This document shows positions 1 through 64,000 of a stretch of 64,000 nt of DNA, piece by piece (within the stretch, counting starts at the first letter, position 1; the number at the start of each line of letters is the position of its first letter). The notes beneath the pieces are model-generated. The model worked only from the letters and a program-made list of their open reading frames with translations. It was not told where the DNA came from and ran no database searches. The position numbers and the translations under genes were made by a program. The stretch is from an uncultured Bacteroidales bacterium (GTDB lineage: Bacteria > Bacteroidota > Bacteroidia > Bacteroidales > Muribaculaceae): NCBI GenBank assembly GCA_902760865.1, contig CACWID010000003.1:176526-240525 (forward strand), read 5' to 3'.

Positions 1-1870
1 CGAAGTTGGAGCTACCGTCATAGCGGTAGGTGTAGGTTGCATTGTAACGGTTATCGTAGCTGTAGGTCCAACGGGTGAAGAACGAAGCCATCGACGAGCT
101 GCCAAAGCCGTAGTTGATTTGGGGCGAACCCTGACCCAACTTGGGATTGTGAACCTCGTCAGAGGGCAGGTTGGTGTTGGTTATACTCGAGTAGTCATAT
201 TTCGACTCCCAGCACTCTTGACCAAGCATGGCGGTCAGGTTGTGACGGTCAGCAATGGTCTTGGTGTAGGTCAAGTAGTTCTTCAACTGCCAGAAGGTGC
301 TTGAGTTCTTCTGAACCGAGCTTCTGTTGGTGGTACGGTGCCAGGTACCCAGGTTAACGGTGGGTTCCCACTGTTCACCCTTCGACGACGAGATGTCGTA
401 ACCAACCTCGGCGTGCCAAACGATGTCCTTCAAGAAATTGGGGTTAACCTCAAAGAAGATGTTACCGGTCAGTTTCTTACGGTTCAGCAGGATCTCGTCC
501 ATCAATGCCAGAGCAACAGGGTTGGGGTTGGTGTAACCTTCCTGTGAGATACTGCTGTAGCTGCCGTCAACATTATAGATAGGAATCGAGGGAATGGTGG
601 TCAACGAGTAGTTGATGATACCCTCGTCACTGTCGGCGAGCTTCAGGTTATCGTTGGTATTAGAGAACGTGGCGTTCAAGCCTAACTTCAACCAGCTGTT
701 GAGCTGGGCGTCAAGGTTGGAACGAACCGAGAAACGGTCGAACTTAGAACCGATGATAGTACCTTCCTGGCTCATGTAAGAACCCGAAACGTAGTACTGA
801 ATCTTCTCGGTACCGCCCTGAGCACTGATCTGGTGGCTATGCTGGATAGCGGTGCGGAAGACTGCATCTTGCCAGTTGGTACCCTTACCCAGGATCGAAG
901 GATCGCTGTAGTTGGCGTTGGCCTGAGTCTCACCCTGTTGTACCAGGTTGTTATAGAACGTACCAAACTCACGCAGGTTCATCATGTCAAGACGCTTGGT
1001 CTGGCGGTTCATGGCCACCATACCGTTGTAAGAGAACTTAGCCTCACCGGCCTTACCGTGCTTGGTGGTAATCAGGACAACACCGTTAGCACCCTGCGCA
1101 CCATAGATGGCGGTTGCCGAGGCGTCCTTCAAGATTTCCATCGAAACGATGTCGGCGGGATCGATGGTCGACAGCGGGGAGATGGTCGAAACCGAACCGT
1201 TACCCAGAGCATCGCCCAGACCGAAGTCGGCACCCGACGAACCACCGCCTTGAACAATCACACCGTCGATGACGTAGAGAGGTTCGGCGTTAGCGTTGAT
1301 GGTTGCGGTACCACGCACGCGGATTGAAGAGCTTGAACCGGGAGCACCACTGGTCTGTACAGCGGTAACACCAGCTGCACGACCTTGCAGTGATTGGTCA
1401 AGCGAGGTGATGATAGAGCCCTTCACAGCCTTTTCGCCCAGTGATACACTGGAACCGCTGATGTCGCTCTTCTTCATTGTACCATAACCAACTACGACAA
1501 CTTCGTCGAGGAGCTGATGGTCTTCCTCAATGAAAATGTCGTAGCTGCTCTGCTGGCCAACCTTCACCTCCTTGGTGAGATAGCCCACATAAGTCACTAC
1601 CAGCGTCTGGCCCGGGCTGACGTTGAGCGAGAACCGACCGTCATCGTCGGTACTGGTGCCGTTGGTCGTACCCTTAACGGCAACCGTGGCTCCGATAATC
1701 GGACCCATGGCATCGCTCACCACACCCGTAATCCTCTTGGTCTGCTGTGCCGACTGCTGAGGAGCGCCCGCTCCCCCGCTGCTGGCTGCAAACGCTTGCG
1801 GCGCCACGCTCAGCATGACGAGCGAGCAAACGGCCGCAATCATAGATTTTTTACAGTAATTAAAATACAT
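1..1870 (-). CDS. SusC/RagA-family TonB-dependent outer-membrane transporter (partial, C-terminus beyond window)
   Basis: This is the outer-membrane glycan import channel of a SusCD pair; about 623 residues are visible and the barrel continues past the left edge. Read from ATG at 1870 it has a signal peptide with KK in the n-region and a likely AFA cleavage site. A carboxypeptidase-regulatory-like domain follows (ITGVVSDAMGPIIGATV, about residues 45-125), then a TonB-box-like DEVVVVGYG and a plug domain with the SusC signatures SGAPGSSSSIRVRG and YGAQGANGVVLITTK. The ATG at 1843 is less likely because it would remove the basic n-region. The partner SusD should lie beyond position 1. The gene diverges from the mannan locus and may serve it, but the substrate cannot be read from this part of the protein. 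Confidence 0.95.
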   Translation of the reverse strand, partial: MYFNYCKKSMIAAVCSLVMLSVAPQAFAASSGGAGAPQQSAQQTKRITGVVSDAMGPIIGATVAVKGTTNGTSTDDDGRFSLNVSPGQTLVVTYVGYLTKEVKVGQQSSYDIFIEEDHQLLDEVVVVGYGTMKKSDISGSSVSLGEKAVKGSIITSLDQSLQGRAAGVTAVQTSGAPGSSSSIRVRGTATINANAEPLYVIDGVIVQGGGSSGADFGLGDALGNGSVSTISPLSTIDPADIVSMEILKDASATAIYGAQGANGVVLITTKHGKAGEAKFSYNGMVAMNRQTKRLDMMNLREFGTFYNNLVQQGETQANANYSDPSILGKGTNWQDAVFRTAIQHSHQISAQGGTEKIQYYVSGSYMSQEGTIIGSKFDRFSVRSNLDAQLNSWLKLGLNATFSNTNDNLKLADSDEGIINYSLTTIPSIPIYNVDGSYSSISQEGYTNPNPVALALMDEILLNRKKLTGNIFFEVNPNFLKDIVWHAEVGYDISSSKGEQWEPTVNLGTWHRTTNRSSVQKNSSTFWQLKNYLTYTKTIADRHNLTAMLGQECWESKYDYSSITNTNLPSDEVHNPKLGQGSPQINYGFGSSSMASFFTRWTYSYDNRYNATYTYRYDGSSNF

Positions 1871-2491
1871 AGGTTTTGGTTTGAAATTAAATAAAATTTG
1901 TATTATAGATTTGAGTTATAATTCTTACAATCTCATGACCGTATCCTTTCTAACACAATTATAATAATAAAGTCGTTGCAAAGTTAATGTGAATTATCCA
2001 ACATAATAAACTATTTTTTGCTCTATATTGACACTATTTTAACATTATGAGTGAAAACAGTAGCTAAAAAAGGGTCAGGCCACTAAAACAAAGAAACAGA
2101 ATGCCCTATCTGTTACCGCCTCGTCAAAATGCCACAATAAAGCGAATTGAGCCAAAGCGACATGAGGGTTTGAGAAGACTCAAAGTACCGAAAACACTAA
2201 TAAATACTATGATTATCAGCACGGCTGAACGCTATTTATGATTCTTAAAACACATTGACGATGTAACCAGACGCGAGATGCCACACCTGCATAAACCGAC
2301 AAATCATACATTAACATTCAATCAAAATTATAACAAAATCATGTTTTTCACGATAATTTACCCACGTTTGATTAATTTAAAGGCCCCAAAATATTAAAAA
2401 AGTACAAGAGTTAGTGAAAATAGTACCACTCCAATTAGGGAAATATACTTAATTTTGCCACATAATTAAATAACCTAATAACATTTTCTAA
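1871..2491. other. AT-rich divergent intergenic region
   Basis: This 620-bp spacer separates the divergent SusC and esterase genes. It holds a minus-strand -7 box at 1979-1986 and a plus-strand match TAATTTTG at 2450-2457, 35 bp before the esterase ATG. I see no convincing ORF, repeat or RNA in between. Binding sites for a hybrid two-component or ECF regulator are plausible but not recognisable. Confidence 0.5.
1979..1986 (-). promoter_or_regulatory. -7 box of the SusC gene
   Basis: Reads TAACTTTG on the minus strand, matching the Bacteroidetes -7 consensus TAnnTTTG. It implies a leader of about 100 nt before the ATG at 1870. No good -33 TTTG is seen at the usual spacing. Confidence 0.5.
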
Positions 2492-3778
2492 ATGAGACGT
2501 CAACTATTGTGCTTATTGCTGCTCTTAGTGGTGCTGCCGCTTGGAGCGCAGATCAGAGGTAACAACATCGTGGTCACCGTGGAACCAGACCATCAGGACT
2601 GGAACTATAAAGTGGGCGAAAAATGCAAGTTCGATGTCGAGGTGCGCCGCTCGGGCACATTGCTCGACAACGTGGACATCGACTATGAAGCCGGTCCCGA
2701 GATGTATCCTGACGTGAAGAAATCAACCACCTTGAAAAAGGGGACTATGAGCTATACGGGCCAGATGAAGACTCCGGGCTTTTATCGCCTGAAAGTCACC
2801 GCCCACGTGAACGGCAAGGATTACTCGGCATGGTGCACCGCAGCCTACTCGCCTGAGAAGCTGGTACCCACGACAGTTGACCCGAAAGATTTTGACCAGT
2901 TCTGGGCGAAAGCCATCGAGGAGGCCCGCTGGACCAAACTGGAGCCCACCAAGACGTTGCTGCCCGAGCGATGCACACAAGACGTGAACGTCTATCAAGT
3001 CTCGTTCCACAACGTGCGTTGGGGAAGCCGCACCTATGGCATCCTGTGCGAGCCTGTCAAGCCCGGCCGCTACCCTGCCCTGCTGCGTGTGCCCGGTGCC
3101 GGTGTGCGTCCCTATCATGGCGACGTCTATACAGCTTCACAAGGTTTCATCACACTCGAGATCGGCATCCATGGCATCGACGTGACCATGCCGCAGAGCC
3201 TCTATGACGACCTGGCTAATGGTGCTCTCAACTGCTATTGGGAATTTGGCATGGACGACCGTGACAAGAGTTATTACAAGCGCGTCATCGTGGGTTGCGT
3301 GCGTGCCATCGACTACATTGAGCAATACACCGACTGGGACGGCAAGAACCTGGGCGTGACGGGCAGCAGCCAGGGCGGTTTCCTCTCGCTGGCAACGGCC
3401 GGACTCGACAAGCGCGTGAGCTGCTACGGTGCAGTCCACTCCGCCCTGTGCGACCACACGGCTTCGCTCCAGGGCGTGGCTTGCGGTTGGCCCCATTATT
3501 TTTACTGGATGTCGCCCGAGCAGCGCCGGGCCAGTCAGGACAAGATCGAGACCTCTCGTTATTACGATGGCGTGAACTTCGCCCGCCGCATCACCTGCCC
3601 GGGTTGGTTCTCGTTTGGCTACAACGACGACGTGGTGCCTCCCACGACAGCCTATGCGACCTACAACGTGGTAACTGCCCCCAAGAAGTTGAGTGTCTAT
3701 CAGCAGACGGCCCACTTCTGGTACCAGGAACAATGGGACGAATGGCTACAATGGCTCATGGACCAATTGAGGCATTAG
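2492..3778 (+). CDS. Secreted acetyl (xylan/mannan) esterase, CE7/AXE1-like
   Basis: A 428-residue exported alpha/beta hydrolase likely to remove O-acetyl groups from hemicellulose oligosaccharides. A signal peptide ends near LPLGAQ (about residue 20). An N-terminal beta-sandwich-like domain of about 120 residues precedes the hydrolase. The triad is visible: nucleophile Ser293 in GSSQG, Asp379 in GYNDDVVPP, His408 in QTAHFW. The DxxxPP context around Asp379 resembles the AXE1/cephalosporin-C deacetylase family. It opens the mannan locus, which fits deacetylation of acetylated glucomannan, but substrate specificity is inferred from context only. The stop codon sits inside the first unit of the TTAGAC heptamer run. 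Confidence 0.85.
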   Translation: MRRQLLCLLLLLVVLPLGAQIRGNNIVVTVEPDHQDWNYKVGEKCKFDVEVRRSGTLLDNVDIDYEAGPEMYPDVKKSTTLKKGTMSYTGQMKTPGFYRLKVTAHVNGKDYSAWCTAAYSPEKLVPTTVDPKDFDQFWAKAIEEARWTKLEPTKTLLPERCTQDVNVYQVSFHNVRWGSRTYGILCEPVKPGRYPALLRVPGAGVRPYHGDVYTASQGFITLEIGIHGIDVTMPQSLYDDLANGALNCYWEFGMDDRDKSYYKRVIVGCVRAIDYIEQYTDWDGKNLGVTGSSQGGFLSLATAGLDKRVSCYGAVHSALCDHTASLQGVACGWPHYFYWMSPEQRRASQDKIETSRYYDGVNFARRITCPGWFSFGYNDDVVPPTTAYATYNVVTAPKKLSVYQQTAHFWYQEQWDEWLQWLMDQLRH

Positions 3779-3885
3779 ACTTTAGACGTTAGACGTTAGA
3801 CTTTAGACTTTAGACTTTAGACGTTGGCGGATGCCAACTAGGGACTAGGGAGTAGAAACTAGAAACTAAAAAACTAAAAAACTAC
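3775..3885. repeat. Bipartite heptamer repeat with central GTTGGC-GCCAAC hairpin (copy 1)
   Basis: Seven tandem heptamers TTAGACT/TTAGACG run from 3775 to 3823. A 6-bp-stem hairpin GTTGGC-GGAT-GCCAAC (3823-3838) follows, then CTAGGGA/CTAGAAA/CTAAAAAA units to 3885. It fills the whole spacer between esterase and GH130 genes. Copy 2 with the same order lies at 12721-12832. Confidence 0.85.
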
Positions 3886-3891
3886 AATATA

Positions 3892-5067
3892 ATGAGTGAA
3901 TTCAAGAATAAAGTGACCGATTTGCGCAAGCATCATGAGGAGTTACTGAACCGCAAGAATGAACCCCTCGCTTGGGGCAACGGCATCTACGAGAAATACA
4001 AGAATCCCATCATCACCGCCGAGCATACTCCGCTGGAGTGGCGCTATGACTTCAACGAGCAGGACAACCCCTACTTGATGCAGCGCATCATGATGAACGC
4101 GACGCTCAATGCGGGCGCCATCAAATGGCAGGGCAAATATGTACTTGTTGTGAGGGTTGAAGGAGCCGACCGCAAGTCGTTCTTCGCTGTGGCCGAGAGC
4201 CCGAACGGCGTGGACAACTTCCGATTCTGGCCCGAGCCCATCACGATGCCCGATGATGTGATTCCCGCCACCAACATCTATGACATGCGCCTCACGGCTC
4301 ATGAAGACGGCTGGATCTACGGCGTCTTTTGCGCAGAACGCCACGATGACACTTGCCCGGGCGACCTGAGCGCTGCCACGGCGACAGCCGGCATTGCCCG
4401 CACCCGTGATCTCAAGACCTGGGAACGCCTGCCCGACCTCAAGAGCAAGAGCCAGCAGCGCAACGTGGTGCTTCACCCCGAGTTTGTCGGCGGCAAGTAT
4501 GCCTTCTATACCCGTCCCCAAGACGGCTTCATCGACGCAGGCAGCGGCGGCGGCATCGGCTGGGCACTGGTGGATGATATCACCCATGCCGAGGTCGTTG
4601 ATGAAAAAATCATCAACGCACGCCACTATCACACCATCATGGAAGTGAAAAACGGTGAGGGTCCCCACCCCATCAAGACTCCGCAAGGCTGGCTGCATCT
4701 TGCCCACGGCGTGCGCGGCTGCGCCTCGGGTCTGCGTTATGTATTATATATGTACATGACAGCACTCGACGATCCCACACGCGTCATCGCACAACCGGGC
4801 GGATATTTCCTCGTTCCCGAGGGTGGCGAGTATATCGGTGACGTGATGAATGTGGCCTTCTCTAACGGCTGGATTGCCGACGAGGACGGACACGTCTTCA
4901 TCTACTACGCCTCGAGCGACACCCGCCTGCATGTAGCCACCTCGACCATCGACCGCCTGGTGGACTACTGCATGAACACGCCGCAAGACGGCCTGACCAC
5001 CACGGCCAGCGTGGAGACCATCAAGCGACTCATCGAGAAGAACCGATCAACCAATAAAGAATTATAA
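3892..5067 (+). CDS. 4-O-beta-D-mannosyl-D-glucose phosphorylase, GH130
   Basis: A cytoplasmic phosphorylase that splits beta-1,4-mannosylglucose with phosphate into mannose-1-phosphate and glucose (family activity EC 2.4.1.281). The 391 residues have no signal peptide and match the length and features of the GH130_1 type known from Bacteroides fragilis, with motifs such as YDMRLT, GIARTRDL, VLHPEF and YYASSDTRLHVA typical of the five-bladed propeller. The neighbours are the classic partners: symporter, 2-epimerase and GH26 mannanase. That arrangement is the published mannan pathway in which mannobiose is epimerised to mannosylglucose and then phosphorolysed. Confidence 0.93.
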   Translation: MSEFKNKVTDLRKHHEELLNRKNEPLAWGNGIYEKYKNPIITAEHTPLEWRYDFNEQDNPYLMQRIMMNATLNAGAIKWQGKYVLVVRVEGADRKSFFAVAESPNGVDNFRFWPEPITMPDDVIPATNIYDMRLTAHEDGWIYGVFCAERHDDTCPGDLSAATATAGIARTRDLKTWERLPDLKSKSQQRNVVLHPEFVGGKYAFYTRPQDGFIDAGSGGGIGWALVDDITHAEVVDEKIINARHYHTIMEVKNGEGPHPIKTPQGWLHLAHGVRGCASGLRYVLYMYMTALDDPTRVIAQPGGYFLVPEGGEYIGDVMNVAFSNGWIADEDGHVFIYYASSDTRLHVATSTIDRLVDYCMNTPQDGLTTTASVETIKRLIEKNRSTNKEL

Positions 5068-5087
5068 ACAAGGGGCGGTAAACATTT

Positions 5088-5119
5088 CCTAACTCCTAAA
5101 TTCCTAACTCCTTACTAAC
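5088..5119. repeat. Short CCTAACT repeat in the GH130-transporter spacer
   Basis: CCTAACT, CCTAAAT, CCTAACT and a degenerate last unit lie just before the transporter ATG. It is a small member of the CTAA-core repeats in this window. Confidence 0.5.
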
Positions 5120-5123
5120 AGAA

Positions 5124-6430
5124 ATGGCAAGTTTAAAAGAAAAAATCGGCTACGCCCTTGGTGATGCGGCTGCCGGTGGCATTACCTGGAAAGTCATGTC
5201 AATCGCTTTCCCGTTGTTTTTCACCAACGTCTTTGGCCTCACGGTTGCCGACACGGCTACGCTGATGCTCATCGCCCGCATGTTTGACGTCGTCACCGAC
5301 CCCTTGATGGGCAGTCTGGCCGACCGCACACAGTCGCGCTGGGGTACCTATCGTCCCTGGCTCATCTTCTTTACACTCCCGACTTCGGTCCCGTGGGCAA
5401 GCGCATCTATGCCTACACGCTCTATCTGCTCATGATGGCCGTTTACACTGCCGTCAACGTGCCTTACGGCTCGCTGCTGGGCGTGATGACCGATGATGAC
5501 AACGAGAAGAACCAGTTCTCGTCGTTCCGCATGGTAGGCGCCTACGCCATGGGCTTTATCACCCTGCTCTCCTTCCCCTATCTGCAGAAGATGGTAGGCG
5601 GCACCGAGGCACATCAATATGCCGTGCTGGGCGCTGGCCTTGGCTTCTTGGCCACAATCATGACGCTGGCCTGCGGTCTGCTGACCAAGGAGCGTCTGAA
5701 ACCCGTTCGTGCCGAGAAATTCTCCTTAAAGCCTTTTGCCGACCTCTTCAAGAACAAGCCCTGGATTTACCTGACGCTCATCGGTATCTGTACCAACTTC
5801 TTCAACGGCTTCCGCTATGCCGTGGCCGGTTACCTGATGGAATACTGTCTGCACGGTGACGTGACCGTGAGCGGCCTGATCATCAACTACACGGTATTCA
5901 TGACCTTTGGCGAGGTGACCTGCATGATCTTTGGTGGTCTGTCGCCCAAGTTCACCCAGTGGATGGGCTCAAAGCGCAAAGCCTTTACCGTCGCAGCCAT
6001 CATCTGCATGGTAACCTCCATCGCCTTCTTCTTTGTGCCGATGGATCCCAAGTACATTTGGGTATTGGTGGGCATCGTTATCCTCACTTCGGTTGGCGTG
6101 GGCCTCTATTCCCCGCTGCTGTGGTCGATGTATGCCGACGTGGCCGACTATGCCACCGAGAAGAACGGCACCTCGTCGACGGGCCTCATCTTCTCGTCGG
6201 GTACGATGGCACAGAAGTTTGGCACGGCCATCTCGGGTTCGCTGGTTGCCCTGCTGTTGGGCTTCGCCGGCTTTATCTCGGGTACTGACCCCGCCACGGG
6301 CCAGACGGTGGTAACCATCAGCGACGAGGAATCAGTTCGCAACATGGTGTGGGCACTGTTCTCGCTCTTCCCTGCTGCCATTATCATCATCATGCTTTAC
6401 CTGCTCCACCTGTATCCCATCAAGAAGTAA
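5124..6430 (+). pseudogene. GPH-family sugar:cation symporter, frameshifted by an internal deletion
   Basis: This should be the inner-membrane importer for mannobiose or a similar disaccharide (glycoside-pentoside-hexuronide:cation symporter, MFS fold). Frame 1 runs from ATG 5124 (MASLKEKIGYALGDAAAGG) to a stop at 5435 and is family-like up to RWGTYRPWLIF (codon 81). Family-like sequence resumes in the +2 frame at about 5371 (TPDFGPVGKRIYAYTLYL) and continues to 6430 with about nine more membrane segments. In homologues about a dozen residues lie between these points. The data therefore fit a deletion of roughly 34-37 bp, length 1 mod 3, rather than a single-base slip; the size is from my memory of the family. 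Translation from GTG 5393 would give an N-truncated carrier. A real lesion or an assembly error are both possible. Confidence 0.85.
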
Positions 6431-6431
6431 G

Positions 6432-7667
6432 ATGAACGACGATATCAAGACGCTGAAAGCCGAAGTTCAGGATGTGTTGGAAAACAACATCCTGGACTTT
6501 TGGCTGTCCAATATGATAGACGACGAGCACGGCGGCTTCTACGGCCAGATGACCGGTGAGGGCCAGCTCGTCAAGGACGCCGACAAGGGCGGCATACTCT
6601 CGGCCCGCATCCTGTGGGCCTTCTCGGCTGCCTACCGTGTGCTGGGCAATCCTGAGTACCTGATGGCGGCAACGCTCATCAAGGATTACATCATCGAGTA
6701 TTTCTACGACGACAAGTTCGGCGGCACCTACTGGTCCGTGGACTATCTGGGCAATCCCAAGGATACCAAGAAGCAGTTCTACGCCATCGGGTTCATGATT
6801 TATGGCTTGAGCGAATATGCCCGAGCTACCTGCGACCAACAGGCGCTGGATTATGCCATCAAGTTGTTTGACTGCATCGAGCAACATTCGTTCGATAAGG
6901 TGTACAACGGCTATATCGAGGCTCAAACGCGCGAATGGAACGAGATTGCCGACATGCGCCTGTCGGAACTCGACGCCAACTTCCCCAAGTCGCAGAACAC
7001 CCATCTGCACATCATCGAGCCCTACACCAACCTGTACCGCTGCCTCATGGAATACGAGGGCGGCACAGTGTCTAGCGACGTAGTAGAGCGTGTGGAGAAA
7101 GCCCTGCGCAACCTCATCGATATTTTCACCGACAAGATTATGAATCCCGAGACGCATCATCTGGACCTGTTCTTTGCCATGGACTGGACCCGCGAGGCCG
7201 GGGCTCTCGAGAGTTACGGGCACGACATCGAGTGCTCATGGCTCATGCACGAGGCGGCACTGGTGCTGGGCGACCAGGCCGTGCTTGACAAAGTGGAACC
7301 CATCGTGAAACTCGTGGCAAAAGCCAGCGAAAAAGGCTTGAATGCCGACGGGTCGATGGTACATGAGGCCAATCTTGACACCGGCCGTGTCGATGACGAC
7401 CGCCACTGGTGGGTACAGGCCGAGACTGTGGTAGGATTTATTAACCTGTATCAGCACTTCGGCGACGAGAGCGCACTGCAAAAGGCGCTGCACTGCTGGC
7501 AATACATCAAGGACAACCTCATCGACCGCGAGGGCGGCGAGTGGTTCTGGAGTCGCGATGCCCAGGGCAACATCAACCGCCGCGACGACAAGGCGGGCTT
7601 CTGGAAATGCCCTTATCACAACTCGCGCATGTGTCTTGAAATCATGGAACGCAATTTCGAACAATAA
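6432..7667 (+). CDS. Cellobiose/mannobiose 2-epimerase (AGE family)
   Basis: Converts beta-1,4-mannobiose to mannosylglucose and cellobiose to glucosylmannose by epimerising the reducing-end C2 (family EC 5.1.3.11). The 411-residue cytoplasmic (alpha/alpha)6 barrel has the expected catalytic His positions in NTHLHIIEPYTNLYR, YGHDIECSWLMHEA, DDRHWWVQAE and CPYHNSRM. It starts 1 bp after the transporter stop, so the two are almost certainly co-translated. Its product feeds the GH130 phosphorylase upstream. Confidence 0.93.
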   Translation: MNDDIKTLKAEVQDVLENNILDFWLSNMIDDEHGGFYGQMTGEGQLVKDADKGGILSARILWAFSAAYRVLGNPEYLMAATLIKDYIIEYFYDDKFGGTYWSVDYLGNPKDTKKQFYAIGFMIYGLSEYARATCDQQALDYAIKLFDCIEQHSFDKVYNGYIEAQTREWNEIADMRLSELDANFPKSQNTHLHIIEPYTNLYRCLMEYEGGTVSSDVVERVEKALRNLIDIFTDKIMNPETHHLDLFFAMDWTREAGALESYGHDIECSWLMHEAALVLGDQAVLDKVEPIVKLVAKASEKGLNADGSMVHEANLDTGRVDDDRHWWVQAETVVGFINLYQHFGDESALQKALHCWQYIKDNLIDREGGEWFWSRDAQGNINRRDDKAGFWKCPYHNSRMCLEIMERNFEQ

Positions 7668-7676
7668 TTAAAAGAT

Positions 7677-10160
7677 ATGGATAACAAAAGATACGGTCAC
7701 TTTGACGACCAACACCGCGAATATGTCATCACCGACCCGCAGACGCCGTGGCCCTGGATCAACTACCTGGGCAACGAGGATTTCTTCTCGCTGATTTCCA
7801 ACACGGCAGGCGGCTACTCCTTCTACAAGGATGCCAAGTTCCGCCGCTTGACGCGCTACCGCTACAACGGCGTGCCTATGGACAACGGCGGCCGCTACTT
7901 CTACATCAACGATGGCGGCACCGTGTGGAATCCGGGATGGAAGCCCTGCAAGACGCCGCTCGACAGCTACGAGTGCCGCCATGGCATGAACTACACCCGC
8001 ATCACGGGCAGCAAGAACGGTATCGAGGCATCGGTGCTGTTCTTTGTGCCCTTGCACACATGGGCCGAGGTGCAGAAACTCACGCTCACCAACAACAGCA
8101 ATGAGGTGAAGCGCCTCAAGTTATTCTCCTTTGCCGAGTGGTGCCTGTGGAATGCGGCGACCGACATGGAGAACTTCCAACGCAACTTCTCGACCGGTGA
8201 GGTCGAAATCGAGGGCTCGGTTATCTACCACAAGACCGAATACCGCGAGCGCCGCAATCACTACGCATTCTACGGGGTGAACGTTCCTATCCAAGGCTTT
8301 GACACCGACCGTGAGACGTTCGTCGGCCTCTATAACGAGTTTGCCAACCCTGATGCCGTCATCGAAGGCCGTCCGCGCAACAGCCATGCCCACGGCTGGA
8401 GCCCCATCGCTTCGCACTACATCGAGGTGGAACTGCAGCCTGGCGAAAGCCGTGACTTTATCTTCCTGTTGGGCTATGTCGAGAACAAGCAAGACGAGAA
8501 ATTCATCGCTCCGCAGGTCATCAACAAGACGCAGACCATGGCTATGATGGCACGCTTCGACACCAGCGAGAAGGTAGATGCTGCTTTTGCCGAACTGTGC
8601 AACTATTGGGACAACCTGCTCAACATCTACACGGCACGCACCGGGAACGATAAACTCGACCGCATGGTCAATATTTGGAACCAATATCAGTGCATGGTCA
8701 CCTTCTGCATGTCACGCTCGGCCTCTTTCTTCGAGAGCGGCATCGGCCGCGGCATGGGATTCCGCGACAGCAACCAGGACCTCGTGGGCTTTGTACACCT
8801 CATCCCCGAGCGTGCCCGTGAGCGCATCATCGACATCGCCTCGACGCAGTTCCCCGACGGCGGCTGCTATCATCAGTATCAGCCATTGACCAAGCGCGGC
8901 AACAACGACATCGGCGGCGGCTTCAATGACGACCCCTGCTGGCTCATCTTCGGCACCGTGGCCTATATCAAAGAAACGGGTGACTTCTCGATTCTCGACG
9001 AAATGGTTCCGTTTGACAACCAACCGGGCACCGAGGTCACGCTGTTTGAGCACCTGCGAGTGTCATTCAACCACGTGGTCAATAATCTGGGGCCCCACAG
9101 TCTGCCCCTCATCGGCCGCGCCGACTGGAACGACTGCCTGAATCTGAACTGCTTCTCCTGGGACCCCAACGAGAGTTTCCAGACCACTGAGAACAAGACC
9201 GAGGGCTCACAAGCCGAGTCATTGATGATTGCTGGGCTGTTTGTCGTGACAGGCAAAGACTACGTCGAACTCTGCAAGATTCTGCCTGACCACATCAAGA
9301 CGATGCAAAATCTCAAAAATATCGATTTCGCCGCCGAGGCCGACCGTGCCCAGCAGCATGTCGACGGGATGGTCAATGCCGTCAAGGCCCATGGCTGGGA
9401 CGGTGAATGGTATCTGCGTGCCTATGACTTCTATGGCAACAAAATCGGCAGCGACGAGTGCGAGGAAGGCAAAATCTTCATCGAGTCACAGGGCTGGTGC
9501 ACCATGGCGGGCATCGGTCTAGAAGAAGGACTCGTGAAGCGTTCGCTCGACTCGGTGAAAGAGCGCCTGGAATGCGAACACGGCATCGTGCTCAACAATC
9601 CTGCCTTCACCACCTATCATGTCGAGATGGGTGAAATCAGCTCCTATCCCGAAGGCTACAAGGAGAATGCGGGCATCTTCTGCCACAACAATCCTTGGAT
9701 CATCATCGGCGAGACGGTGGCTGCCCGCGGCGATGACGCTTGGAGCCACTACAAGAAGATTCTGCCCAGCTACGTCGAGGAGGACCGCCAGACACTGCAC
9801 AAGGTTGAGCCCTATGTCAACTGCCAGATGGTGGCAGGCAAGGATGCCTATCGTCCCGGTGAGGGCAAGAACTCATGGCTCACCGGCACCGCAGCGTGGA
9901 TGTGGTACACCGTGTCGGAATTCATTCTTGGCATCAAGCCGCACTATGATGGTCTGCTCATCGACCCGTGTCTGCCCAAGACAGCGCACGACTACACGGT
10001 GACCAGGCGCTTCCGCGGTGCGGAATATGTAATCCGTGTGAGCAACCCCAAGGGCGTGAGCAAGGGCGTTGCCAAGATGACCGTTGATGGAGTGTCGGTC
10101 GAGGGCGCTGTCGTGCCCGCACAACCCGGCAAGCACCTTGTCGAGGTCATCATGGGATAA
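7677..10160 (+). CDS. Cellobiose phosphorylase, GH94
   Basis: Cleaves cellobiose with phosphate into glucose-1-phosphate and glucose (family EC 2.4.1.20). The 827-residue protein starts with the family N-terminus [28 protein letters not shown] (motif core PWPWINYLG) and has the catalytic aspartate at about D486 in [10 protein letters not shown]. There is no signal peptide, so it acts in the cytoplasm. It begins 9 bp after the epimerase stop. Pairing a GH94 with GH130 suits glucomannan, whose hydrolysis yields both cellobiose-type and mannobiose-type dimers. A related GH94 specificity such as glucosylmannose cannot be excluded. Confidence 0.92.
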
Positions 10161-10529
10161 TCTCTTAAGAAGCTGTGTCATAATAGGCCTCTAGTTTTTT
10201 GATCGGCCTAGCGGCCGAGAAATTAAACAAAATTATTAATAAAATTAAAATAAAAATTTATCATGTTTAATTTCTCGCGCGAAGCGCGACTCAATTTGCA
10301 ACGAAGGAATTATGACACACCCCCGTTTAGAGGTTAGAGGTTAGAGAAGAACAATTCTTCGAAATTTTTTATTTTTTATTTTTTGCACGAGTACGGCAGT
10401 TAATGTCAGATTTCGCTAAACTCTAACCACTAAACACTAAACCTCAAGGTTTTAAAGTGGCTTTCCTCTTTAAAAACTTGAATCTTCATTGAATAAGTAG
10501 AACAACATTAAATAAAACATATCAAAACG
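10161..10529. other. Spacer between GH94 and GH36 genes
   Basis: Contains the MITE-like element (10174-10319). After it come GTTAGAG heptamers at about 10325-10346 and CTAAACT/CTAACCA/CTAAACA/CTAAACC units at about 10416-10445, again in the TTAG-left, CTAA-right order. No TAnnTTTG box is evident before the GH36 ATG, so it is unclear whether GH36 has its own promoter. Confidence 0.6.
10174..10319. mobile_element. MITE-like 146-bp element with 11-bp terminal inverted repeats
   Basis: TGTGTCATAAT at 10174-10184 is repeated inverted at 10309-10319 (ATTATGACACA). Inside, GAGAAATTAAACA (10217-10229) pairs with TGTTTAATTTCTC (10264-10276) around a 34-bp AT loop. Small GC palindromes lie outside this stem: CGGCC-GGCCG at left and CGCGC-GCGCG at right. 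No coding potential and no clear target duplication are seen. It could be a non-autonomous transposon or a large structured RNA/terminator after the GH94 gene. Confidence 0.55.
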
Positions 10530-12716
10530 ATGAAAAGATTCTCGCTTATCCTTGCAGCGATGATGTCCCTGGGTTGCGGCACGATGAGTGCTTGGCAGGG
10601 GGACGTCGCTGTGCAAACGCCCAACACCCAGCTGGTGTTGCACGCCTATGAGGGCGGCGACCTGCGCATGGGCTACTACGGCAACAAGAGCGCCACGATG
10701 CAGCAACTGCGTGACGGTGGTGCCGACCTTAACTTCTCGGCATTGCCCGCATTCGGCACCGTGGACGCCATCCAGCTGCCTGCTATCCAGGTGCAGCATG
10801 CCGACGGCGACCTGAACCTTGAGCTCAAGGTCACCAACTACGAGACAAGCAGCGACGACCGCTCGCAACTTCACATCTTCACGATGACCGACAAACTGCT
10901 GCCCGTCACAGTGAAAGTGTTCTATAAAGCTTACAAAAATGTAGACGTGATTGAGACTTGGACCGAAATCTCTCACAAGGAGAAACGTGCTATCACGCTC
11001 AAGCGCTTCGATTCGGGCCACTTGACACTGCGCCAGGGCGACGTGTGGATCAGCCACCTGCACGGCAACTGGGCTGCCGAGACCGAGCCCACGACCGAAC
11101 CGCTCACCCAAGGTCTGAAGACCATCCGCAATACCGACGGCGCCCGCAACTCGCACATGGACGCTCCCGAGCTGATGATTTCGCTCGACGGTGAACCGCA
11201 GGAGACCACGGGTCGCGTCATTGCTGCCATCCTGTGCTGGAGCGGCAACTACGAGCTCCGCATCAACACGACAGGCCATCGTCAGCACCAGTTCTACGCC
11301 GGTATCGACCCCATGTCGTCAGAATATGTGCTCGAGCCCAACGAACTCTTTGAAACTCCGCATCTGGCTCTTGCCTACTCCGAGGACGGCTTGGGAGGCG
11401 CCAGCCGCACCATCCACCGCTGGGCGCGCACCGAGGGCATGTTCCACCGTGGCATGAAGACGGGCGACATCCTACTCAACTCGTGGGAAGGCGTCGTGTT
11501 TGACATCAAAGAGGAAACCATGATCAACATGATGGACGACATCGCCAAGTTTGGCGGCGAACTGTTCGTGATGGACGACGGTTGGTTTGGCGACAAGTAT
11601 CCCCGCAACAACGACTCCTCGTCGTTGGGCGACTGGGTAGTTGACAAGCGCAAACTGCCCGGCGGCATCAGCACGCTCACCCAGGCCGCCCGTCAGCGTG
11701 GCATCAAGTTCGGCATCTGGATTGAGCCCGAGATGTGCAACACCGTGAGCGGACTCTACGAGAAGCACCCCGACTGGATGCTCCAGACCAAGGGTCGCGA
11801 ACTCAAACAAGGCCGTGGCGGCACGCAGGTCGTGCTCGACCTTACCAACCCCAAGGTGCAGGACTTCATCTTCGGCATCGTGGACAACCTGATGACGCAG
11901 AATCCTGACATCGCCTATATCAAGTGGGATGCCAATGCCTCGATTCAGAACTACGGCTCGCTATACCTGCCCAAGAACAAGCAGAACAATATCTCCATCC
12001 TGTGGCACCGCGGACTCATCAACGTGCTCAAGCGCATCCGCGCCAAGTATCCCGACCTGGTCATGCAAGACTGTGCCTCGGGTGGTGGCCGTGCCAACTA
12101 TGGCCTGCTGCCCTACTTCGACGAGTTCTGGGTGAGCGACAACAACGATGCCCTGCAGCGCGTTTATATCCAGTATGGTACCTCCTACTTCTTCCCTGCC
12201 AACGCTATGGCACAGCACATCGGCGGCTCTCCTTATTGGAACACTGGCGGCCGTGTCATCCCCATCAAGTTCCGCTGCGACGTGGCCATGAGCGGACGTC
12301 TGGGCATGGAGCTGCAGCCGCGGCACATGAGCCAGGAGGAACACGACCAGTGCACACAGGCGTTTGCCGACTACAAGTTGCTGCGCCCCATCGTGCAGAC
12401 CGGCAACCTCTATCGTCTGATTTCGCCGTACAACCGCAAGGGCGTCTCGTCCATCATGTTCAGCAACGATGCTATGGACCATGCCGTATGGTTTGTCTAC
12501 AAGGTTGACAACTACGTTGACCAGCCACTGCCACGCATCCAGCTTGCAGGTCTTGATCCCGATCGCAGTTACACCATCACCGAGCGCAACGTCAAGGTGG
12601 GCCAACAGCCATGCGAACTCAACGGCAAGACCTTCACCGGCCGCTTCCTGATGGACGTCGGTCTTGAAGTGCCCCTGGCCAGCGACTATGCCAGCCGCAT
12701 CTTCGAACTGAGGTAA
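10530..12716 (+). CDS. Secreted alpha-galactosidase, GH36
   Basis: Removes alpha-1,6-galactose side chains from galactomannan or galactoglucomannan (EC 3.2.1.22). The 728-residue protein has a signal peptide (MKRFSLILAAMMSLGCGTMSA), an N-terminal beta-sandwich domain, and a catalytic barrel with nucleophile D467 in YIKWDANAS and acid/base D537 in WVSDNNDALQR. CASGGGRANYG is also typical of GH36. A lipoprotein cysteine is conceivable (LGC at 15-17) but the lipobox is weak. Location at the outer surface or periplasm is inferred. It lies between the phosphorylase genes and the mannanase. Confidence 0.93.
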   Translation: MKRFSLILAAMMSLGCGTMSAWQGDVAVQTPNTQLVLHAYEGGDLRMGYYGNKSATMQQLRDGGADLNFSALPAFGTVDAIQLPAIQVQHADGDLNLELKVTNYETSSDDRSQLHIFTMTDKLLPVTVKVFYKAYKNVDVIETWTEISHKEKRAITLKRFDSGHLTLRQGDVWISHLHGNWAAETEPTTEPLTQGLKTIRNTDGARNSHMDAPELMISLDGEPQETTGRVIAAILCWSGNYELRINTTGHRQHQFYAGIDPMSSEYVLEPNELFETPHLALAYSEDGLGGASRTIHRWARTEGMFHRGMKTGDILLNSWEGVVFDIKEETMINMMDDIAKFGGELFVMDDGWFGDKYPRNNDSSSLGDWVVDKRKLPGGISTLTQAARQRGIKFGIWIEPEMCNTVSGLYEKHPDWMLQTKGRELKQGRGGTQVVLDLTNPKVQDFIFGIVDNLMTQNPDIAYIKWDANASIQNYGSLYLPKNKQNNISILWHRGLINVLKRIRAKYPDLVMQDCASGGGRANYGLLPYFDEFWVSDNNDALQRVYIQYGTSYFFPANAMAQHIGGSPYWNTGGRVIPIKFRCDVAMSGRLGMELQPRHMSQEEHDQCTQAFADYKLLRPIVQTGNLYRLISPYNRKGVSSIMFSNDAMDHAVWFVYKVDNYVDQPLPRIQLAGLDPDRSYTITERNVKVGQQPCELNGKTFTGRFLMDVGLEVPLASDYASRIFELR

Positions 12717-12720
12717 GACG

Positions 12721-12832
12721 TTAGACGTTAGACCTTAGACTTTAGACGTTGGCGGAGGCCAACTAGGGACTAAGGACTAGCGACTAGAAACTAGGGACTA
12801 GAAACTAGAAACTAGAAACTAGAAACTAAAAG
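12721..12832. repeat. Bipartite heptamer repeat with central hairpin (copy 2)
   Basis: Four TTAGAC(G/C/T) heptamers (12721-12748) are followed by a GTTGGC-GGAG-GCCAAC hairpin (12748-12763). Ten consecutive CTAGNNA/CTAANNN heptamers then run to 12832. The order and centre match copy 1 at 3775-3885. Again it begins within a few bases of a stop codon. Confidence 0.85.
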
Positions 12833-12851
12833 AATCACTTAAACAATAATA

Positions 12852-14009
12852 ATGAATATGATGAAACCAAGACTGTTGCTCATCGCCCTGCTGTTTGCCT
12901 TTTGCGCATCACAGGCAGGAGCCGGTGCACCCAAAGTTGAGAAAACCCCGGCGCAAAAGTTGATTGAGCGCCTCGCCAAGCTGCAAAAACGCGGCATCAT
13001 GTACGGCCATCAGGACGACCCCTTCTATGGCATCACTTGGGAGTGGGAACAGGGCCGTTCGGACACCTATGACCTTGTCGGCGACTACCCCGGCGTGATG
13101 GGCTTTGACTTGGGCGGCATCGAGATGGGCGACGACAAGAACCTGGATTCGGTACCGTTCAACTGGATTCGTGAAGAGATCATCAAGCATAATGAGCGTG
13201 GCGGTATCGTGACGCTGTCATGGCATCCACGCAATCCCATGTTGGGCACCACCGCTTGGATCGAGAGCGACATCAAGTCGTTTGAGGCAGCAAAGCCTTA
13301 TCTTGAGAAGACCGGTCAGCTCGGCCTTGTCCTCGATCCCAAGAGCACGGTCAGGGAGATTCTGCCCGGCGGCAAGGGTCACAGCAAGTTCATGACCTGG
13401 CTCAAGCGTGTGGAGGCATTCATCCTCTCGCTCACCGACAAGGACGGCCGTCCTGTTCCCGTCATCTTCCGTCCCTGGCATGAGTACAACGGCGGATGGT
13501 TCTGGTGGGGCAAGGGAAACTGCAGCGACGAGGATTTCCTGCGCTTGTGGAATCTTACCCAAGATGAGCTCAACAAGAGCCTGTCCAGTTCCATCGTGTG
13601 GAGTTGCTCGCCCAACCTGGGTGTCAATCCGCAGGAATTCTATAACCGCTGGCCTGGTGACGAGCGTGTTGATCTGTTAGGTCTTGACGCCTATCAGTGG
13701 GGCACCGAGGAAGATTTTGTCAAGCAGTGCAATGCCGATATGGACTTCCTGGACGCCTATGCCCGGGAGCATGGCCTGCTGCTGGCGTTCACCGAGTGCG
13801 GCTACAAGAATTCGCCCGATGCCACCTGGTGGAGCCGCGTGCTGCTGCCCATCATGGAGAAGCACCATCCCTGCTACTTCCTGCCGTGGCGCAACTTCAA
13901 GCGTGAGCACTTTGGCGCAGCGCCAGGCATCGCCACTGCCGATAATTTCAAGCAGATGGCAAAGGACAAGAAAATCCTCTTCGTCAAGGACATCAAGAAG
14001 GTGAAATAA
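12852..14009 (+). CDS. Endo-beta-1,4-mannanase, GH26
   Basis: Cuts the beta-1,4-mannan backbone, giving mostly mannobiose (EC 3.2.1.78 or the mannobiohydrolase variant). The 385-residue protein has a signal peptide (to about ASQAGAG). The GH26 catalytic pair is visible: acid/base E211 in RPWHEYNGGWFWWG and nucleophile E315 in LLAFTECGYKNSP. Supporting motifs are GIMYGHQDD, LSWHPRNP and WSCSPN. No lipobox is convincing. As the last gene of the locus it supplies the dimers used by epimerase and phosphorylase. ATG 12852 is used; the ATG at 12861 (MMKPR) is an alternative. Confidence 0.94.
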   Translation: MNMMKPRLLLIALLFAFCASQAGAGAPKVEKTPAQKLIERLAKLQKRGIMYGHQDDPFYGITWEWEQGRSDTYDLVGDYPGVMGFDLGGIEMGDDKNLDSVPFNWIREEIIKHNERGGIVTLSWHPRNPMLGTTAWIESDIKSFEAAKPYLEKTGQLGLVLDPKSTVREILPGGKGHSKFMTWLKRVEAFILSLTDKDGRPVPVIFRPWHEYNGGWFWWGKGNCSDEDFLRLWNLTQDELNKSLSSSIVWSCSPNLGVNPQEFYNRWPGDERVDLLGLDAYQWGTEEDFVKQCNADMDFLDAYAREHGLLLAFTECGYKNSPDATWWSRVLLPIMEKHHPCYFLPWRNFKREHFGAAPGIATADNFKQMAKDKKILFVKDIKKVK

Positions 14010-14022
14010 TTTATCGTGAGCC

Positions 14023-14043
14023 CGACGAGCTAATGGCTCGTCG
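14023..14043 (+). terminator. Hairpin after the mannanase gene
   Basis: CGACGAGC and GCTCGTCG form an 8-bp stem around TAATG, starting 14 bp after the GH26 stop. No strong T-run follows. Confidence 0.5.
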
Positions 14044-14068
14044 AAGCTTAAAATATGTTGCTGATACT

Positions 14069-14190
14069 CAATTCCTCCCCTAAGATAGGGGAGGTGCCCG
14101 TCAGGGCGGAGGAGTATGATTTGCCCTCAAAACTCTTCCTCTTGGAACATCAACGCCCCCTATCCCCCTCTAATCTTAGAGGGGGAATTG
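14069..14190. repeat. Inverted pair of REP-like GC hairpins
   Basis: CAATTCCTCCCCTAAGATAGGGGAGG (core CTCCCC-TAAGATA-GGGGAG) begins at 14069. An inverted relative with stem CCCCCTCT/AGAGGGGG ends in GAATTG at 14190. The two face each other about 60 bp apart, like a REPIN doublet. Confidence 0.65.
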
Positions 14191-14263
14191 CTAATATACT
14201 GATTGACAATCAATAATTACGTCTAACTCTCGTTAAATAGGATTTAACTCCTCACTCCTAACT

Positions 14264-15115
14264 CTAGCTCCAGGGCTTGAGGCCCAGGAACATTTGTGCC
14301 AGGTCGGTGTCGTTGTTGAAGTCGTTGATGAGCGTTTCGCCTTGATCAAGGCGGCTGATGGCGTCCATGTCCTCGCTGGAGAGTTCAAAGTCAAAGATGT
14401 CGAGATTGCTTGCCATGCGCTCACGGTGCGATGTCTTGGGCACGGGCATGATGTCTTGCGACACCAGCCAGTTGAGGGCCACCTGGGCGTTGGTTTTGCC
14501 GTATTTTGCTCCGATGGCCTTGAGTGTCTCGTTTTCAAAGAAACCGTGTCGGCCCTGTGCCAGCGGTCCCCATGCCATGAGCCGGGTGCCATAGTCGCTG
14601 ATGAGGGCACGCATGGCCCGCTGCTGGGCGAACACGTGAGTCTCGAGTTGCAGCACAGCGGGCTTGACGTCCATGTGCTCGGCGATGTCGATAAAACGCA
14701 CGTTATAGAAGTTGCTCAGCCCGATGGCCCTTGCCTTGCCGGCCTGATAGGCTTTTTCCATCGCCCGATAGGTGCCATAGCAGTCACCATAGGGCTCATG
14801 CACCAGCAGCAGGTCAACATAGTCGGTCTGCAGTTTGCGCAGGCTATCATCGATGCTGAGTGCCGCACGCTGCTCGCCGGCGTTGCTGATCCACACCTTG
14901 GTGGTGATGAACAGCTGGTCGCGCGGGATGCCGCACTTCTCGATGGCAGCGCCCACACCTTCTTCATTCTTATAGTCTTGGGCCGTGTCGATGCTGCGGT
15001 AGCCTGTCTCGATGGCGTCCAGCACGCAGCGCTCGCACTCGGCTGGCGAGAGCCGGAATACGCCAAATCCCAGTGCGGGCATCTCGACACCATTGTTCAG
15101 TTGAATTGTTTTCAT
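14264..15115 (-). CDS. Aldo/keto reductase
   Basis: A 283-residue NADPH-dependent TIM-barrel reductase of the 2,5-diketogluconate reductase-like group. The tetrad can be seen: Asp and Tyr in DTAQDYKNE, Lys in FITTKVW and His in LLLVHEPYGD. GLSNF and the C-terminal VPKTSHRERMASNLDIFDFELS correspond to the family nucleotide-binding signatures. It is a single minus-strand gene facing the mannan locus, with its own -7 box TACCTTTG at 15152-15159. The substrate is unknown; a carbonyl or sugar aldehyde is likely. Confidence 0.92.
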   Translation of the reverse strand: MKTIQLNNGVEMPALGFGVFRLSPAECERCVLDAIETGYRSIDTAQDYKNEEGVGAAIEKCGIPRDQLFITTKVWISNAGEQRAALSIDDSLRKLQTDYVDLLLVHEPYGDCYGTYRAMEKAYQAGKARAIGLSNFYNVRFIDIAEHMDVKPAVLQLETHVFAQQRAMRALISDYGTRLMAWGPLAQGRHGFFENETLKAIGAKYGKTNAQVALNWLVSQDIMPVPKTSHRERMASNLDIFDFELSSEDMDAISRLDQGETLINDFNNDTDLAQMFLGLKPWS

Positions 15116-15452
15116 ACGGGTGATATCATGTCATCGGGTTACTATTGATGGCAAAGGTAATGATAAAAATCGAAAAAACGCACATTTTTTGATTGCAACT
15201 ACCGCGAGTTCTATGAATTTTTCGCTGTTAATCAATGCGTTAGCACCCCCCCTCTTTGATGTGCGAATGCTTCGATAATCACTGATCTGCGAGCGCAGCG
15301 AGCATAAGTAATTTGGAAGACAAGAAGGGCAAATATAGTTTTATTAATTGATAATCAATAAATTGTCTTTATTGTCCTTCTTGTCTTCTAAAAATACTTA
15401 GCGTCTTAGCGCCTTAGCGTGGGGCAAAAAGAACGCGGATGCCAGCTAAAGC
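15116..15452. other. Spacer between aldo/keto reductase and leucine-rich gene
   Basis: Besides the -7 box at 15152-15159 it holds CTTAGCGTCTTAGCGCCTTAGCG (8-bp period) at about 15398-15420 and GAACGCGGATGCC at 15431-15443, followed by CTAAAGC. These belong to the repeat family seen at 18437-18720 and 21699-21880. No gene is seen. Confidence 0.6.
15152..15159 (-). promoter_or_regulatory. -7 box of the aldo/keto reductase gene
   Basis: TACCTTTG on the minus strand, 37 bp before the start codon at 15115. No clear -33 element. Confidence 0.5.
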
Positions 15453-17846
15453 CTACCAGCTATGCGAGAGCAGGTAGTTGATCAGGGCCGTCACGTCGCT
15501 GATGTTAATGGCGCTGTCCTGGTTGCAGTTGGCGGCATCGAGGTTGATGCCGGTAGCGTTGTGCGAGAGCAGGTAGTTGATCAGGGCCGTCACGTCGCTG
15601 ATATTCACGTTGCCGTCGCCGTTCACGTCGCCGCGCGTCGAAGCAGTCAGCTCTACCCAAGCGCTGCCATTGTACTTCTGGGGCAGCCAGTACTTGTCGC
15701 GGGCAGTCGTGATCTGGGCTGAAGTCATCGTGTTGTTCTCGCCATCATTAAAGATAGCACGCAACTCGCCCTTATTGCTTGATGAGCGCATGGGCAGGCT
15801 GTTGACCAGGGTGGTCATGCCTGTGCCGCTGATCTTGTTCTGGTAGCAAAAAAGAGTTTTTAATGCGGTGCAACCCTCCACACTGAGCGAGGTCAGCTGA
15901 TTGCCATAGCAACTCATCAAAGTCATTGCTGAGCAAGAGGTTACATCTAATGAAGTCAAGGCGTTATTAAAGCACTTGAGTGTGGTCAGCGTCGTATTAC
16001 CACTGACCCTCAAATTTGTCAGTTGGCTCTTATTGGTTACTTCAAGCGTGGTCAACTTGTTGTTGCGGGCCAGCAGTGTAGCGATGTTGGTCATGTTGTT
16101 CACGCCAGACAGGCTGGTGATGGCGCAGTCTTCACAGTCCAGATGGGTGATGGCCCGGCAATCGGCCAAGCCCGTGATGGTCGCCAGGTTAGCATTACTA
16201 AAGCAATAGAGAGCACTCAATGCTGTGCAACCTGTCACGTCAAGCGTGGTCAAGTCATTTGAATTACAATGAAGGACGGTCAGTGTCGTATTACCTCTGA
16301 CGTTCAAGTTTGTCAGTGTGCTCTTGTAGGTTACTGAGAGCGCGTTCAACTTGTTGTTGCGGGCCAGCAGTGTCGTGATGTTGGACATGTTGTTCACGCC
16401 AGGCAGGCTGGTGATGGAGCAGTCCTCGCAGTCCAGATGGGTGATGGCCCTGCAATCGGCCAAGCCCGTGATGGTCGCCAGGTTGGCGTTCTCGTAGCAC
16501 TTGAGCGATTTCAACGCCGTGCAGCCCGTCACATCGAGCGAGATCAAGGCATTCTTGTAACAGTAGAGTCTAGTTAGGGCTGTGCAATTCAAGCAGTTGA
16601 GCGAGGCAAGGTTCGACTTGTTGATTACCGTTAGGCTGCCCGTCAGATTGGGGCAATTGTGGCAGTTGAGCGTCTTGAGATTGGTGCAGTCGTCCACGCT
16701 GAGCGAGTAAATGTTGGTGTTATAACACAGCAGCGTCTCGAGGTTAGTGCAGCCCGACACATCGAGCGAGGTCAGTTTTGTGCCGGTGTAGCTGTCGGTC
16801 GGGGCACAGTCCAGATAGGTCAGTGAGGTCATGCCCGACACATCGAGCGATGTCATCGGGTTGTTGAAGCAGATCAGTTGCTTCAGGGCAGTGAAGTACT
16901 TGATGCCCTGGAGATTGGAAATGCTCTTGCCGCTAACGTTCTCCGTTGTGCAGTTGTTGACATCGGTCTGGGTGATATAGCACTTGGGATAGAGGCCGAG
17001 CAAATAGTTGCGGAAATTGGCGTCGGGGAAGTTGGTGGCGTTGATGATGGCCACATAGTCGTCGCTGACATAAACATCCTGATTATAGACCTTGTTACCG
17101 CTGGAATCATAGACGGTGCCATTGCTATAATAGGCTCCGTATGGCTCCAAGATGGTCTCATTCCCATAGAGATCCCAGTTTTGACAATAATCAATAACCG
17201 GATAACTGGAATTATTGGTGGCCTTGAATCTCACGCTACTGCCTGCTTTAAAATTGAAAAGCAAACGCTTGACGACACTGTTTCCTCCAGACGACAAAAC
17301 GGCATTCACATTATTAAAATACACATTGTGCCATATATCCACATGGGAGGCCGAGCCATTTTCCTCATCCTCGATAGCCGTATTATTGGTGGACGAGATA
17401 TTGAATGTTCCGGGACCCTGAATAGTAAGATCGAAAACATTCCTTGTTGCCAACCAGATACCGTTCTCGTTGACACCGGTGATGTTGACGACAGTGCTTG
17501 CCGACGGGGCAGACAGCGTGGTAGTCCTCCTGATGCGGACCACGGCAGCGTCCCGAGCATACAGGTTGCAGATGCCACTGAATTCGACTTTCAGATCCGA
17601 GCATTCCAGGTTGTTGATGACACGATTGTAGTCGCCCGTCATGGTGATAGTGACATTGTTCATGTACAAGGTGTTGGAACTTGGCACGTAATACACCGTT
17701 CCGCTCGTGATGTAGTTGGTCACGATGTTGTTGCAGTTGGCACTGGTCACCGTGACTCCTGCCACCTCGAAGCCATAGTCGGTGGCTGCCTGTGCCGCCA
17801 GCGATGCCAGCAGCACCGTCAAGAAAGTAAAAAAGATCTTTTTCAT
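15453..17846 (-). CDS. Secreted leucine-rich-repeat protein with C-terminal dockerin-like tail
   Basis: A 797-residue exported protein. A signal peptide ends near ASLAAQAAT. An N-terminal beta-rich region (to about 270) contains carbohydrate-dataset-like beta-helix text. It is followed by about 18 leucine-rich units of the form LTSLDVSGCTNLETLLCYNTN (internalin/BspA-like, about 21 residues each). The last 60 residues are two F-hand Ca loops, GDVNGDGNVNISDVTALINYLLS and a second copy ending LSHSW. The tail matches type I dockerin repeats; no cohesin is in the window, so its ligand is unknown. Binding or adhesion is inferred. Confidence 0.85.
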   Translation of the reverse strand: MKKIFFTFLTVLLASLAAQAATDYGFEVAGVTVTSANCNNIVTNYITSGTVYYVPSSNTLYMNNVTITMTGDYNRVINNLECSDLKVEFSGICNLYARDAAVVRIRRTTTLSAPSASTVVNITGVNENGIWLATRNVFDLTIQGPGTFNISSTNNTAIEDEENGSASHVDIWHNVYFNNVNAVLSSGGNSVVKRLLFNFKAGSSVRFKATNNSSYPVIDYCQNWDLYGNETILEPYGAYYSNGTVYDSSGNKVYNQDVYVSDDYVAIINATNFPDANFRNYLLGLYPKCYITQTDVNNCTTENVSGKSISNLQGIKYFTALKQLICFNNPMTSLDVSGMTSLTYLDCAPTDSYTGTKLTSLDVSGCTNLETLLCYNTNIYSLSVDDCTNLKTLNCHNCPNLTGSLTVINKSNLASLNCLNCTALTRLYCYKNALISLDVTGCTALKSLKCYENANLATITGLADCRAITHLDCEDCSITSLPGVNNMSNITTLLARNNKLNALSVTYKSTLTNLNVRGNTTLTVLHCNSNDLTTLDVTGCTALSALYCFSNANLATITGLADCRAITHLDCEDCAITSLSGVNNMTNIATLLARNNKLTTLEVTNKSQLTNLRVSGNTTLTTLKCFNNALTSLDVTSCSAMTLMSCYGNQLTSLSVEGCTALKTLFCYQNKISGTGMTTLVNSLPMRSSSNKGELRAIFNDGENNTMTSAQITTARDKYWLPQKYNGSAWVELTASTRGDVNGDGNVNISDVTALINYLLSHNATGINLDAANCNQDSAINISDVTALINYLLSHSW

Positions 17847-18086
17847 TTTAGTATGTAATTTATATGGTTAAACAAAAGTAATAAACAATGAAAACGGCCT
17901 CCCTTGCCTGTTGGCAAGTAAAGCCTTAGATTACCCGCCCGTGCGGGCGCGGCGGAATAATGTCAGATTGGCGGTTAGTAAGAGAGAGTAACAAATCTCG
18001 GGAATTATCCAAATTCCCAGACAATTCTTAACAATCTTTATGTTTCTCTCACTCGTCATCGGTAGGATCAAGTATTATTTGCGCTG

Positions 18087-18094
18087 CAAACATA
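18087..18094 (-). promoter_or_regulatory. -7 box, likely for the leucine-rich protein gene, with a long leader
   Basis: TATGTTTG on the minus strand, 240 bp before the start at 17846. The leader would include a hairpin (CTTGCC/GGCAAG near 17907-17922) and a GCCCGC/GCGGGC palindrome near 17937-17948. Regulatory function of the leader is unproven. Confidence 0.4.
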
Positions 18095-18280
18095 GCAAAA
18101 AAAATAATAATTTCCTAAAAAATACTCCCTTTTTTTCATCCTTATACACAAAAGCTTAACTAATACTTATATTAACAACTGATCAGTGGGTATTTGTTAT
18201 AGTTACATCGTTTCTGTGACGTACTACCGTCAGAATCAGAAACAATGGTGCTGGCGGTAATTTTTCGCCTCATGAATAGA

Positions 18281-18317
18281 AAAATCCCTCACGCCCGGGA
18301 TTGAGCATGAGGGATAT
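18281..18317 (-). terminator. Hairpin with ATCCCTCA/TGAGGGAT arms
   Basis: An 8-bp stem around a GC-rich loop lies downstream of the DUF285 gene at 18736-21528. A T-run flanks it only on one side (TTTTTC when read on the minus strand), so it may terminate that gene. Confidence 0.35.
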
Positions 18318-18436
18318 AACTTACCGTTTATTGATCATGAATTAATTAATGACAATTCGTGTAATCAGCGTTTATTTTTGACTTGTCGGCGGATTTTACG
18401 GATTAAACAGATTAAGCATCCGCACTCCATTTGACA

Positions 18437-18721
18437 GGAACGCGGATGCCATCTTAATCAATAATTCTTAGCGTCTTAGCGCCTTAGCGTGAGGCAGAAG
18501 AACGCGGATGCCCTCAGAAAAATCAGACTAATCAGTTGTTTTTTAAATCTTAGCGCCTTAGCGTGGGGCCCAGAACGCGGATGCCTAATTAGTGAAATTT
18601 GAATTAATAAGAACGCGGATGCTAAATTAGTATAATTCGCGTAATTCGTAGTTTTTAAGAGGAACGCGGATGCCTCACTAATCTCTAATCTCTAATCTCT
18701 AATCTCTAATCACTAATCTGC
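18437..18721. repeat. Cluster of five GAACGCGGATGCC elements with TTAGCG and CTAATCT runs
   Basis: GAACGCGGATGC(C) occurs at 18438-18450, 18500-18512, 18573-18585, 18611-18622 and 18662-18674 (first two bases vary). Between them are 8-bp-period TTAGCG runs near 18467-18491 and 18550-18564, and CTCTAAT heptamers at about 18675-18719. The first element also pairs with GCATCCGC at 18416-18423. The cluster ends next to the 3' end of the dockerin-encoding gene. Confidence 0.8.
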
Positions 18722-18735
18722 GAGCAACGCGAGCA

Positions 18736-21528
18736 CTACCAGCTATGAGAGAGCAGGTAGTTGATCAGGGCGGTCACGTCACCGAGGTTGATGCTGCCGT
18801 CCTGGTCGCAGTCGGCTGTCTGTGGCGCAGTCACTCCACTCAACAGAATATTGATCAAGGCGGTAACGTCGGCGATGTCAACATTGCTATCACCGTTCAC
18901 GTCGCCACGGATGGCGGCAGGTTTCTCGCTGAAGTAGCCCGGGTTGCTGGGGCCGCCGTCGATGTGGGCATAGTCCACACCCACATGGGCGGCATCATAG
19001 GCCGTGCCCTGACCACCCACCAGGCTGGTGCAGTCATTAAACAAATTTCTAGAGTTCGCTTGAGCCATGTCACTCAGCTGCCAACCATCTCCTACGTAGA
19101 TAGTCCGCAGAGCACTGCAGCCCCGGAACATCTCACTCAAATCCGTCACATTCTCGGTGTTGAAACTGCTCAAGTCCAGGCTTGTCAATTTATAGCAGCG
19201 GTTGAACATGGCATCCATACGCGCCACCTCGCTGGTGTTCAGGTAGTTCATCCCGGTGATGGATTCAAGTTTCCTCATTTCGTAGAACCAGTAGCGGGTG
19301 AACGTCGGGCGGAACTCGGCGAACGAGGGGTCGAAGGCCACCTGGGTCACTTTGGCATTAGTTCCATCGGTAGTCCAACCGGGTTCGACTGAGCCATCGT
19401 TCAAGGCGTAGGTCGTGCCCGTTCGGCTACGGCTAATGCGATAGTAGTCGTAGTAGAATGTCAGCGTCGTGTTATCGGCCGTGTAGCAGGTATAGGCCTG
19501 GGGCGCGATATAGCTCAAGTAGCCCGGGTCGCTGGCACCGCCGTCGATGTGGGCGTATTCTTTGTCGATGTGGTTGTTGTCGTAACTCGTGCCATGGTCG
19601 CCAGCCAGGTCGATACAGTCATTGAACATTTTCCCGGATTCGGTCACAGCCGCCGTGCTCCATCCGTCGCCCACATAGATGGTCTGCAGACTGATACAGG
19701 CATGGAACATAGAATCCATGGCCTCCACATTGGCGGTGTTGAAGGTGCTCAAGTCAAGGCTCGTCAAGTAAACGCAGAGAGAGAACATGCCCGACATGTC
19801 TGTCACCTTGGCTGTGTTGAAATGGCACAAGTCAAGGCTCCTCAATTCATTGCAGTTATAGAACATGTGCTTCATACTGGTCACCTCGCTGGTGTTCAGA
19901 TACTCCAGGCCCTCGATGGGTCGAAGCAACGTCATACCATCAAACCAACCGTAGGCGGTCGTCGGGCGGGCCTCAGCGAACGACGGGTCAAATACGACCT
20001 TGGTCACATTGGAGCTGATGCCATCGGCGCGCCAAGCGGTTTCGTTGTTTTCCGTGTTCAGGTCGTAGGTCTTGCCCGGGCGAGGACCGCGCACGTTGTC
20101 GTAGTAGAACGTCAGCGTTGCATCCTCGGCCGTGTAGCAGGCATAGGGCGCAGGAGCGATATCGCTCAAATAGCCCGGGTCACTCGTGCCGCCGTCGATG
20201 TGGGCATATTCTGATCCAATGTGGTCCCTGTCATAGGCCGTACCCTTGCCACCCACCAGGTCCACACAGCCATAGAACATATCATCGGAATCGTCCACAG
20301 CCTCGGTGCTCCATCCGTCGCCGACATAGATGGTTTGCAGATTGACACACATCGAGAACATATAATCCATGGTTTCCACATTGGCCGTGTTGAAGGTGCT
20401 CAGGTCAAGGCTCTTAAGTTTCTGGCAGTAGGAGAACAAGCCAGGCATGTGTGCCACCTTGTCGGTGTTGAAATGACTCAAGTCAATGCTCGTCAAGTCA
20501 CTGCAGTCATAGAACATATAATTCATGAGAGTCACCTCGCTGGTGTTCAGATACTCGAGGCCCTCGATGGATTTCATCCACTGCATGCCGTAAAACCAAC
20601 CGTAGGTGGTCGTCGGGCGGGCCTCGGCGAACGACGGGTCAAAGACCACCTTGCTCACTTTGTCGTTGGTGCCATCATCTCTCCAACCAGAATTGTTTTT
20701 TCCCTCGTTCAGGTCATAGGTCTTGCCCGGGCGCGTATTGCGCTGGTTATCGTAGTAGAACGTCAGAATCTTGTCCGCCGTCGTGAAGCAGGCATAGGGC
20801 CTAGGAACGATATCGCTCAAGTAGCCCGGTAGGCCACCTTCGCCGTCGAGGTGGGCATACGCCTTATCCACATGGTTGGCATCGTAGGGCGTGCCCTTGC
20901 CGCCCAACAGGCTGGTGCAGTTATAGAACATGTCTGTGGATCTGATTACAGCCTCTGTGCTCCATTCGGTACCGACATAGATGGTGGTCAGATTGGTACA
21001 CACATTGAACATATAATCCATGGTTTCCACATTGGCGGTGTTGAAACTGCTCAAGTCAAGCTCCGTCAAACCGGAGCAGCGGGAGAACATGCCAGACATG
21101 CTAGTCACATTGCTTGTGTTGAAATAACTCAAGTCAATGCTCGTCAATTTATAGCAGGCATGGAACATATAATCCATGCGCGTCACCTCGCTGGTGTTCA
21201 GGTACCTCATCCCATTGACGGATTCAAGGTTACGCATTTCGTAGAACCAGTGGTAGGTCGATGTCGGGCGGACATCAGCGAACTTGTGGTGAAAGGAAAC
21301 ATGCTTCACATAGGCACCATTGCCATCAGTTATCCAACCGGGCTCGGTGGCGCCATCGTTCAAGTCATAGGTCGTACCTACACAGATACTGCGCTCGTTG
21401 TCGTAGCAGAACGTCAGCGAATTGGCCCCCGGCGAGTACCAGGCATAGGCCTCTTGGGCGCTGGCGCCGAGGGCGCACATCACGGCCGACACCAGGACGG
21501 CAAACTGAAAAAGTAACGAATTCTTCAT
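18736..21528 (-). CDS. BspA-like DUF285 repeat surface protein, four modules, dockerin-like tail
   Basis: A 930-residue exported protein with a signal peptide (to about ALGASAQE). Four tandem modules of about 215 residues follow. Each has a YAC(F/Y)T..LTFYYD start and then DUF285/bacterial surface protein repeats such as LNTSEVT.M.YMF..C..LTSIDLSHFNT. Each ends with a TIYVG.GWS segment and a YAHIDGG..PGYLS linker. The C-terminus has two dockerin-like Ca loops (GDVNGDSNVDIADVTALIN; DCDQDGSINLGDVTALINYLLSHSW in shorter pieces). DUF285 repeats are known from surface adhesins; the binding partner here is unknown. It is a paralogue of the two-module protein at 21877-23364. Confidence 0.87.
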   Translation of the reverse strand: MKNSLLFQFAVLVSAVMCALGASAQEAYAWYSPGANSLTFCYDNERSICVGTTYDLNDGATEPGWITDGNGAYVKHVSFHHKFADVRPTSTYHWFYEMRNLESVNGMRYLNTSEVTRMDYMFHACYKLTSIDLSYFNTSNVTSMSGMFSRCSGLTELDLSSFNTANVETMDYMFNVCTNLTTIYVGTEWSTEAVIRSTDMFYNCTSLLGGKGTPYDANHVDKAYAHLDGEGGLPGYLSDIVPRPYACFTTADKILTFYYDNQRNTRPGKTYDLNEGKNNSGWRDDGTNDKVSKVVFDPSFAEARPTTTYGWFYGMQWMKSIEGLEYLNTSEVTLMNYMFYDCSDLTSIDLSHFNTDKVAHMPGLFSYCQKLKSLDLSTFNTANVETMDYMFSMCVNLQTIYVGDGWSTEAVDDSDDMFYGCVDLVGGKGTAYDRDHIGSEYAHIDGGTSDPGYLSDIAPAPYACYTAEDATLTFYYDNVRGPRPGKTYDLNTENNETAWRADGISSNVTKVVFDPSFAEARPTTAYGWFDGMTLLRPIEGLEYLNTSEVTSMKHMFYNCNELRSLDLCHFNTAKVTDMSGMFSLCVYLTSLDLSTFNTANVEAMDSMFHACISLQTIYVGDGWSTAAVTESGKMFNDCIDLAGDHGTSYDNNHIDKEYAHIDGGASDPGYLSYIAPQAYTCYTADNTTLTFYYDYYRISRSRTGTTYALNDGSVEPGWTTDGTNAKVTQVAFDPSFAEFRPTFTRYWFYEMRKLESITGMNYLNTSEVARMDAMFNRCYKLTSLDLSSFNTENVTDLSEMFRGCSALRTIYVGDGWQLSDMAQANSRNLFNDCTSLVGGQGTAYDAAHVGVDYAHIDGGPSNPGYFSEKPAAIRGDVNGDSNVDIADVTALINILLSGVTAPQTADCDQDGSINLGDVTALINYLLSHSW

Positions 21529-21876
21529 ATGATAAGCAAATTAGCTTGTGAAAATTGAAATTTGCTGCAAAATTAGTAAAAAAATTGTTTTATTCTATCA
21601 GATTTACTGTTTGAGCAAAAAATCAAACGCACATGTGAACAAAAACCACGCTTAGGCGCCAAGTTTTTAAGTCGGCGAATTATACGAATTACACAAATGC
21701 ATCCGCGTTCCTGTCAAACGGAGAAACGCGGATGCCAACTTAAAATAATATCTTAGCGTCTTAGCGCCTTAGCGTGAGGCAGAAGAACGCGGATGCTAAC
21801 AGAAAAATCAGACTAATCAGTTGTTTTTAATAAGAACGCGGATGCCAGCTAAAGGCTAAAGGCTAAAGGCTAAAGG
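21529..21876. other. Spacer between the two DUF285 genes
   Basis: Contains the -7 box at 21568-21575 and the repeat cluster 21699-21880. No further gene is seen. Confidence 0.6.
21568..21575 (-). promoter_or_regulatory. -7 box of the four-module DUF285 gene
   Basis: TAATTTTG on the minus strand, 40 bp before the start at 21528; no clear -33. Confidence 0.4.
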
Positions 21877-21880
21877 CTAC
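21699..21880. repeat. GCGGATGCC repeat cluster with hairpin and CTAAAGG heptamers
   Basis: A perfect 11-bp stem GCATCCGCGTT/AACGCGGATGC (21699-21709 and 21725-21735) is followed by TTAGCG runs near 21752-21776. Two more GAACGCGGATGC copies lie at 21785-21796 and 21834-21846. Four or more CTAAAGG heptamers then run into the stop of the next gene. Confidence 0.8.
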
Positions 21881-23364
21881 CACGAGTGGCTGAGCAGATA
21901 ATTGATCAGGGCCGTCACGTCGCTGATGTTGATCGTGCTGTCCTCGTTGCAGTTGGCGGCTTCGAGGTTGATGCCGGTGGCATCGTGCGAGAGCAGGTAG
22001 TTGATCAGGGCCGTCACATCGCTGATGTTCACGTTGCTGTCGCCGTTCACGTCACCACGAATGAAGGCAGGCTTCTCGGTGAAGTAGCCCGGGTTGCTCG
22101 GGCCGCCATCGATGTGGGCGTAGGTCTTGTCCGTCGGGTTGGATGTATTCCAGGCCGTTCCCTGGCCGCCCACGAGGCTCATACACTTATCGAACATTCC
22201 TTCAGAGCTTGTCACAGCGTCTGTGCTCCAGCCCTCGCCCGCGTAGATGGTCTGCAGTTTATTGCGGCCATAGAACATCCTGGCCATGTCGGTCACCTTG
22301 GCCGTGTTGAAGCTGCTCAAGTCAAGACTCGTGAGTTCCCAACAGTCGGCGAACATGGCATACATATTGGTCACCTTGGCCGTGTTGAAGTGGCTCAAGT
22401 CAATACTCGTCAATTTGTTGCACAGGCCGAACATCCAAGCCATATCGGTGACCTCGCTGGTGTTCAGATACTCCATGCCCTCGATGGATTCAAGATTGTA
22501 CATGCCATAGAACCAACCATTGGTGGACGTCGGACGGGCATCGGCAAACGAGTGGTCAAAGACCACCTTCTTCACATTACGAGAGATGCCGTTGACGTAC
22601 CATTCGGGATTGGCGTCACCCGTGTTCAGATTGTAGGTCGTGCCTTGGCGGATTTCTAGCTGGCGATCGTAGTAGAACGTCAGCGTATTATTCTCCGGCG
22701 TGTAGCAGGCATAGGCCTTGGCTTCACAAAAATAGCCCGGTTTGCTGGGGCCGCCGTCGATGCGGGCATAGGTCTTGTCCTTCGGGTTGGATTCGTTATA
22801 GGTCGTGCCCTGACCGCCCACCAGACTAAGAACGTAATGGAGCATATGCATGGAATTCTCTACAGCCTCCGTTGTCCAGCCCTCGCCAACATAAACAGAA
22901 TTTAGTCTGATGCAGTCGTAGAACATATCATTCATTTCGGTTACCTTGGATGTGTTGAAAGTGCTCAGGTCAAGGTATGTCAGAGCAATACAGCCATGGA
23001 ACATATAGCCCATAATGGTCACCTCGCTGGTATTCAGGTACTCAATGCCCACGATGGTTTCAAGGCTTTCCATGTTATAGAACCAGCAGAAAGTGCTCGT
23101 CGGGCGGGCATCAGCGAACGAGGGATCAAAGACCACCTTGGTCACATTGTAATTGGTCTCGTCTGTTTCCCAACCAGTGTTGTTGTGGTCCGTGTTCAGG
23201 TCATAGGTGGTGCCTGGGCGACTGCTGCGCTGGGTATCATAGTAGAACGTCAGCGTCGTGTTCTCAGACGTGTACACAGCATAGCCCTCTTGGGCACTGG
23301 CGCCAAGGGCGCACATCATGGCCGCCACCAGGACGACCAGTCTGAAAAGTAGTTTCTTGCTCAT
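21877..23364 (-). CDS. BspA-like DUF285 repeat surface protein, two modules, dockerin-like tail
   Basis: A 495-residue shorter paralogue of the preceding protein. It has a signal peptide to about ALGASAQE and two modules (about residues 27-215 and 216-425) with the same LNTSEVT and FNTAKVT repeats. The dockerin-like tail has two Ca loops and ends in LSHSW. The tail DNA is nearly identical to that of the leucine-rich gene at 15453, which suggests recent duplication or gene conversion. It has its own promoter at 23434-23464. Surface display or assembly on an unseen cohesin-like partner is inferred only. Confidence 0.87.
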   Translation of the reverse strand: MSKKLLFRLVVLVAAMMCALGASAQEGYAVYTSENTTLTFYYDTQRSSRPGTTYDLNTDHNNTGWETDETNYNVTKVVFDPSFADARPTSTFCWFYNMESLETIVGIEYLNTSEVTIMGYMFHGCIALTYLDLSTFNTSKVTEMNDMFYDCIRLNSVYVGEGWTTEAVENSMHMLHYVLSLVGGQGTTYNESNPKDKTYARIDGGPSKPGYFCEAKAYACYTPENNTLTFYYDRQLEIRQGTTYNLNTGDANPEWYVNGISRNVKKVVFDHSFADARPTSTNGWFYGMYNLESIEGMEYLNTSEVTDMAWMFGLCNKLTSIDLSHFNTAKVTNMYAMFADCWELTSLDLSSFNTAKVTDMARMFYGRNKLQTIYAGEGWSTDAVTSSEGMFDKCMSLVGGQGTAWNTSNPTDKTYAHIDGGPSNPGYFTEKPAFIRGDVNGDSNVNISDVTALINYLLSHDATGINLEAANCNEDSTINISDVTALINYLLSHSW

Positions 23365-23433
23365 AGTTATCAGAATCTATTGGTTAAATAAAATATTGTA
23401 GGCGGTTTGAAGTATCTTGCGAGATGCTCACCA

Positions 23434-23464
23434 CAAAGGTAATCAATTAATTCAATTCTGTCAA
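23434..23464 (-). promoter_or_regulatory. Bacteroidetes-type promoter of the two-module DUF285 gene
   Basis: On the minus strand TTG (23464-23462), a 20-bp spacer and TACCTTTG (23441-23434) give a full -33/-7 match. The leader would be about 60 nt. Confidence 0.65.
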
Positions 23465-23501
23465 CGGGTTAATATTTATATCTCGAAATATTCTTTCTGG
23501 T

Positions 23502-25955
23502 TTATTCTGCAGTGATAGTTAAATTTCCAGACTTTAGACCGTCGCTGCTGCAGTTCAGTTGCAGGGCGGCGGGAGTATGTCCGCTCTGGATGAGGATCTG
23601 GGCCAGCCCGTTGAATGCCGGGATTTGGAATGTGTGGCAGTCCAGTTCATCGGGATGGTCAGGACCAAGGTAGGACGGGTCTCCGTTGCCTACACCCAAA
23701 ATGCGGCCGTCCCCCTGGAGTGAGCAGGTCAGCATGGGGCAGGCATCAGGAACTATACGCCCCTTGTCGTCCTGAATCTCAACAGTCACGACGGCCACAT
23801 CGCGTCCATCAGCGGTGATGAGCCCTCGGTCTGCCGTCAGCACAATTTTTGCCGCCGGCTTAGTGGTCTCTACAGTTTGTGTCAAGATGCGCTTTCCGTT
23901 CTTGTATCCAGTGGCAACTATGCGGCCTGGTTGATAGACGGCTTTCCATTTCAGGTGACCGTTCTTGGGCATCGTCTGTCGGCCCAGTTTCTTGCCGTTT
24001 ACGGTCAGTTCCACTTCATCACAGTTGCTGTAGGCCCAAATCTCCACTTCCTCGCCCTCATGACCTTGCAGATTCCAGTGAGGGAAGATGTGCAGCACGG
24101 GCTCGTCGGTCCACCAAGCCTTGAGATAGCTGGCCTCGTCTTTGGGAAAGCCGCAATAGTCAAGAATGCCGAATTCCGAGTCATGGGCGGGATAAGACAG
24201 GGGATTGGGCTCGCCACGGTAGTCAAACCCCGTCCAATAGAAGAGACCTGCCGCCCAGGGACGTTCGTCATAGAATTTCCATCCTCGCTCAATCACGTTT
24301 TCCACGCCAGGTGCCGTGCCGCGGTTGATGCTGACCATGTGGCCGGGGTGGTCAGGTGAGTCAAAATAGACACCACGCGTGCCGCAGCCAGTGGTTTCTT
24401 CGGTGCCCACAATCTTCCATGTGGGGTTGGCTGCCTTACGGTTATCCACATCGTTTTGTGCGATATAGTTGAATCCCACCACATCGAGTCCCTTAATCAT
24501 TTCAGACCCTCCGGCATTGGCTATTGTTGAATGACGGGTAGGATCGAGCAGGCGGGTATATTCACGCATGGCAGCAGCTATGCGTGTGCCTTGAATGGTA
24601 TTTTCCATGCCCCACTCTTCGTTGCCGTCGCTCCACAGGACAATCGACGGGTGATTGCGGTCACGCTTAATCATGTTTTCCAGCAGCCTCAGGTGCTCGG
24701 TATTGATGCCAGCAAGTCGGTTTTCGTCAATGACGAGTATGCCCTCGCGGTCGCAGATGTCGAGTTGGGCAGGCGTCATCGGGTTGTGGGATGCACGATA
24801 GGCATTGCAGCCCAATTTCTTCAGCTGCTTGATGCGCCATGCCATGAGAGCCTCGGGAATAGCGGCTCCCACGCCGGCATGGTCCTGATGCATGTTCACG
24901 CCCTTGAGCTCAATCTCTTTTCCGTTGAGCAGAAATCCCCGGTCGGCGTCAAACTCCACATCACGGATGCCCGTTGTTGTCATGTAAACATCGGTCACCT
25001 GTCCGTTCACTTTGACGGTCGTTTCCACCTGGTACAGATAGGGGTCGCCGGTGCTCCACAGATGCGGTCGGTCCAGTGTCAACATTTGTTGGCAGCCGCT
25101 GGTCTGTTTGCCTTTCAAGTCAAGTGATGCAGTGCTTGTCCTGCCCGCTTCGTTGCCTTGAGCATCGAGCAGCCGGTGTTCGACGGTACACGTTTGTGGT
25201 TCCAACGAATGATTGTTGACCTCGGTATCTACATGAATGGTCGCCGTGGTATATGGGGCTTTGAGGTCTGCGTAGACAAAGGTGCCGAATGGGGCTACAC
25301 TGACAGCAGCCGACTTGACGAGCCATGCGTCACGATAGATGCCGGCCCCCTCATAGAACCAGCCTTCTTCGAGCATAGCGTCGGCTCGTACACAGACAAG
25401 ATTTTCACCGCCGTAGTTCACATATTCGGTCACATCATACACCTGTGTGGCATAGCCGCTGGGCTCGGTACCCATATAGAAGCCATTGAACCATACGCGG
25501 GCATTGCGGAAGATGCCGTCAAACTGCAGGGCAATGTGCTTGCCCAAGTCCGACTCGGGGATTGTGATCACCTTGCGATACCAACCCACACTCGTTTCGG
25601 GATACTTATATCCCACGGTTTTGTAGCCATGCGAGTGGCTGGCCTTTTGAGCATAGGGCAAGGTAGTCACCCAATCGTGCGGAATGCGCACCTCTTGCCA
25701 TGTCGAGTCGTTAAACTTGATGGAGTATGGGCCCTCGTTGTGTATTGAGTTGGCCTTGGTCAAATAGTTGAAATACTCAGTGCCGCAGCCGAAGTCCTTT
25801 GCCGGGTCGGCAGCGTTGCCCAGAGAGAATTTCCAGCCCTCGTCCAGTCGTACGGTCTCACGCACATTCTGCGCACAGACCGACAGCATTGTACAAAGCA
25901 TCCAACCCAGAATGGCGAGCCTCATCCCCACATGGTTACTGTTGATATTTTTCAT
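23502..25955 (-). CDS. Secreted beta-galactosidase-like GH2 enzyme
   Basis: An 817-residue glycoside hydrolase family 2 protein with a signal peptide (to about LSVCAQ). A jelly-roll domain (DEGWKFSLG, IPHDWV, VGWYRK, GIFRNARVWFNG), an Ig-like domain and a TIM barrel follow. The acid/base glutamate is in LWSDGNEEWG and the nucleophile is likely the Glu in VGTEETTG. The C-terminal Ig-like segments (about 600-817; VTVEIQDDKG, LGVGNGDPS) resemble the DUF4982/GH2_C4 tails of Bacteroides enzymes. Activity on beta-galactosides is the family default; other GH2 activities are possible. It stands alone, not beside SusCD. Confidence 0.88.
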   Translation of the reverse strand: MKNINSNHVGMRLAILGWMLCTMLSVCAQNVRETVRLDEGWKFSLGNAADPAKDFGCGTEYFNYLTKANSIHNEGPYSIKFNDSTWQEVRIPHDWVTTLPYAQKASHSHGYKTVGYKYPETSVGWYRKVITIPESDLGKHIALQFDGIFRNARVWFNGFYMGTEPSGYATQVYDVTEYVNYGGENLVCVRADAMLEEGWFYEGAGIYRDAWLVKSAAVSVAPFGTFVYADLKAPYTTATIHVDTEVNNHSLEPQTCTVEHRLLDAQGNEAGRTSTASLDLKGKQTSGCQQMLTLDRPHLWSTGDPYLYQVETTVKVNGQVTDVYMTTTGIRDVEFDADRGFLLNGKEIELKGVNMHQDHAGVGAAIPEALMAWRIKQLKKLGCNAYRASHNPMTPAQLDICDREGILVIDENRLAGINTEHLRLLENMIKRDRNHPSIVLWSDGNEEWGMENTIQGTRIAAAMREYTRLLDPTRHSTIANAGGSEMIKGLDVVGFNYIAQNDVDNRKAANPTWKIVGTEETTGCGTRGVYFDSPDHPGHMVSINRGTAPGVENVIERGWKFYDERPWAAGLFYWTGFDYRGEPNPLSYPAHDSEFGILDYCGFPKDEASYLKAWWTDEPVLHIFPHWNLQGHEGEEVEIWAYSNCDEVELTVNGKKLGRQTMPKNGHLKWKAVYQPGRIVATGYKNGKRILTQTVETTKPAAKIVLTADRGLITADGRDVAVVTVEIQDDKGRIVPDACPMLTCSLQGDGRILGVGNGDPSYLGPDHPDELDCHTFQIPAFNGLAQILIQSGHTPAALQLNCSSDGLKSGNLTITAE

Positions 25956-26509
25956 ATTTACAGAATTTGAAGATAATTCATTAGTAGTAAGCGATGTTGT
26001 CCCCAGTCATCATTTGGCCACACTTAAACCAAATTTTGTGCAAGCAGAATGCCATGAAGTTTACTTCAATGGCTGAAGCGCAGCCAAATTTATCCAAATT
26101 GCAGGCCATGGAATTCCCGTGAAAGATTTTTAAATCAACGTTTTCTATAATATCACAAGAAACACATGAGCCTGAAGGGCCTCTGCAAAAATAACTATAA
26201 TCTCTCAATTATAAACACTTTAACCGACATTTATTGTTAAAAAAGTTGTTTGATCCCATCGACTGTTTGAGCATAATTAGAGGCCAACAATGAAAAAACG
26301 CGCCTTTGGGCGTGAATCATGCGCCCGTCGGCGAGGGGTTGCGGGGGGCGGTTCTCCACTGATGCGTTTTAGCGGACACCCTGATAATTGTTTATCGACC
26401 GGTGCTGCATACGATGAAGCGGGTGAGCCATAATTCAGTCATGGCTCACCCGCTTTCATTGCTCTCGCATCAGCGATGAACGTGTTGCGAGTTTATCGGG
26501 ATGATGGTA
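25956..26509. other. Spacer between GH2 and FISUMP genes
   Basis: Holds a possible minus-strand -7 box TAAATTTG at 26085-26092 for the GH2 gene and the strong terminator hairpin at 26417-26455. Small GC hairpins occur near 26299-26345. No ORF is convincing. Confidence 0.5.
26417..26455 (-). terminator. Strong hairpin terminator of the FISUMP gene
   Basis: A 15-bp perfect stem AAGCGGGTGAGCCAT/ATGGCTCACCCGCTT with loop AATTCAGTC lies about 55 bp downstream of the stop at 26510. The same loop core recurs in the terminator at 31253-31281. Confidence 0.75.
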
Positions 26510-27295
26510 CTAATCCTGAACGCGAACAGCACGGACAGAGAAGCCATTGCTGCGACGAGTGTAGTCCCAGCCTACGTTCTCAGGAAAGCAACGGAGGTAG
26601 TAGGCGCCGAACGCGGTGTAGGGATAGAGCGTTCGCGACCAATAGTAGCCGTTCGTGCCATCGGAAGACAGTAACTGGACATGGCGGTAACCAGCGGCGG
26701 GCAAGAATAAGGTGTTCCCATTGGGACCAGTGACCAGGAATCCGTTCACGCCGTTACGGGCCGTACTCGACCAAGTGCAACTCTCCCTCAATTCATCCTG
26801 TTGTTCCTTGGAAGGCATGCGCCATGAGGGACCCCAGTTGACGTAGGCAGCATCGTCCTCGGGGTCAAGTTCCATCTTGTTATCGACAAAGCCGTTATAG
26901 CCTTCGGTGCTATCGTTGCAATATTTCGTTGTCCAGTAGTCGATGCCGCTGCCCTCAACAAACCACTTGTAGTTGCTTGAGTGATAATAGTCCTTGGGCT
27001 CAGTCTCGCCCCAGGCAAAGTAGTCACCATACTCCTCGGGAGCAGTGGCACCCACGTTACAGGTGGCCCACAGCGTGCCGCTGGGCAGACCCAAGTCAAC
27101 GTACTCATGGGTGTCGGGAGGAGTTACAGGCTCATCAGGCCATGTCCCAGTCAACAAATAGTTAATCAAACAGGTCACATCCGAGATGTTTACTTGGCCA
27201 TCCTGACTCACATCACCACGCTGATACTCCACACCAGCAGTGAATGAGGCCAGCATCAACAATAATACGATTAAAAAAGAGCTAAATTTCTTCAT
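26510..27295 (-). CDS. FISUMP-domain secreted protein with N-terminal dockerin-like repeat
   Basis: A 261-residue exported protein of unknown biochemical role. The start is set at ATG 27295 (MKKFSSFLIVLLLM), because the residues before it form no sensible leader. After the signal peptide a single Ca loop RGDVSQDGQVNISDVTCLINYLL lies at about 23-50, then a PDEPVTPPDT linker. The Fibrobacter succinogenes major (FISUMP) domain follows: VDLGLPSGTLWATCNVGA, GDYFAWGETEP, WRMPSKEQ, LPAAGYR, YYWSRT and SVRAVR at the C-terminus. Its dockerin-like loop matches those of the three genes to the left, but at the opposite end of the protein. Confidence 0.85.
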   Translation of the reverse strand: MKKFSSFLIVLLLMLASFTAGVEYQRGDVSQDGQVNISDVTCLINYLLTGTWPDEPVTPPDTHEYVDLGLPSGTLWATCNVGATAPEEYGDYFAWGETEPKDYYHSSNYKWFVEGSGIDYWTTKYCNDSTEGYNGFVDNKMELDPEDDAAYVNWGPSWRMPSKEQQDELRESCTWSSTARNGVNGFLVTGPNGNTLFLPAAGYRHVQLLSSDGTNGYYWSRTLYPYTAFGAYYLRCFPENVGWDYTRRSNGFSVRAVRVQD

Positions 27296-27340
27296 AATGC
27301 TATTGATTTTTTTAAATAGTTTATTATGGTTTTCCGTGGG

Positions 27341-27348
27341 CAAAGTTA
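27341..27348 (-). promoter_or_regulatory. -7 box of the FISUMP gene
   Basis: TAACTTTG on the minus strand, 46 bp before ATG 27295. A TTTG at 27369-27366 gives a short 17-bp spacing. It overlaps the 3' end of the small ORF at 27365-27670. Confidence 0.55.
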
Positions 27349-27364
27349 CTGAAAAAAACAAAAA

Positions 27365-27670
27365 TCAAACATTTTTCCACAACAATAAAAACAATATCCG
27401 AAAAAAAGAAGGCGAGACTGATACCACGATAGTCTGTTGCTGATAAGTTTGGTTAACTGTGTACGGCAGTGTTATCTCCTCATCGTTAATAAATGCCTTG
27501 TAACTGTTCGGGCAGGTTGCGGTGATAGTGAAGCTTTCGTTCATGTCAAAGACAGGAGCCATAGCCGCAGGCATTGGCCCATCATCTCCACGTGATGTAA
27601 GATATGCCTGTCCTGCAGCAAACGACAATATTAAAATAAATAGCTTAATTGTTTTTATTGTGTGAATCAT
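27365..27670 (-). CDS. Small exported protein, probable truncated remnant
   Basis: A 101-residue ORF with a signal peptide (MIHTIKTIKLFILILSFAAGQA). A short segment, ATCPNSYKAFINDEEITLPYTV and QTIVVSV, resembles the repeated sugar-hydrolase-tail domain text of large secreted Bacteroidales proteins. It then ends in FFRILFLLLWKNV, which does not fit that domain. A -7 box TACCTTTG at 27731-27738 supports expression. I read it as the 5' stub of a larger protein that lost its body, but a genuine small protein is possible. Confidence 0.45.
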   Translation of the reverse strand: MIHTIKTIKLFILILSFAAGQAYLTSRGDDGPMPAAMAPVFDMNESFTITATCPNSYKAFINDEEITLPYTVNQTYQQQTIVVSVSPSFFRILFLLLWKNV

Positions 27671-28019
27671 TAAGTATTAAATTGTGAATTCAAATTAAGT
27701 GATATCTTGTCAATACATCATTGTGCATTGCAAAGGTAAAAATAAGTATTGCTAAGCACTTCATTTTCTCATTTTTTCAGTTATTTGGATAAATCGTTCT
27801 CGCTCGGCACAACACGTCGGCATCGTGCAGCGAGGCAATCGTGTTTAGGCAATTCCACTTGATAAACTGCGTGGTTGTCGGGAGATACGATGTACCATTC
27901 GAGCAGTGATGTTTTTTTCATCGGAGAATTCAAGATAAATTGTTATTTTATGTGATAGATTGCAGAAAAAATGTAACTTTGCATCACAAAACCTAATAAA
28001 CAACTTAACTTTATTACAA
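27671..28019. other. Divergent spacer before the C10 peptidase gene
   Basis: Contains the minus-strand -7 box TACCTTTG (27731-27738) and the plus-strand -7 box TAACTTTG (27974-27981, 38 bp before the peptidase ATG). Nothing else is recognised. Confidence 0.55.
27974..27981 (+). promoter_or_regulatory. -7 box of the C10 peptidase gene
   Basis: TAACTTTG with only a weak TGTG at the -33 position. TSS would be about 27988, giving a leader of about 30 nt. Confidence 0.55.
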
Positions 28020-31000
28020 ATGAAAAGGACATATCTACTATTCACCTGCGTGCTGGCTGCATTGATGATGACAGCCGCGCAATTCTCACAGGAGCAGGCA
28101 AAACAGACTGCAAAACAGTTTGTGGAACAAAAGGTCGACAAAATTGCCTCGATCAGTGACATTAAGGTATTGCCTATCGGGCAAGCACGGTCATTTGCAG
28201 CTAACAATGACTGTGAGGTGATGGCCTATGCTGTAAACCTGGGCAATAATGATGGCTTTGTGCTGGTTGTTGGCAATGACGAGAGCAATGATATCCTCGG
28301 CTATTGTGACCACGGCACTTTTGACGAGCAGCAGATGCCGACCAACATGCGGTCGTGGCTTGAAAGTTACATGGCCTGCGCCGCTGCCGTCAAGGATGTA
28401 AATACCGCTCGCTCACTTCGCTCGGCACCTGGTGTCCCGACCAAGACACCCATTGCGCCATTGCTCAAGTGCCAGTGGAACCAAGACGCTCCCTACAATG
28501 ACCAGTGCCCGGTGATTGACGGCCAGCATTGTGCCACAGGTTGCACCAACACGGCAATGGCCCAGGTGATGTTCTATCACAAGTGGCCCGCAGGGACTAC
28601 AGCTACCATCCCCAGCTATATCCCCAACAACAGTGGAGGCACCAACTACCCCACTCTGCCGGCCCTTGAGCCCACAACCTTCGACTGGAGCAAGATGTAT
28701 CCTACCTACAAGAATGGCGAAGACGGCACCGAGGTGGCCCGTTTGTTTAAATATCTGGGCACGGCATCACTCACCAATTATGGTAAAGAGAGTGGCGCGA
28801 CAGGCTATAATGCATTGCTGGGCATCATCAAGTATTTTGATTACGATGCCAGTGCAAGCACCGTGTGGCGTCGCCAGCGCAGCTACAACGAGTGGGTTGA
28901 TATGCTCTATGCCGAGCTCCAGGCCAAGCGTCCGGTGATGTTCAGCGGCACCACGCCTGATGGAGCACACTCGTTTGTCGTTGACGGATATATGGAGGAA
29001 GACTTATTCCATGTGAACTGGGGCTGGGGCGGCTATAGCGACGGCTATTACAGAGTGCTGCTCATGGACCCTAACGAGCAAGGCATCGGTGGCAGCCCGA
29101 ACAACGACAACTACTCCATGGATCAGGTTGCATTCTTTGGGGTCAAGCCCAATGAAGGCGGAACGGCAACGCCCTCCAAGCTGGCGGTGCTGACCAACTG
29201 GCTGCTTTATGATGCTCAAGGCACCTACACCTATGACACGCAAGGCTGGGAAAGCACCAGTCCCTTCTTCGAGGATGAAGGCTATCTTGTCTATGCGGTG
29301 ATCGACTGCCATTCTTTTAATCCAGTTACAGGCGAGTTTGACCTCGGATGCCGGCTTGTGAAAGATGACGGCAGTGTGACAAGGGACTATCCTTGGGATG
29401 TTTCTGCCAAATTCATTCCCAATACCAGATGTGATGACCTTAAAAAGGACATGCACATCAATCCCATTGCCGATCCCGGATTAACCGACGGTGACTACAA
29501 GATGTATTTCATCAGCAAGCTGAAGACCTCCGACACGTGGCAAGTGGATGAGGGCAGCGAAAATCATTACATGAAGATTCATCTGGACCATGCCCACAAT
29601 AATCTCACTGCCACGGCCGTGTCAAACGAGGCGAAACTGAGTGTGGAGGAGGTGAAATTCCGAACCACGACGCCCACTGTCGGAATACCTTGCGAACTGA
29701 TGGTCACCGTGAAGAACGATGGCCCTGTTGCCTATCACGGTGACTTGGGCATCACCCAAGATGATGGATGGCTGGATGCCATAGGCTGTGACGTGGAGCC
29801 GGGACAGAGCATCGACGTCGGCCTCTCGTTCAAGCCCAAGAAGGCCGGTGACATGAAGTACTATGTGCAAGACAACCTAAACTTTGTTCTGTACACTGGA
29901 ACCATGTCTATCGCCGAGATTAACCAGAGCAGCAACTGCGACCTCACCATCACTCACCAGGTCACCAATGCCGTGGGCACCGAGATTGCCGCTCCCAAGG
30001 CAAAGCTTGACCTCACTGTCACCAACAACAGCGACCAAGATTACTATGGGGCAATCTACATCTACTGCTATAGTTACACCGGTGACGAGGCCGAAATGGA
30101 ACACACATCCTCTCCTGAGACTATCCCTGCCCACCAGACTGTGGTGCTGCACCGCGAGTCGCCCGAGCTTGCTGAAGGCGGACGCTACCGCTTCTCTACC
30201 ATGTATATCAGAAATGGAGCCGAGATAGAACAAGACATACCAGAGGTTGACTACACAACGGTGCCTTTCTACTATACCTACGATGCCGAGGGCAAGGAAA
30301 GCACCAAACGCGCAACTGCCATTCTGCAGCCCGACGCAACGGAGTGTGCCATCGACGTGAGTGTAGCTCCCGAGGTGACAAGCGTCATCACAAGCGCCAA
30401 TCCTAACCTGATCATCATTGCGTCGGATGACAGCCCCCTCGCGGGCGACAACGTCGTTAAGAACCTGCAGGCCCAGAACATCAAGCTCATCGACGGGTAT
30501 CCATTCTTCACGCCAATTGATTTCAAGGCTCAGCACGTCAGCTACACACGCACTCCCGAGCGCTACTTCGACATCAAGAACGACAAGGGCTGGACCACTT
30601 TGGCCCTCCCGTTTGCCGCGACAAGTTGCCACGCCACCATCAACGGAGTTGACACGCCGCTCAGATGGTACACCGACGACAGCGATGGCGAGTTGATGGT
30701 CGTCTCCTTTAAGTATGAAAACGGCAGCGAACTGTTCTTTGGCTTTCCCGAAACCACATTGAACGCTTTCTATCCCTATCTGCTGGATGTTCCGTCAACA
30801 TTGAATGAAAACACGTCGCTCATGAACGTCCCCATAACATTCAGCGCCGACAATGTAGACATGACTTTCCACAGCGCGGCCATTACCGGACTGGACTATA
30901 AGATGAAAAGCACCATGTCGCCCATCAAGGAAGAGAAGGACATTTATGTCCTCAATAGCGATGGATCGGCCTTCGTGCTCGGCACCCACTCGGTGAGCCC

Positions 31001-31217
31001 CTTCCACGCCTTCTGCGTGCCCATAGGTTCACAGACCCCCGCCGACCAGTTGCTGATTAAACTCACCTTTGATACAACCCCAACAGGCGTCAGCGAGATT
31101 CTTGACAATAAGGCAAACGACCTGCAAGGTCCTTACTACAACATCAATGGACAGCGTGTGTCTAGACCTGGCAAGGGCATCTACATTGTCAACGGAAAGA
31201 AGGTTATAGTTATGTAA
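28020..31217 (+). CDS. C10 (streptopain/SpeB-like) cysteine peptidase with long C-terminal region
   Basis: A secreted protease of 1065 residues; the start is ATG 28020 (MKRTYLLFTCVLAALMM), since the upstream TTG extension lies in the promoter leader. After the signal peptide a Spi-like prodomain (QEQAKQTAKQFVEQK ... GFVLVVGND) is followed by the catalytic domain. The active site is Cys175 in CATGCTNTAMAQ and His317 in DGAHSFVVDGY, with HVNWGWGGYSDGYY after it. About 700 residues of Ig-like and beta-rich domains follow. The last 40 residues (YYNINGQRVSRPGKGIYIVNGKKVIV in short: NGQRV, GKGIYIVNGKK) look like a type IX secretion-type sorting tail. Substrate is unknown; host or microbial protein digestion is inferred. 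Confidence 0.9.
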   Translation: MKRTYLLFTCVLAALMMTAAQFSQEQAKQTAKQFVEQKVDKIASISDIKVLPIGQARSFAANNDCEVMAYAVNLGNNDGFVLVVGNDESNDILGYCDHGTFDEQQMPTNMRSWLESYMACAAAVKDVNTARSLRSAPGVPTKTPIAPLLKCQWNQDAPYNDQCPVIDGQHCATGCTNTAMAQVMFYHKWPAGTTATIPSYIPNNSGGTNYPTLPALEPTTFDWSKMYPTYKNGEDGTEVARLFKYLGTASLTNYGKESGATGYNALLGIIKYFDYDASASTVWRRQRSYNEWVDMLYAELQAKRPVMFSGTTPDGAHSFVVDGYMEEDLFHVNWGWGGYSDGYYRVLLMDPNEQGIGGSPNNDNYSMDQVAFFGVKPNEGGTATPSKLAVLTNWLLYDAQGTYTYDTQGWESTSPFFEDEGYLVYAVIDCHSFNPVTGEFDLGCRLVKDDGSVTRDYPWDVSAKFIPNTRCDDLKKDMHINPIADPGLTDGDYKMYFISKLKTSDTWQVDEGSENHYMKIHLDHAHNNLTATAVSNEAKLSVEEVKFRTTTPTVGIPCELMVTVKNDGPVAYHGDLGITQDDGWLDAIGCDVEPGQSIDVGLSFKPKKAGDMKYYVQDNLNFVLYTGTMSIAEINQSSNCDLTITHQVTNAVGTEIAAPKAKLDLTVTNNSDQDYYGAIYIYCYSYTGDEAEMEHTSSPETIPAHQTVVLHRESPELAEGGRYRFSTMYIRNGAEIEQDIPEVDYTTVPFYYTYDAEGKESTKRATAILQPDATECAIDVSVAPEVTSVITSANPNLIIIASDDSPLAGDNVVKNLQAQNIKLIDGYPFFTPIDFKAQHVSYTRTPERYFDIKNDKGWTTLALPFAATSCHATINGVDTPLRWYTDDSDGELMVVSFKYENGSELFFGFPETTLNAFYPYLLDVPSTLNENTSLMNVPITFSADNVDMTFHSAAITGLDYKMKSTMSPIKEEKDIYVLNSDGSAFVLGTHSVSPFHAFCVPIGSQTPADQLLIKLTFDTTPTGVSEILDNKANDLQGPYYNINGQRVSRPGKGIYIVNGKKVIVM

Positions 31218-31252
31218 CCGACAGATATAGCAAATACTTTTGGAGAAGTGAG

Positions 31253-31285
31253 GATGAGTCATAATTCAGTTATGGCTCATCTTCT
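31253..31285 (+). terminator. Hairpin terminator of the C10 peptidase gene
   Basis: GATGAGTCAT/ATGGCTCATC stem (one G-T pair) with loop AATTCAGTT, followed by TTCTTT. It is closely similar in loop and inner stem to the terminator at 26417-26455. Confidence 0.65.
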
Positions 31286-31401
31286 TTAATAACCGTTGCT
31301 GCTGTTATAACGTGCAATCACACGATGACCTTTTTGAATAAAAATGGTTGGAGAGAATCCAGAAAAAAACCAAACCGCCAAGGTGTTTTACAAATTAGTG
31401 C

Positions 31402-31409
31402 TATATTTG
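31402..31409 (+). promoter_or_regulatory. -7 box before the SDR gene
   Basis: TATATTTG, 56 bp before ATG 31466; no clear -33. Confidence 0.45.
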
Positions 31410-31465
31410 TTCCGGCATTAAAGATGTTCAATAGACCACAATAACGGATATTAAGCAGTTATACA

Positions 31466-32173
31466 ATGGATTTCAAGGATAAAGTTGTCGTCGTGACAGG
31501 CGGGGCGCAGGGAATAGGACGTTGCATCGCCGATGAATTTCAACAGGCGGGCGCACACGTCTGCGTGATTGACAAGCAGCAGGGGGACCACTTCGTGGGT
31601 GATATCGCCGACAAGCAGGTACTGGAGCGGTTTGCCCGGGAGGTCATCAACAAATATGGCCGAGTGGATTGTCTCATCAATAATGCCCTGCCGCTGATGA
31701 AGGGAATCGACGAGTGCAGTTATGAGGAGTTCCAGTATGCCTTGAGCGTCGGCGTTACCGCCCCGTTCTACCTGTGCAAACTCTTCTCTCCCTATTTTGC
31801 CCAAGGGGCTGCCATCGTGAACATCTCCTCCTCGCGTGACCGCATGAGCCAACCCCAGACCGAGAGCTACACGGCCGCCAAGGGCGGTATTGCCGCCCTG
31901 ACCCATGCGCTGGCCGTCAGCCTTGCAGGTCGCGTGAGGGTCAATTCCATCTCTCCGGGCTGGATAGACACGGCCTATACGGTCTTTCAAGGGCCCGATG
32001 CCACACAGCAACCCGCCGGGCGCGTGGGCAATCCCATGGACATTGCCAACATGGTGATGTACCTCTGTTCCGACAAGGCAGACTTCATCACGGGCGAGAA
32101 CATCTGCATCGACGGCGGCATGACCCGCCAGATGATTTACCATGGCGATCATGGCTGGAAGTTAGAGCAATAA
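31466..32173 (+). CDS. Short-chain dehydrogenase/reductase
   Basis: A 235-residue NAD(P)-dependent oxidoreductase. The Rossmann motif is VTGGAQGIGRCIADEF at the N-terminus, with NN(A) in LINNALPL, catalytic Ser in VNISSSRD, and Tyr-Lys in SYTAAKGG (YxxxK). The C-terminal ITGENICIDGGM is typical of the classical family. It is followed 17 bp later by a lactonase-like gene, so the pair may oxidise a sugar to a lactone and open it. The substrate is not readable. Confidence 0.9.
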   Translation: MDFKDKVVVVTGGAQGIGRCIADEFQQAGAHVCVIDKQQGDHFVGDIADKQVLERFAREVINKYGRVDCLINNALPLMKGIDECSYEEFQYALSVGVTAPFYLCKLFSPYFAQGAAIVNISSSRDRMSQPQTESYTAAKGGIAALTHALAVSLAGRVRVNSISPGWIDTAYTVFQGPDATQQPAGRVGNPMDIANMVMYLCSDKADFITGENICIDGGMTRQMIYHGDHGWKLEQ

Positions 32174-32190
32174 GATAAAACGAATCATAT

Positions 32191-33270
32191 ATGAAACTGA
32201 AGAGTGTATTGATCATGTTGTTGTCCTTCATCGGTATTGTGCAAGCCCAAGAGGCGCGAATGATGTTTGTCGGGACATATACCGACGGCGGCAGCAAGGG
32301 CGTCTATTCTTATCGGTTCAATCAGGAGACCGGCGAAGCCAAGCTTCGGGATTCTCTGGAGATGACTAATCCGTCCTACTTGACCCTATCTCGGGACGCA
32401 CGACTGATATATGTAGTCAGCGAGACCCATGACGACAAGGCATCACTCAACATCGTCAGAATAACCGAGAACGGCGGAATGCGCCTTATCGATACGGCTC
32501 CGACCGAGGGTATGGACCCGTGTTATGTGGCAACCAATGGCGACCTGGCCATCACCGCCAATTACTCAGGAGGCACGATGAGCGTGTTCAGGCTGGAACA
32601 GTGCGGAACACTTGCCAAGCTCGCCACGAAATTCCCGGGAGCGACAGGTGGTCCCGACCCGGCACGACAGCAGGCACCCCACGTTCACTGTGCCTGCTTC
32701 ACACCCGACGGGAAATATGTGCTGGCCACGGACTTCAGCGCAGACCGTATCCTGTCGTTCCGCATCGAGGGGCAAAATGTAATAGACAACGGCGTGGCCG
32801 CTTATGTCAGCGCAGATTCCGGACCTCGCCACCTGACATTCAGCAACGATGGCCGTTTTGCCTATCTGATGAGTGAACTATCGGGCAAGGTGACGGTATT
32901 CGCCTATCACGAAGGCCGGTTAGAGGCGCTCCAGGAAATCGTCTCGGATAGCGTGGAGGCAAGAGGCGGAGCAGATATACATCTGAGTCCCGACGGCAGA
33001 TTTCTGTATTCCAGCAATCGTCTGAAAGCCGAGGGCATCGCCATCTTTGCCGTCGATAGCGAGACAGGGCTACTCACGCGCATCGGATACCAGCCCACAG
33101 CAGCCCATCCCCGCATGTTCAACATCACGCCCAACGGCCGTTTCCTGCTGTGCTGCTGCCGCGACAGCAACAAAATCCAAGTCTTCCGGCGCGACGCCGA
33201 CACAGGACTCCTCACCGACACCCATCAAGACATCCTCCTCAGCCGCCCCGTCTGCGTCCAATTCTTCTAG
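32191..33270 (+). CDS. Exported lactonase-family seven-bladed propeller (6-phosphogluconolactonase type)
   Basis: A 359-residue protein of the YbhE/Pgl lactonase fold (PF10282). It has a signal peptide (to about GIVQAQE), unlike cytoplasmic Pgl. Repeating blade motifs include MFVGTYTDGGSKGVYSYRF, PSYLTLSRD, HVHCACFTPDGKYVLATD, GPRHLTFSNDGRFAYL and HPRMFNITPNGRFLL. A periplasmic location argues against phosphogluconolactone as the natural substrate; another sugar lactone is more likely. It is probably co-transcribed with the SDR upstream. Confidence 0.85.
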   Translation: MKLKSVLIMLLSFIGIVQAQEARMMFVGTYTDGGSKGVYSYRFNQETGEAKLRDSLEMTNPSYLTLSRDARLIYVVSETHDDKASLNIVRITENGGMRLIDTAPTEGMDPCYVATNGDLAITANYSGGTMSVFRLEQCGTLAKLATKFPGATGGPDPARQQAPHVHCACFTPDGKYVLATDFSADRILSFRIEGQNVIDNGVAAYVSADSGPRHLTFSNDGRFAYLMSELSGKVTVFAYHEGRLEALQEIVSDSVEARGGADIHLSPDGRFLYSSNRLKAEGIAIFAVDSETGLLTRIGYQPTAAHPRMFNITPNGRFLLCCCRDSNKIQVFRRDADTGLLTDTHQDILLSRPVCVQFF

Positions 33271-33280
33271 AGCGAGAAAA

Positions 33281-33300
33281 GGGGGATACAATGTACCCCC
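33281..33300 (-). terminator. Terminator between convergent genes
   Basis: GGGGG...CCCCC stem extended by TAC/GTA. On the minus strand it is followed by TTTTCTC, so it ends the gene at 33367-33822 and may also slow transcripts of the lactonase gene. Confidence 0.55.
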
Positions 33301-33366
33301 CTCATGTAGTATGACAAGAATCTTCAACAGTTCTTACAAGCTGTCAATCACCTATTAATTGCCAAG

Positions 33367-33822
33367 TCACTTCTTCTGGATCCAGAGGTCGTAGTAGCGG
33401 GATTCGCCTTGGCCGAAGTTGCCGCCGGTGGACTTGAGTTTCCACTTCGAGACGTCGGTCCAGGATTCACGCGGCAGCTCGGTTCCGCCAATGGTGATTG
33501 ACTTGATATATATATACATGGGCACTATCAGTTCTTCACGGTAGAGGCCATGCCATTCATGTTGCGACCACAGCAACTGGCTGGGAGCCAGAACGGCTAC
33601 GAGACAACTGTCGTCCTCGTGGTGAACTGTCAGGGTGTCATTCACCTGGATTGTATAACCGTGATAGTTCGATAACATAATTTCCTTGTAGAAGGTCACC
33701 TCTACGGTGTCCGTCGACATGTTGCGGATCTTGTACTCCACCGACGACAAGGGATCGCACGAGCACAACATCACTGTCGCCACGATGACTGCAAGCAAGG
33801 ATGTAAAGCCAGGAATTCTCAT
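33367..33822 (-). CDS. Hypothetical lipoprotein
   Basis: A 151-residue protein I do not recognise. It starts with a lipoprotein signal peptide ending VMLCSC, the second Cys (about residue 22) being the likely lipidated one. The mature part is beta-rich (YKIRNMSTDTVEVTFY, YTIQVNDTLTV) and resembles a small Ig-like or immunoglobulin-fold domain. It lies beside another small exported gene (33955-34404) with a gap of 130 bp. Confidence 0.65.
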   Translation of the reverse strand: MRIPGFTSLLAVIVATVMLCSCDPLSSVEYKIRNMSTDTVEVTFYKEIMLSNYHGYTIQVNDTLTVHHEDDSCLVAVLAPSQLLWSQHEWHGLYREELIVPMYIYIKSITIGGTELPRESWTDVSKWKLKSTGGNFGQGESRYYDLWIQKK

Positions 33823-33954
33823 CTTTATTTATAATGTATCTACATAATGTATCTACTGGGTAGTATAAATACAAATTACGCTAATCAAACGAAAGGCTGT
33901 CATGCATTTGTTTCGTTTTATTAGCGTAATCTGCTGTTATTGGCCAGTCTTGTA

Positions 33955-34404
33955 TCAGTCGATACCGTTCCTGTCCTTGTAGATGACCTTAGCCGCCTCG
34001 GCCACTATTTCGATGGGCGTTCCGGCAGGGATGATGCTCTCGGTCGAGGCCATGTCAGGATTGGAATACTGGTCGATGATGTTACCATCCTCGCTATAGA
34101 CCGACACCTGCACGATGTTGAATTTGTTCCAGTCGTCGGTGAACTTGTAGAGCGTGAGCTTATAGGCCACGGTCTGGTCATAACCACGGTCGCGGGTATA
34201 GTAGGCACGTGACTCGGGCAGGTCAAACGAGTTGCGTACCCACACGAGGAAGCTCTTCCCACGGTCAGATGTCGTAATATCAGGGTTCACAGCAAGTGTC
34301 TCTCCCCCATCAGACCAAACGGAAAACCAGTCGGCGGCATGAGCAGTGGGGGCAACAACAAACAGCGCCATCAGCGCTACCAGTGTCATAAAGAATTTCT
34401 TCAT
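33955..34404 (-). CDS. Small exported protein, possibly surface-adhesin E-like
   Basis: A 149-residue protein with a clear signal peptide (ending PTAHAAD). The mature part DWFSVWSDGGETLAVNPD, FLVWVRNSF, YKLTLYKF and ending IPAGTPIEIVAEAAKVIY recalls the small 'surface-adhesin protein E' group of periplasmic proteins. I am unsure of the family. Promoter at 34445-34478. Confidence 0.6.
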   Translation of the reverse strand: MKKFFMTLVALMALFVVAPTAHAADWFSVWSDGGETLAVNPDITTSDRGKSFLVWVRNSFDLPESRAYYTRDRGYDQTVAYKLTLYKFTDDWNKFNIVQVSVYSEDGNIIDQYSNPDMASTESIIPAGTPIEIVAEAAKVIYKDRNGID

Positions 34405-34444
34405 TGTCTATCGTAAATAATATTAAAACGTTTTACCTGGGCGG

Positions 34445-34478
34445 CAAAGGTATAAATAAATCATCAGATAACTGCAAA
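34445..34478 (-). promoter_or_regulatory. Promoter of the small exported protein gene
   Basis: TTTG at 34478-34475 and TACCTTTG at 34452-34445 on the minus strand, spaced 22 bp. Confidence 0.55.
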
Positions 34479-34577
34479 AAACGGGAAACTTTTGCTGCCT
34501 TAATACCGAAAATATATTCCAGAACTAATGATTTTTAGCAATCGTCAGATAAAAAAATTTAAATAATGTCTAAATTA

Positions 34578-34609
34578 TTTGCACAATTCAACCTAAAGGC
34601 ATACCTTTG
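34578..34609 (+). promoter_or_regulatory. Perfect Bacteroidetes promoter upstream of a short terminated transcript
   Basis: TTTG at 34578-34581, 20-bp spacer, TACCTTTG at 34602-34609. It matches the consensus spacing exactly. The next gene start is 300 bp away and an intrinsic terminator lies only about 30-60 bp downstream. Confidence 0.7.
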
Positions 34610-34615
34610 CACCAA

Positions 34616-34670
34616 TATGATACTTTTTTCCTAGCAAGGCAGCTTCGTCGTGAGACGAGGCGCTTTTTTT
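34616..34670 (+). ncRNA. Candidate small RNA of about 55 nt with intrinsic terminator
   Basis: From the predicted start about 34616, the transcript would end at the stem GCTTCGTC-GTGA-GACGAGGC (34642-34661) plus seven T residues (34664-34670). No known RNA family is recognised. It may be a free small RNA or an attenuated leader of the mutase gene, which however has its own promoter at 34828-34859. Confidence 0.45.
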
Positions 34671-34827
34671 ATCTGCACCAGTTCTTGAGCCACGGCGCCG
34701 TCTGGTTGATGACAGCCAATCATTTGACAAACTAACAGCATCTGACATCAATAGCAGGGACTACCGTGGCCAGAGAGACAAAAACGACCTACAAATCACC
34801 TATGATACAAACAAAAATGTTTTTTTG

Positions 34828-34859
34828 TTTGGCATTTCGCCCAATTTGTTCTAATTTTG
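34828..34859 (+). promoter_or_regulatory. Promoter of the phosphoglucomutase gene
   Basis: TTTG (34828-34831), 20-bp spacer, TAATTTTG (34852-34859): full consensus match. The leader would be about 45 nt. Confidence 0.7.
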
Positions 34860-34909
34860 TCAGTTTGAAAATAAACAATTAATCATCAACCTTATAAACC
34901 GAACCAAGT

Positions 34910-36661
34910 ATGTTTGACGAGAAATTATTACAGGAAGTGACCGCTAAGGCCCAGACGTGGCTCAGCGAGAGTTATGATGAGCAGACACGCGCCGAGGTGC
35001 AGGCAATGCTCGATGCAGAGGACAAGACCGAACTTGTGGAGTCGTTCTACAAGATCCTCGAGTTTGGAACCGGTGGCCTGCGCGGCATCATGGGTGCTGG
35101 CTGCAACCGCATGAACATCTACACGGTGGGCAGCGCCACTCAAGGTCTTGCCAACTACCTGAAAGAGGCGTTCAAGGACCTTCCTCAGATTTCGGTTGTC
35201 GTTGGTCACGACGTGCGCAACAACAGCCGCCTGTTTGCCGAGACGGTTGCCAATATCTTCAGTGCCAACGGTATCAAGGTGTATTTGTTTGAGGGTCCCC
35301 GCCCCACTCCCGAAGTCAGCTATGCCATCCGTCGCCTGGGCTGCCAGAGCGGTGTGAACATCACGGCTTCGCACAACCCCAAGATCTACAACGGCTACAA
35401 GGCCTACTGGGACGACGGTGCCCAGGTTGTTGCTCCCCACGACGTGAACATCATCAAGAACGTCAATGCCATCGAGGACGTCCGTGACATCAAGTTCAAC
35501 GGCAACCCCGACCTGATCCAGATCATCGGCGAGGATGTTGACGCTCCCTACATCGAGGACATCTACTCCCTCTCGCTCAACCCCGAGGTCAACAAGAAGT
35601 ACCACGACATGAAGATCGTCTATACGCCCATTCACGGCGTAGGTCGTTACATGGTGCCCCGCTCGATCGAGCGCTGGGGATTTGACAACATCATCCACGT
35701 GCCCGAGCAGGACGTGATGAGCGGCGACTTCCCCACTGTGGATTCTCCCAACCCCGAGATGCCCAGCGCCATGGCCATGGCTATCAAGAAGGCCGAGGAA
35801 GTGGATGCCGACGTGGTACTCGCCAGTGACCCCGACGCCGACCGCATCGGCCTGGTCATCAAGAACACCAAGGGCAAATATGAGCTCGTGAACGGTAACC
35901 AGATCCAGATCATCTTCCTCTACTACCTGATGGTCCGCAACCGCGAGTTGGGCCGCCTGACCGGCGACGAGTACATCGTCAAGACCATCGTTACCAGCGA
36001 GACCATCGCCAAGATTGCCCGCAAGGAGAACATCAAGATGTTTGACTGCTTCACCGGCTTCAAGTGGATCGCTACCGTGATGCGCGAGATGGAAGGCAAG
36101 GGACGCTACCTGGGCGGTGGCGAGGAGAGCTACGGCTTCTTGCCCGAGACGTTCGTTCGTGACAAGGACGCTGTTTCGTCCATCCCCCTGATGTGCGAGA
36201 TCGCAGCCTGGGCCAAGGACAAGGGCATGACCCTCAACGACTTGTTCATCGACCTGTACATCCACTACGGCTACAGCAAGGAGCGCGGCATCAGCGTCGT
36301 TCGCCCCGGTAAGAGTGGCGCCGACGAGATTGCACGGATGATGGTCAACTTCCGTGAGAACCCGCAGCAGACCATCGACGGCTCGCCCGTGGTACTCATC
36401 AAGGACTTCTTGAAACTCGAACAGCGCGACATGCGCACCGGCGAGGTGACCAAACTCGTCATGCCCGCCACCAGCAACGTGCTGCAGTACTACACCGAGG
36501 ACGGCACCAAGGTATCCATCCGTCCCTCGGGCACCGAGCCCAAGATCAAGTTCTACATCGAAGTGCATGACACCCTCGACAAGAAGGAGAACTACGACGC
36601 CAAGAACGAATGGGCCGACGCCAAGATCGACCGCATCTGCGAGTCCCTCGGCATCGCCTGA
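34910..36661 (+). CDS. pgm: Phosphoglucomutase/phosphomannomutase
   Basis: A 583-residue alpha-D-phosphohexomutase that interconverts glucose-1-P and glucose-6-P (and/or the mannose pair). The phosphoserine is S154 in ITASHNPKIYNG, the Mg loop is DPDADR, the sugar loop GGEESYGF, and the phosphate-binding loop RPSGTEPK. The length suits the long bacterial phospho-sugar mutase group. It would process glucose-1-P from GH94 and mannose-1-P from GH130, although it is not linked to that locus. The specificity between glucose and mannose cannot be read. Confidence 0.93.
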   Translation: MFDEKLLQEVTAKAQTWLSESYDEQTRAEVQAMLDAEDKTELVESFYKILEFGTGGLRGIMGAGCNRMNIYTVGSATQGLANYLKEAFKDLPQISVVVGHDVRNNSRLFAETVANIFSANGIKVYLFEGPRPTPEVSYAIRRLGCQSGVNITASHNPKIYNGYKAYWDDGAQVVAPHDVNIIKNVNAIEDVRDIKFNGNPDLIQIIGEDVDAPYIEDIYSLSLNPEVNKKYHDMKIVYTPIHGVGRYMVPRSIERWGFDNIIHVPEQDVMSGDFPTVDSPNPEMPSAMAMAIKKAEEVDADVVLASDPDADRIGLVIKNTKGKYELVNGNQIQIIFLYYLMVRNRELGRLTGDEYIVKTIVTSETIAKIARKENIKMFDCFTGFKWIATVMREMEGKGRYLGGGEESYGFLPETFVRDKDAVSSIPLMCEIAAWAKDKGMTLNDLFIDLYIHYGYSKERGISVVRPGKSGADEIARMMVNFRENPQQTIDGSPVVLIKDFLKLEQRDMRTGEVTKLVMPATSNVLQYYTEDGTKVSIRPSGTEPKIKFYIEVHDTLDKKENYDAKNEWADAKIDRICESLGIA

Positions 36662-36663
36662 TG

Positions 36664-36783
36664 AGTTAGGAGTTAGGAGTTAGAAGTTAGAAGTTATTGG
36701 CTGCTAAATTCACAGACTAACAGCTAATGGCTAACAGCTAAAGGCTAACGGCAACAGCTAACAGCTAATGGCTAAAGGCTAAC
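36664..36783. repeat. GTTAGGA/GCTAANN heptamer repeat spacer
   Basis: Left arm: five GTTAGGA/GTTAGAA heptamers (36664-36696). Centre TTATTGGCTG. Right arm: many GCTAACA, GCTAATG, GCTAAAG heptamers (36716-36783). It follows the mutase stop codon directly, as in the mannan-locus spacers. Confidence 0.8.
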
Positions 36784-36837
36784 AAAGTAAACCATTAATA
36801 TCAACCAAATAACAAACAATTTTAAAAACAACATTTT

Positions 36838-38460
36838 ATGTCAGAAAAGATTCAGACTTTGAGAGATTCTGCAGGAATGCGCTGGACGGCGCTGTTGTTG
36901 CTCGCATTGGGCATGTTCTGCAGCTACATTTTCATGGACATCCTGTCGCCCATCAAGGACTTGATGCAGGATTACCGTGGTTGGAATTCATCCGCTTTCG
37001 GTACTGAGGAAGGCGCTGAGGTATTCCTCAACGTATTCGTTTTCTTCCTGATTTTTGCCGGTATCATCCTCGACAAGATGGGTGTGCGCTTCACCGCGCT
37101 GCTCTCGGGTGCCGTGATGCTTATCGGTGCCATTATCAAGTGGTATGCCGTGACCGATGCCTTTATCGGTACCGGCCTTGAGACCTGGTTCAACAACCAC
37201 CTGAACTACATCCCCATCTTTGACGAGCTGGGTGTATCGCCCTTCTACGAGGGCATGCCCGCCAGCGCCAAGCTTGCAGCCTGCGGCTTCATGCTCTTCG
37301 GCTGCGGTGTTGAGATGGCAGGTATTACCGTCAGCCGTGGTATCGTGAAGTGGTTCAAGGGCCGTGAGATGGCATTGGCTATGGGTAGCGAGATGGCATT
37401 GGCCCGTCTGGGTGTTGCCACCTGTATGATCTTCTCGCCCTACTTCGCCAAGTTGGGCGGCAATATCAGCGTAAGCCGCGCCGTTGCCTTCGGTGTAGTA
37501 CTGATGTGCATCGCCCTGATCATGTTCATCGTTTACTTCTTCATGGACAGCAAGCTGGACAAGCAGACCGGTGAGGCCGAGGAGAAGGACGATCCGTTCA
37601 AGGTGAGCGACATCGGCAAGATCCTTACCAACAAGGGTTTCTGGCTGGTATCGCTGCTGTGCGTGCTCTACTACAGCGCCATCTTCCCCTTCCAGAAGTA
37701 TGCCGTTAACATGCTGCAGTGCAACCTCACATTCTCGGAGGTTGATCCCAACTCATTCTGGGCCAGTGAGAGTCTGACCATCTATCAGTACATCATCATG
37801 CTTATCATCGCCGCTACTGCCTTCATGAGCAACTTCATGAAGAACAAGGGTGCCAAGTATGGTCTGTTGTGTGTATCGGTTATCGCTCTGATTTGCTACT
37901 GCTACATGGGTTACATGCGCCAGAGCGCCGAGAGCGTCTTCGCCGTATTCCCCTTGCTCGCCGTGGGTATCACCCCCATCCTGGGCAACTATGTTGACCA
38001 CAAGGGTAAAGCCGCCTCGATGCTCGTGCTGGGCTCGTTGCTGCTCATCGCTTGCCACTTGACGTTTGCCTTCATTCTGCCGATGTTCAAGGGCAGCACC
38101 GCTTCTGGCTTCATCGTGGCTTACATCACCATTCTGGTGCTGGGTTCGTCGTTCTCGCTCGTTCCCGCCGCCTTGTGGCCCAGCGTTCCCAAGCTGGTGG
38201 ATGCCAAAATCATCGGTAGCGCTTACGCACTGATTTTCTGGATCCAGAACATCGGTCTGTGGCTCTTCCCCATCCTCTACGGCAAGATGCTCGACTCTAC
38301 CAACCCCGCAGGAACCGCTGCGACCGAGCTGAACCACACTGTACCTCTGGCCATGTTTGCCGGTCTTGGTCTGCTCGCTCTGCTCATCGGTCTCTACCTC
38401 AAGGTGGTTGACCGCCAGAAGCACCTCGGCCTCGAGGAGCCCAACATCAAGCCTGAGTAA
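36838..38460 (+). CDS. MFS transporter, MFSD1-like, copy 1
   Basis: A 540-residue inner-membrane carrier with 12 predicted membrane segments. It has the family signature ILDKMGVRFTALLSG in the first cytoplasmic loop and WFKGREMALAMG after helix 5; the large loop near 235-260 carries an acidic EEKDDPF stretch. The sequence resembles the MFSD1/dipeptide-type branch found in Bacteroidetes, so a small peptide or carboxylate substrate is possible, but this is an inference. Its paralogue follows 108 bp downstream. Confidence 0.85.
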   Translation: MSEKIQTLRDSAGMRWTALLLLALGMFCSYIFMDILSPIKDLMQDYRGWNSSAFGTEEGAEVFLNVFVFFLIFAGIILDKMGVRFTALLSGAVMLIGAIIKWYAVTDAFIGTGLETWFNNHLNYIPIFDELGVSPFYEGMPASAKLAACGFMLFGCGVEMAGITVSRGIVKWFKGREMALAMGSEMALARLGVATCMIFSPYFAKLGGNISVSRAVAFGVVLMCIALIMFIVYFFMDSKLDKQTGEAEEKDDPFKVSDIGKILTNKGFWLVSLLCVLYYSAIFPFQKYAVNMLQCNLTFSEVDPNSFWASESLTIYQYIIMLIIAATAFMSNFMKNKGAKYGLLCVSVIALICYCYMGYMRQSAESVFAVFPLLAVGITPILGNYVDHKGKAASMLVLGSLLLIACHLTFAFILPMFKGSTASGFIVAYITILVLGSSFSLVPAALWPSVPKLVDAKIIGSAYALIFWIQNIGLWLFPILYGKMLDSTNPAGTAATELNHTVPLAMFAGLGLLALLIGLYLKVVDRQKHLGLEEPNIKPE

Positions 38461-38472
38461 CAGGTTCTCTGT

Positions 38473-38547
38473 GCTATGGCTCTGCCATAGCCTCTAAACA
38501 ATAACATTAATGGGGGCACTTGTTGCCGCAAGTGCTCCCATTGTTTT
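38473..38547 (+). terminator. Two hairpins between the MFS paralogues
   Basis: GCTATGGC/GCCATAGC at 38473-38491 and a 14-bp stem AATGGGGGCACTTG/CAAGTGCTCCCATT at 38509-38542 followed by GTTTT. The second is a strong intrinsic terminator, so the paralogues may be separate transcripts. Confidence 0.7.
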
Positions 38548-38567
38548 ATCAAAACTGAAACAACACC

Positions 38568-39941
38568 ATGAGAGATCAAATCAAAGAAACGATTGCTACC
38601 AAGGCGTGGGCACGGTGGACCGTGCTGGCGATTGTGTCGTTCACGATGATGGCGGGCTACGTCGTCGCCAAGGAGATGTCCCCGCTACAGTTCATGCTCG
38701 AGAAGGCCGTCCAGGACGGTGGCATGGGCTGGACAAGTGGCGAATTCGGTATCTTTGCCGGATCACGCGGATTCTTTAACGTTTTCCTGCTGATGCTCTT
38801 CGTGGGCGGCGTCATCCTCGACAAGATGGGCGTGCGTTTCACGGGCATTCTCTCGTGTGTGCTTATGCTGGCGGGTGCAGCCGCCGTCTATGGTGTCATC
38901 ACCTACACCTCGCCCGACCCGATGTGGAACGTGCCCCTCCTGGGTACCGTCAAGCGCCAAGTGGCGTTGGCGGCTCTGGGATTCGCCTTCTTCGGCATCG
39001 GCTATGAGATGTGCGGCATCACGGTGTCCAAGGTCGTCGTGCGCTGGTTCTCGGGCAAAGAAATGGCGCTTGCTATGGGCTTGCAGGTGGCCATGGCACG
39101 CCTAGGTACCGCACTGGCATTGGGCTTCAGTCCTATCATTGCCCTCAAGTGGGGTCTACCCCGCCCCATCCTCATCGGCGTTTTCAGTGTCGGCGTGGGC
39201 CTTATCGCCTACCTTTATTATTGCACGATGGACCGCCGCCTCGACAAGGAACAGGGCAAACAAGACACGGCTCAAGGCGACGACGAACAATTCCACTTCT
39301 CGGACATGCTGATCACCATCAAGAATCCGGGTTTCTGGCTCATCACCCTGCTGTGCTTGTTCTATTACTCGGCGCTCTACCCCTTCCTGGACTTCGCCAC
39401 CAAGCTGATGATTTCCAAATATGGTGTCGATAGCCATCTTGCAGGTCTGATTCCCGCCATCCTGCCGTTCACCTCGATCGTACTGACACCGCTCTTCGGC
39501 GGCTGGTGCGACAAGAAAGGCCGCGGCGCCACGATGATGCTCATCGGCAGCGTGATGCTCACGGTCGTGCTCATCGTGTTTGCCATGCCGGGCAGCGCTA
39601 GCTGGCTCGCCGTGACGCTGATGTGCGTGCTGGGCATCGCCTTCTCGCTGTTGCCCGCCGCCCTGTGGCCTGCCGTGCCCAAAATCGTGCCGATGAAGCA
39701 GCTCGGCACCTCCTACTCCATCATCTACTACATCCAGAACATCGGCCTGATGCTCATCCCCGTGCTCATCGGCAAGGTGCTGGAGCGCGACACCGTCGGC
39801 GAACAGGTGGATTACACCCATTCACTCATCATCTTCGCCATCATCGGCGTGGGCGCCATCGTCACTTCCAGCCTGCTGCTGTGGATGGACCGCAAGCGCC
39901 ACTACGGCCTGGAACAACCCAACATCTCATCGCCGGAATAA
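38568..39941 (+). CDS. MFS transporter, MFSD1-like, copy 2
   Basis: A 457-residue paralogue of the preceding carrier. It shares the motifs ILDKMGVRFTGILS and RWFSGKEMALAMGLQVAMARLG, and ends HYGLEQPNI, like HLGLEEPNI in copy 1. It is about 80 residues shorter, missing much of the periplasmic and central loops. Tandem duplication with divergence is the likely origin. The substrate is unknown. Confidence 0.85.
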   Translation: MRDQIKETIATKAWARWTVLAIVSFTMMAGYVVAKEMSPLQFMLEKAVQDGGMGWTSGEFGIFAGSRGFFNVFLLMLFVGGVILDKMGVRFTGILSCVLMLAGAAAVYGVITYTSPDPMWNVPLLGTVKRQVALAALGFAFFGIGYEMCGITVSKVVVRWFSGKEMALAMGLQVAMARLGTALALGFSPIIALKWGLPRPILIGVFSVGVGLIAYLYYCTMDRRLDKEQGKQDTAQGDDEQFHFSDMLITIKNPGFWLITLLCLFYYSALYPFLDFATKLMISKYGVDSHLAGLIPAILPFTSIVLTPLFGGWCDKKGRGATMMLIGSVMLTVVLIVFAMPGSASWLAVTLMCVLGIAFSLLPAALWPAVPKIVPMKQLGTSYSIIYYIQNIGLMLIPVLIGKVLERDTVGEQVDYTHSLIIFAIIGVGAIVTSSLLLWMDRKRHYGLEQPNISSPE

Positions 39942-39995
39942 TCACACTGAGGCACGAAGAGGCCAAGTTTTAGTATTAACAATTATTAGAATAGT

Positions 39996-41168
39996 ATGCG
40001 ATTCCGACATTTAACCATCATTGCCTTGTTGCTGGCGTTTTTCCTTGCCGGCGGGCAGCAGACTTCAGCACAGAACAAAAGACAAAACGCAATCGGTATG
40101 GAAGAAATCGTTCTTGACAACATCCTGGCTCGTACCAGTATCCGCTCCTATCAGGACCGCCCTGTGGAGCAAGACAAAATCGAGAAATTGCTGCGCGCCG
40201 GCATGGCAGCACCGTCGGCCGTCGATAAGCGCCCGTGGCACTTTGTCGTTGTGACCGACAAGCAAGTGCTTCAAGGCCTGGCCGAAGCCAATCCCAATGC
40301 GGGCATGGCTGCCCACGCGCCGCTGGCCATCGTCGTGTGCGGAGACAAGACCAAGGCGTTGACGCGCGTTCCCGACTACTGGGTTCAGGATGTCGCCGCT
40401 GCCACCGAGAATATCCTCCTTGCCGCCCAAGGCATGGGTCTGGGAGCCGTATGGACGGGCACCTATCCTGTGGCCGACCGTGTCGAAAAGGTGGCCAAGG
40501 TGATCAACCTGCCCGAACACATCGTCCCCTTCTGTACCATCGTCATCGGCTATCCCGAGCGCTACCAGGCCCCCAAGGACAAGTGGGACGAGGGCAATAT
40601 CAGCTACAATACCTACGGCGGCTCTAAGCCAGCCACCGTGGATCCCGAACCCGCCTTCCATGAGTTCGACGTGAACGAGGACTTCATGCTCAATCCGTTC
40701 AACTACTTTTCCCAGCCTGGCGGACTGCTCGTGTGCGCCGGTAACCGCGACAAGAGCAACGCCATGACCATCGGTTGGGGCGCACTGGGCACGCTCTGGG
40801 GACATGGCACCAACACGGTCACCGTCTATGTCGCCGAGAAGCGTTACACCCGCGAGTTCATGGAGATTAGCGACTATTTTACCATCATGACCTTCAAGGA
40901 CATGAACGGGCTGCGCTACATGGGCACCAAGAGCGGACGCGACGGCGATAAGGCCGCGGCATTGGGCCTGCATGTAGCCTACACCGAGAACGGCACCCCC
41001 TACTACGAGGAAGCCGAGTGCGTCATCGAGTGCAAGAAAATGTACACCCAGGAGTTTGATCCCGCCAACTTCAACGACGACGTCCCACGCGATTTCTACG
41101 ACAGATTCAGCGCCGGTTACCACACCCTCTACATCGGCAAGGTCGTCAAAGCCCTGAAAAAGCCCTGA
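39996..41168 (+). CDS. Exported nitroreductase/flavin-reductase fusion protein
   Basis: A 390-residue two-domain flavoprotein. A signal peptide (ending TSAQNK, about 27) precedes a nitroreductase domain (about 35-205; RTSIRSYQDRPV, AAPSAVDKRPWHFVVV, GLGAVWTGTYP). A flavin reductase-like FMN-binding split-barrel domain follows (about 225-390; NPFNYFSQPGGLLVCAG, NAMTIGWGALGTLWG, FYDRFSAGYHTLYIG). Such domains normally work in the cytoplasm with NAD(P)H, so an exported fusion is odd; the electron donor would have to be found in the periplasm. The ATG at 40098 (MEEIVLDN) could yield a cytoplasmic form. Confidence 0.85.
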   Translation: MRFRHLTIIALLLAFFLAGGQQTSAQNKRQNAIGMEEIVLDNILARTSIRSYQDRPVEQDKIEKLLRAGMAAPSAVDKRPWHFVVVTDKQVLQGLAEANPNAGMAAHAPLAIVVCGDKTKALTRVPDYWVQDVAAATENILLAAQGMGLGAVWTGTYPVADRVEKVAKVINLPEHIVPFCTIVIGYPERYQAPKDKWDEGNISYNTYGGSKPATVDPEPAFHEFDVNEDFMLNPFNYFSQPGGLLVCAGNRDKSNAMTIGWGALGTLWGHGTNTVTVYVAEKRYTREFMEISDYFTIMTFKDMNGLRYMGTKSGRDGDKAAALGLHVAYTENGTPYYEEAECVIECKKMYTQEFDPANFNDDVPRDFYDRFSAGYHTLYIGKVVKALKKP

Positions 41169-41202
41169 AGAAGTAGAAACCAAATAGCAAACATAACACC
41201 AC

Positions 41203-41260
41203 GCTAAGGCGCTAAGCCGCTAAGTTTATATAATCATTCTTAGCGGCTTAGCGCCTTAGC
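41203..41260. terminator. Bidirectional terminator made of GCTAAG repeats
   Basis: A perfect 22-bp inverted repeat: GCTAAGGCGCTAAGCCGCTAAG (41203-41224) pairs with 41239-41260 around a 14-nt AT loop. It lies between convergent genes. Each arm is built of 8-bp GCTAAG units. Confidence 0.75.
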
Positions 41261-41281
41261 ACGGGTATCGTGTAGGGATGT

Positions 41282-42037
41282 TTACTGGCGGTGGATGACG
41301 CTGCCGCTGGCCTGATGGGTGGCGAGGACGAGCAACTCGGCGACCTGTACATGAGGCGGAGCACTCACGGCGAAAGCGACGCACTCGGCAATGTCCTGAC
41401 CCGTCAACGGCTGGATGCCCTTATAGACGTTGTCGGCACGCTCCTTGTCCCCGTGGAAACGGGTGACCGAGAAGTTGGTCTCGACCAGGCCAGGCTTGAT
41501 GTTGGTCACGCGCACGCAGGTGTGGGCTACATCGATGCGCAGACCGTCGCTCAGGGCCTTCACGGCCGACTTTGTGGCGCAATAGACGTTACCACCACCG
41601 TAGGCGGCATCACCAGCGACGCTGCCGATGTTCACCACATGGCCACGGTCACGCTTCACCATGCCGGGAACGATGAGGCGGGTCATCGTCAGCAGACCCT
41701 TGATGTTGGTGTCGATCATCGTGTCCCAGTCCTCGTAATTGCCCTCGTACTCAGGCTCAAGGCCCCAGGCACCGCCGGCATTGTTGACGAGCACATCTAT
41801 CTCTTGCCACTCCTCGGGCAGACTCTGGATAGCGGTTGCAGCCGCCTCGCGGTCACGCACGTCAAATTCGAGCGTTACCACCCCCACACCCAGGGCAGAG
41901 AGCTCTCGTGCCAGAGCATCCAGACGGTCGGCCTTACGGCCTGTAATAATCATGTTATAGCCAATCATGGCCAGTTTGCGCGCACAGGCCTCACCGATGC
42001 CACTTGTCGCGCCAGTCACTAAAGCGATCTTGTTCAT
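41282..42037 (-). CDS. Short-chain dehydrogenase/reductase, YdfG-like
   Basis: A 251-residue NADP-preferring SDR. Motifs are VTGATSGIGEACARKL, NNAGGAWGLEP, catalytic Ser in VNIGSVAG, and Tyr-Lys in VYCATKSAV. IKPGLVETNFSVTRFHGD is typical of the 3-hydroxy acid dehydrogenase (YdfG) group that oxidises serine or 3-hydroxypropionate. The assignment to that group is by similarity of motif text only. A full promoter is at 42081-42111. Confidence 0.9.
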   Translation of the reverse strand: MNKIALVTGATSGIGEACARKLAMIGYNMIITGRKADRLDALARELSALGVGVVTLEFDVRDREAAATAIQSLPEEWQEIDVLVNNAGGAWGLEPEYEGNYEDWDTMIDTNIKGLLTMTRLIVPGMVKRDRGHVVNIGSVAGDAAYGGGNVYCATKSAVKALSDGLRIDVAHTCVRVTNIKPGLVETNFSVTRFHGDKERADNVYKGIQPLTGQDIAECVAFAVSAPPHVQVAELLVLATHQASGSVIHRQ

Positions 42038-42080
42038 TTCGTTGTTGATTCAATTATTAGATTCACGTTTTTCTGCGGAG

Positions 42081-42111
42081 CAAAGATAGTACAATTCTTT
42101 CAATGGGGCAA
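42081..42111 (-). promoter_or_regulatory. Promoter of the YdfG-like SDR gene
   Basis: Minus strand TTG (42111-42109), 20-bp spacer, TATCTTTG (42088-42081). Good match to the consensus. Confidence 0.65.
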
Positions 42112-42116
42112 GAAGG

Positions 42117-43427
42117 CTATTGCATGGCCAGGGTGTCTGCCTTAACGGTCTCGAAGGAAAGGTCTGTCAAGATGAGGCGTTTATCAAGCCTTGGCTCCAA
42201 TGGATACTGATTTCCATCGCTGGCCAGCATGGTGGACATCGTTTTGACAGTGGGTTGCATTGCACGATATCGGGGCATGCACCGGCCGATGGTACCACCG
42301 ACGTAGGACGGGTCGCAGATCAGGTAATAGTCCTTGCCATAGTAATAGCCATTACCACGTGGATTGCAGTCGGTGAAGCGCACAGCCGTGCACTCATGTC
42401 CCGGATAGTGGACAAACTGCACATCCAATCCCAGCAATGACTGAATCAAGAAAGCATACAGGATTGAGCGGTCCTCGCAGTCGTTATTATCATAATAGAA
42501 ACTCTCCTCCACAAAATTGATTTTTTCCTCGCCATACTGATCAATGTCCTCCTCGTAGCCAAACACATACTGCACGAAATGCAACAAGGCGTCAGCAGCA
42601 TCACACTGGCTCATGTCAGCAAGCTGGGGCGTCAACTGACCCAATATCTCATCATGGAACTGCGGCAACACGACCGACGTGGCATAGCACTGCAGGTTCA
42701 TGAGCGGGTAACTCCTCAGCATCCTGATAACGGCAGCATCAATCGAACAGGCGACATGTATGATTCCGTCATCGTAGTCACACAGCTTGTTCTCGTCGGA
42801 CGACACCTTCAAGGCCTTGTCGGTGAACAACAAACTGAAGACACGCCCCTTGCCGGCATCCTTCCTGGATGGATCACAAGGATACACCACTGACCGCTCG
42901 TCAAGGTCGGCTTTCAGCGCGTCAAAGAACAGGTAGTAATCCTTATCGCCGATTCTGATAAAACTATGCTCGTACACCTCCTGGTCGAAAGGCACCAGCA
43001 GCAGCAACTGCCGCTCGGTGCGCGCCAGACGCACGTCATAGCCCATTTTTACCAACAACAAATGCTCCAGCAACACTCGGTCTGTCGGCGAAGCATCACA
43101 CAACAAGCCATCAACATAATCCCTCACGAGCTGGAACACGAACCAGTCATTCAGTCCCATCTGCTCTGACAGCGTCTGAAGCGAGGAAATAGCAGGTGTC
43201 ACGTCACGCTTCTGATACTCACGCCACGCTTGGGAAACGTCATTATCGCGCACCGATTTCACCTTGACGGCGTCAAGCGTGGCGGCGCACAGCGACTGGC
43301 CATAAAACGGGAATTCCAATTCTGACGAGGCGGGTTGCCCTAGCCCTCCGGCAGCAAGCTGCAGCGGTATCGCGCACAGCAGAAAGAGCATCAATATCTG
43401 GCAATATGAATGTATAGATTTCATCAC
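42117..43427 (-). CDS. Exported transglutaminase-like protein
   Basis: A 436-residue secreted or periplasmic protein. After the signal peptide (to about LQLAAG), a middle region includes FVFQLVRDYVDGLLCDASPTDRVLLEHLLL. A likely papain-fold core follows: Cys in NDCEDRSILYAFLIQSLLGL, His in YPGHECTAVRF and Asp in YYLICDPSYVGGTIGRCMP. That Cys-His-Asp order and spacing matches bacterial transglutaminase-like proteins. Its target is unknown. It has a -7 box TAAATTTG at 43455-43462. Confidence 0.7.
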   Translation of the reverse strand: MMKSIHSYCQILMLFLLCAIPLQLAAGGLGQPASSELEFPFYGQSLCAATLDAVKVKSVRDNDVSQAWREYQKRDVTPAISSLQTLSEQMGLNDWFVFQLVRDYVDGLLCDASPTDRVLLEHLLLVKMGYDVRLARTERQLLLLVPFDQEVYEHSFIRIGDKDYYLFFDALKADLDERSVVYPCDPSRKDAGKGRVFSLLFTDKALKVSSDENKLCDYDDGIIHVACSIDAAVIRMLRSYPLMNLQCYATSVVLPQFHDEILGQLTPQLADMSQCDAADALLHFVQYVFGYEEDIDQYGEEKINFVEESFYYDNNDCEDRSILYAFLIQSLLGLDVQFVHYPGHECTAVRFTDCNPRGNGYYYGKDYYLICDPSYVGGTIGRCMPRYRAMQPTVKTMSTMLASDGNQYPLEPRLDKRLILTDLSFETVKADTLAMQ

Positions 43428-43454
43428 AACTTAGGTATTTATTTTTATCCGCTG

Positions 43455-43462
43455 CAAATTTA
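43455..43462 (-). promoter_or_regulatory. -7 box of the transglutaminase-like gene
   Basis: TAAATTTG on the minus strand, 28 bp before the start at 43427. Confidence 0.4.
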
Positions 43463-43591
43463 TCAATTTATCCGAATAAAAACAAGCATTAATGGGAATA
43501 TTTTTAGATACTGCAATAATAAAAAAACAAATAACTGACAACAATGAACCGAAAACTTATAACTGAAAACCAAAAACTGAAAACTTTTTAC

Positions 43592-43599
43592 TACCTTTG
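43592..43599 (+). promoter_or_regulatory. -7 box of typA
   Basis: TACCTTTG, 21 bp before ATG 43621. This places the TSS about 43606 and argues against the upstream in-frame ATG at 43597. Confidence 0.6.
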
Positions 43600-43620
43600 C
43601 ACCCAAATTTAATAAGGCAT

Positions 43621-45438
43621 ATGCAGAACATTCGCAACGTGGCCATCATCGCACACGTCGATCATGGCAAAACAACACTGGTAGACAAGATGTTAGCGGC
43701 AGGTAACCTGTTCCGCGACAACCAAAACATGGGTACTCAGATCCTGGACAGCAATGACCTGGAGCGTGAGCGAGGCATCACCATCCTGTCCAAGAACGTG
43801 TCCATCTCCTATAACGGCTACAAGATCAACATTATCGACACCCCGGGGCATAGCGACTTCGGCGGCGAGGTGGAGCGCGTACTCAACATGGCCGACGGCT
43901 GCCTGCTGCTCGTGGACGCCTTTGAGGGGCCCATGCCTCAGACACGCTTTGTTCTGCAGAAAGCCCTGCAGCTGGGCCTCAAGCCCATCGTGGTGATCAA
44001 CAAGGTCGATAAGCCCAACTGCCGCCCCGACGAGGTGCAGGAGATGGTCTTTGACCTGATGTGCAACCTCGATGCCACCGAGGACCAGCTGGACTTCCCC
44101 ACCATCTTCGGCTCAGCTAAGGAAGGCTGGATGAGCACCGACTGGCAACAACCCACCGACAACATCACCGCCGTGCTCGACGCCATCATCAAGTACATCC
44201 CTGAGCCCGAGATGCTCGAGGGTGATGCCCAGATGCTCATCACGTCACTGGACTACAGCAGCTACGTGGGCCGTATCGCCGTGGGCCGCGTGCACCGCGG
44301 CACGCTCAAGGACGGCATGGAGGTCGCCCTGTGCAAGAAAGACGGTGAGGTGGCAAAGCAGAAGATCAAGGAGCTACGCACCTTCGAGGGCATGGGACAG
44401 AAGCATGTCGAGAGCGTCAGCAGCGGCGACATCTGCGCCATCATCGGCCTGGAGGGCTTCGAGATCGGCGATACCGTCACCCTGCCCACCAATCCCGAGC
44501 CGCTGCCCCGCATCGCGATTGACGAGCCCACGATGTCGATGCGCTTCTGCATCAACGACTCGCCCTTCTTCGGCAAGGACGGCAAGTATGTGACCTCGCG
44601 CCACATCTGGGACCGCCTGCAGCGCGAGCTGGACAAGAACCTGGCCCTGCGTGTCGAGCGCACCGAGGGCGAGGACGCCTGGAACGTCTATGGCCGTGGC
44701 GTGCTGCACCTGTCGGTCCTCATCGAGGAGATGCGCCGCGAGGGCTACGAACTCCAGGTGGGACAGCCGCAGGTCATCATCAAGACCATCGACGGCGTGA
44801 AGTGCGAGCCCATCGAGGAACTGAGCATCAATGTGCCCGAGGAATACTCCAGCAAGATGATTGACCTGGTTACCCGCCGCAAGGGTGAGATGACCATGAT
44901 GGACACTCAGAACGACCGCATCCACCTCCAGTTCAAGATACCGTCACGCGGCATCATCGGCCTGCGCACCAACGTGCTGACAGCAAGCGCCGGCGAGGCC
45001 ATCATGTCTCACCGCTTCCTGGCCTACGAGCCCTGGAAGGGTGACATCGCACGCCGCACCAACGGTTCGCTGGTAGCCATGGAAGGCGGCACCGCCTATG
45101 CCTATGCTATCGACAAGCTGCAGGACCGCGGCCGCTTCTTCATCTTCCCCCAGGAGGATGTGTATGGCGGTCAGGTCGTCGGCGAGCACACCAAGGAGAA
45201 AGACCTCGTCATCAACGTCACCAAGTCCAAGAAGCTGACCAACATGCGCGCCAGCGGTGCCGATGACAAGGTGAAGATCGTACCCCCCATCGTGTTCAGC
45301 CTGGAGGAAGCACTCGAGTACATCAAGGCCGACGAATATGTGGAAATCACCCCCAACCACATCCGCATGCGCAAAATCATCCTCGACGAACTCGAGCGCA
45401 AGCGCATCGCCAAGGCCAACGGCCAGGATGAAGACTGA
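43621..45438 (+). CDS. typA: Ribosome-associated GTPase TypA/BipA
   Basis: A 605-residue translational GTPase related to EF-G and LepA, acting on 50S assembly and stress adaptation. The start is ATG 43621 ([20 protein letters not shown] in short MQNIRNVAI), because the -7 box lies just before it. Visible motifs are G1 [10 protein letters not shown]2 region ERERGITI, G3 [14 protein letters not shown] and G4 NKVDK. The BipA C-terminal text GPRG-like [13 protein letters not shown] and [13 protein letters not shown] is also present. Length agrees with the family. Confidence 0.97.
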
Positions 45439-45469
45439 CGCTTCGCCTGCACTCTAAACGAATTATTAT

Positions 45470-45502
45470 AGGGTCGCCTATTCTGGCGGCCCTGTTTTTT
45501 TT
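45470..45502 (+). terminator. Terminator after typA
   Basis: A 9-bp stem AGGGTCGCC/GGCGGCCCT (45470-45493) with loop TATTCT, followed by eight T residues. It separates typA from the sensor-NRPS unit. Confidence 0.85.
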
Positions 45503-45557
45503 ATTTACAATGCATTTTTTACCCCAAAAACACATTATAAAATTAATCAGAATTTTA

Positions 45558-45565
45558 TACCTTTG
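45558..45565 (+). promoter_or_regulatory. -7 box of the sensor-NRPS transcription unit
   Basis: TACCTTTG, 29 bp before ATG 45594. It is the only clear promoter-like box seen before the six-gene run ending at 58855. No -33 match. Confidence 0.6.
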
Positions 45566-45593
45566 CACATTCGGTGTATAACTGCCCACAACG

Positions 45594-47825
45594 TTGAATA
45601 TCTATTCAAATCAAGTCATGACGTTCAAGCAACTGTTTAACAAATTCAAGAGGAGCCATTATCGCAACTCCATATCGGCCATTGCACTCATCCTGCTCGC
45701 GGGTGCACTTATCGAACTCATTTCGCTTGCTCAGTACAACTATGCCCACAACATGGTTGAGGAAGGGCTGGATTACCGCGCTGAGAACGAGATGACCTTA
45801 AAGGCGGTGCTTGTAAAGAGCATACTCAAGTCCCACGAGGCTATGGTGCGCAACTACCTGTGGCCTGTCCAGCACCAACTCAAGAATCCCGATGCTATCC
45901 CCAAAATCCTCAAACGACTCGTTTCGTCCAATGATGACGTGATGACTTGTTTTGCAGCATTTACACCGGAGTATTATCCCAACCGTTCACGGCTGTTTGA
46001 GCCAGTGGCGATCCGTCAAGGTGACAGTATCTATACCAAGCAAGTAGCCAGTGACATGCACGATTACACTCAACGCGAGTATTACTATAAAGCCGTCCTG
46101 AACAATACACCCTCATGGAGCGACCCCTATCTGGATACCGATGGATGCGGCAAGGTCGTCACCACCTATGCATTGCCTCTCACCGACGAGAACGGCAAAA
46201 CCGTTGGCACACTCGGCATCGACCTGTCGACCGAGGGCATCATCGACACCTTGAACACCAGACATAATTATCCCTCCACCTTTTACCTGCTACTCACCGA
46301 AGACGGAAAACTCATCTCCAAGCCCGACACGAGCCATACCAAGCAAAGTGATGTAGAGGCTGTCGTGAAAATGATTAACGACAGCACCTGCGAGCGCGAG
46401 CCCAGCAGTTCGGGTCGAAGCAAAGTCATCACCTTCAAAGACAAAAAGAAGGGCACGGGATATGCTTACCATGCCTTTATGAAAGGCCAACCCCACTGGC
46501 AGGTGGTGATGGTGTGCTATGACAAAGAGGTTTACAGCAAACTCAATGACATGCGTCGCAACATGCTGCTGCTCATGCTTGGAGCCTTCTCGCTGTTAGG
46601 ATTCATCCTGTACCGCGTACACCAGTACGTGAAACGCTTGCATGAATCCAGATTGAACAAGGAGCGCACGGACAGTGAACTGCACGTCGCCCAGAAGATT
46701 CAGAGCGAGATGCTGCCCCACAGCGACATCACGCGGCCCGACATTGACGTGAGTGGAAAACAGGTCTCAGCGCTGGAAGTGGGCGGCGACCTGTATGACT
46801 ACTTCATCCGCGACGAGAAGCTTTACTTCTGCATCGGTGACGTGAGCGGCAAGGGCGTGCCGTCATCGCTGGTGATGGCTGTCGTTCATTCCCAGTTCCG
46901 CAGCATCGCCAAGCATGAGAGCAGTCCCTCTCGCATCATGTCGAGCATCAACGAGATGGCCTGTGAAGGCAACGAGACCAATATGTTCGTCACCTATTTC
47001 GTAGGCGTGCTTGACCTGCCCACGGGCCGCCTGCGCTACTGCAATGCCGGCCATGACGCTCCACTGATCATCGACCATGGCGTGTCCCTCCTGCAAGTGA
47101 ATGCCAATCTGCCAATAGGCTTGTTCAATGACTTCAGCTTTACCTCGCAGGAATATCAGCTGCCTCAGGAAACCACCTTGCTGTTTTACACCGACGGCTT
47201 GACCGAGACTGCCGATGCAGCGCACAACTTGTTCGGACTGCAGCGCATCATCAACACCGCTCAAGATAGTCTGGAAAAGGGCAAGACCACACCGGCAGAG
47301 CTGATGGCTTGCCAATATGAGGCGTCACTGCAATTTGCTAACGGCACACAGCAGAGTGACGACTTGACGATGCTGGCCATCCACTACCACCGTCCAGACG
47401 AGCCACTGACAATGGAAGAGAGCATCTCGCTGACAAACGACGTGAAACAAGTTCCCGAATTGAACCAATTCGTCAAATCGGTGGCCACCCGATTAAACCT
47501 TGAGTCGTCAGTTTCGTCTCAACTGATGCTGGCGGTTGAGGAGGCTGTGGTCAATGTGATGAACTATGCCTACCCCATCGGCTGCACGGGAGATATCAGA
47601 GTGGATGCTAAAGCGACACAGAAATGGCTGAAATTCATCATTACTGACAAGGGCAAGGCATTTGACCCGACACAAAACAACAATGCCGACATCACGCTCA
47701 ATGCCGAGGAGCGGCCCATCGGAGGCCTGGGCATCCTGCTGGTGCAGCAGCTGATGGACACCATCAACTATGAGCGCGTCGACGGCAAGAATGTGCTCAC
47801 GCTAAAGAAGAATATACAATCTTGA
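45594..47825 (+). CDS. Membrane dCache sensor - SpoIIE phosphatase - RsbW-like kinase fusion
   Basis: A 743-residue signalling protein. A first membrane helix (about 25-45), a large extracytoplasmic dCache-like domain (about 50-310; WSDPYLDTDGCGKVVTTYALPL) and a second helix (about 318-338) are followed by a PP2C/SpoIIE phosphatase (about 360-600; QKIQSEMLP, VGGDLYDYF, IGDVSGKGVPSSL, NAGHDAP, FYTDGLTE). The C-terminus is an HATPase_c anti-sigma-kinase domain (about 620-743; AVEEAVVNVMNYAYP, DKGKAFDP, GGLGILLV). It would both phosphorylate and dephosphorylate a STAS protein, and the STAS gene follows 33 bp downstream. ATG 45618 (MTFKQL) is an alternative start. No sigma factor gene is nearby, so the output is unknown. 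Confidence 0.9.
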   Translation: MNIYSNQVMTFKQLFNKFKRSHYRNSISAIALILLAGALIELISLAQYNYAHNMVEEGLDYRAENEMTLKAVLVKSILKSHEAMVRNYLWPVQHQLKNPDAIPKILKRLVSSNDDVMTCFAAFTPEYYPNRSRLFEPVAIRQGDSIYTKQVASDMHDYTQREYYYKAVLNNTPSWSDPYLDTDGCGKVVTTYALPLTDENGKTVGTLGIDLSTEGIIDTLNTRHNYPSTFYLLLTEDGKLISKPDTSHTKQSDVEAVVKMINDSTCEREPSSSGRSKVITFKDKKKGTGYAYHAFMKGQPHWQVVMVCYDKEVYSKLNDMRRNMLLLMLGAFSLLGFILYRVHQYVKRLHESRLNKERTDSELHVAQKIQSEMLPHSDITRPDIDVSGKQVSALEVGGDLYDYFIRDEKLYFCIGDVSGKGVPSSLVMAVVHSQFRSIAKHESSPSRIMSSINEMACEGNETNMFVTYFVGVLDLPTGRLRYCNAGHDAPLIIDHGVSLLQVNANLPIGLFNDFSFTSQEYQLPQETTLLFYTDGLTETADAAHNLFGLQRIINTAQDSLEKGKTTPAELMACQYEASLQFANGTQQSDDLTMLAIHYHRPDEPLTMEESISLTNDVKQVPELNQFVKSVATRLNLESSVSSQLMLAVEEAVVNVMNYAYPIGCTGDIRVDAKATQKWLKFIITDKGKAFDPTQNNNADITLNAEERPIGGLGILLVQQLMDTINYERVDGKNVLTLKKNIQS

Positions 47826-47858
47826 AATAATAACCATTAATCAATAACAATCTGACAA

Positions 47859-48164
47859 ATGAAAACGACAATTGAAGAACTTGACGAGAAGATCATCGTC
47901 ACCATGATTGGCTCGCTCGACACCGCAGCCGCTATCGAAACCGAACAGGCACTGAAACCCATCACTGCCGAGGGTACTGCCAAGGATATCGTGTTTGAAT
48001 GTAAGGATCTGGAGTATATCGCATCCAGTGGCCTGCGCATTCTGCTCGACGTGCTCAAGAAGACCAAGGCCAAGGGCAAGACCGTCACCTTGCGTAACAT
48101 GAATGATGACATCAAAAACGTGTTCCAGATTACCGGGTTCATCAACTTGTTTGAGTTTGAGTAA
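47859..48164 (+). CDS. STAS-domain anti-sigma-factor antagonist
   Basis: A 101-residue SpoIIAA/RsbV-like protein. The fold text IIVTMIGSLDTAAAIETEQAL and the phosphorylation site in LEYIASSGLRILLDV (likely Ser56) are visible. It is presumably the substrate of the kinase and phosphatase domains encoded just upstream. The dephosphorylated form would bind and sequester or activate a partner not found in the window. Confidence 0.93.
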   Translation: MKTTIEELDEKIIVTMIGSLDTAAAIETEQALKPITAEGTAKDIVFECKDLEYIASSGLRILLDVLKKTKAKGKTVTLRNMNDDIKNVFQITGFINLFEFE

Positions 48165-48171
48165 ATGACCC

Positions 48172-49536
48172 ATGGACATGAAACGCATGAATATCAGGCT
48201 ATGGCTGCTGGCAGCCATAGCCATACCTGCGCTATTGGCAACGGGCCAGACATCGACTGATACCATTCCCGCTCCCAAAAACCAGTTCAGCATCGATTTG
48301 CAGTTCCTGGGACGTGGCGAGGCCCGATATGGCGGCATGCCGCAGTCGCCCATTGAGGAAGAAGAAGAGGAGGAAACTGAGAACCCAAAGGTGCCCACCT
48401 CCAATTTCGTGCTCAGCCGCGCTCGTCTTCCCATCTACTTCAAGCGAGACTGGCTCGAAACCCTCGTCACCCCGCAGCACTCTGGCGTGTGGGGACAAGC
48501 GGGCAAGGGTTCCTTCAACCTGCATGAGGCCTGGGTGAAGATGACCACTCGTTTCGGCATGTTTGCCCAAGTGGGACGTGTGGCGCTCAACTATGATGAC
48601 GAACGTATCATCGGCTCTGATGACTGGGCAATGGCTTCATCTTCCCACGACATTTTGCGACTGGGTTATGAAGGTCACGGCCACAAGGGCCACATCATTC
48701 TGGCCTATAATCAGAATGCTAATGTGATGGCTACCGGCGGTTCCATCTACGAGAACGGCGGACAGCCCTACAAAACCATGCAGACGGCGTGGTATCACTA
48801 TGATGTACCGCGTTTCCCGCTGGGTGTCTCGTTGCTGTTCATGAACATCGGCATGCAGAGTGAATTGAATAATAACCGTGACAGAACATGGTTCCAACAC
48901 CTGGCGGGTGGATATATGTCGTTCAAGCCCAATCACTGGAAGGCCGAGGCGGCCTATTACAAGCAGTTCGGCAAGAACGAGCATGGCATTAAGATCGACG
49001 CATGGATGGCAAGTGGTAAGGTCACCTATATACAATCACCGAGATTCAATGTCACAGCGGGTTATGACTACCTGAGCGGTGACAAGTATTTTGCCGTGCC
49101 CACCGGGGGCAACATCGGCATGACGCATCACGATGTCATTAAGGGATTCAGTACGGTCTATGGCTCCCACCATCAGTTCTACGGAGCAATGGACTTCTTC
49201 TATGTGAGCGCCTATCATCACGGGTTCACCCCAGGCCTTCAGAATGCCTACATCGGCAGTACTTACAGCCCGTTGAAGAACATGATGCTCAATGCCAGTT
49301 ACCACTACTTTGCCATAGCCACTAACCTCACCGATATGGAAAAGACCCTCGGTCACGAGATTGAGTTTGGGGTCGGCTATAGCATTCATCGCGACGTGAA
49401 TGTCTCTGCAGGAGCCTCCTTCATGTGGGGCGGCGAGACCATGGAACGACTGAAACGTTCCACTTCAAATAACAGCCTGCGATGGGGATACATCACGCTT
49501 GCTGTCAACCCGCGCATCTTCAGTACCAAATGGTAA
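48172..49536 (+). CDS. Outer-membrane beta-barrel (porin-like) protein
   Basis: A 454-residue exported protein with a signal peptide (to about LLATGQ). The mature part is rich in alternating aromatic beta strands (LRLGYEGHGHKGHIILAYNQ, WKAEAAYYKQFG, FNVTAGYDYLSGD, EFGVGYSIHRDVNVSAG) and ends in a strand with terminal Trp, TLAVNPRIFSTKW, as expected of a barrel. A run of seven Glu occurs near 63-70. It resembles alginate-export-type or general porin-like barrels. It starts 7 bp after the STAS gene and 25 bp before the NRPS gene, so a role in moving the product or a precursor across the outer membrane is a reasonable inference. Confidence 0.75.
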   Translation: MDMKRMNIRLWLLAAIAIPALLATGQTSTDTIPAPKNQFSIDLQFLGRGEARYGGMPQSPIEEEEEEETENPKVPTSNFVLSRARLPIYFKRDWLETLVTPQHSGVWGQAGKGSFNLHEAWVKMTTRFGMFAQVGRVALNYDDERIIGSDDWAMASSSHDILRLGYEGHGHKGHIILAYNQNANVMATGGSIYENGGQPYKTMQTAWYHYDVPRFPLGVSLLFMNIGMQSELNNNRDRTWFQHLAGGYMSFKPNHWKAEAAYYKQFGKNEHGIKIDAWMASGKVTYIQSPRFNVTAGYDYLSGDKYFAVPTGGNIGMTHHDVIKGFSTVYGSHHQFYGAMDFFYVSAYHHGFTPGLQNAYIGSTYSPLKNMMLNASYHYFAIATNLTDMEKTLGHEIEFGVGYSIHRDVNVSAGASFMWGGETMERLKRSTSNNSLRWGYITLAVNPRIFSTKW

Positions 49537-49561
49537 TAACTCTAATCTATAAACAAACAAC

Positions 49562-52500
49562 ATGAAATTATCTGCACCCTTATCAACCTCCCAATACGGA
49601 ATCTATGTGGAATGTGTAAACCACCAGGGAGAACCTTGCTATAATTTGCCTTTCTATTATGTACTCGACCGTTCGCTGGATGGCCAGAGGCTGCTAGATG
49701 CCGTTAAGACGGCATTTATGGCTCACCCCACGCTGTTCACCCGAATCGAGTTGGGCGAAGACGGAGAGCCAGTACAGACAATCGACATGGCCAATGAACA
49801 GTGGTCGCTCAGCATCGAAGACATCAATGACCTGGAACAGGAAAAGGCACATTTCGTGCAGCCGTTCAACATCTATGGCGACCGCCTGTTCCGCTTCAGG
49901 CTGCTGCGCGACAAGGAGCACTATTACTTCATGGTCGACTATCACCACATCATCATGGACGGCGCATCGTTCCAGATCTTGATGCAAGACATCGACAAGG
50001 CCTATCGTGGCGAGCCCATTGCCCCCGAAGAGATGACGATGATGGATGTTGCCACCGACGAAGCAGCCAAGCGCAAGACTCCCGCCTATGAGGAAGCCAA
50101 GCAGTGGTATGCCGCCAACTTTGACTGTGGCGACACCTTCACCCAGTTTGTGCCCGATTTGGAAGAGACTGAGTATCGCGAGGGTCAGTTGCTACGCACC
50201 TTGTCGCTCGACTTGGGCCGCGTGGATGAATACTGCAAGAAGAACGGTGTGTTCAAGAGCACGCTGTTCACCACAGCCTATGCCTTCCTGCTGGCCAAGT
50301 TCAACAATGAGCAGGAGAGCCTGTTCAACACCATCTACAACGGCCGCACCGACAAGCGCTTCAACCGCTCGTTAGGAATGACGGTCAAGACCCTGCCGGT
50401 TTATGCCAAGTTCACCAACGAGACCACCGTGCTTGACCTGCTGCGACAGGGACAGGACCAGATGAGCGGATGCCGCGAGCACGACGCATACTCCTACGCC
50501 GACCTGATGGCAGACTTGAACCTGCAGACCAACTCCATCTTCGCCTGGCACGGCAATGTGCTTGACGTCCTGACAATTGACGGCAAGCCCACTGAGATGA
50601 TTAGAATTGCCAACAACACGCTTGAAGAGTCGTTCTACCTGAAGGCCTTCATCAACGACGGCAAGATAGAAATTGAAGCCGAATACAAAGCCAACGAATT
50701 CTCGAGCGACCTCGTTGCCCAGATTCTGGAAAGCTATGAGGCCGTGCTCGAGGGCTTCATCACCCAGGAATACCTGCGCGACATCGACATTGCGTCGGCC
50801 GACCAGGTGGCTACCGTCAATAGCTTTAACCCGGGCGAACTGGATTATGACGACACCCAGAACATCGTCTCGCTGTTCCGCCAGCAGGCCAAAGCCACGC
50901 CCGACGCTATCGCCGTAGTATATCTCGACAAGCAGTTCACTTATGCCCAAGTTGACGAGATCAGTGACCGCATCGCAGCCTATATCGTCGGCAAGGGCCT
51001 GGGCGCTGAGGACGTTGTGTCGGTAATCATTCCCCGCTGCGAGTGGATGCCCATCGCCTCGCTGGGCGCACTCAAGGCCGGTTGCGGCTATCAGCCGCTC
51101 GACCCGACCTACCCCAAGGAGCGCCTCAACTTCATGATGCAGGATGCCAGTGCCAAGTTGCTCATTGCCGACGAGGAACTGCGTCCCATCGTTGACGAGT
51201 ACCAGGGCGAGGTGCTGTTGACCAAGGACATCATGGGCCTGCCCGCCGCGGCAGCGCCTCAGGTGGACATCAAGCCCGACCAGCTGTTCATCATGCTTTA
51301 CACCTCGGGTTCGACAGGTGTGCCCAAGGGTTGCCAGCTGATCCACCGCAATCTTGTGGCTTTCTGCCACTGGTACCACCAGATGTTCGAACTCAAGCAG
51401 GGGAACAAGGTCGCTGCCTATGCCAGCTACGGTTTTGACGCCAACATGATGGACACCTACCCCGCCCTCACTTGCGGTGCAACGGTCTATATCGTTCCTG
51501 AGGAATTGCGTCTGGACCTCATTGCCCTCAACGAGTACTTTGAGCAGAACGGCATCACCCACTCGTTCATGACCACGCAGGTGTGCTTCCAATTTGCTAC
51601 CAGTGTCGAGAACCACACGTTGCAGTATCTCTCGACCGGCGGCGAGAAACTGGCATCAATAACGCCTCCGCCGGGCATCAAGTTCTTCAACCTCTATGGC
51701 CCCACCGAGTCAACGGTATTCATTACCTACTTCCTGGTGGACAAGAAGATGAAGGAAATTCCCATTGGCAAGGCGCCGAAGAACGTGCGCTTGTACATCG
51801 TTGACCCGCAGGGTCATCGCCTCCCGGTGGGCGCAGCCGGCGAATTGTGGGTAGCAGGTCCCCAGGTGAGCCGCGGCTACCTGAACCGCCCCGAGAAGAC
51901 GGCCGAAGTCTTTATTTCCAATCCGTTCTCAACCGAGGAGAAATATTCCCGCATCTATCGCACGGGCGACATAGTTCGCTACCTGCCCTCGGGTGACATC
52001 CAGTTTGTGGGACGCCGCGACGGTCAGGTCAAGATTCGCGGTTTCCGCATCGAGCTCAAGGAGGTAGAGAGCATCATCCGCGAGTTCCCGGGCATCAAGG
52101 ATGCCACGGTTCAGGCCTTTGACGACGAGGGCGGCGGCAAGTTCATCGCTGCCTACATCGTGAGCGACGAGCAAGTGGACATCGAGGCACTGAACAATTT
52201 CATCATGGACGAGAAACCGCCCTATATGGTGCCCGCCGTGACGATGCAGATCGATGCCATCCCCTTGAACCAGAATCAGAAGGTGAACAAGCGCGCCCTG
52301 CCCAAACCCGAGAAGAAGGCTGCAGCCGTCGAGGCCGTCAATGTGCCCATGAACGTGCTGGAGGAGGAACTGCACCAGATTATCGCCGACATCGTCAACA
52401 ACAAGGAATTCGGTGTGACCACGATACTGGGCTTTGCGGGTCTGACTTCTATCTCGGCTATCAAGCTGGCCGTGCAGATCAACAAGCGCTTCGGCGTGAC

Positions 52501-55500
52501 GCTCGACTCCCGCAACCTGGTGAAGGCAGGTACCATCCAATCGATAGAGAACGAGATCCTCAAGACGATGCTCGCTGGCGGCATTGTAGAGGCGCAGGGT
52601 CCTGCGTCTCCCGCCCCCACCCAGGAAGCCCGCACCAGTGCACCGCTCTCCTATGCACAGACGGGTGTCTATTTCGATTGCCTGAAGAATCCGGCATCCA
52701 CCATCTATAACATTCCTTACATGCTCTCTTATCCCGAGGGCATTGAAGCCAACGTCCTTGCCGACACTGTGAAGCGCGTCATCGAGTCGCATCCCGAACT
52801 GAGCGTCCACTTCACCACCGAGGGCGACACCATCGTCCAGACGACTGATGACAGTGTTCCCGTCGAGGTAGGTATCACCGATATAACCGATGAGGAATTG
52901 GCGAAATACAAGAAAGAGTTCGTGCGTCCCTTCAATCTGCAGAAGGCGCCGTTATACCGTGCCGAGGTGGTCAAGACCGCCAGCGGTGTTCATCTGCTGC
53001 TGGATTTACACCATCTCGTATTTGACGGTGGTTCAGCCGACCTGTTAATCCGCAAGATCAATGCGGCCCTCGAGGGCAAAGAGGTGGAGAAGGAGACCTA
53101 CAACTACCTGGACTTTGTCGCCGACCAGCAGGCTGCCGAGGAGACCGACGCCTTTAAGGAGTCACAGCGCTTCTTCGCTGAGAAATTGCAGACCTGTGAG
53201 GGTGCCAGCGAGATTCCTGCCGACCTGCCCAAGACCGACGAGCAGGGCTTCATCGGCGAGGCTGTCTGCCCCGTTGATTTAGAGAAAGCGACAGCCTTCT
53301 GCCGCCAGCAGGAGATTACCCCGGCCCACCTGTTCCTGGCAGCTACCTCCTATGTGGTTTCGCGCTACACCAACAACCGCGACGTCTATCTGTGCACCGT
53401 CAGCAGCGGCCGCAGCAACCTGAAGATTGCCGACACGGTGGGTATGTTCGTCAATACGCTAGCCCTGGGCATGAGCATCGACGACGTGACAGTGAGCGAG
53501 TTCCTGAAGAATGCCAGCGACACGTTCGACCAGACGCTGCGCCATGAGGATTATCCCTTTGCACGCATCGCTACCGATTATGGTTTCCGTCCCGCCATCG
53601 CCTACGCTTATCAGGTGGGCGTACTCTCGCAGTACACCGTCAACGGCAAACCCGTTGACCAGGAGTTGCTGGAGCTGAACGTTCCCAAGTTCAAAATCAA
53701 CATCAAAATCGAGACCAGCGGCGTTGTCGTGGAATATGACGACGCCATATACAGCGAGCGCGTGGGACGCGGCCTGGCCGAGAGCATCGTCGCTGTCGCT
53801 AACAGGATGATGGAGCAGCCGCAGGCCAAATTGCGCCAGCTGTCCATCGTGAGCGAGAACCAAGAGGAGGAATTGAGCCACCTGCGTGAGGTAGAGACGG
53901 GCGACATTCCCGCCGAGGCTCCCTTCACCTTCTTCCACGAGTGCATCGGTCACTTTGCACAGACGCAGCCCGACCATGAGGCACTGGTTGCCATCGATGC
54001 CAAATACACCTACAAGGAGATGGACGAGGTGACCAACCGCATCGCCGCCGCCCTGAGGAAACGCGGCGTGAAGGAGCGTGACCGCGTGGCCCTGTTGCTG
54101 CCGCGCACGAGCCGCCTGATCCTCGCCCTGTTCGGCGTGCTGAAATCGGGCGCTGCCTACATCCCCTGCGATCCCGAGTATCCCGCTGACCGCGTGAAAC
54201 TCATCCTCGAGGACAGTGAGGCACGCTACATCATCACCACCCATGACCGCATGGCCGACTCGCCCGCCGACAAGGCGATAGACGTCGAAGACCTCATCCA
54301 TGACGACAACGACGGCAGCATTGTCACCGACATCACGCCCGATGACCTCGCCTACCTGATTTACACCAGCGGCTCGACGGGCCGTCCTAAGGGTGTGATG
54401 CTGCACCACCGCGGCATCTGCAACTACCTGTACGGACATCCCGCTAACGTGTTTGCCAACGGTGTGATGACCGACGCCAAGCGCATGCTGAGCGTGACGA
54501 CCATCTCGTTTGACGCCGCGCTGCAGGACATCGGCACCGCCTACTTCAACGGCAAGACGCTCATCGTCGCTACCGAGGAGCAGGCCAACAACCCGCTTGA
54601 CCTGGCACGTCTCATCAACGAGCAACACATCAACATGGTATCGGGCACGCCGTCGCGCTGGATGACGTGGCTGACGAGTGAGGACTTCTGCGACGCCATC
54701 AGCCGCATCAACATCGTGCGTGCCGGCGGTGAGAAGTTCTCCGACCAGTTGCTCGCCCAGCTGAGGAGCGTGACCAAGGCCCGCATCTTCAACTGCTACG
54801 GTCCCACCGAGACCACGGTGGCATCCAATAACAAGGAATTGACCCACGCCGACATCGTGACCGTGGGCAAGCCGCAGCTGAACGTCAAGGAGTACATCGT
54901 GGACCAGGACGGCAACGAGCTGCCCGTGGGAGTCGTCGGCGAGCTGTACATCGGCGGCCGCGGCGTGGCACACGGTTATAACAACCTTGACGAGATGACG
55001 CGCGAGCGCTTTGTGGACTACCACGGCGAGCGCATCTACAAGTCGGGCGACTATGCCAAGTGGCTGCCCGATGGCGATGTCGTCATCCTGGGCCGCACCG
55101 ACCACCAGATCAAGCTGCGCGGCCTGCGCATCGAGTTGGGTGAGATCGAGAACGTGATGCTCAAGGTCGATGGCCTGAAGAAGGTGGTCATCCTCATCCG
55201 CAAGATCAATGATAAGGAGCACCTGTGTGCTTATTATACCGCCGACCGCGAAATCAAGCCCGAGGACCTCAAAGCCGAGATTTCCAAGAGCCTGACGCAA
55301 TACATGGTGCCCACGGCCTACCTGCAATTGAAGGAGATGCCCATGACGCCCAACGGCAAGACCGACGTCAAGGCGCTGCCCGAACCCGAGCTGGCCATCA
55401 GCTCAGCCTATGTCGAGCCCGCCAATGACACGGAGCGCACCTTCTGCAGCATCTTTGCCGACATTCTGCAGATGGACAAGGTGGGTGCTACTGACAACTT

Positions 55501-56833
55501 CTTTGAGTTGGGCGGCACCTCGCTGGTTGTGACCCGCGTCATCATCGAGGCCGACAAGGCTGGCCTGCATGTCGCTTATGGTGACGTATTCGCCAACCCG
55601 ACACCCCGCAAACTCGCACGCCTCATCACGGGTGAGAGCGATGACGAGGGCAATGACGAGATCACCGGATTTGACTACACGGCCATCAACGACCTGCTGC
55701 TGAAGAACACGCTGGATAGCTACCGCAACGGCGAGCGCCAGCAGTTGGGCAATGTGCTGTTGACCGGTGCCACGGGTTACCTGGGCATCCACATCCTGCG
55801 CGAACTCATCGACTCTGACGCCGAGAACATCTACTGCCTCGTGCGTGGCAAAAACCAAGAGGCCGCCGAGGGGCGACTTCGCACCCTCCTGTTCTACTAT
55901 TTCTCTGAAGCCTTCAAAGACCAGTTCGGCAAGCGTCTGCACATCGTTTTGGGCGACGTGACGAGCGATTTCAGCGAAGGTTTACAGGTGGATACCATCT
56001 TCAATTGCGCTGCTATCGTGAAGCACTTCAGCGAGGGCACCGAGATTGAGGACGTGAACATCGGTGGCGCACAACGCTGCGTGGACTACTGCCTGAAGAC
56101 CGGCGCCAAACTCGTGCATGTTTCGACAGCGAGCACGCGCGGTCTGTGGGCTGGCGAAATCCAGAGTGACATCTTCACCGAGCAGCGGTTGTACATGGGC
56201 CAGTTCCTGGGCAACAAGTACATCTACTCCAAGTTCTTGGCCGAGCGCCTGATCTTGGACGCTGTCGCCAACAAGGGACTGAAGGCCAAGATTATGCGTG
56301 TGGGCAACCTGGCAGCACGTTCGACCGACGGTGAGTTCCAGGCCAACTTCCAGACCAACTCATTCATGGGCCGCATCAAGGTGTACAACATGCTGGGCTG
56401 CTGTCCTCACAGCGTGCGCAACGTACAGGTAGAGTTCTCGCCCATCAACGAGGTGGCTCATGCCATCGTGCTGCTGAGTTCTACGCCTAAGGAGTGCACC
56501 GTCTTCCATCCCTACAACATCCACGGCCAGTTCATGGGTGATGTGCTTACAGGGCTGACTTCTGTGGGCGAAGGCGTGAAGTTCGTCGAGCAGGAAGAGT
56601 TTGAGGAGGCAATGAATGCCGCCAAGGACGATCCCACAAAGGCTAGGACGATGTCGAGTCTGCTCGCCTATCAGGACATGGCGCACGGGCAGAAGACCGC
56701 CGACGTCAAGCGTGAGAATAACTACACGACCCAGGTGCTGTACCGACTGGGCTTCGACTGGTCGCCCACCTCGTGGGACTATGTGGAGCGCATGTTGACA
56801 GCCATCGGCACCCTGGGCTTCTTTGACATGTAA
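49562..56833 (+). CDS. Dimodular nonribosomal peptide synthetase with terminal reductase (C-A-PCP-C-A-PCP-R)
   Basis: A 2423-residue cytoplasmic assembly line. Domain 1 is C (about 1-420; HHIIMDG near 127), then A1 (440-930; LYTSGSTGVPKG, NLYGPTE, RIYRTGDIVR, invariant Lys in QKVNKRALP) and PCP1 (about 940-1010; Ser in GLTSISAI). C2 follows (1028-1450; HHLVFDG near 1150), then A2 (1465-1955; IYTSGSTGRPKG, NCYGPTETT, YKSGDYAKW, Lys in NGKTDVKALP) and PCP2 (1960-2035; ELGGTSL). The last domain is a thioester reductase (2060-2423; TGATGYLG, YIYSK). There is no thioesterase. An initiating C domain suggests N-acylation of the first residue. Hand-aligned specificity codes are DAMFSGLVFK (A1) and DAQSVACVAK (A2); neither matches a code I know, so residues are not predicted. 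Reductive release would give a peptide aldehyde or alcohol. Confidence 0.95.
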   Translation: MKLSAPLSTSQYGIYVECVNHQGEPCYNLPFYYVLDRSLDGQRLLDAVKTAFMAHPTLFTRIELGEDGEPVQTIDMANEQWSLSIEDINDLEQEKAHFVQPFNIYGDRLFRFRLLRDKEHYYFMVDYHHIIMDGASFQILMQDIDKAYRGEPIAPEEMTMMDVATDEAAKRKTPAYEEAKQWYAANFDCGDTFTQFVPDLEETEYREGQLLRTLSLDLGRVDEYCKKNGVFKSTLFTTAYAFLLAKFNNEQESLFNTIYNGRTDKRFNRSLGMTVKTLPVYAKFTNETTVLDLLRQGQDQMSGCREHDAYSYADLMADLNLQTNSIFAWHGNVLDVLTIDGKPTEMIRIANNTLEESFYLKAFINDGKIEIEAEYKANEFSSDLVAQILESYEAVLEGFITQEYLRDIDIASADQVATVNSFNPGELDYDDTQNIVSLFRQQAKATPDAIAVVYLDKQFTYAQVDEISDRIAAYIVGKGLGAEDVVSVIIPRCEWMPIASLGALKAGCGYQPLDPTYPKERLNFMMQDASAKLLIADEELRPIVDEYQGEVLLTKDIMGLPAAAAPQVDIKPDQLFIMLYTSGSTGVPKGCQLIHRNLVAFCHWYHQMFELKQGNKVAAYASYGFDANMMDTYPALTCGATVYIVPEELRLDLIALNEYFEQNGITHSFMTTQVCFQFATSVENHTLQYLSTGGEKLASITPPPGIKFFNLYGPTESTVFITYFLVDKKMKEIPIGKAPKNVRLYIVDPQGHRLPVGAAGELWVAGPQVSRGYLNRPEKTAEVFISNPFSTEEKYSRIYRTGDIVRYLPSGDIQFVGRRDGQVKIRGFRIELKEVESIIREFPGIKDATVQAFDDEGGGKFIAAYIVSDEQVDIEALNNFIMDEKPPYMVPAVTMQIDAIPLNQNQKVNKRALPKPEKKAAAVEAVNVPMNVLEEELHQIIADIVNNKEFGVTTILGFAGLTSISAIKLAVQINKRFGVTLDSRNLVKAGTIQSIENEILKTMLAGGIVEAQGPASPAPTQEARTSAPLSYAQTGVYFDCLKNPASTIYNIPYMLSYPEGIEANVLADTVKRVIESHPELSVHFTTEGDTIVQTTDDSVPVEVGITDITDEELAKYKKEFVRPFNLQKAPLYRAEVVKTASGVHLLLDLHHLVFDGGSADLLIRKINAALEGKEVEKETYNYLDFVADQQAAEETDAFKESQRFFAEKLQTCEGASEIPADLPKTDEQGFIGEAVCPVDLEKATAFCRQQEITPAHLFLAATSYVVSRYTNNRDVYLCTVSSGRSNLKIADTVGMFVNTLALGMSIDDVTVSEFLKNASDTFDQTLRHEDYPFARIATDYGFRPAIAYAYQVGVLSQYTVNGKPVDQELLELNVPKFKINIKIETSGVVVEYDDAIYSERVGRGLAESIVAVANRMMEQPQAKLRQLSIVSENQEEELSHLREVETGDIPAEAPFTFFHECIGHFAQTQPDHEALVAIDAKYTYKEMDEVTNRIAAALRKRGVKERDRVALLLPRTSRLILALFGVLKSGAAYIPCDPEYPADRVKLILEDSEARYIITTHDRMADSPADKAIDVEDLIHDDNDGSIVTDITPDDLAYLIYTSGSTGRPKGVMLHHRGICNYLYGHPANVFANGVMTDAKRMLSVTTISFDAALQDIGTAYFNGKTLIVATEEQANNPLDLARLINEQHINMVSGTPSRWMTWLTSEDFCDAISRINIVRAGGEKFSDQLLAQLRSVTKARIFNCYGPTETTVASNNKELTHADIVTVGKPQLNVKEYIVDQDGNELPVGVVGELYIGGRGVAHGYNNLDEMTRERFVDYHGERIYKSGDYAKWLPDGDVVILGRTDHQIKLRGLRIELGEIENVMLKVDGLKKVVILIRKINDKEHLCAYYTADREIKPEDLKAEISKSLTQYMVPTAYLQLKEMPMTPNGKTDVKALPEPELAISSAYVEPANDTERTFCSIFADILQMDKVGATDNFFELGGTSLVVTRVIIEADKAGLHVAYGDVFANPTPRKLARLITGESDDEGNDEITGFDYTAINDLLLKNTLDSYRNGERQQLGNVLLTGATGYLGIHILRELIDSDAENIYCLVRGKNQEAAEGRLRTLLFYYFSEAFKDQFGKRLHIVLGDVTSDFSEGLQVDTIFNCAAIVKHFSEGTEIEDVNIGGAQRCVDYCLKTGAKLVHVSTASTRGLWAGEIQSDIFTEQRLYMGQFLGNKYIYSKFLAERLILDAVANKGLKAKIMRVGNLAARSTDGEFQANFQTNSFMGRIKVYNMLGCCPHSVRNVQVEFSPINEVAHAIVLLSSTPKECTVFHPYNIHGQFMGDVLTGLTSVGEGVKFVEQEEFEEAMNAAKDDPTKARTMSSLLAYQDMAHGQKTADVKRENNYTTQVLYRLGFDWSPTSWDYVERMLTAIGTLGFFDM

Positions 56834-56846
56834 CTAAGATAACGTT

Positions 56847-56890
56847 CTAGATGGTCTAGAAAATCTAGAGAATCTAGACCATCTAGACAA
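56847..56890. repeat. Five CTAG units at exact 9-bp period in the NRPS-MATE spacer
   Basis: CTAG occurs at 56847, 56856, 56865, 56874 and 56883. The stretch ATGGTCTAGA...TCTAGACCAT is also palindromic (56851-56860 and 56873-56882). It occupies most of the 67-bp spacer. Confidence 0.75.
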
Positions 56891-56900
56891 TATTTCAGTA

Positions 56901-58220
56901 ATGGAGAACGATATCAACAAACAGTTTTACCGCTTCTTGTGGGCTTATATCCTGGTGGCACTGTCGGGCTGCCTGGGTACCGTGGTGGACGGCATCATCG
57001 TGGGCAACCTCATCAGTGAGGATGGCGTGAGCGCCATCAACCTGTCCACGCCCATCACCCAGTTCATCTTTACCATGCATCTGCTCATCAATGCGGGTGC
57101 GGGCATGCTGGTGGCCTATGCCTTAGGCCAGAAAAAGATCGATGACGCCAAGCGTTTCTTCACCCGTTCGCTGTCGCTGACGGTAGGCCTGGGACTGCTG
57201 CTGTCGATTGTCGGCGGCCTGATTTTCCCAAGCCAGACGGCACGCATGCTGTGCAGCAACGAGCAGATTTTGCCTCTGGCCGAGGACTATATGCGGGTGC
57301 TGCTCATCGGTTGTCCGGCCTTCATCCTCATGTGGGGGCTCTCGACCATGGTGGGCGTGAACGGTAGCCCGCGGCTGGTATCGCTGGCCGTGATTATCGA
57401 CAACGCGGTGAACCTGTGTCTTGACATCGTATTCATCAAGTGGTTCGGCTGGGGTATTACGGGCTCTTCGGCAGCGACGGTGATCGGCCATCTGGTGGGC
57501 ATCGCCATCCTGCTCACCCACTGGCGCAATCCCGAGAACCGTCGCCTGTCGCCCGTGTTCACCACCGACGGACTGGCGGCATCGTGGAAGCGGATTATCT
57601 CGCAGGGCGCCCCGCTGGCGGTGGCCTCCATCTGCTTGACGCTGTTGTTGTTCAGCGCCAACAAAATCGTCCTCACGACGACCGGCCGCACGGGTATCTT
57701 TGTGTTCGCCCTGTGTATGAACCTGCTGCAGGTCTATAATCTGTTCCTCTCGGGCACGTGCCAGACGCTGCAGTCGTTGGGCGCCATCCAGGTGGGCCAA
57801 GGCAACAACGAGGGTGTCCGTACCGTCATCAAGCGTGGCTTCCGATTCATTACCGTCGCCATGGTCGTTACCTGCCTGCTCGTTTGGATTTACCCGCAGG
57901 GCATCGCACATCTGTTCGGTTGCGACGAGCCCGAGATGTTGAGCCAGAGTGCGCCTGCTCTGCGCGTGTTTGCCTTGAGCTTCATCCCGTTCTGCTACAT
58001 CTATGTGCTGATGATCGTCTATAAGCTCTACAGCCAGCACCGCATGGCACTGTTCATCTCGTTTGCCTTGTCCCTCACGGTCATTCCCGTGTTGTGGGTC
58101 ATGGCCAAGTACATGCCACAGCACATCTGGTACAGCTACCTCGTCGCCTATCTGATTGAGGCCGTCGTCATCTTCGCGCTACACAAGGGACGGCACATCC
58201 AGTTTGAGCTCAAATCATGA
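56901..58220 (+). CDS. MATE-family efflux transporter
   Basis: A 439-residue inner-membrane antiporter with 12 predicted helices. Typical MATE features are VVDGIIVGNLISEDGVSAINLSTPI in the first helices and GVNGSPRLVSLAVIIDNAVNLCLDI mid-protein. It lies 67 bp after the NRPS gene and overlaps the phosphopantetheinyl transferase gene by 4 bp, so it probably exports the NRPS product. A general drug exporter role cannot be excluded. Confidence 0.92.
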   Translation: MENDINKQFYRFLWAYILVALSGCLGTVVDGIIVGNLISEDGVSAINLSTPITQFIFTMHLLINAGAGMLVAYALGQKKIDDAKRFFTRSLSLTVGLGLLLSIVGGLIFPSQTARMLCSNEQILPLAEDYMRVLLIGCPAFILMWGLSTMVGVNGSPRLVSLAVIIDNAVNLCLDIVFIKWFGWGITGSSAATVIGHLVGIAILLTHWRNPENRRLSPVFTTDGLAASWKRIISQGAPLAVASICLTLLLFSANKIVLTTTGRTGIFVFALCMNLLQVYNLFLSGTCQTLQSLGAIQVGQGNNEGVRTVIKRGFRFITVAMVVTCLLVWIYPQGIAHLFGCDEPEMLSQSAPALRVFALSFIPFCYIYVLMIVYKLYSQHRMALFISFALSLTVIPVLWVMAKYMPQHIWYSYLVAYLIEAVVIFALHKGRHIQFELKS

Positions 58221-58855
58221 TTTACCTGTGTCCAGACATCTATAGTTTTGAACTACAAGAGGCGCTGGACAGTGTCAGCCCGGAGCGCCGCGAGAAGGCC
58301 TTGCGCTACCGTCAGGAACGTGACCAGCGTCTGTGCCTCGCGGCCTATCGGCTGCTACAAGACGCATTAAGTTCGGAATATGGCATCAAGGGGGTGAAGC
58401 CCGAGTTCATCTATAATGACAAAGGCAAACCGCTGCTGAAAGATCATCCCGACATTCACTTCAGCCTGAGCCATTGCCACGATGCTGCCGCCCTCGCCAT
58501 CGACGACAGGCCCGTGGGTATCGACATCGAGAATTATGACCAATATAGCGAGGAGGTGGCACGCACGGTCATGAGCGATGAGGAGATGCGCGTCATCCTC
58601 TCCTCTCCCCGTCCAGCGGTGGCATTCACCCGCCTGTGGACAATGAAGGAAAGCCTATTCAAACTCACGGGCGATGACTACGGCGGCGACATCGCCCACA
58701 TGCTGGAGGACACCTCGGCCTATGAATTCTCGACGTTTGACTATCCTGACTATCTGCTCACGACCTGCCAGCACAAGCTAGGCAAGGGAGCAGCCATGGT
58801 CAAGAAAGTCATTGAAGCAATAAAAAATTGCCGATTATGTGATTTTTGGAACTAG
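58217..58855 (+). CDS. 4'-phosphopantetheinyl transferase, Sfp type
   Basis: A 212-residue enzyme that loads the phosphopantetheine arm on the carrier-protein serines. Motifs PLLKDHPDIHFSLSHC, VGIDIE and WTMKESLFKLTG are present with the two acidic Mg ligands. It overlaps the MATE stop (ATGA), which ties it to the NRPS unit. The last nine codons (CRLCDFWN region) are encoded by the first unit of the 32-bp-period repeat, so the natural C-terminus may have been altered by that repeat. Confidence 0.92.
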   Translation: MIYLCPDIYSFELQEALDSVSPERREKALRYRQERDQRLCLAAYRLLQDALSSEYGIKGVKPEFIYNDKGKPLLKDHPDIHFSLSHCHDAAALAIDDRPVGIDIENYDQYSEEVARTVMSDEEMRVILSSPRPAVAFTRLWTMKESLFKLTGDDYGGDIAHMLEDTSAYEFSTFDYPDYLLTTCQHKLGKGAAMVKKVIEAIKNCRLCDFWN

Positions 58856-58911
58856 AAAAGTGCCGATTATGTGATTTTTAAGACCAAAAATTTGCCGATA
58901 ATGTGATTTAA
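58828..58911. promoter_or_regulatory. Three direct repeats at exact 32-bp period upstream of the GH92 gene
   Basis: TTGCCGATTATGTGATTTTT at 58828, GTGCCGATTATGTGATTTTT at 58860 and TTGCCGATAATGTGATTTAA at 58892. The 12-bp linkers differ. A 32-bp period is about three helical turns, so bound proteins would lie on one DNA face. The array covers the end of the PPTase gene and lies 76-160 bp before the GH92 start. An operator is the simplest reading. Confidence 0.6.
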
Positions 58912-58986
58912 AGATAGAATTGGGGGGTATTTTTCTTCTGAATTCTACAATTTATATAAAGCAATAATTTTAATAATCAGCTATAT

Positions 58987-61284
58987 ATGAAAAAGTTAAA
59001 TGCTTATATGAAAGTAGCACTGGTTTTACTTGCTGTCATGTCTTTCGGTATAACAGGTGTCGCAACTCCGATGGAGCCGGTGGACTATGTGAGTACGCTG
59101 GTGGGAACTCAGTCTGATTTCCAGTTATCTACCGGTAATACCTACCCGGCCATCGCGATGCCCTGGGGCATGAACTTTTGGGTGCCGCAGACGGGCAAAA
59201 ACGGCGACGGCTGGCAGTACACTTATGATGCCAACAAGATTCGCGGCTTCAAGCAGACCCACCAGCCCAGCCCGTGGATCAACGACTACGGCCAGTTCTC
59301 GCTGATGCCCACCGTGGGCGAGCCCGTGTTTGACCAGAACGAGCGCGCCAGCTGGTTCTCGCACAAGGCCGAAGTAGCGACACCCTACAATTACCAGGTC
59401 TATCTCGCCGACTATGACGTAACGGCCGAGGTGGCACCCACCGAGCGCGCTGCTATCCTGCGCTTTACCTTCCCAGAGACCGACCAGGCCAACGTCGTGG
59501 TTGATGCCTTTGACAAGGGCTCTGAAATCACTATTCAGCCCGAGCAGCGTCGCATCATCGGCTACTCGACGCGCAACAGCGGCGGCGTGCCCGAGGGTTT
59601 CAAGAATTACTTTGTCATCGAATTTGACAAGCCGTTCACTGTCTATTACACGGTCAATGACAGCATCATCAACGAGGGCGAGACCCACATCACCAGCAGC
59701 CACGCGGGAGCCATCGTGTCGTTCAAGACGCGTCGTGGCGAGCAGGTCAATGCCCGCGTCGCCTCCTCGTTCATCAGCCCGGAGCAGGCACAGCTCAACC
59801 TGCGCGAACTGGGCAACGACGACCTGGAGACCGTCAAGATGAAAGGCCGTCAGCGCTGGAACGACATCTTGAGTCGTATCGCTGTCGAGGACAACAATAT
59901 CGACCACCTGCGCACTTTCTACTCGTGTCTGTACCGCTCGGTGCTCTTCCCCCGCAGTTTCTATGAGATTGACGCCAAGGGGCAGCCTGTCCACTACAGC
60001 CCCTATAACGGCAAGGTGCTGCCGGGACGCATGTTCACCGACACGGGCTTCTGGGACACCTTCCGTGCCCTGATGCCCTTTGTCGACCTGATGTATCCCA
60101 CGATGGGCCAGTGGATGCAGGAGGGCCTGGTGAACACCTGGCTCGAGAGCGGATTCCTGCCCGAGTGGGCAAGCCCGGGCCACCGCAACTGCATGGTGGG
60201 CAACAACAGCGCATCTGTTGTCGCCGACGCCTATCTCAAGGGCCTGCGCGGCTATGACGTCGAGCAGTTGTGGGCAGCCGTAGTGCACGGCACTGGAGCA
60301 GTCCACCCTGAGGTCAAATCCACAGGTCGTCTGGGCTATGAGTATTACAATGACTTGGGCTATGTCCCCTACGATGTCGGCATCAAGGAGAACGTTGCAA
60401 GGACGCTGGAGTACGCCTACGACGACTGGTGCATCTACCGCCTGGGCAAAGCGCTGGGTAAGTCCGAAGAAGAGATCAAGGTTTTTGCCGACCGCGCCAT
60501 GAACTACCGCAAGGTGTTTGACCCGGAGACCAAACTGATGCGTGGCAAGTTCCAAGACGGATCTTTCCAGAAGCCCTTCAGTCCGCTCAAGTGGGGCGAC
60601 GCCTTCACCGAGGGCAACAGCTGGCACTACACCTGGAGCGTGTTCCATGACCCGCAGGGCCTCATCGACTTGATGGGAGGCAAGAACATGTTCTGCCAGA
60701 TGCTTGACTCGGTATTTGCCGTACCTCCCGTGTTTGACGACAGTTACTACGGCTTCACCATCCACGAGATACGCGAGATGCAGATCATGAACATGGGCAA
60801 CTATGCCCACGGCAACCAACCCATCCAGCACATGATCTACCTCTACAATTACGGTGGCCAGCCGTGGAAGGCCCAGTACTGGATCCGCCAGGTGATGGAC
60901 CGCCTCTATACCGCGGCCCCCGACGGCTACTGCGGCGACGAGGACAATGGCCAGACCTCGGCATGGTATGTCTTCTCGGCATTAGGCTTCTACCCCGTGT
61001 GCCCGGGCAGTAACCAGTACGTGCTCGGTACGCCCTATTTCGACAAGATGACACTCAGCTTGGAGAACGGCAAACAGGTGACCATCACCAGCGAGGGCGA
61101 GGGCTGCTACATCCAGCAGATGACCATCAACGGCAAGCCCTACACCCGCAACTACCTTGACCACAGCCAGCTGACCAACGGATGTAACATCCATTACGTC
61201 ATGGGCACGACGCCTAACAAGAAACGCGGCACGGGCAAGCAAGATGTCCCCTACTCCTTCTCCACCGACCTAAAACAACACTAA
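58987..61284 (+). CDS. Exo-alpha-mannosidase, GH92
   Basis: A 765-residue Ca-dependent exo-alpha-mannosidase (commonly alpha-1,2-mannose) for mannan or N-glycan trimming. A signal peptide (to about GVATPM) is followed by the beta-sandwich (STLVGTQSDFQLSTGNTYPAIAMPWGMNFW in shorter pieces: GNTYPAIAMPWGM) and the (alpha/alpha)6 domain. Signature motifs are TDTGFWDTFRALMPF, GNSWHYTWSVFHD and GDEDNGQTSAWYVFSALGFYPVCPG. It is a single gene between the NRPS unit and a convergent Fic gene, and is probably controlled by the repeat array upstream. Confidence 0.95.
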   Translation: MKKLNAYMKVALVLLAVMSFGITGVATPMEPVDYVSTLVGTQSDFQLSTGNTYPAIAMPWGMNFWVPQTGKNGDGWQYTYDANKIRGFKQTHQPSPWINDYGQFSLMPTVGEPVFDQNERASWFSHKAEVATPYNYQVYLADYDVTAEVAPTERAAILRFTFPETDQANVVVDAFDKGSEITIQPEQRRIIGYSTRNSGGVPEGFKNYFVIEFDKPFTVYYTVNDSIINEGETHITSSHAGAIVSFKTRRGEQVNARVASSFISPEQAQLNLRELGNDDLETVKMKGRQRWNDILSRIAVEDNNIDHLRTFYSCLYRSVLFPRSFYEIDAKGQPVHYSPYNGKVLPGRMFTDTGFWDTFRALMPFVDLMYPTMGQWMQEGLVNTWLESGFLPEWASPGHRNCMVGNNSASVVADAYLKGLRGYDVEQLWAAVVHGTGAVHPEVKSTGRLGYEYYNDLGYVPYDVGIKENVARTLEYAYDDWCIYRLGKALGKSEEEIKVFADRAMNYRKVFDPETKLMRGKFQDGSFQKPFSPLKWGDAFTEGNSWHYTWSVFHDPQGLIDLMGGKNMFCQMLDSVFAVPPVFDDSYYGFTIHEIREMQIMNMGNYAHGNQPIQHMIYLYNYGGQPWKAQYWIRQVMDRLYTAAPDGYCGDEDNGQTSAWYVFSALGFYPVCPGSNQYVLGTPYFDKMTLSLENGKQVTITSEGEGCYIQQMTINGKPYTRNYLDHSQLTNGCNIHYVMGTTPNKKRGTGKQDVPYSFSTDLKQH

Positions 61285-61299
61285 ATTATTTAAAAACAA

Positions 61300-61337
61300 G
61301 AAACACAATCTCTCTGAAACCAGAAAGATTGTGTTTC
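61300..61337. terminator. Terminator between convergent GH92 and Fic genes
   Basis: GAAACACAATCT (61300-61311) pairs with AGATTGTGTTTC (61326-61337), 12 bp with a 14-nt loop. It can serve both strands. Confidence 0.7.
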
Positions 61338-61378
61338 CTGTATTTCTATTAGTACTCAGATAATTGCAAAAGACTGAA

Positions 61379-62161
61379 TCAGAAGAATAGCATTGGTTTG
61401 CTTCCGTTTTTCTTCTGATTGAGTTCATCCTGCATCTGCTTGATTGCGGCATTGAAGAAAAAGGCCACCAGGTGTTCGTCTGTCCCCTCGGTGCGTTTAG
61501 CTTTTAAGGCAGCAATATACTGATTACGGTCTTCCTTGCGAATGATGAGTTCGGGCAAACCATGCTGCAAGAGGATGAAGTTGGAAAGCAAGCGACCAGT
61601 GCGGCCGTTGCCGTCACGGAAAGGATGCAGATACTCGTAAAAGCCATGGAAACGCGCCGACAACACCATCGGATGAATATTCCCTTCAGCTATCGCCCTT
61701 GCTGTCGACTCCATGAGATTAGGCACCTGGGCAATGAGTTTGTCATGGTCTCCAAAAACGGTGTCACCAGCTGCCATATCAACCGTGGTAAATTCTCCAG
61801 GCACGGCACCCGGCACTCGATAGGACAAAGTGCCCTCAGTCACAAGGCGGTTGAGGGTTTTCATCAGTTCTACGTCGAACGGATGATCCAAGTGGTTGTG
61901 CATCCACTCATAAGCCTTGAAGTGGTCAGCCATCTCTTGGCACTCCAACAAGGTTTTTCCCACCGGATAATAGCCCAATCCCTGCTCAAAAAGAGCACGC
62001 GTATCATCTACAGAGAACGAGGACCCCTCAATACCGCAACTGTGGCAAGAGAAGAGTATCTCGGAGTGCTTTCTGTACTCCAAGTCTCCCATCGGCGCTG
62101 CTACCTTCTCAAGGTATTGCTTTGCCAAAAGGTCATACTTGCTGATCTCTTGCTCAAACAT
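61379..62161 (-). CDS. Fic-domain protein (AMPylase) with N-terminal inhibitory motif
   Basis: A 260-residue Fic protein, likely transferring AMP to a target hydroxyl. The Fic motif HPFRDGNGRTGR starts at His179. The N-terminal inhibitory motif (S/T)xxxE(G/N) is present as S41-CGI-E45-G46, so it belongs to the class with its own inhibitory helix. ATG 62161 (MFEQEISKY) is preferred over TTG 62170. It is downstream of luxS on the same strand, with a 57-bp gap and a possible own -7 box at 62168-62175. Its target is unknown. Confidence 0.92.
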   Translation of the reverse strand: MFEQEISKYDLLAKQYLEKVAAPMGDLEYRKHSEILFSCHSCGIEGSSFSVDDTRALFEQGLGYYPVGKTLLECQEMADHFKAYEWMHNHLDHPFDVELMKTLNRLVTEGTLSYRVPGAVPGEFTTVDMAAGDTVFGDHDKLIAQVPNLMESTARAIAEGNIHPMVLSARFHGFYEYLHPFRDGNGRTGRLLSNFILLQHGLPELIIRKEDRNQYIAALKAKRTEGTDEHLVAFFFNAAIKQMQDELNQKKNGSKPMLFF

Positions 62162-62167
62162 TGTCCG

Positions 62168-62175
62168 CAAAAATA
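62168..62175 (-). promoter_or_regulatory. Possible -7 box very close to the Fic start codon
   Basis: TATTTTTG on the minus strand, only 6 bp before ATG 62161. If real, the mRNA would be leaderless or nearly so. Confidence 0.3.
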
Positions 62176-62218
62176 TAATTTATTACTTGAATAGTAATAA
62201 CAAAATTCAAAAAAACGG

Positions 62219-62704
62219 TCAATCCTCGGGATAGGTGAGGTTCTCGGGCTGGATGTCCTGGAGGACTTCGATGTAGTATTTGCGAGCTTCCCAGCGTGCC
62301 ATGGGCAGATTGTTGAGCATGTAGTTGCCGCAGTCGTGGGCATTGGCACCGGGGATTTCGCCGTCAAAGTCGGCCATCCACTGGAACAGTTCCTGCATCA
62401 GCGGCACGATGTCGCGGCTCTCGAGGTCACCCTTGAGCAACAGGTAATTGCCCGTGCAGCAGCCCATAGGGCCCCAATAGACCACCTTGTCGCCCCACTC
62501 CTTGTGGTTGCGCAGGTAGGTCGCTGCCAGGTGCTCGATGGTGTGCAGGGCGCCCTGACTCACGGCCGGCTCGCGGTTGGGCAGTTTCATGCGAATGTCA
62601 AACGTTGTTATCACGTCACCACCGGCAAGGTAGTCCTTGCGGGAGACATATATGCCACGCAGCAGCCGCGTGTGGTCAATCTTGAAACTAGCAATCTTCT
62701 CCAT
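62219..62704 (-). CDS. luxS: S-ribosylhomocysteine lyase LuxS
   Basis: A 161-residue metalloenzyme that splits S-ribosylhomocysteine into homocysteine and DPD, the AI-2 precursor. With ATG 62704 as start, the metal ligands fall at H54, H58 (HTIEH) and C125 (HDCGNY), and the catalytic Cys is C83 in GPMGCCTGNY. These match the canonical numbering within one residue, which supports this start over the upstream ATG at 62749. It follows mtnN with a 45-bp gap on the same strand. Confidence 0.97.
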   Translation of the reverse strand: MEKIASFKIDHTRLLRGIYVSRKDYLAGGDVITTFDIRMKLPNREPAVSQGALHTIEHLAATYLRNHKEWGDKVVYWGPMGCCTGNYLLLKGDLESRDIVPLMQELFQWMADFDGEIPGANAHDCGNYMLNNLPMARWEARKYYIEVLQDIQPENLTYPED

Positions 62705-62749
62705 ATCTTTTTTCAACAACTGAATTATCTGATATATCTGATTTAACAC

Positions 62750-63427
62750 CTAAAGCCTATCTAAGATGTCATTGACTAGAACGAAACACTCACGCGGAGC
62801 ATCATTCCAGAAGTCCATATACTGGCTGGTATTGTCGTGGCTGGCTCCGGGGAAGTCGCTGATGACACGCAGCGCGAGGAACGGCACCTGGTTCAAGTGG
62901 CACACCTGGGCGATAGCGCCAGACTCCATGTCCACGGCCAATGCCTCGGGGAAATTGCCCTTGATGCGGTTCACAGCATCCATCGTGTCGATGAACTGGT
63001 CACCAGAGCAGATCAGGCCCTTGTGGATGTCGCCGCGCTCTGGAACAAGCTCAAGCAGACGCTTGGCACCCTCAAAGTAAAGAGGAAGGCCCTGAACCTG
63101 GCCCAATTCGCTCTCGGGACCGCACCACACATCATGATAGGCCACACGTGAACCCACCACCACGTCCATGACATTGACCGAGAGGTCGGCTCCGCCGGCC
63201 ACACCGGTATTGATGACATAGTCAGGGGCAAAGTTATTGACAAGCATCAACGAGCCCATAGCGGCATTAACCTTGCCGATGCCACACTGCATCACCATCA
63301 CGTCATGGCGGCCCATACGGCCACGATAAAACTCAAAGCCGCTCATGCGGCTCTCCTCGCTGTCGAGCAGCAACGGCAGGAGCAGATCAAGCTCCTTGCG
63401 CATCGCTACAATGATTCCAATCTTCAT
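62750..63427 (-). CDS. mtnN: 5'-methylthioadenosine/S-adenosylhomocysteine nucleosidase
   Basis: A 225-residue nucleosidase that removes adenine from SAH and MTA, giving the substrate for LuxS. Typical motifs are IGIIVAMRKELDLLLPLL, GIGKVNAAMG, NTGVAGG and the catalytic Asp in RVISDFPG with VDMESGAIAQVC. It is the first gene of the mtnN-luxS pair. A -7 box TAACTTTG lies at 63456-63463. Confidence 0.96.
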   Translation of the reverse strand: MKIGIIVAMRKELDLLLPLLLDSEESRMSGFEFYRGRMGRHDVMVMQCGIGKVNAAMGSLMLVNNFAPDYVINTGVAGGADLSVNVMDVVVGSRVAYHDVWCGPESELGQVQGLPLYFEGAKRLLELVPERGDIHKGLICSGDQFIDTMDAVNRIKGNFPEALAVDMESGAIAQVCHLNQVPFLALRVISDFPGASHDNTSQYMDFWNDAPRECFVLVNDILDRL

Positions 63428-63455
63428 ATTCTTTTCGCTATTGACAAATCTGCCA

Positions 63456-63463
63456 CAAAGTTA
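63456..63463 (-). promoter_or_regulatory. -7 box of mtnN-luxS
   Basis: TAACTTTG on the minus strand, 29 bp before the mtnN start. Confidence 0.55.
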
Positions 63464-63484
63464 CAATTATTTCTCTAATTGTAC

Positions 63485-63492
63485 TACCTTTG
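63485..63492 (+). promoter_or_regulatory. -7 box next to the DUF1893 start codon
   Basis: TACCTTTG ends 4 bp before ATG 63497, so transcription would begin at or near the start codon. Confidence 0.5.
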
Positions 63493-63496
63493 TAAC

Positions 63497-63904
63497 ATGA
63501 AAGAGTTAATCGACATCCTCCATAACGAGAATCTGACCCTCGTCGTCCGCAGTCATGACGGAGCAATCCACCGCTACGACCAGCGCGGAGTGAAAGACCT
63601 GCTGACGCTGGTAACCACCACACCCGAGGTGCTGAAGGGAGCACTCATCGCAGACAAAGCCGTCGGGAAAGCCGCGGCCGCCTGCATGGCCCTGGGCGGT
63701 GCCCGGCGAGTGTGGGCCGATGTGATGAGCGAGCCCGCCTTGATCCTGCTGCAAGCCCACGGCATCACCGCCGAATGCGGCACGCTAGTCGATCACATCA
63801 TCAACCGCACTGGGGACGGCTGGTGCCCGATGGAGCGCCTCAGCCACGACCTCGACGATCCAGCCGCCATCGTCCAGATAATCCAGCAGTTCTTCCAGTC
63901 CTGA
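63497..63904 (+). CDS. DUF1893 domain protein
   Basis: A 135-residue cytoplasmic protein of the DUF1893 group (cytidine deaminase-like fold) of unknown role. The start is ATG 63497 (MKELIDILHNENLTLVV); the extra six residues of the longer ORF overlap the promoter. Motifs are GALIADKAVGKAAAACMALGGA and ITAECGTLVDHIINRTGDGWCPME. It diverges from mtnN with a 70-bp spacer. Confidence 0.75.
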   Translation: MKELIDILHNENLTLVVRSHDGAIHRYDQRGVKDLLTLVTTTPEVLKGALIADKAVGKAAAACMALGGARRVWADVMSEPALILLQAHGITAECGTLVDHIINRTGDGWCPMERLSHDLDDPAAIVQIIQQFFQS

Positions 63905-64000
63905 CTTGAACTGAAAAAAGTTGACAGATTCGAGAGGCAAAAAGAGATTGCCAAATGCAAGAATTTGTACAACGATCCACTGTAACGGAGGTGGACCCCA

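Follow-up and report, generated by a model that had tools for sequence, protein, structure and literature searches.

The closest described form of the switch considered here is Rv1364c of Mycobacterium tuberculosis, a fused RsbU/RsbW/RsbV protein in which a SpoIIE phosphatase and an RsbW kinase are carried on one chain with a STAS antagonist, the same set of activities as in the present locus. SiaABCD of Pseudomonas aeruginosa combines a STAS-like switch with a separate kinase and a diguanylate cyclase target, and SypE of Vibrio fischeri is a cytoplasmic response regulator. On the biosynthetic side, the known ruminopeptin and aureusimine enzymes, from Firmicutes, have a two-module layout with a terminal reductase; we know of no SpoIIE or STAS genes in their clusters. 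Excerpts of published reports describe ruminopeptin as a dipeptide aldehyde, with dipeptide aldehydes known from gut NRPSs (PMC12327764), NRPS clusters as common in rumen Bacteroidota (PMC8241843), and several STAS partner switches with unknown targets (PMC8256260). No description of a sensor/STAS-NRPS pairing or of a MATE-HATPase fusion was found in the titles and abstract openings listed from open-licence PMC papers.

The locus described below brings the two together. On balance it is probable that a peptide-aldehyde-type NRPS pathway is placed here under its own partner switch, in which a sensor sets the phosphorylation of a STAS protein and this protein in turn gates the pathway, the exporter being its likeliest point of action.

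Layout of the locus and its proteins

The window, a 64,000-nucleotide stretch from the genome of an uncultured Bacteroidales bacterium (3.35 Mb, 95% complete; G000), carries six plus-strand genes separated by gaps of 33, 7, 25, 67 and -4 bp. These gaps, given by the original prediction, were borne out by the ORF check, and Pfam domains agree with the predicted order of sensor (S), STAS (T), outer-membrane barrel (B), NRPS (N), MATE exporter (M) and 4'-phosphopantetheinyl transferase (PPTase, P). All positions below are on the plus strand. The terminator noted ahead of the first gene is present as an intrinsic terminator with an 11-pair stem and a T-run (45468..45495), which lies behind the upstream TypA/BipA gene and forms the left edge of the unit. 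The span of 45594-58855 first proposed for the unit stands as regards the gene positions, but not the sensor start. The sensor frame is open from the TTG at 45594; the start is most likely the ATG at 45618, judging by its retention in L030, L048, L050, L052 and L064. Among the sensor matches listed (the best 80 of 584), many of the named relatives are MAGs from ruminants, assigned to Prevotellaceae, Muribaculaceae or Bacteroidaceae.

Upstream of the sensor, TACCTTTGC (45558..45566) matches the motif that we take, by its consensus, to be a Bacteroidota-type -7 promoter box. One further match to this type of box occurs in 45431-59000, inside the MATE gene; simple shuffling predicts about 0.9 matches. 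A similar box is seen by eye upstream of the sensor in four of nine relatives inspected (L030, L048, L050, L052). In L035, L065 and L067 the sensor match starts only 21-52 bp after TypA, so promoter use may differ among species. Terminator prediction made no plus-strand call in the five gene junctions. The six genes are presumably transcribed as one unit. In the NRPS-MATE gap (56834-56900), five copies of TCTAGA pair up in a strong hairpin (-24.5 kcal/mol, z -5.9) that lacks a T-run; the distance between the NRPS and MATE matches is only 24-60 bp in 10 of 13 near relatives. The GH92 and Fic genes on the right flank are placed outside the unit because searches with their window proteins matched neither in 40 own-genus stretches, although some of these stop shortly behind the PPTase gene.

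The sensor (45618..47825) is built, according to Pfam, alignment and an AlphaFold model (mean pLDDT 82.7), of a membrane helix, a dCache domain, a second membrane helix, a SpoIIE/PP2C phosphatase domain (46812-47387) and an RsbW-like HATPase domain (47433-47810). The Pfam matches are to PDC/dCache, SpoIIE (1.9e-46) and HATPase_c_2 (1.3e-25). The closest solved fold to the model is the RsbU-RsbW pair of Rv1364c, and the PP2C domain of SiaA is also among the fold matches. Three components of an RsbU/W/V-type switch are present: i) a PP2C/SpoIIE phosphatase with conserved acidic metal motifs, of which GGD, GDxSGKG and YTDGxTE are invariant or nearly so across 15 aligned rows; ii) a serine kinase of the GHKL type, in which the N, G1 and G2 boxes are present; and iii) an RsbV/SpoIIAA-like STAS protein (47859..48164; Pfam STAS, alignment) with a phosphorylatable serine, S56 and S57 of its SSGLR phospho-serine motif being invariant in 20 of 20 aligned sequences. 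Pfam found no sigma-factor or DNA-binding gene among the six genes. AI-2 and amino acids were considered as candidate dCache ligands; compared by eye with the five PctA residues given in an excerpt of PMC9540692, Y, D and D seem kept and R and W do not. The sensor is split over two frames in the MAGs G010 (L040) and G025 (L053), through sequencing error or real loss.

The third gene (48172..49536) encodes an AlgE-like outer-membrane beta-barrel (Pfam Alginate_exp). Its AlphaFold model is weaker than that of the sensor (mean pLDDT 69), and the 16 best fold matches are all AlgE. The NRPS (49562..56833) has two modules in the order C-A-T-C-A-T-R. Pfam finds two C, two A and two PP-binding domains, including C2 (52634-53875), A2 (53954-54979) and T2 (55442-55627), and a terminal NAD_binding_4 reductase domain, R (55760-56467), as in reductase-type NRPSs. 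HHxxxDG is present in both C domains by eye. The product is probably an N-acyl dipeptide aldehyde. The A-domain pockets DAMFSGLVF and DAQSVACVA, picked at what we take to be the GrsA positions, match no nameable code, and an assignment of amino acids was dropped. The MATE exporter (56901..58220; Pfam MatE) has 439 aa and no HATPase domain. The PPTase (58217..58855; Pfam ACPS) has AusB as its nearest NCBIfam model, at 67 bits against an equivalog cut-off of 225. In some clusters an adenylate-forming ligase (F390-synthetase-related, below cut-off) lies between the NRPS and MATE or sensor genes (L055:5403-6746, L047, L158, L159, L184, L197).

Conservation and reshuffling of the linkage

Of 36 further genomes in the genus, 16 keep the full order S-T-B-N-M-P, one of them (at L047) with a ligase-like gene inserted between N and M; in four more (G008, G028, G034, G035) the unit is cut by contig ends inside it. 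Thus, judging by gene order, the six-gene grouping is not chance. The STAS gene is missing between sensor and barrel in G013. According to the original prediction, sensor and STAS genes usually lying apart from the NRPS in relatives would speak against a functional link. They usually lie together: a survey of 397 genomes of the family gave 72 reductase NRPSs of two modules with an R-domain identity of 52% or more, and for 61 of them the sensor was within 20 kb of the R domain. Of the other 11, six are on contigs cut in or near the NRPS (G028, G302, G425, G419, G403, G031), in G160 a diverged sensor adjoins the NRPS (L168), and the remaining four are those of G010, G030, G005 and G210, described further below. 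A sensor is found in 71 of the 72 genomes with such an NRPS and in 10 of the 325 others, after short matches of the type of the second G000 sensor, on contig C40, were filtered out; two of these ten (G390, G407) have a more distant two-module NRPS. Fisher values for this co-occurrence ignore relatedness and were not taken as probabilities.

Single-module reductase NRPSs of about 1440 aa occur at G007:C62, at G011:C23 and in 11 more genomes. Such enzymes provide an internal control: none of the 13 is near a sensor, each being in a sensor-bearing genome. In the seven genomes that have a two-module reductase NRPS but no sensor match at threshold, the NRPS is flanked by a diverged SpoIIE gene. For the more distant two-module NRPSs (44-51% identity), a sensor is near in two of 11 at threshold; when the contexts of the same 11 were read, SpoIIE and STAS genes were seen beside nine (L032, L051, L171-L174, L176-L178) and STAS alone beside the other two (L175, L179). 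The sole sensor match in G372 (residues 340-741) resembles the second, C40 type, so a cognate sensor is present in at most 88 of 89 genomes with a reductase NRPS.

In other families of the order, R-domain matches were found in 10 further genomes of 393 searched. The NRPS is accompanied by sensor, STAS and PPTase genes at L198 and L203, and by STAS, PPTase and a sensor cut at the contig edge at L199; by this gene context the sensor-NRPS link is kept in three families outside that of the window. L205 has only a PPTase gene beside the NRPS. None of the three genes was found at L200, L201, L202, L204, L206 or L207, where the NRPS is at a contig end or the contig is shorter than 9 kb; L201 and L202 have about 10 kb of downstream sequence without a sensor.

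Gene order was scored in 83 NRPS loci, after seven duplicate loci were dropped, with S and T counted when within 12 kb of N. Both were within this distance in 68 of the 83, a proportion biased upward because L069-L148 entered through the sensor search (best 80 of 584), and the counts of the family survey are fairer. The arrangement in the 68 loci is S-T-N in 48, N-S-T in 11, T-N-S in three, T-S-N in two, divergent in two, and S-N-T and N-T-S in one each. Each of the six possible S/T/N orders therefore occurs, two of them at one locus each (L181, L203). The remaining 15 loci have STAS only (five, including L199 with its cut sensor), sensor only (one) or neither (nine). A STAS gene without an adjoining sensor can sit 10 bp upstream of the NRPS (L039, L060, L188); this spacing is seen in G010 and G030.

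In quick LG+G4 trees with many open forks, at least 11 order changes are required on the NRPS tree (63 scored rows). For the sensor tree (146 rows, 78 of them NRPS-linked), the best tree requires 22 or more switches between NRPS-linked and unlinked, or 16 when the count is limited to starred branches, with gains and losses pooled. Five duplicates were dropped for the NRPS tree and the pocket comparison and eight for the sensor tree; near-copies such as L098/L195 remain. The A2 pocket varies widely, with at least nine different pockets among linked NRPS loci, and thus the switch is not tied to one product. That sensor and STAS stay beside the NRPS despite repeated reshuffling points to control of the peptide by an outside signal.

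Exporter fusion and the output of the switch

The MATE exporter is plain and about 440 aa long in the branch of the window, and 574-597 aa long in another branch. The long form ends in a C-terminal RsbW-like HATPase_c_2 domain, which scored over the Pfam cut-off in every one of the 12 fused proteins scanned, and alignment shows the N-box E and N and the G1 motif to be kept. The fusion is present at 15 loci, counted among NRPS loci only, and represents a single change on the tree. Since the exporter itself ends in an RsbW-like HATPase at these loci, the partner switch is physically tied to export. Fusions away from NRPS clusters were sought in the order outside the window family, in a search in which 74 of 384 genomes matched. 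The one whole-model match, G665, is located in an NRPS cluster. The other matches in frames of 486-640 aa were read in all cases but G611: those in G429, G633, G710, G537, G736 and G760 showed no MATE with this HATPase, and the match in G654 is L203, a sensor. A replacement of the fusion by the barrel (barrel in 0 of 15 fused vs 29 of 34 plain-MATE loci) was considered and set aside, because it rests on one change on the tree and is no test.

A mechanism can be proposed from these parts. The dCache domain would sense an extracytoplasmic signal, and the balance of phosphatase and kinase in the sensor would set the phosphorylation of STAS on its conserved serine, by analogy with the biochemistry of these families. 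In one state STAS would act on the peptide pathway, with export as the likeliest step. An RsbW-like HATPase domain, as on the fused MATE, normally serves STAS as docking and kinase site, so STAS would shuttle between sensor and exporter. The MATE of the window has no HATPase and is accompanied by the barrel instead; there STAS would have to act directly on the NRPS, the MATE or another partner. The PPTase would prime the C-A-T-C-A-T-R NRPS to make the N-acyl dipeptide aldehyde, which the MATE would move over the inner membrane and the barrel perhaps out. The earlier suggestion that an external signal sets production or export of the peptide gains support from the linkage in six S/T/N orders together with the MATE-HATPase fusions. 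More tentatively, and with somewhat less than even confidence, these features may represent a new class of partner-switch output, in which STAS docks on the RsbW-like domain of the exporter and an outside signal thereby gates secretion of the nonribosomal peptide after translation, with no part played by a sigma factor, a cyclase or a DNA-binding protein. In the branch of the window, with its plain MATE and barrel, the same logic would hold, with STAS acting directly on pathway proteins.

The output might instead be transcriptional: in a SypA-like manner, STAS would release or bind an unlinked regulator able to activate the promoter of the cluster, and its connection to the exporter would be secondary. 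Excerpts of PMC8256260 state that STAS-only outputs mostly end in gene expression, and offer a precedent in SypE/SypA, a dual kinase-phosphatase and a STAS protein of unknown target; the lack of a HATPase on the window MATE also favors this reading. However, the six genes include none for a sigma factor or DNA-binding protein, and the fused MATE-HATPase offers a target in relatives that is not transcriptional. In the whole host genome, SpoIIE, STAS and above-cut-off HATPase_c_2 domains occur twice each and are paired in two loci, so that the choice of classical partners for the window STAS is small, namely its own sensor and the pair at C40; the sole other HATPase_c_2 protein over cut-off has its own STAS. 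We regard a transcriptional output as rather unlikely, though worth keeping in view.

Less probable by a good deal is that sensor, STAS and barrel are an independent sensing or uptake unit merely travelling beside the NRPS. A sensor without a two-module NRPS is present in eight family genomes (G001, G007, G011, G019, G212, G323, G385, G422), so the switch may have another job; a single-module NRPS is present elsewhere in six of these, and of the other two G001 has none at threshold and G019 only a fragment of an R domain, at the edge of a contig. Sensor-STAS-barrel occurs without an NRPS at L084 and L112, and L036, L044, L049 and L194 have lost NRPS and MATE and kept sensor, STAS, barrel and PPTase. 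The eight genomes also count against a strict unit in the preferred reading, as do G210, where NRPS and sensor are about 58 kb apart, and G005, where they are apart with nothing within the stretches read; in G010 and G030 sensor and barrel are on another contig and STAS is beside the NRPS. Yet the linkage is kept through six S/T/N orders, NRPS clusters lacking the barrel still have sensor and STAS, and the MATE itself is fused to a HATPase. At L194 (5362-8009) an internal deletion has joined the first 52 NRPS residues in frame to the last part of the MATE, and these remaining residues fit loss by deletion, not a prior independent unit.

Slightly more doubtful still is a role of sensor and STAS in a general growth-control network of RelA/SpoT-like or APH-like kinases, with the NRPS as one of several affected genes. 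Related sensors do adjoin RelA_SpoT, HD_4 and APH-like genes. L119, L124, L129 and L141 share a repeated cassette, lying upstream of and including the sensor at 10001, of RelA_SpoT synthetase, HD_4 hydrolase, APH-like kinase, SpoIIE-HATPase sensor and STAS, in which the partner switch is possibly tied to ppGpp-like metabolism; the cassette families of related Bacteroidales were typed by Pfam on one member per gene family. The second G000 sensor (L157:7865-11479; G000:C40) has as its neighbour a 398-aa fusion of STAS with a TIGR02172-like (APH-like) kinase domain that scores below the model cut-off, and this pair also speaks for a growth network. Against it, the second G000 sensor and 16 of the 17 RelA_SpoT-linked rows fall in a 40-row NRPS-free sensor clade (support 94, under the star).

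With STAS gating the peptide pathway as the preferred reading, only a few genes come into question here as the STAS target, and one domain is singled out by the exporter fusion. If the reading is true, a whole lineage of rumen peptide pathways would be gated by a signal, which could explain silent clusters in culture, and the dCache ligand would be a handle for turning on rumen peptide clusters.

Comparison with known systems

The barrel resembles AlgE in its fold and Alginate_exp domain, and differs in sharing only 10-12% identity with its fold matches; neither the six genes nor their neighbors TypA, GH92 and Fic include a gene of alginate biosynthesis, unlike in an AlgE operon. SiaABCD has a membrane PP2C sensor in common with the window, SiaA PP2C being among the sensor fold matches, whereas the window cluster contains no cyclase. 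The likeness to SypE/SypA of Vibrio fischeri is that of a dual serine kinase/phosphatase and a STAS-only protein inside the locus they serve, with the target unknown in the part of PMC8256260 that describes it; the Syp output is a polysaccharide locus and the presumed output in the window is an NRPS pathway. In contrast to Rv1364c, STAS is encoded here by a separate gene, the sensor has an extracytoplasmic dCache domain, the cluster contains no sigma factor, and the switch is linked to an NRPS and exporter. That NRPS, in turn, resembles the enzymes of the dipeptide aldehydes ruminopeptin and aureusimine, with two modules ending in a reductase and with AusB as the nearest model of its PPTase.
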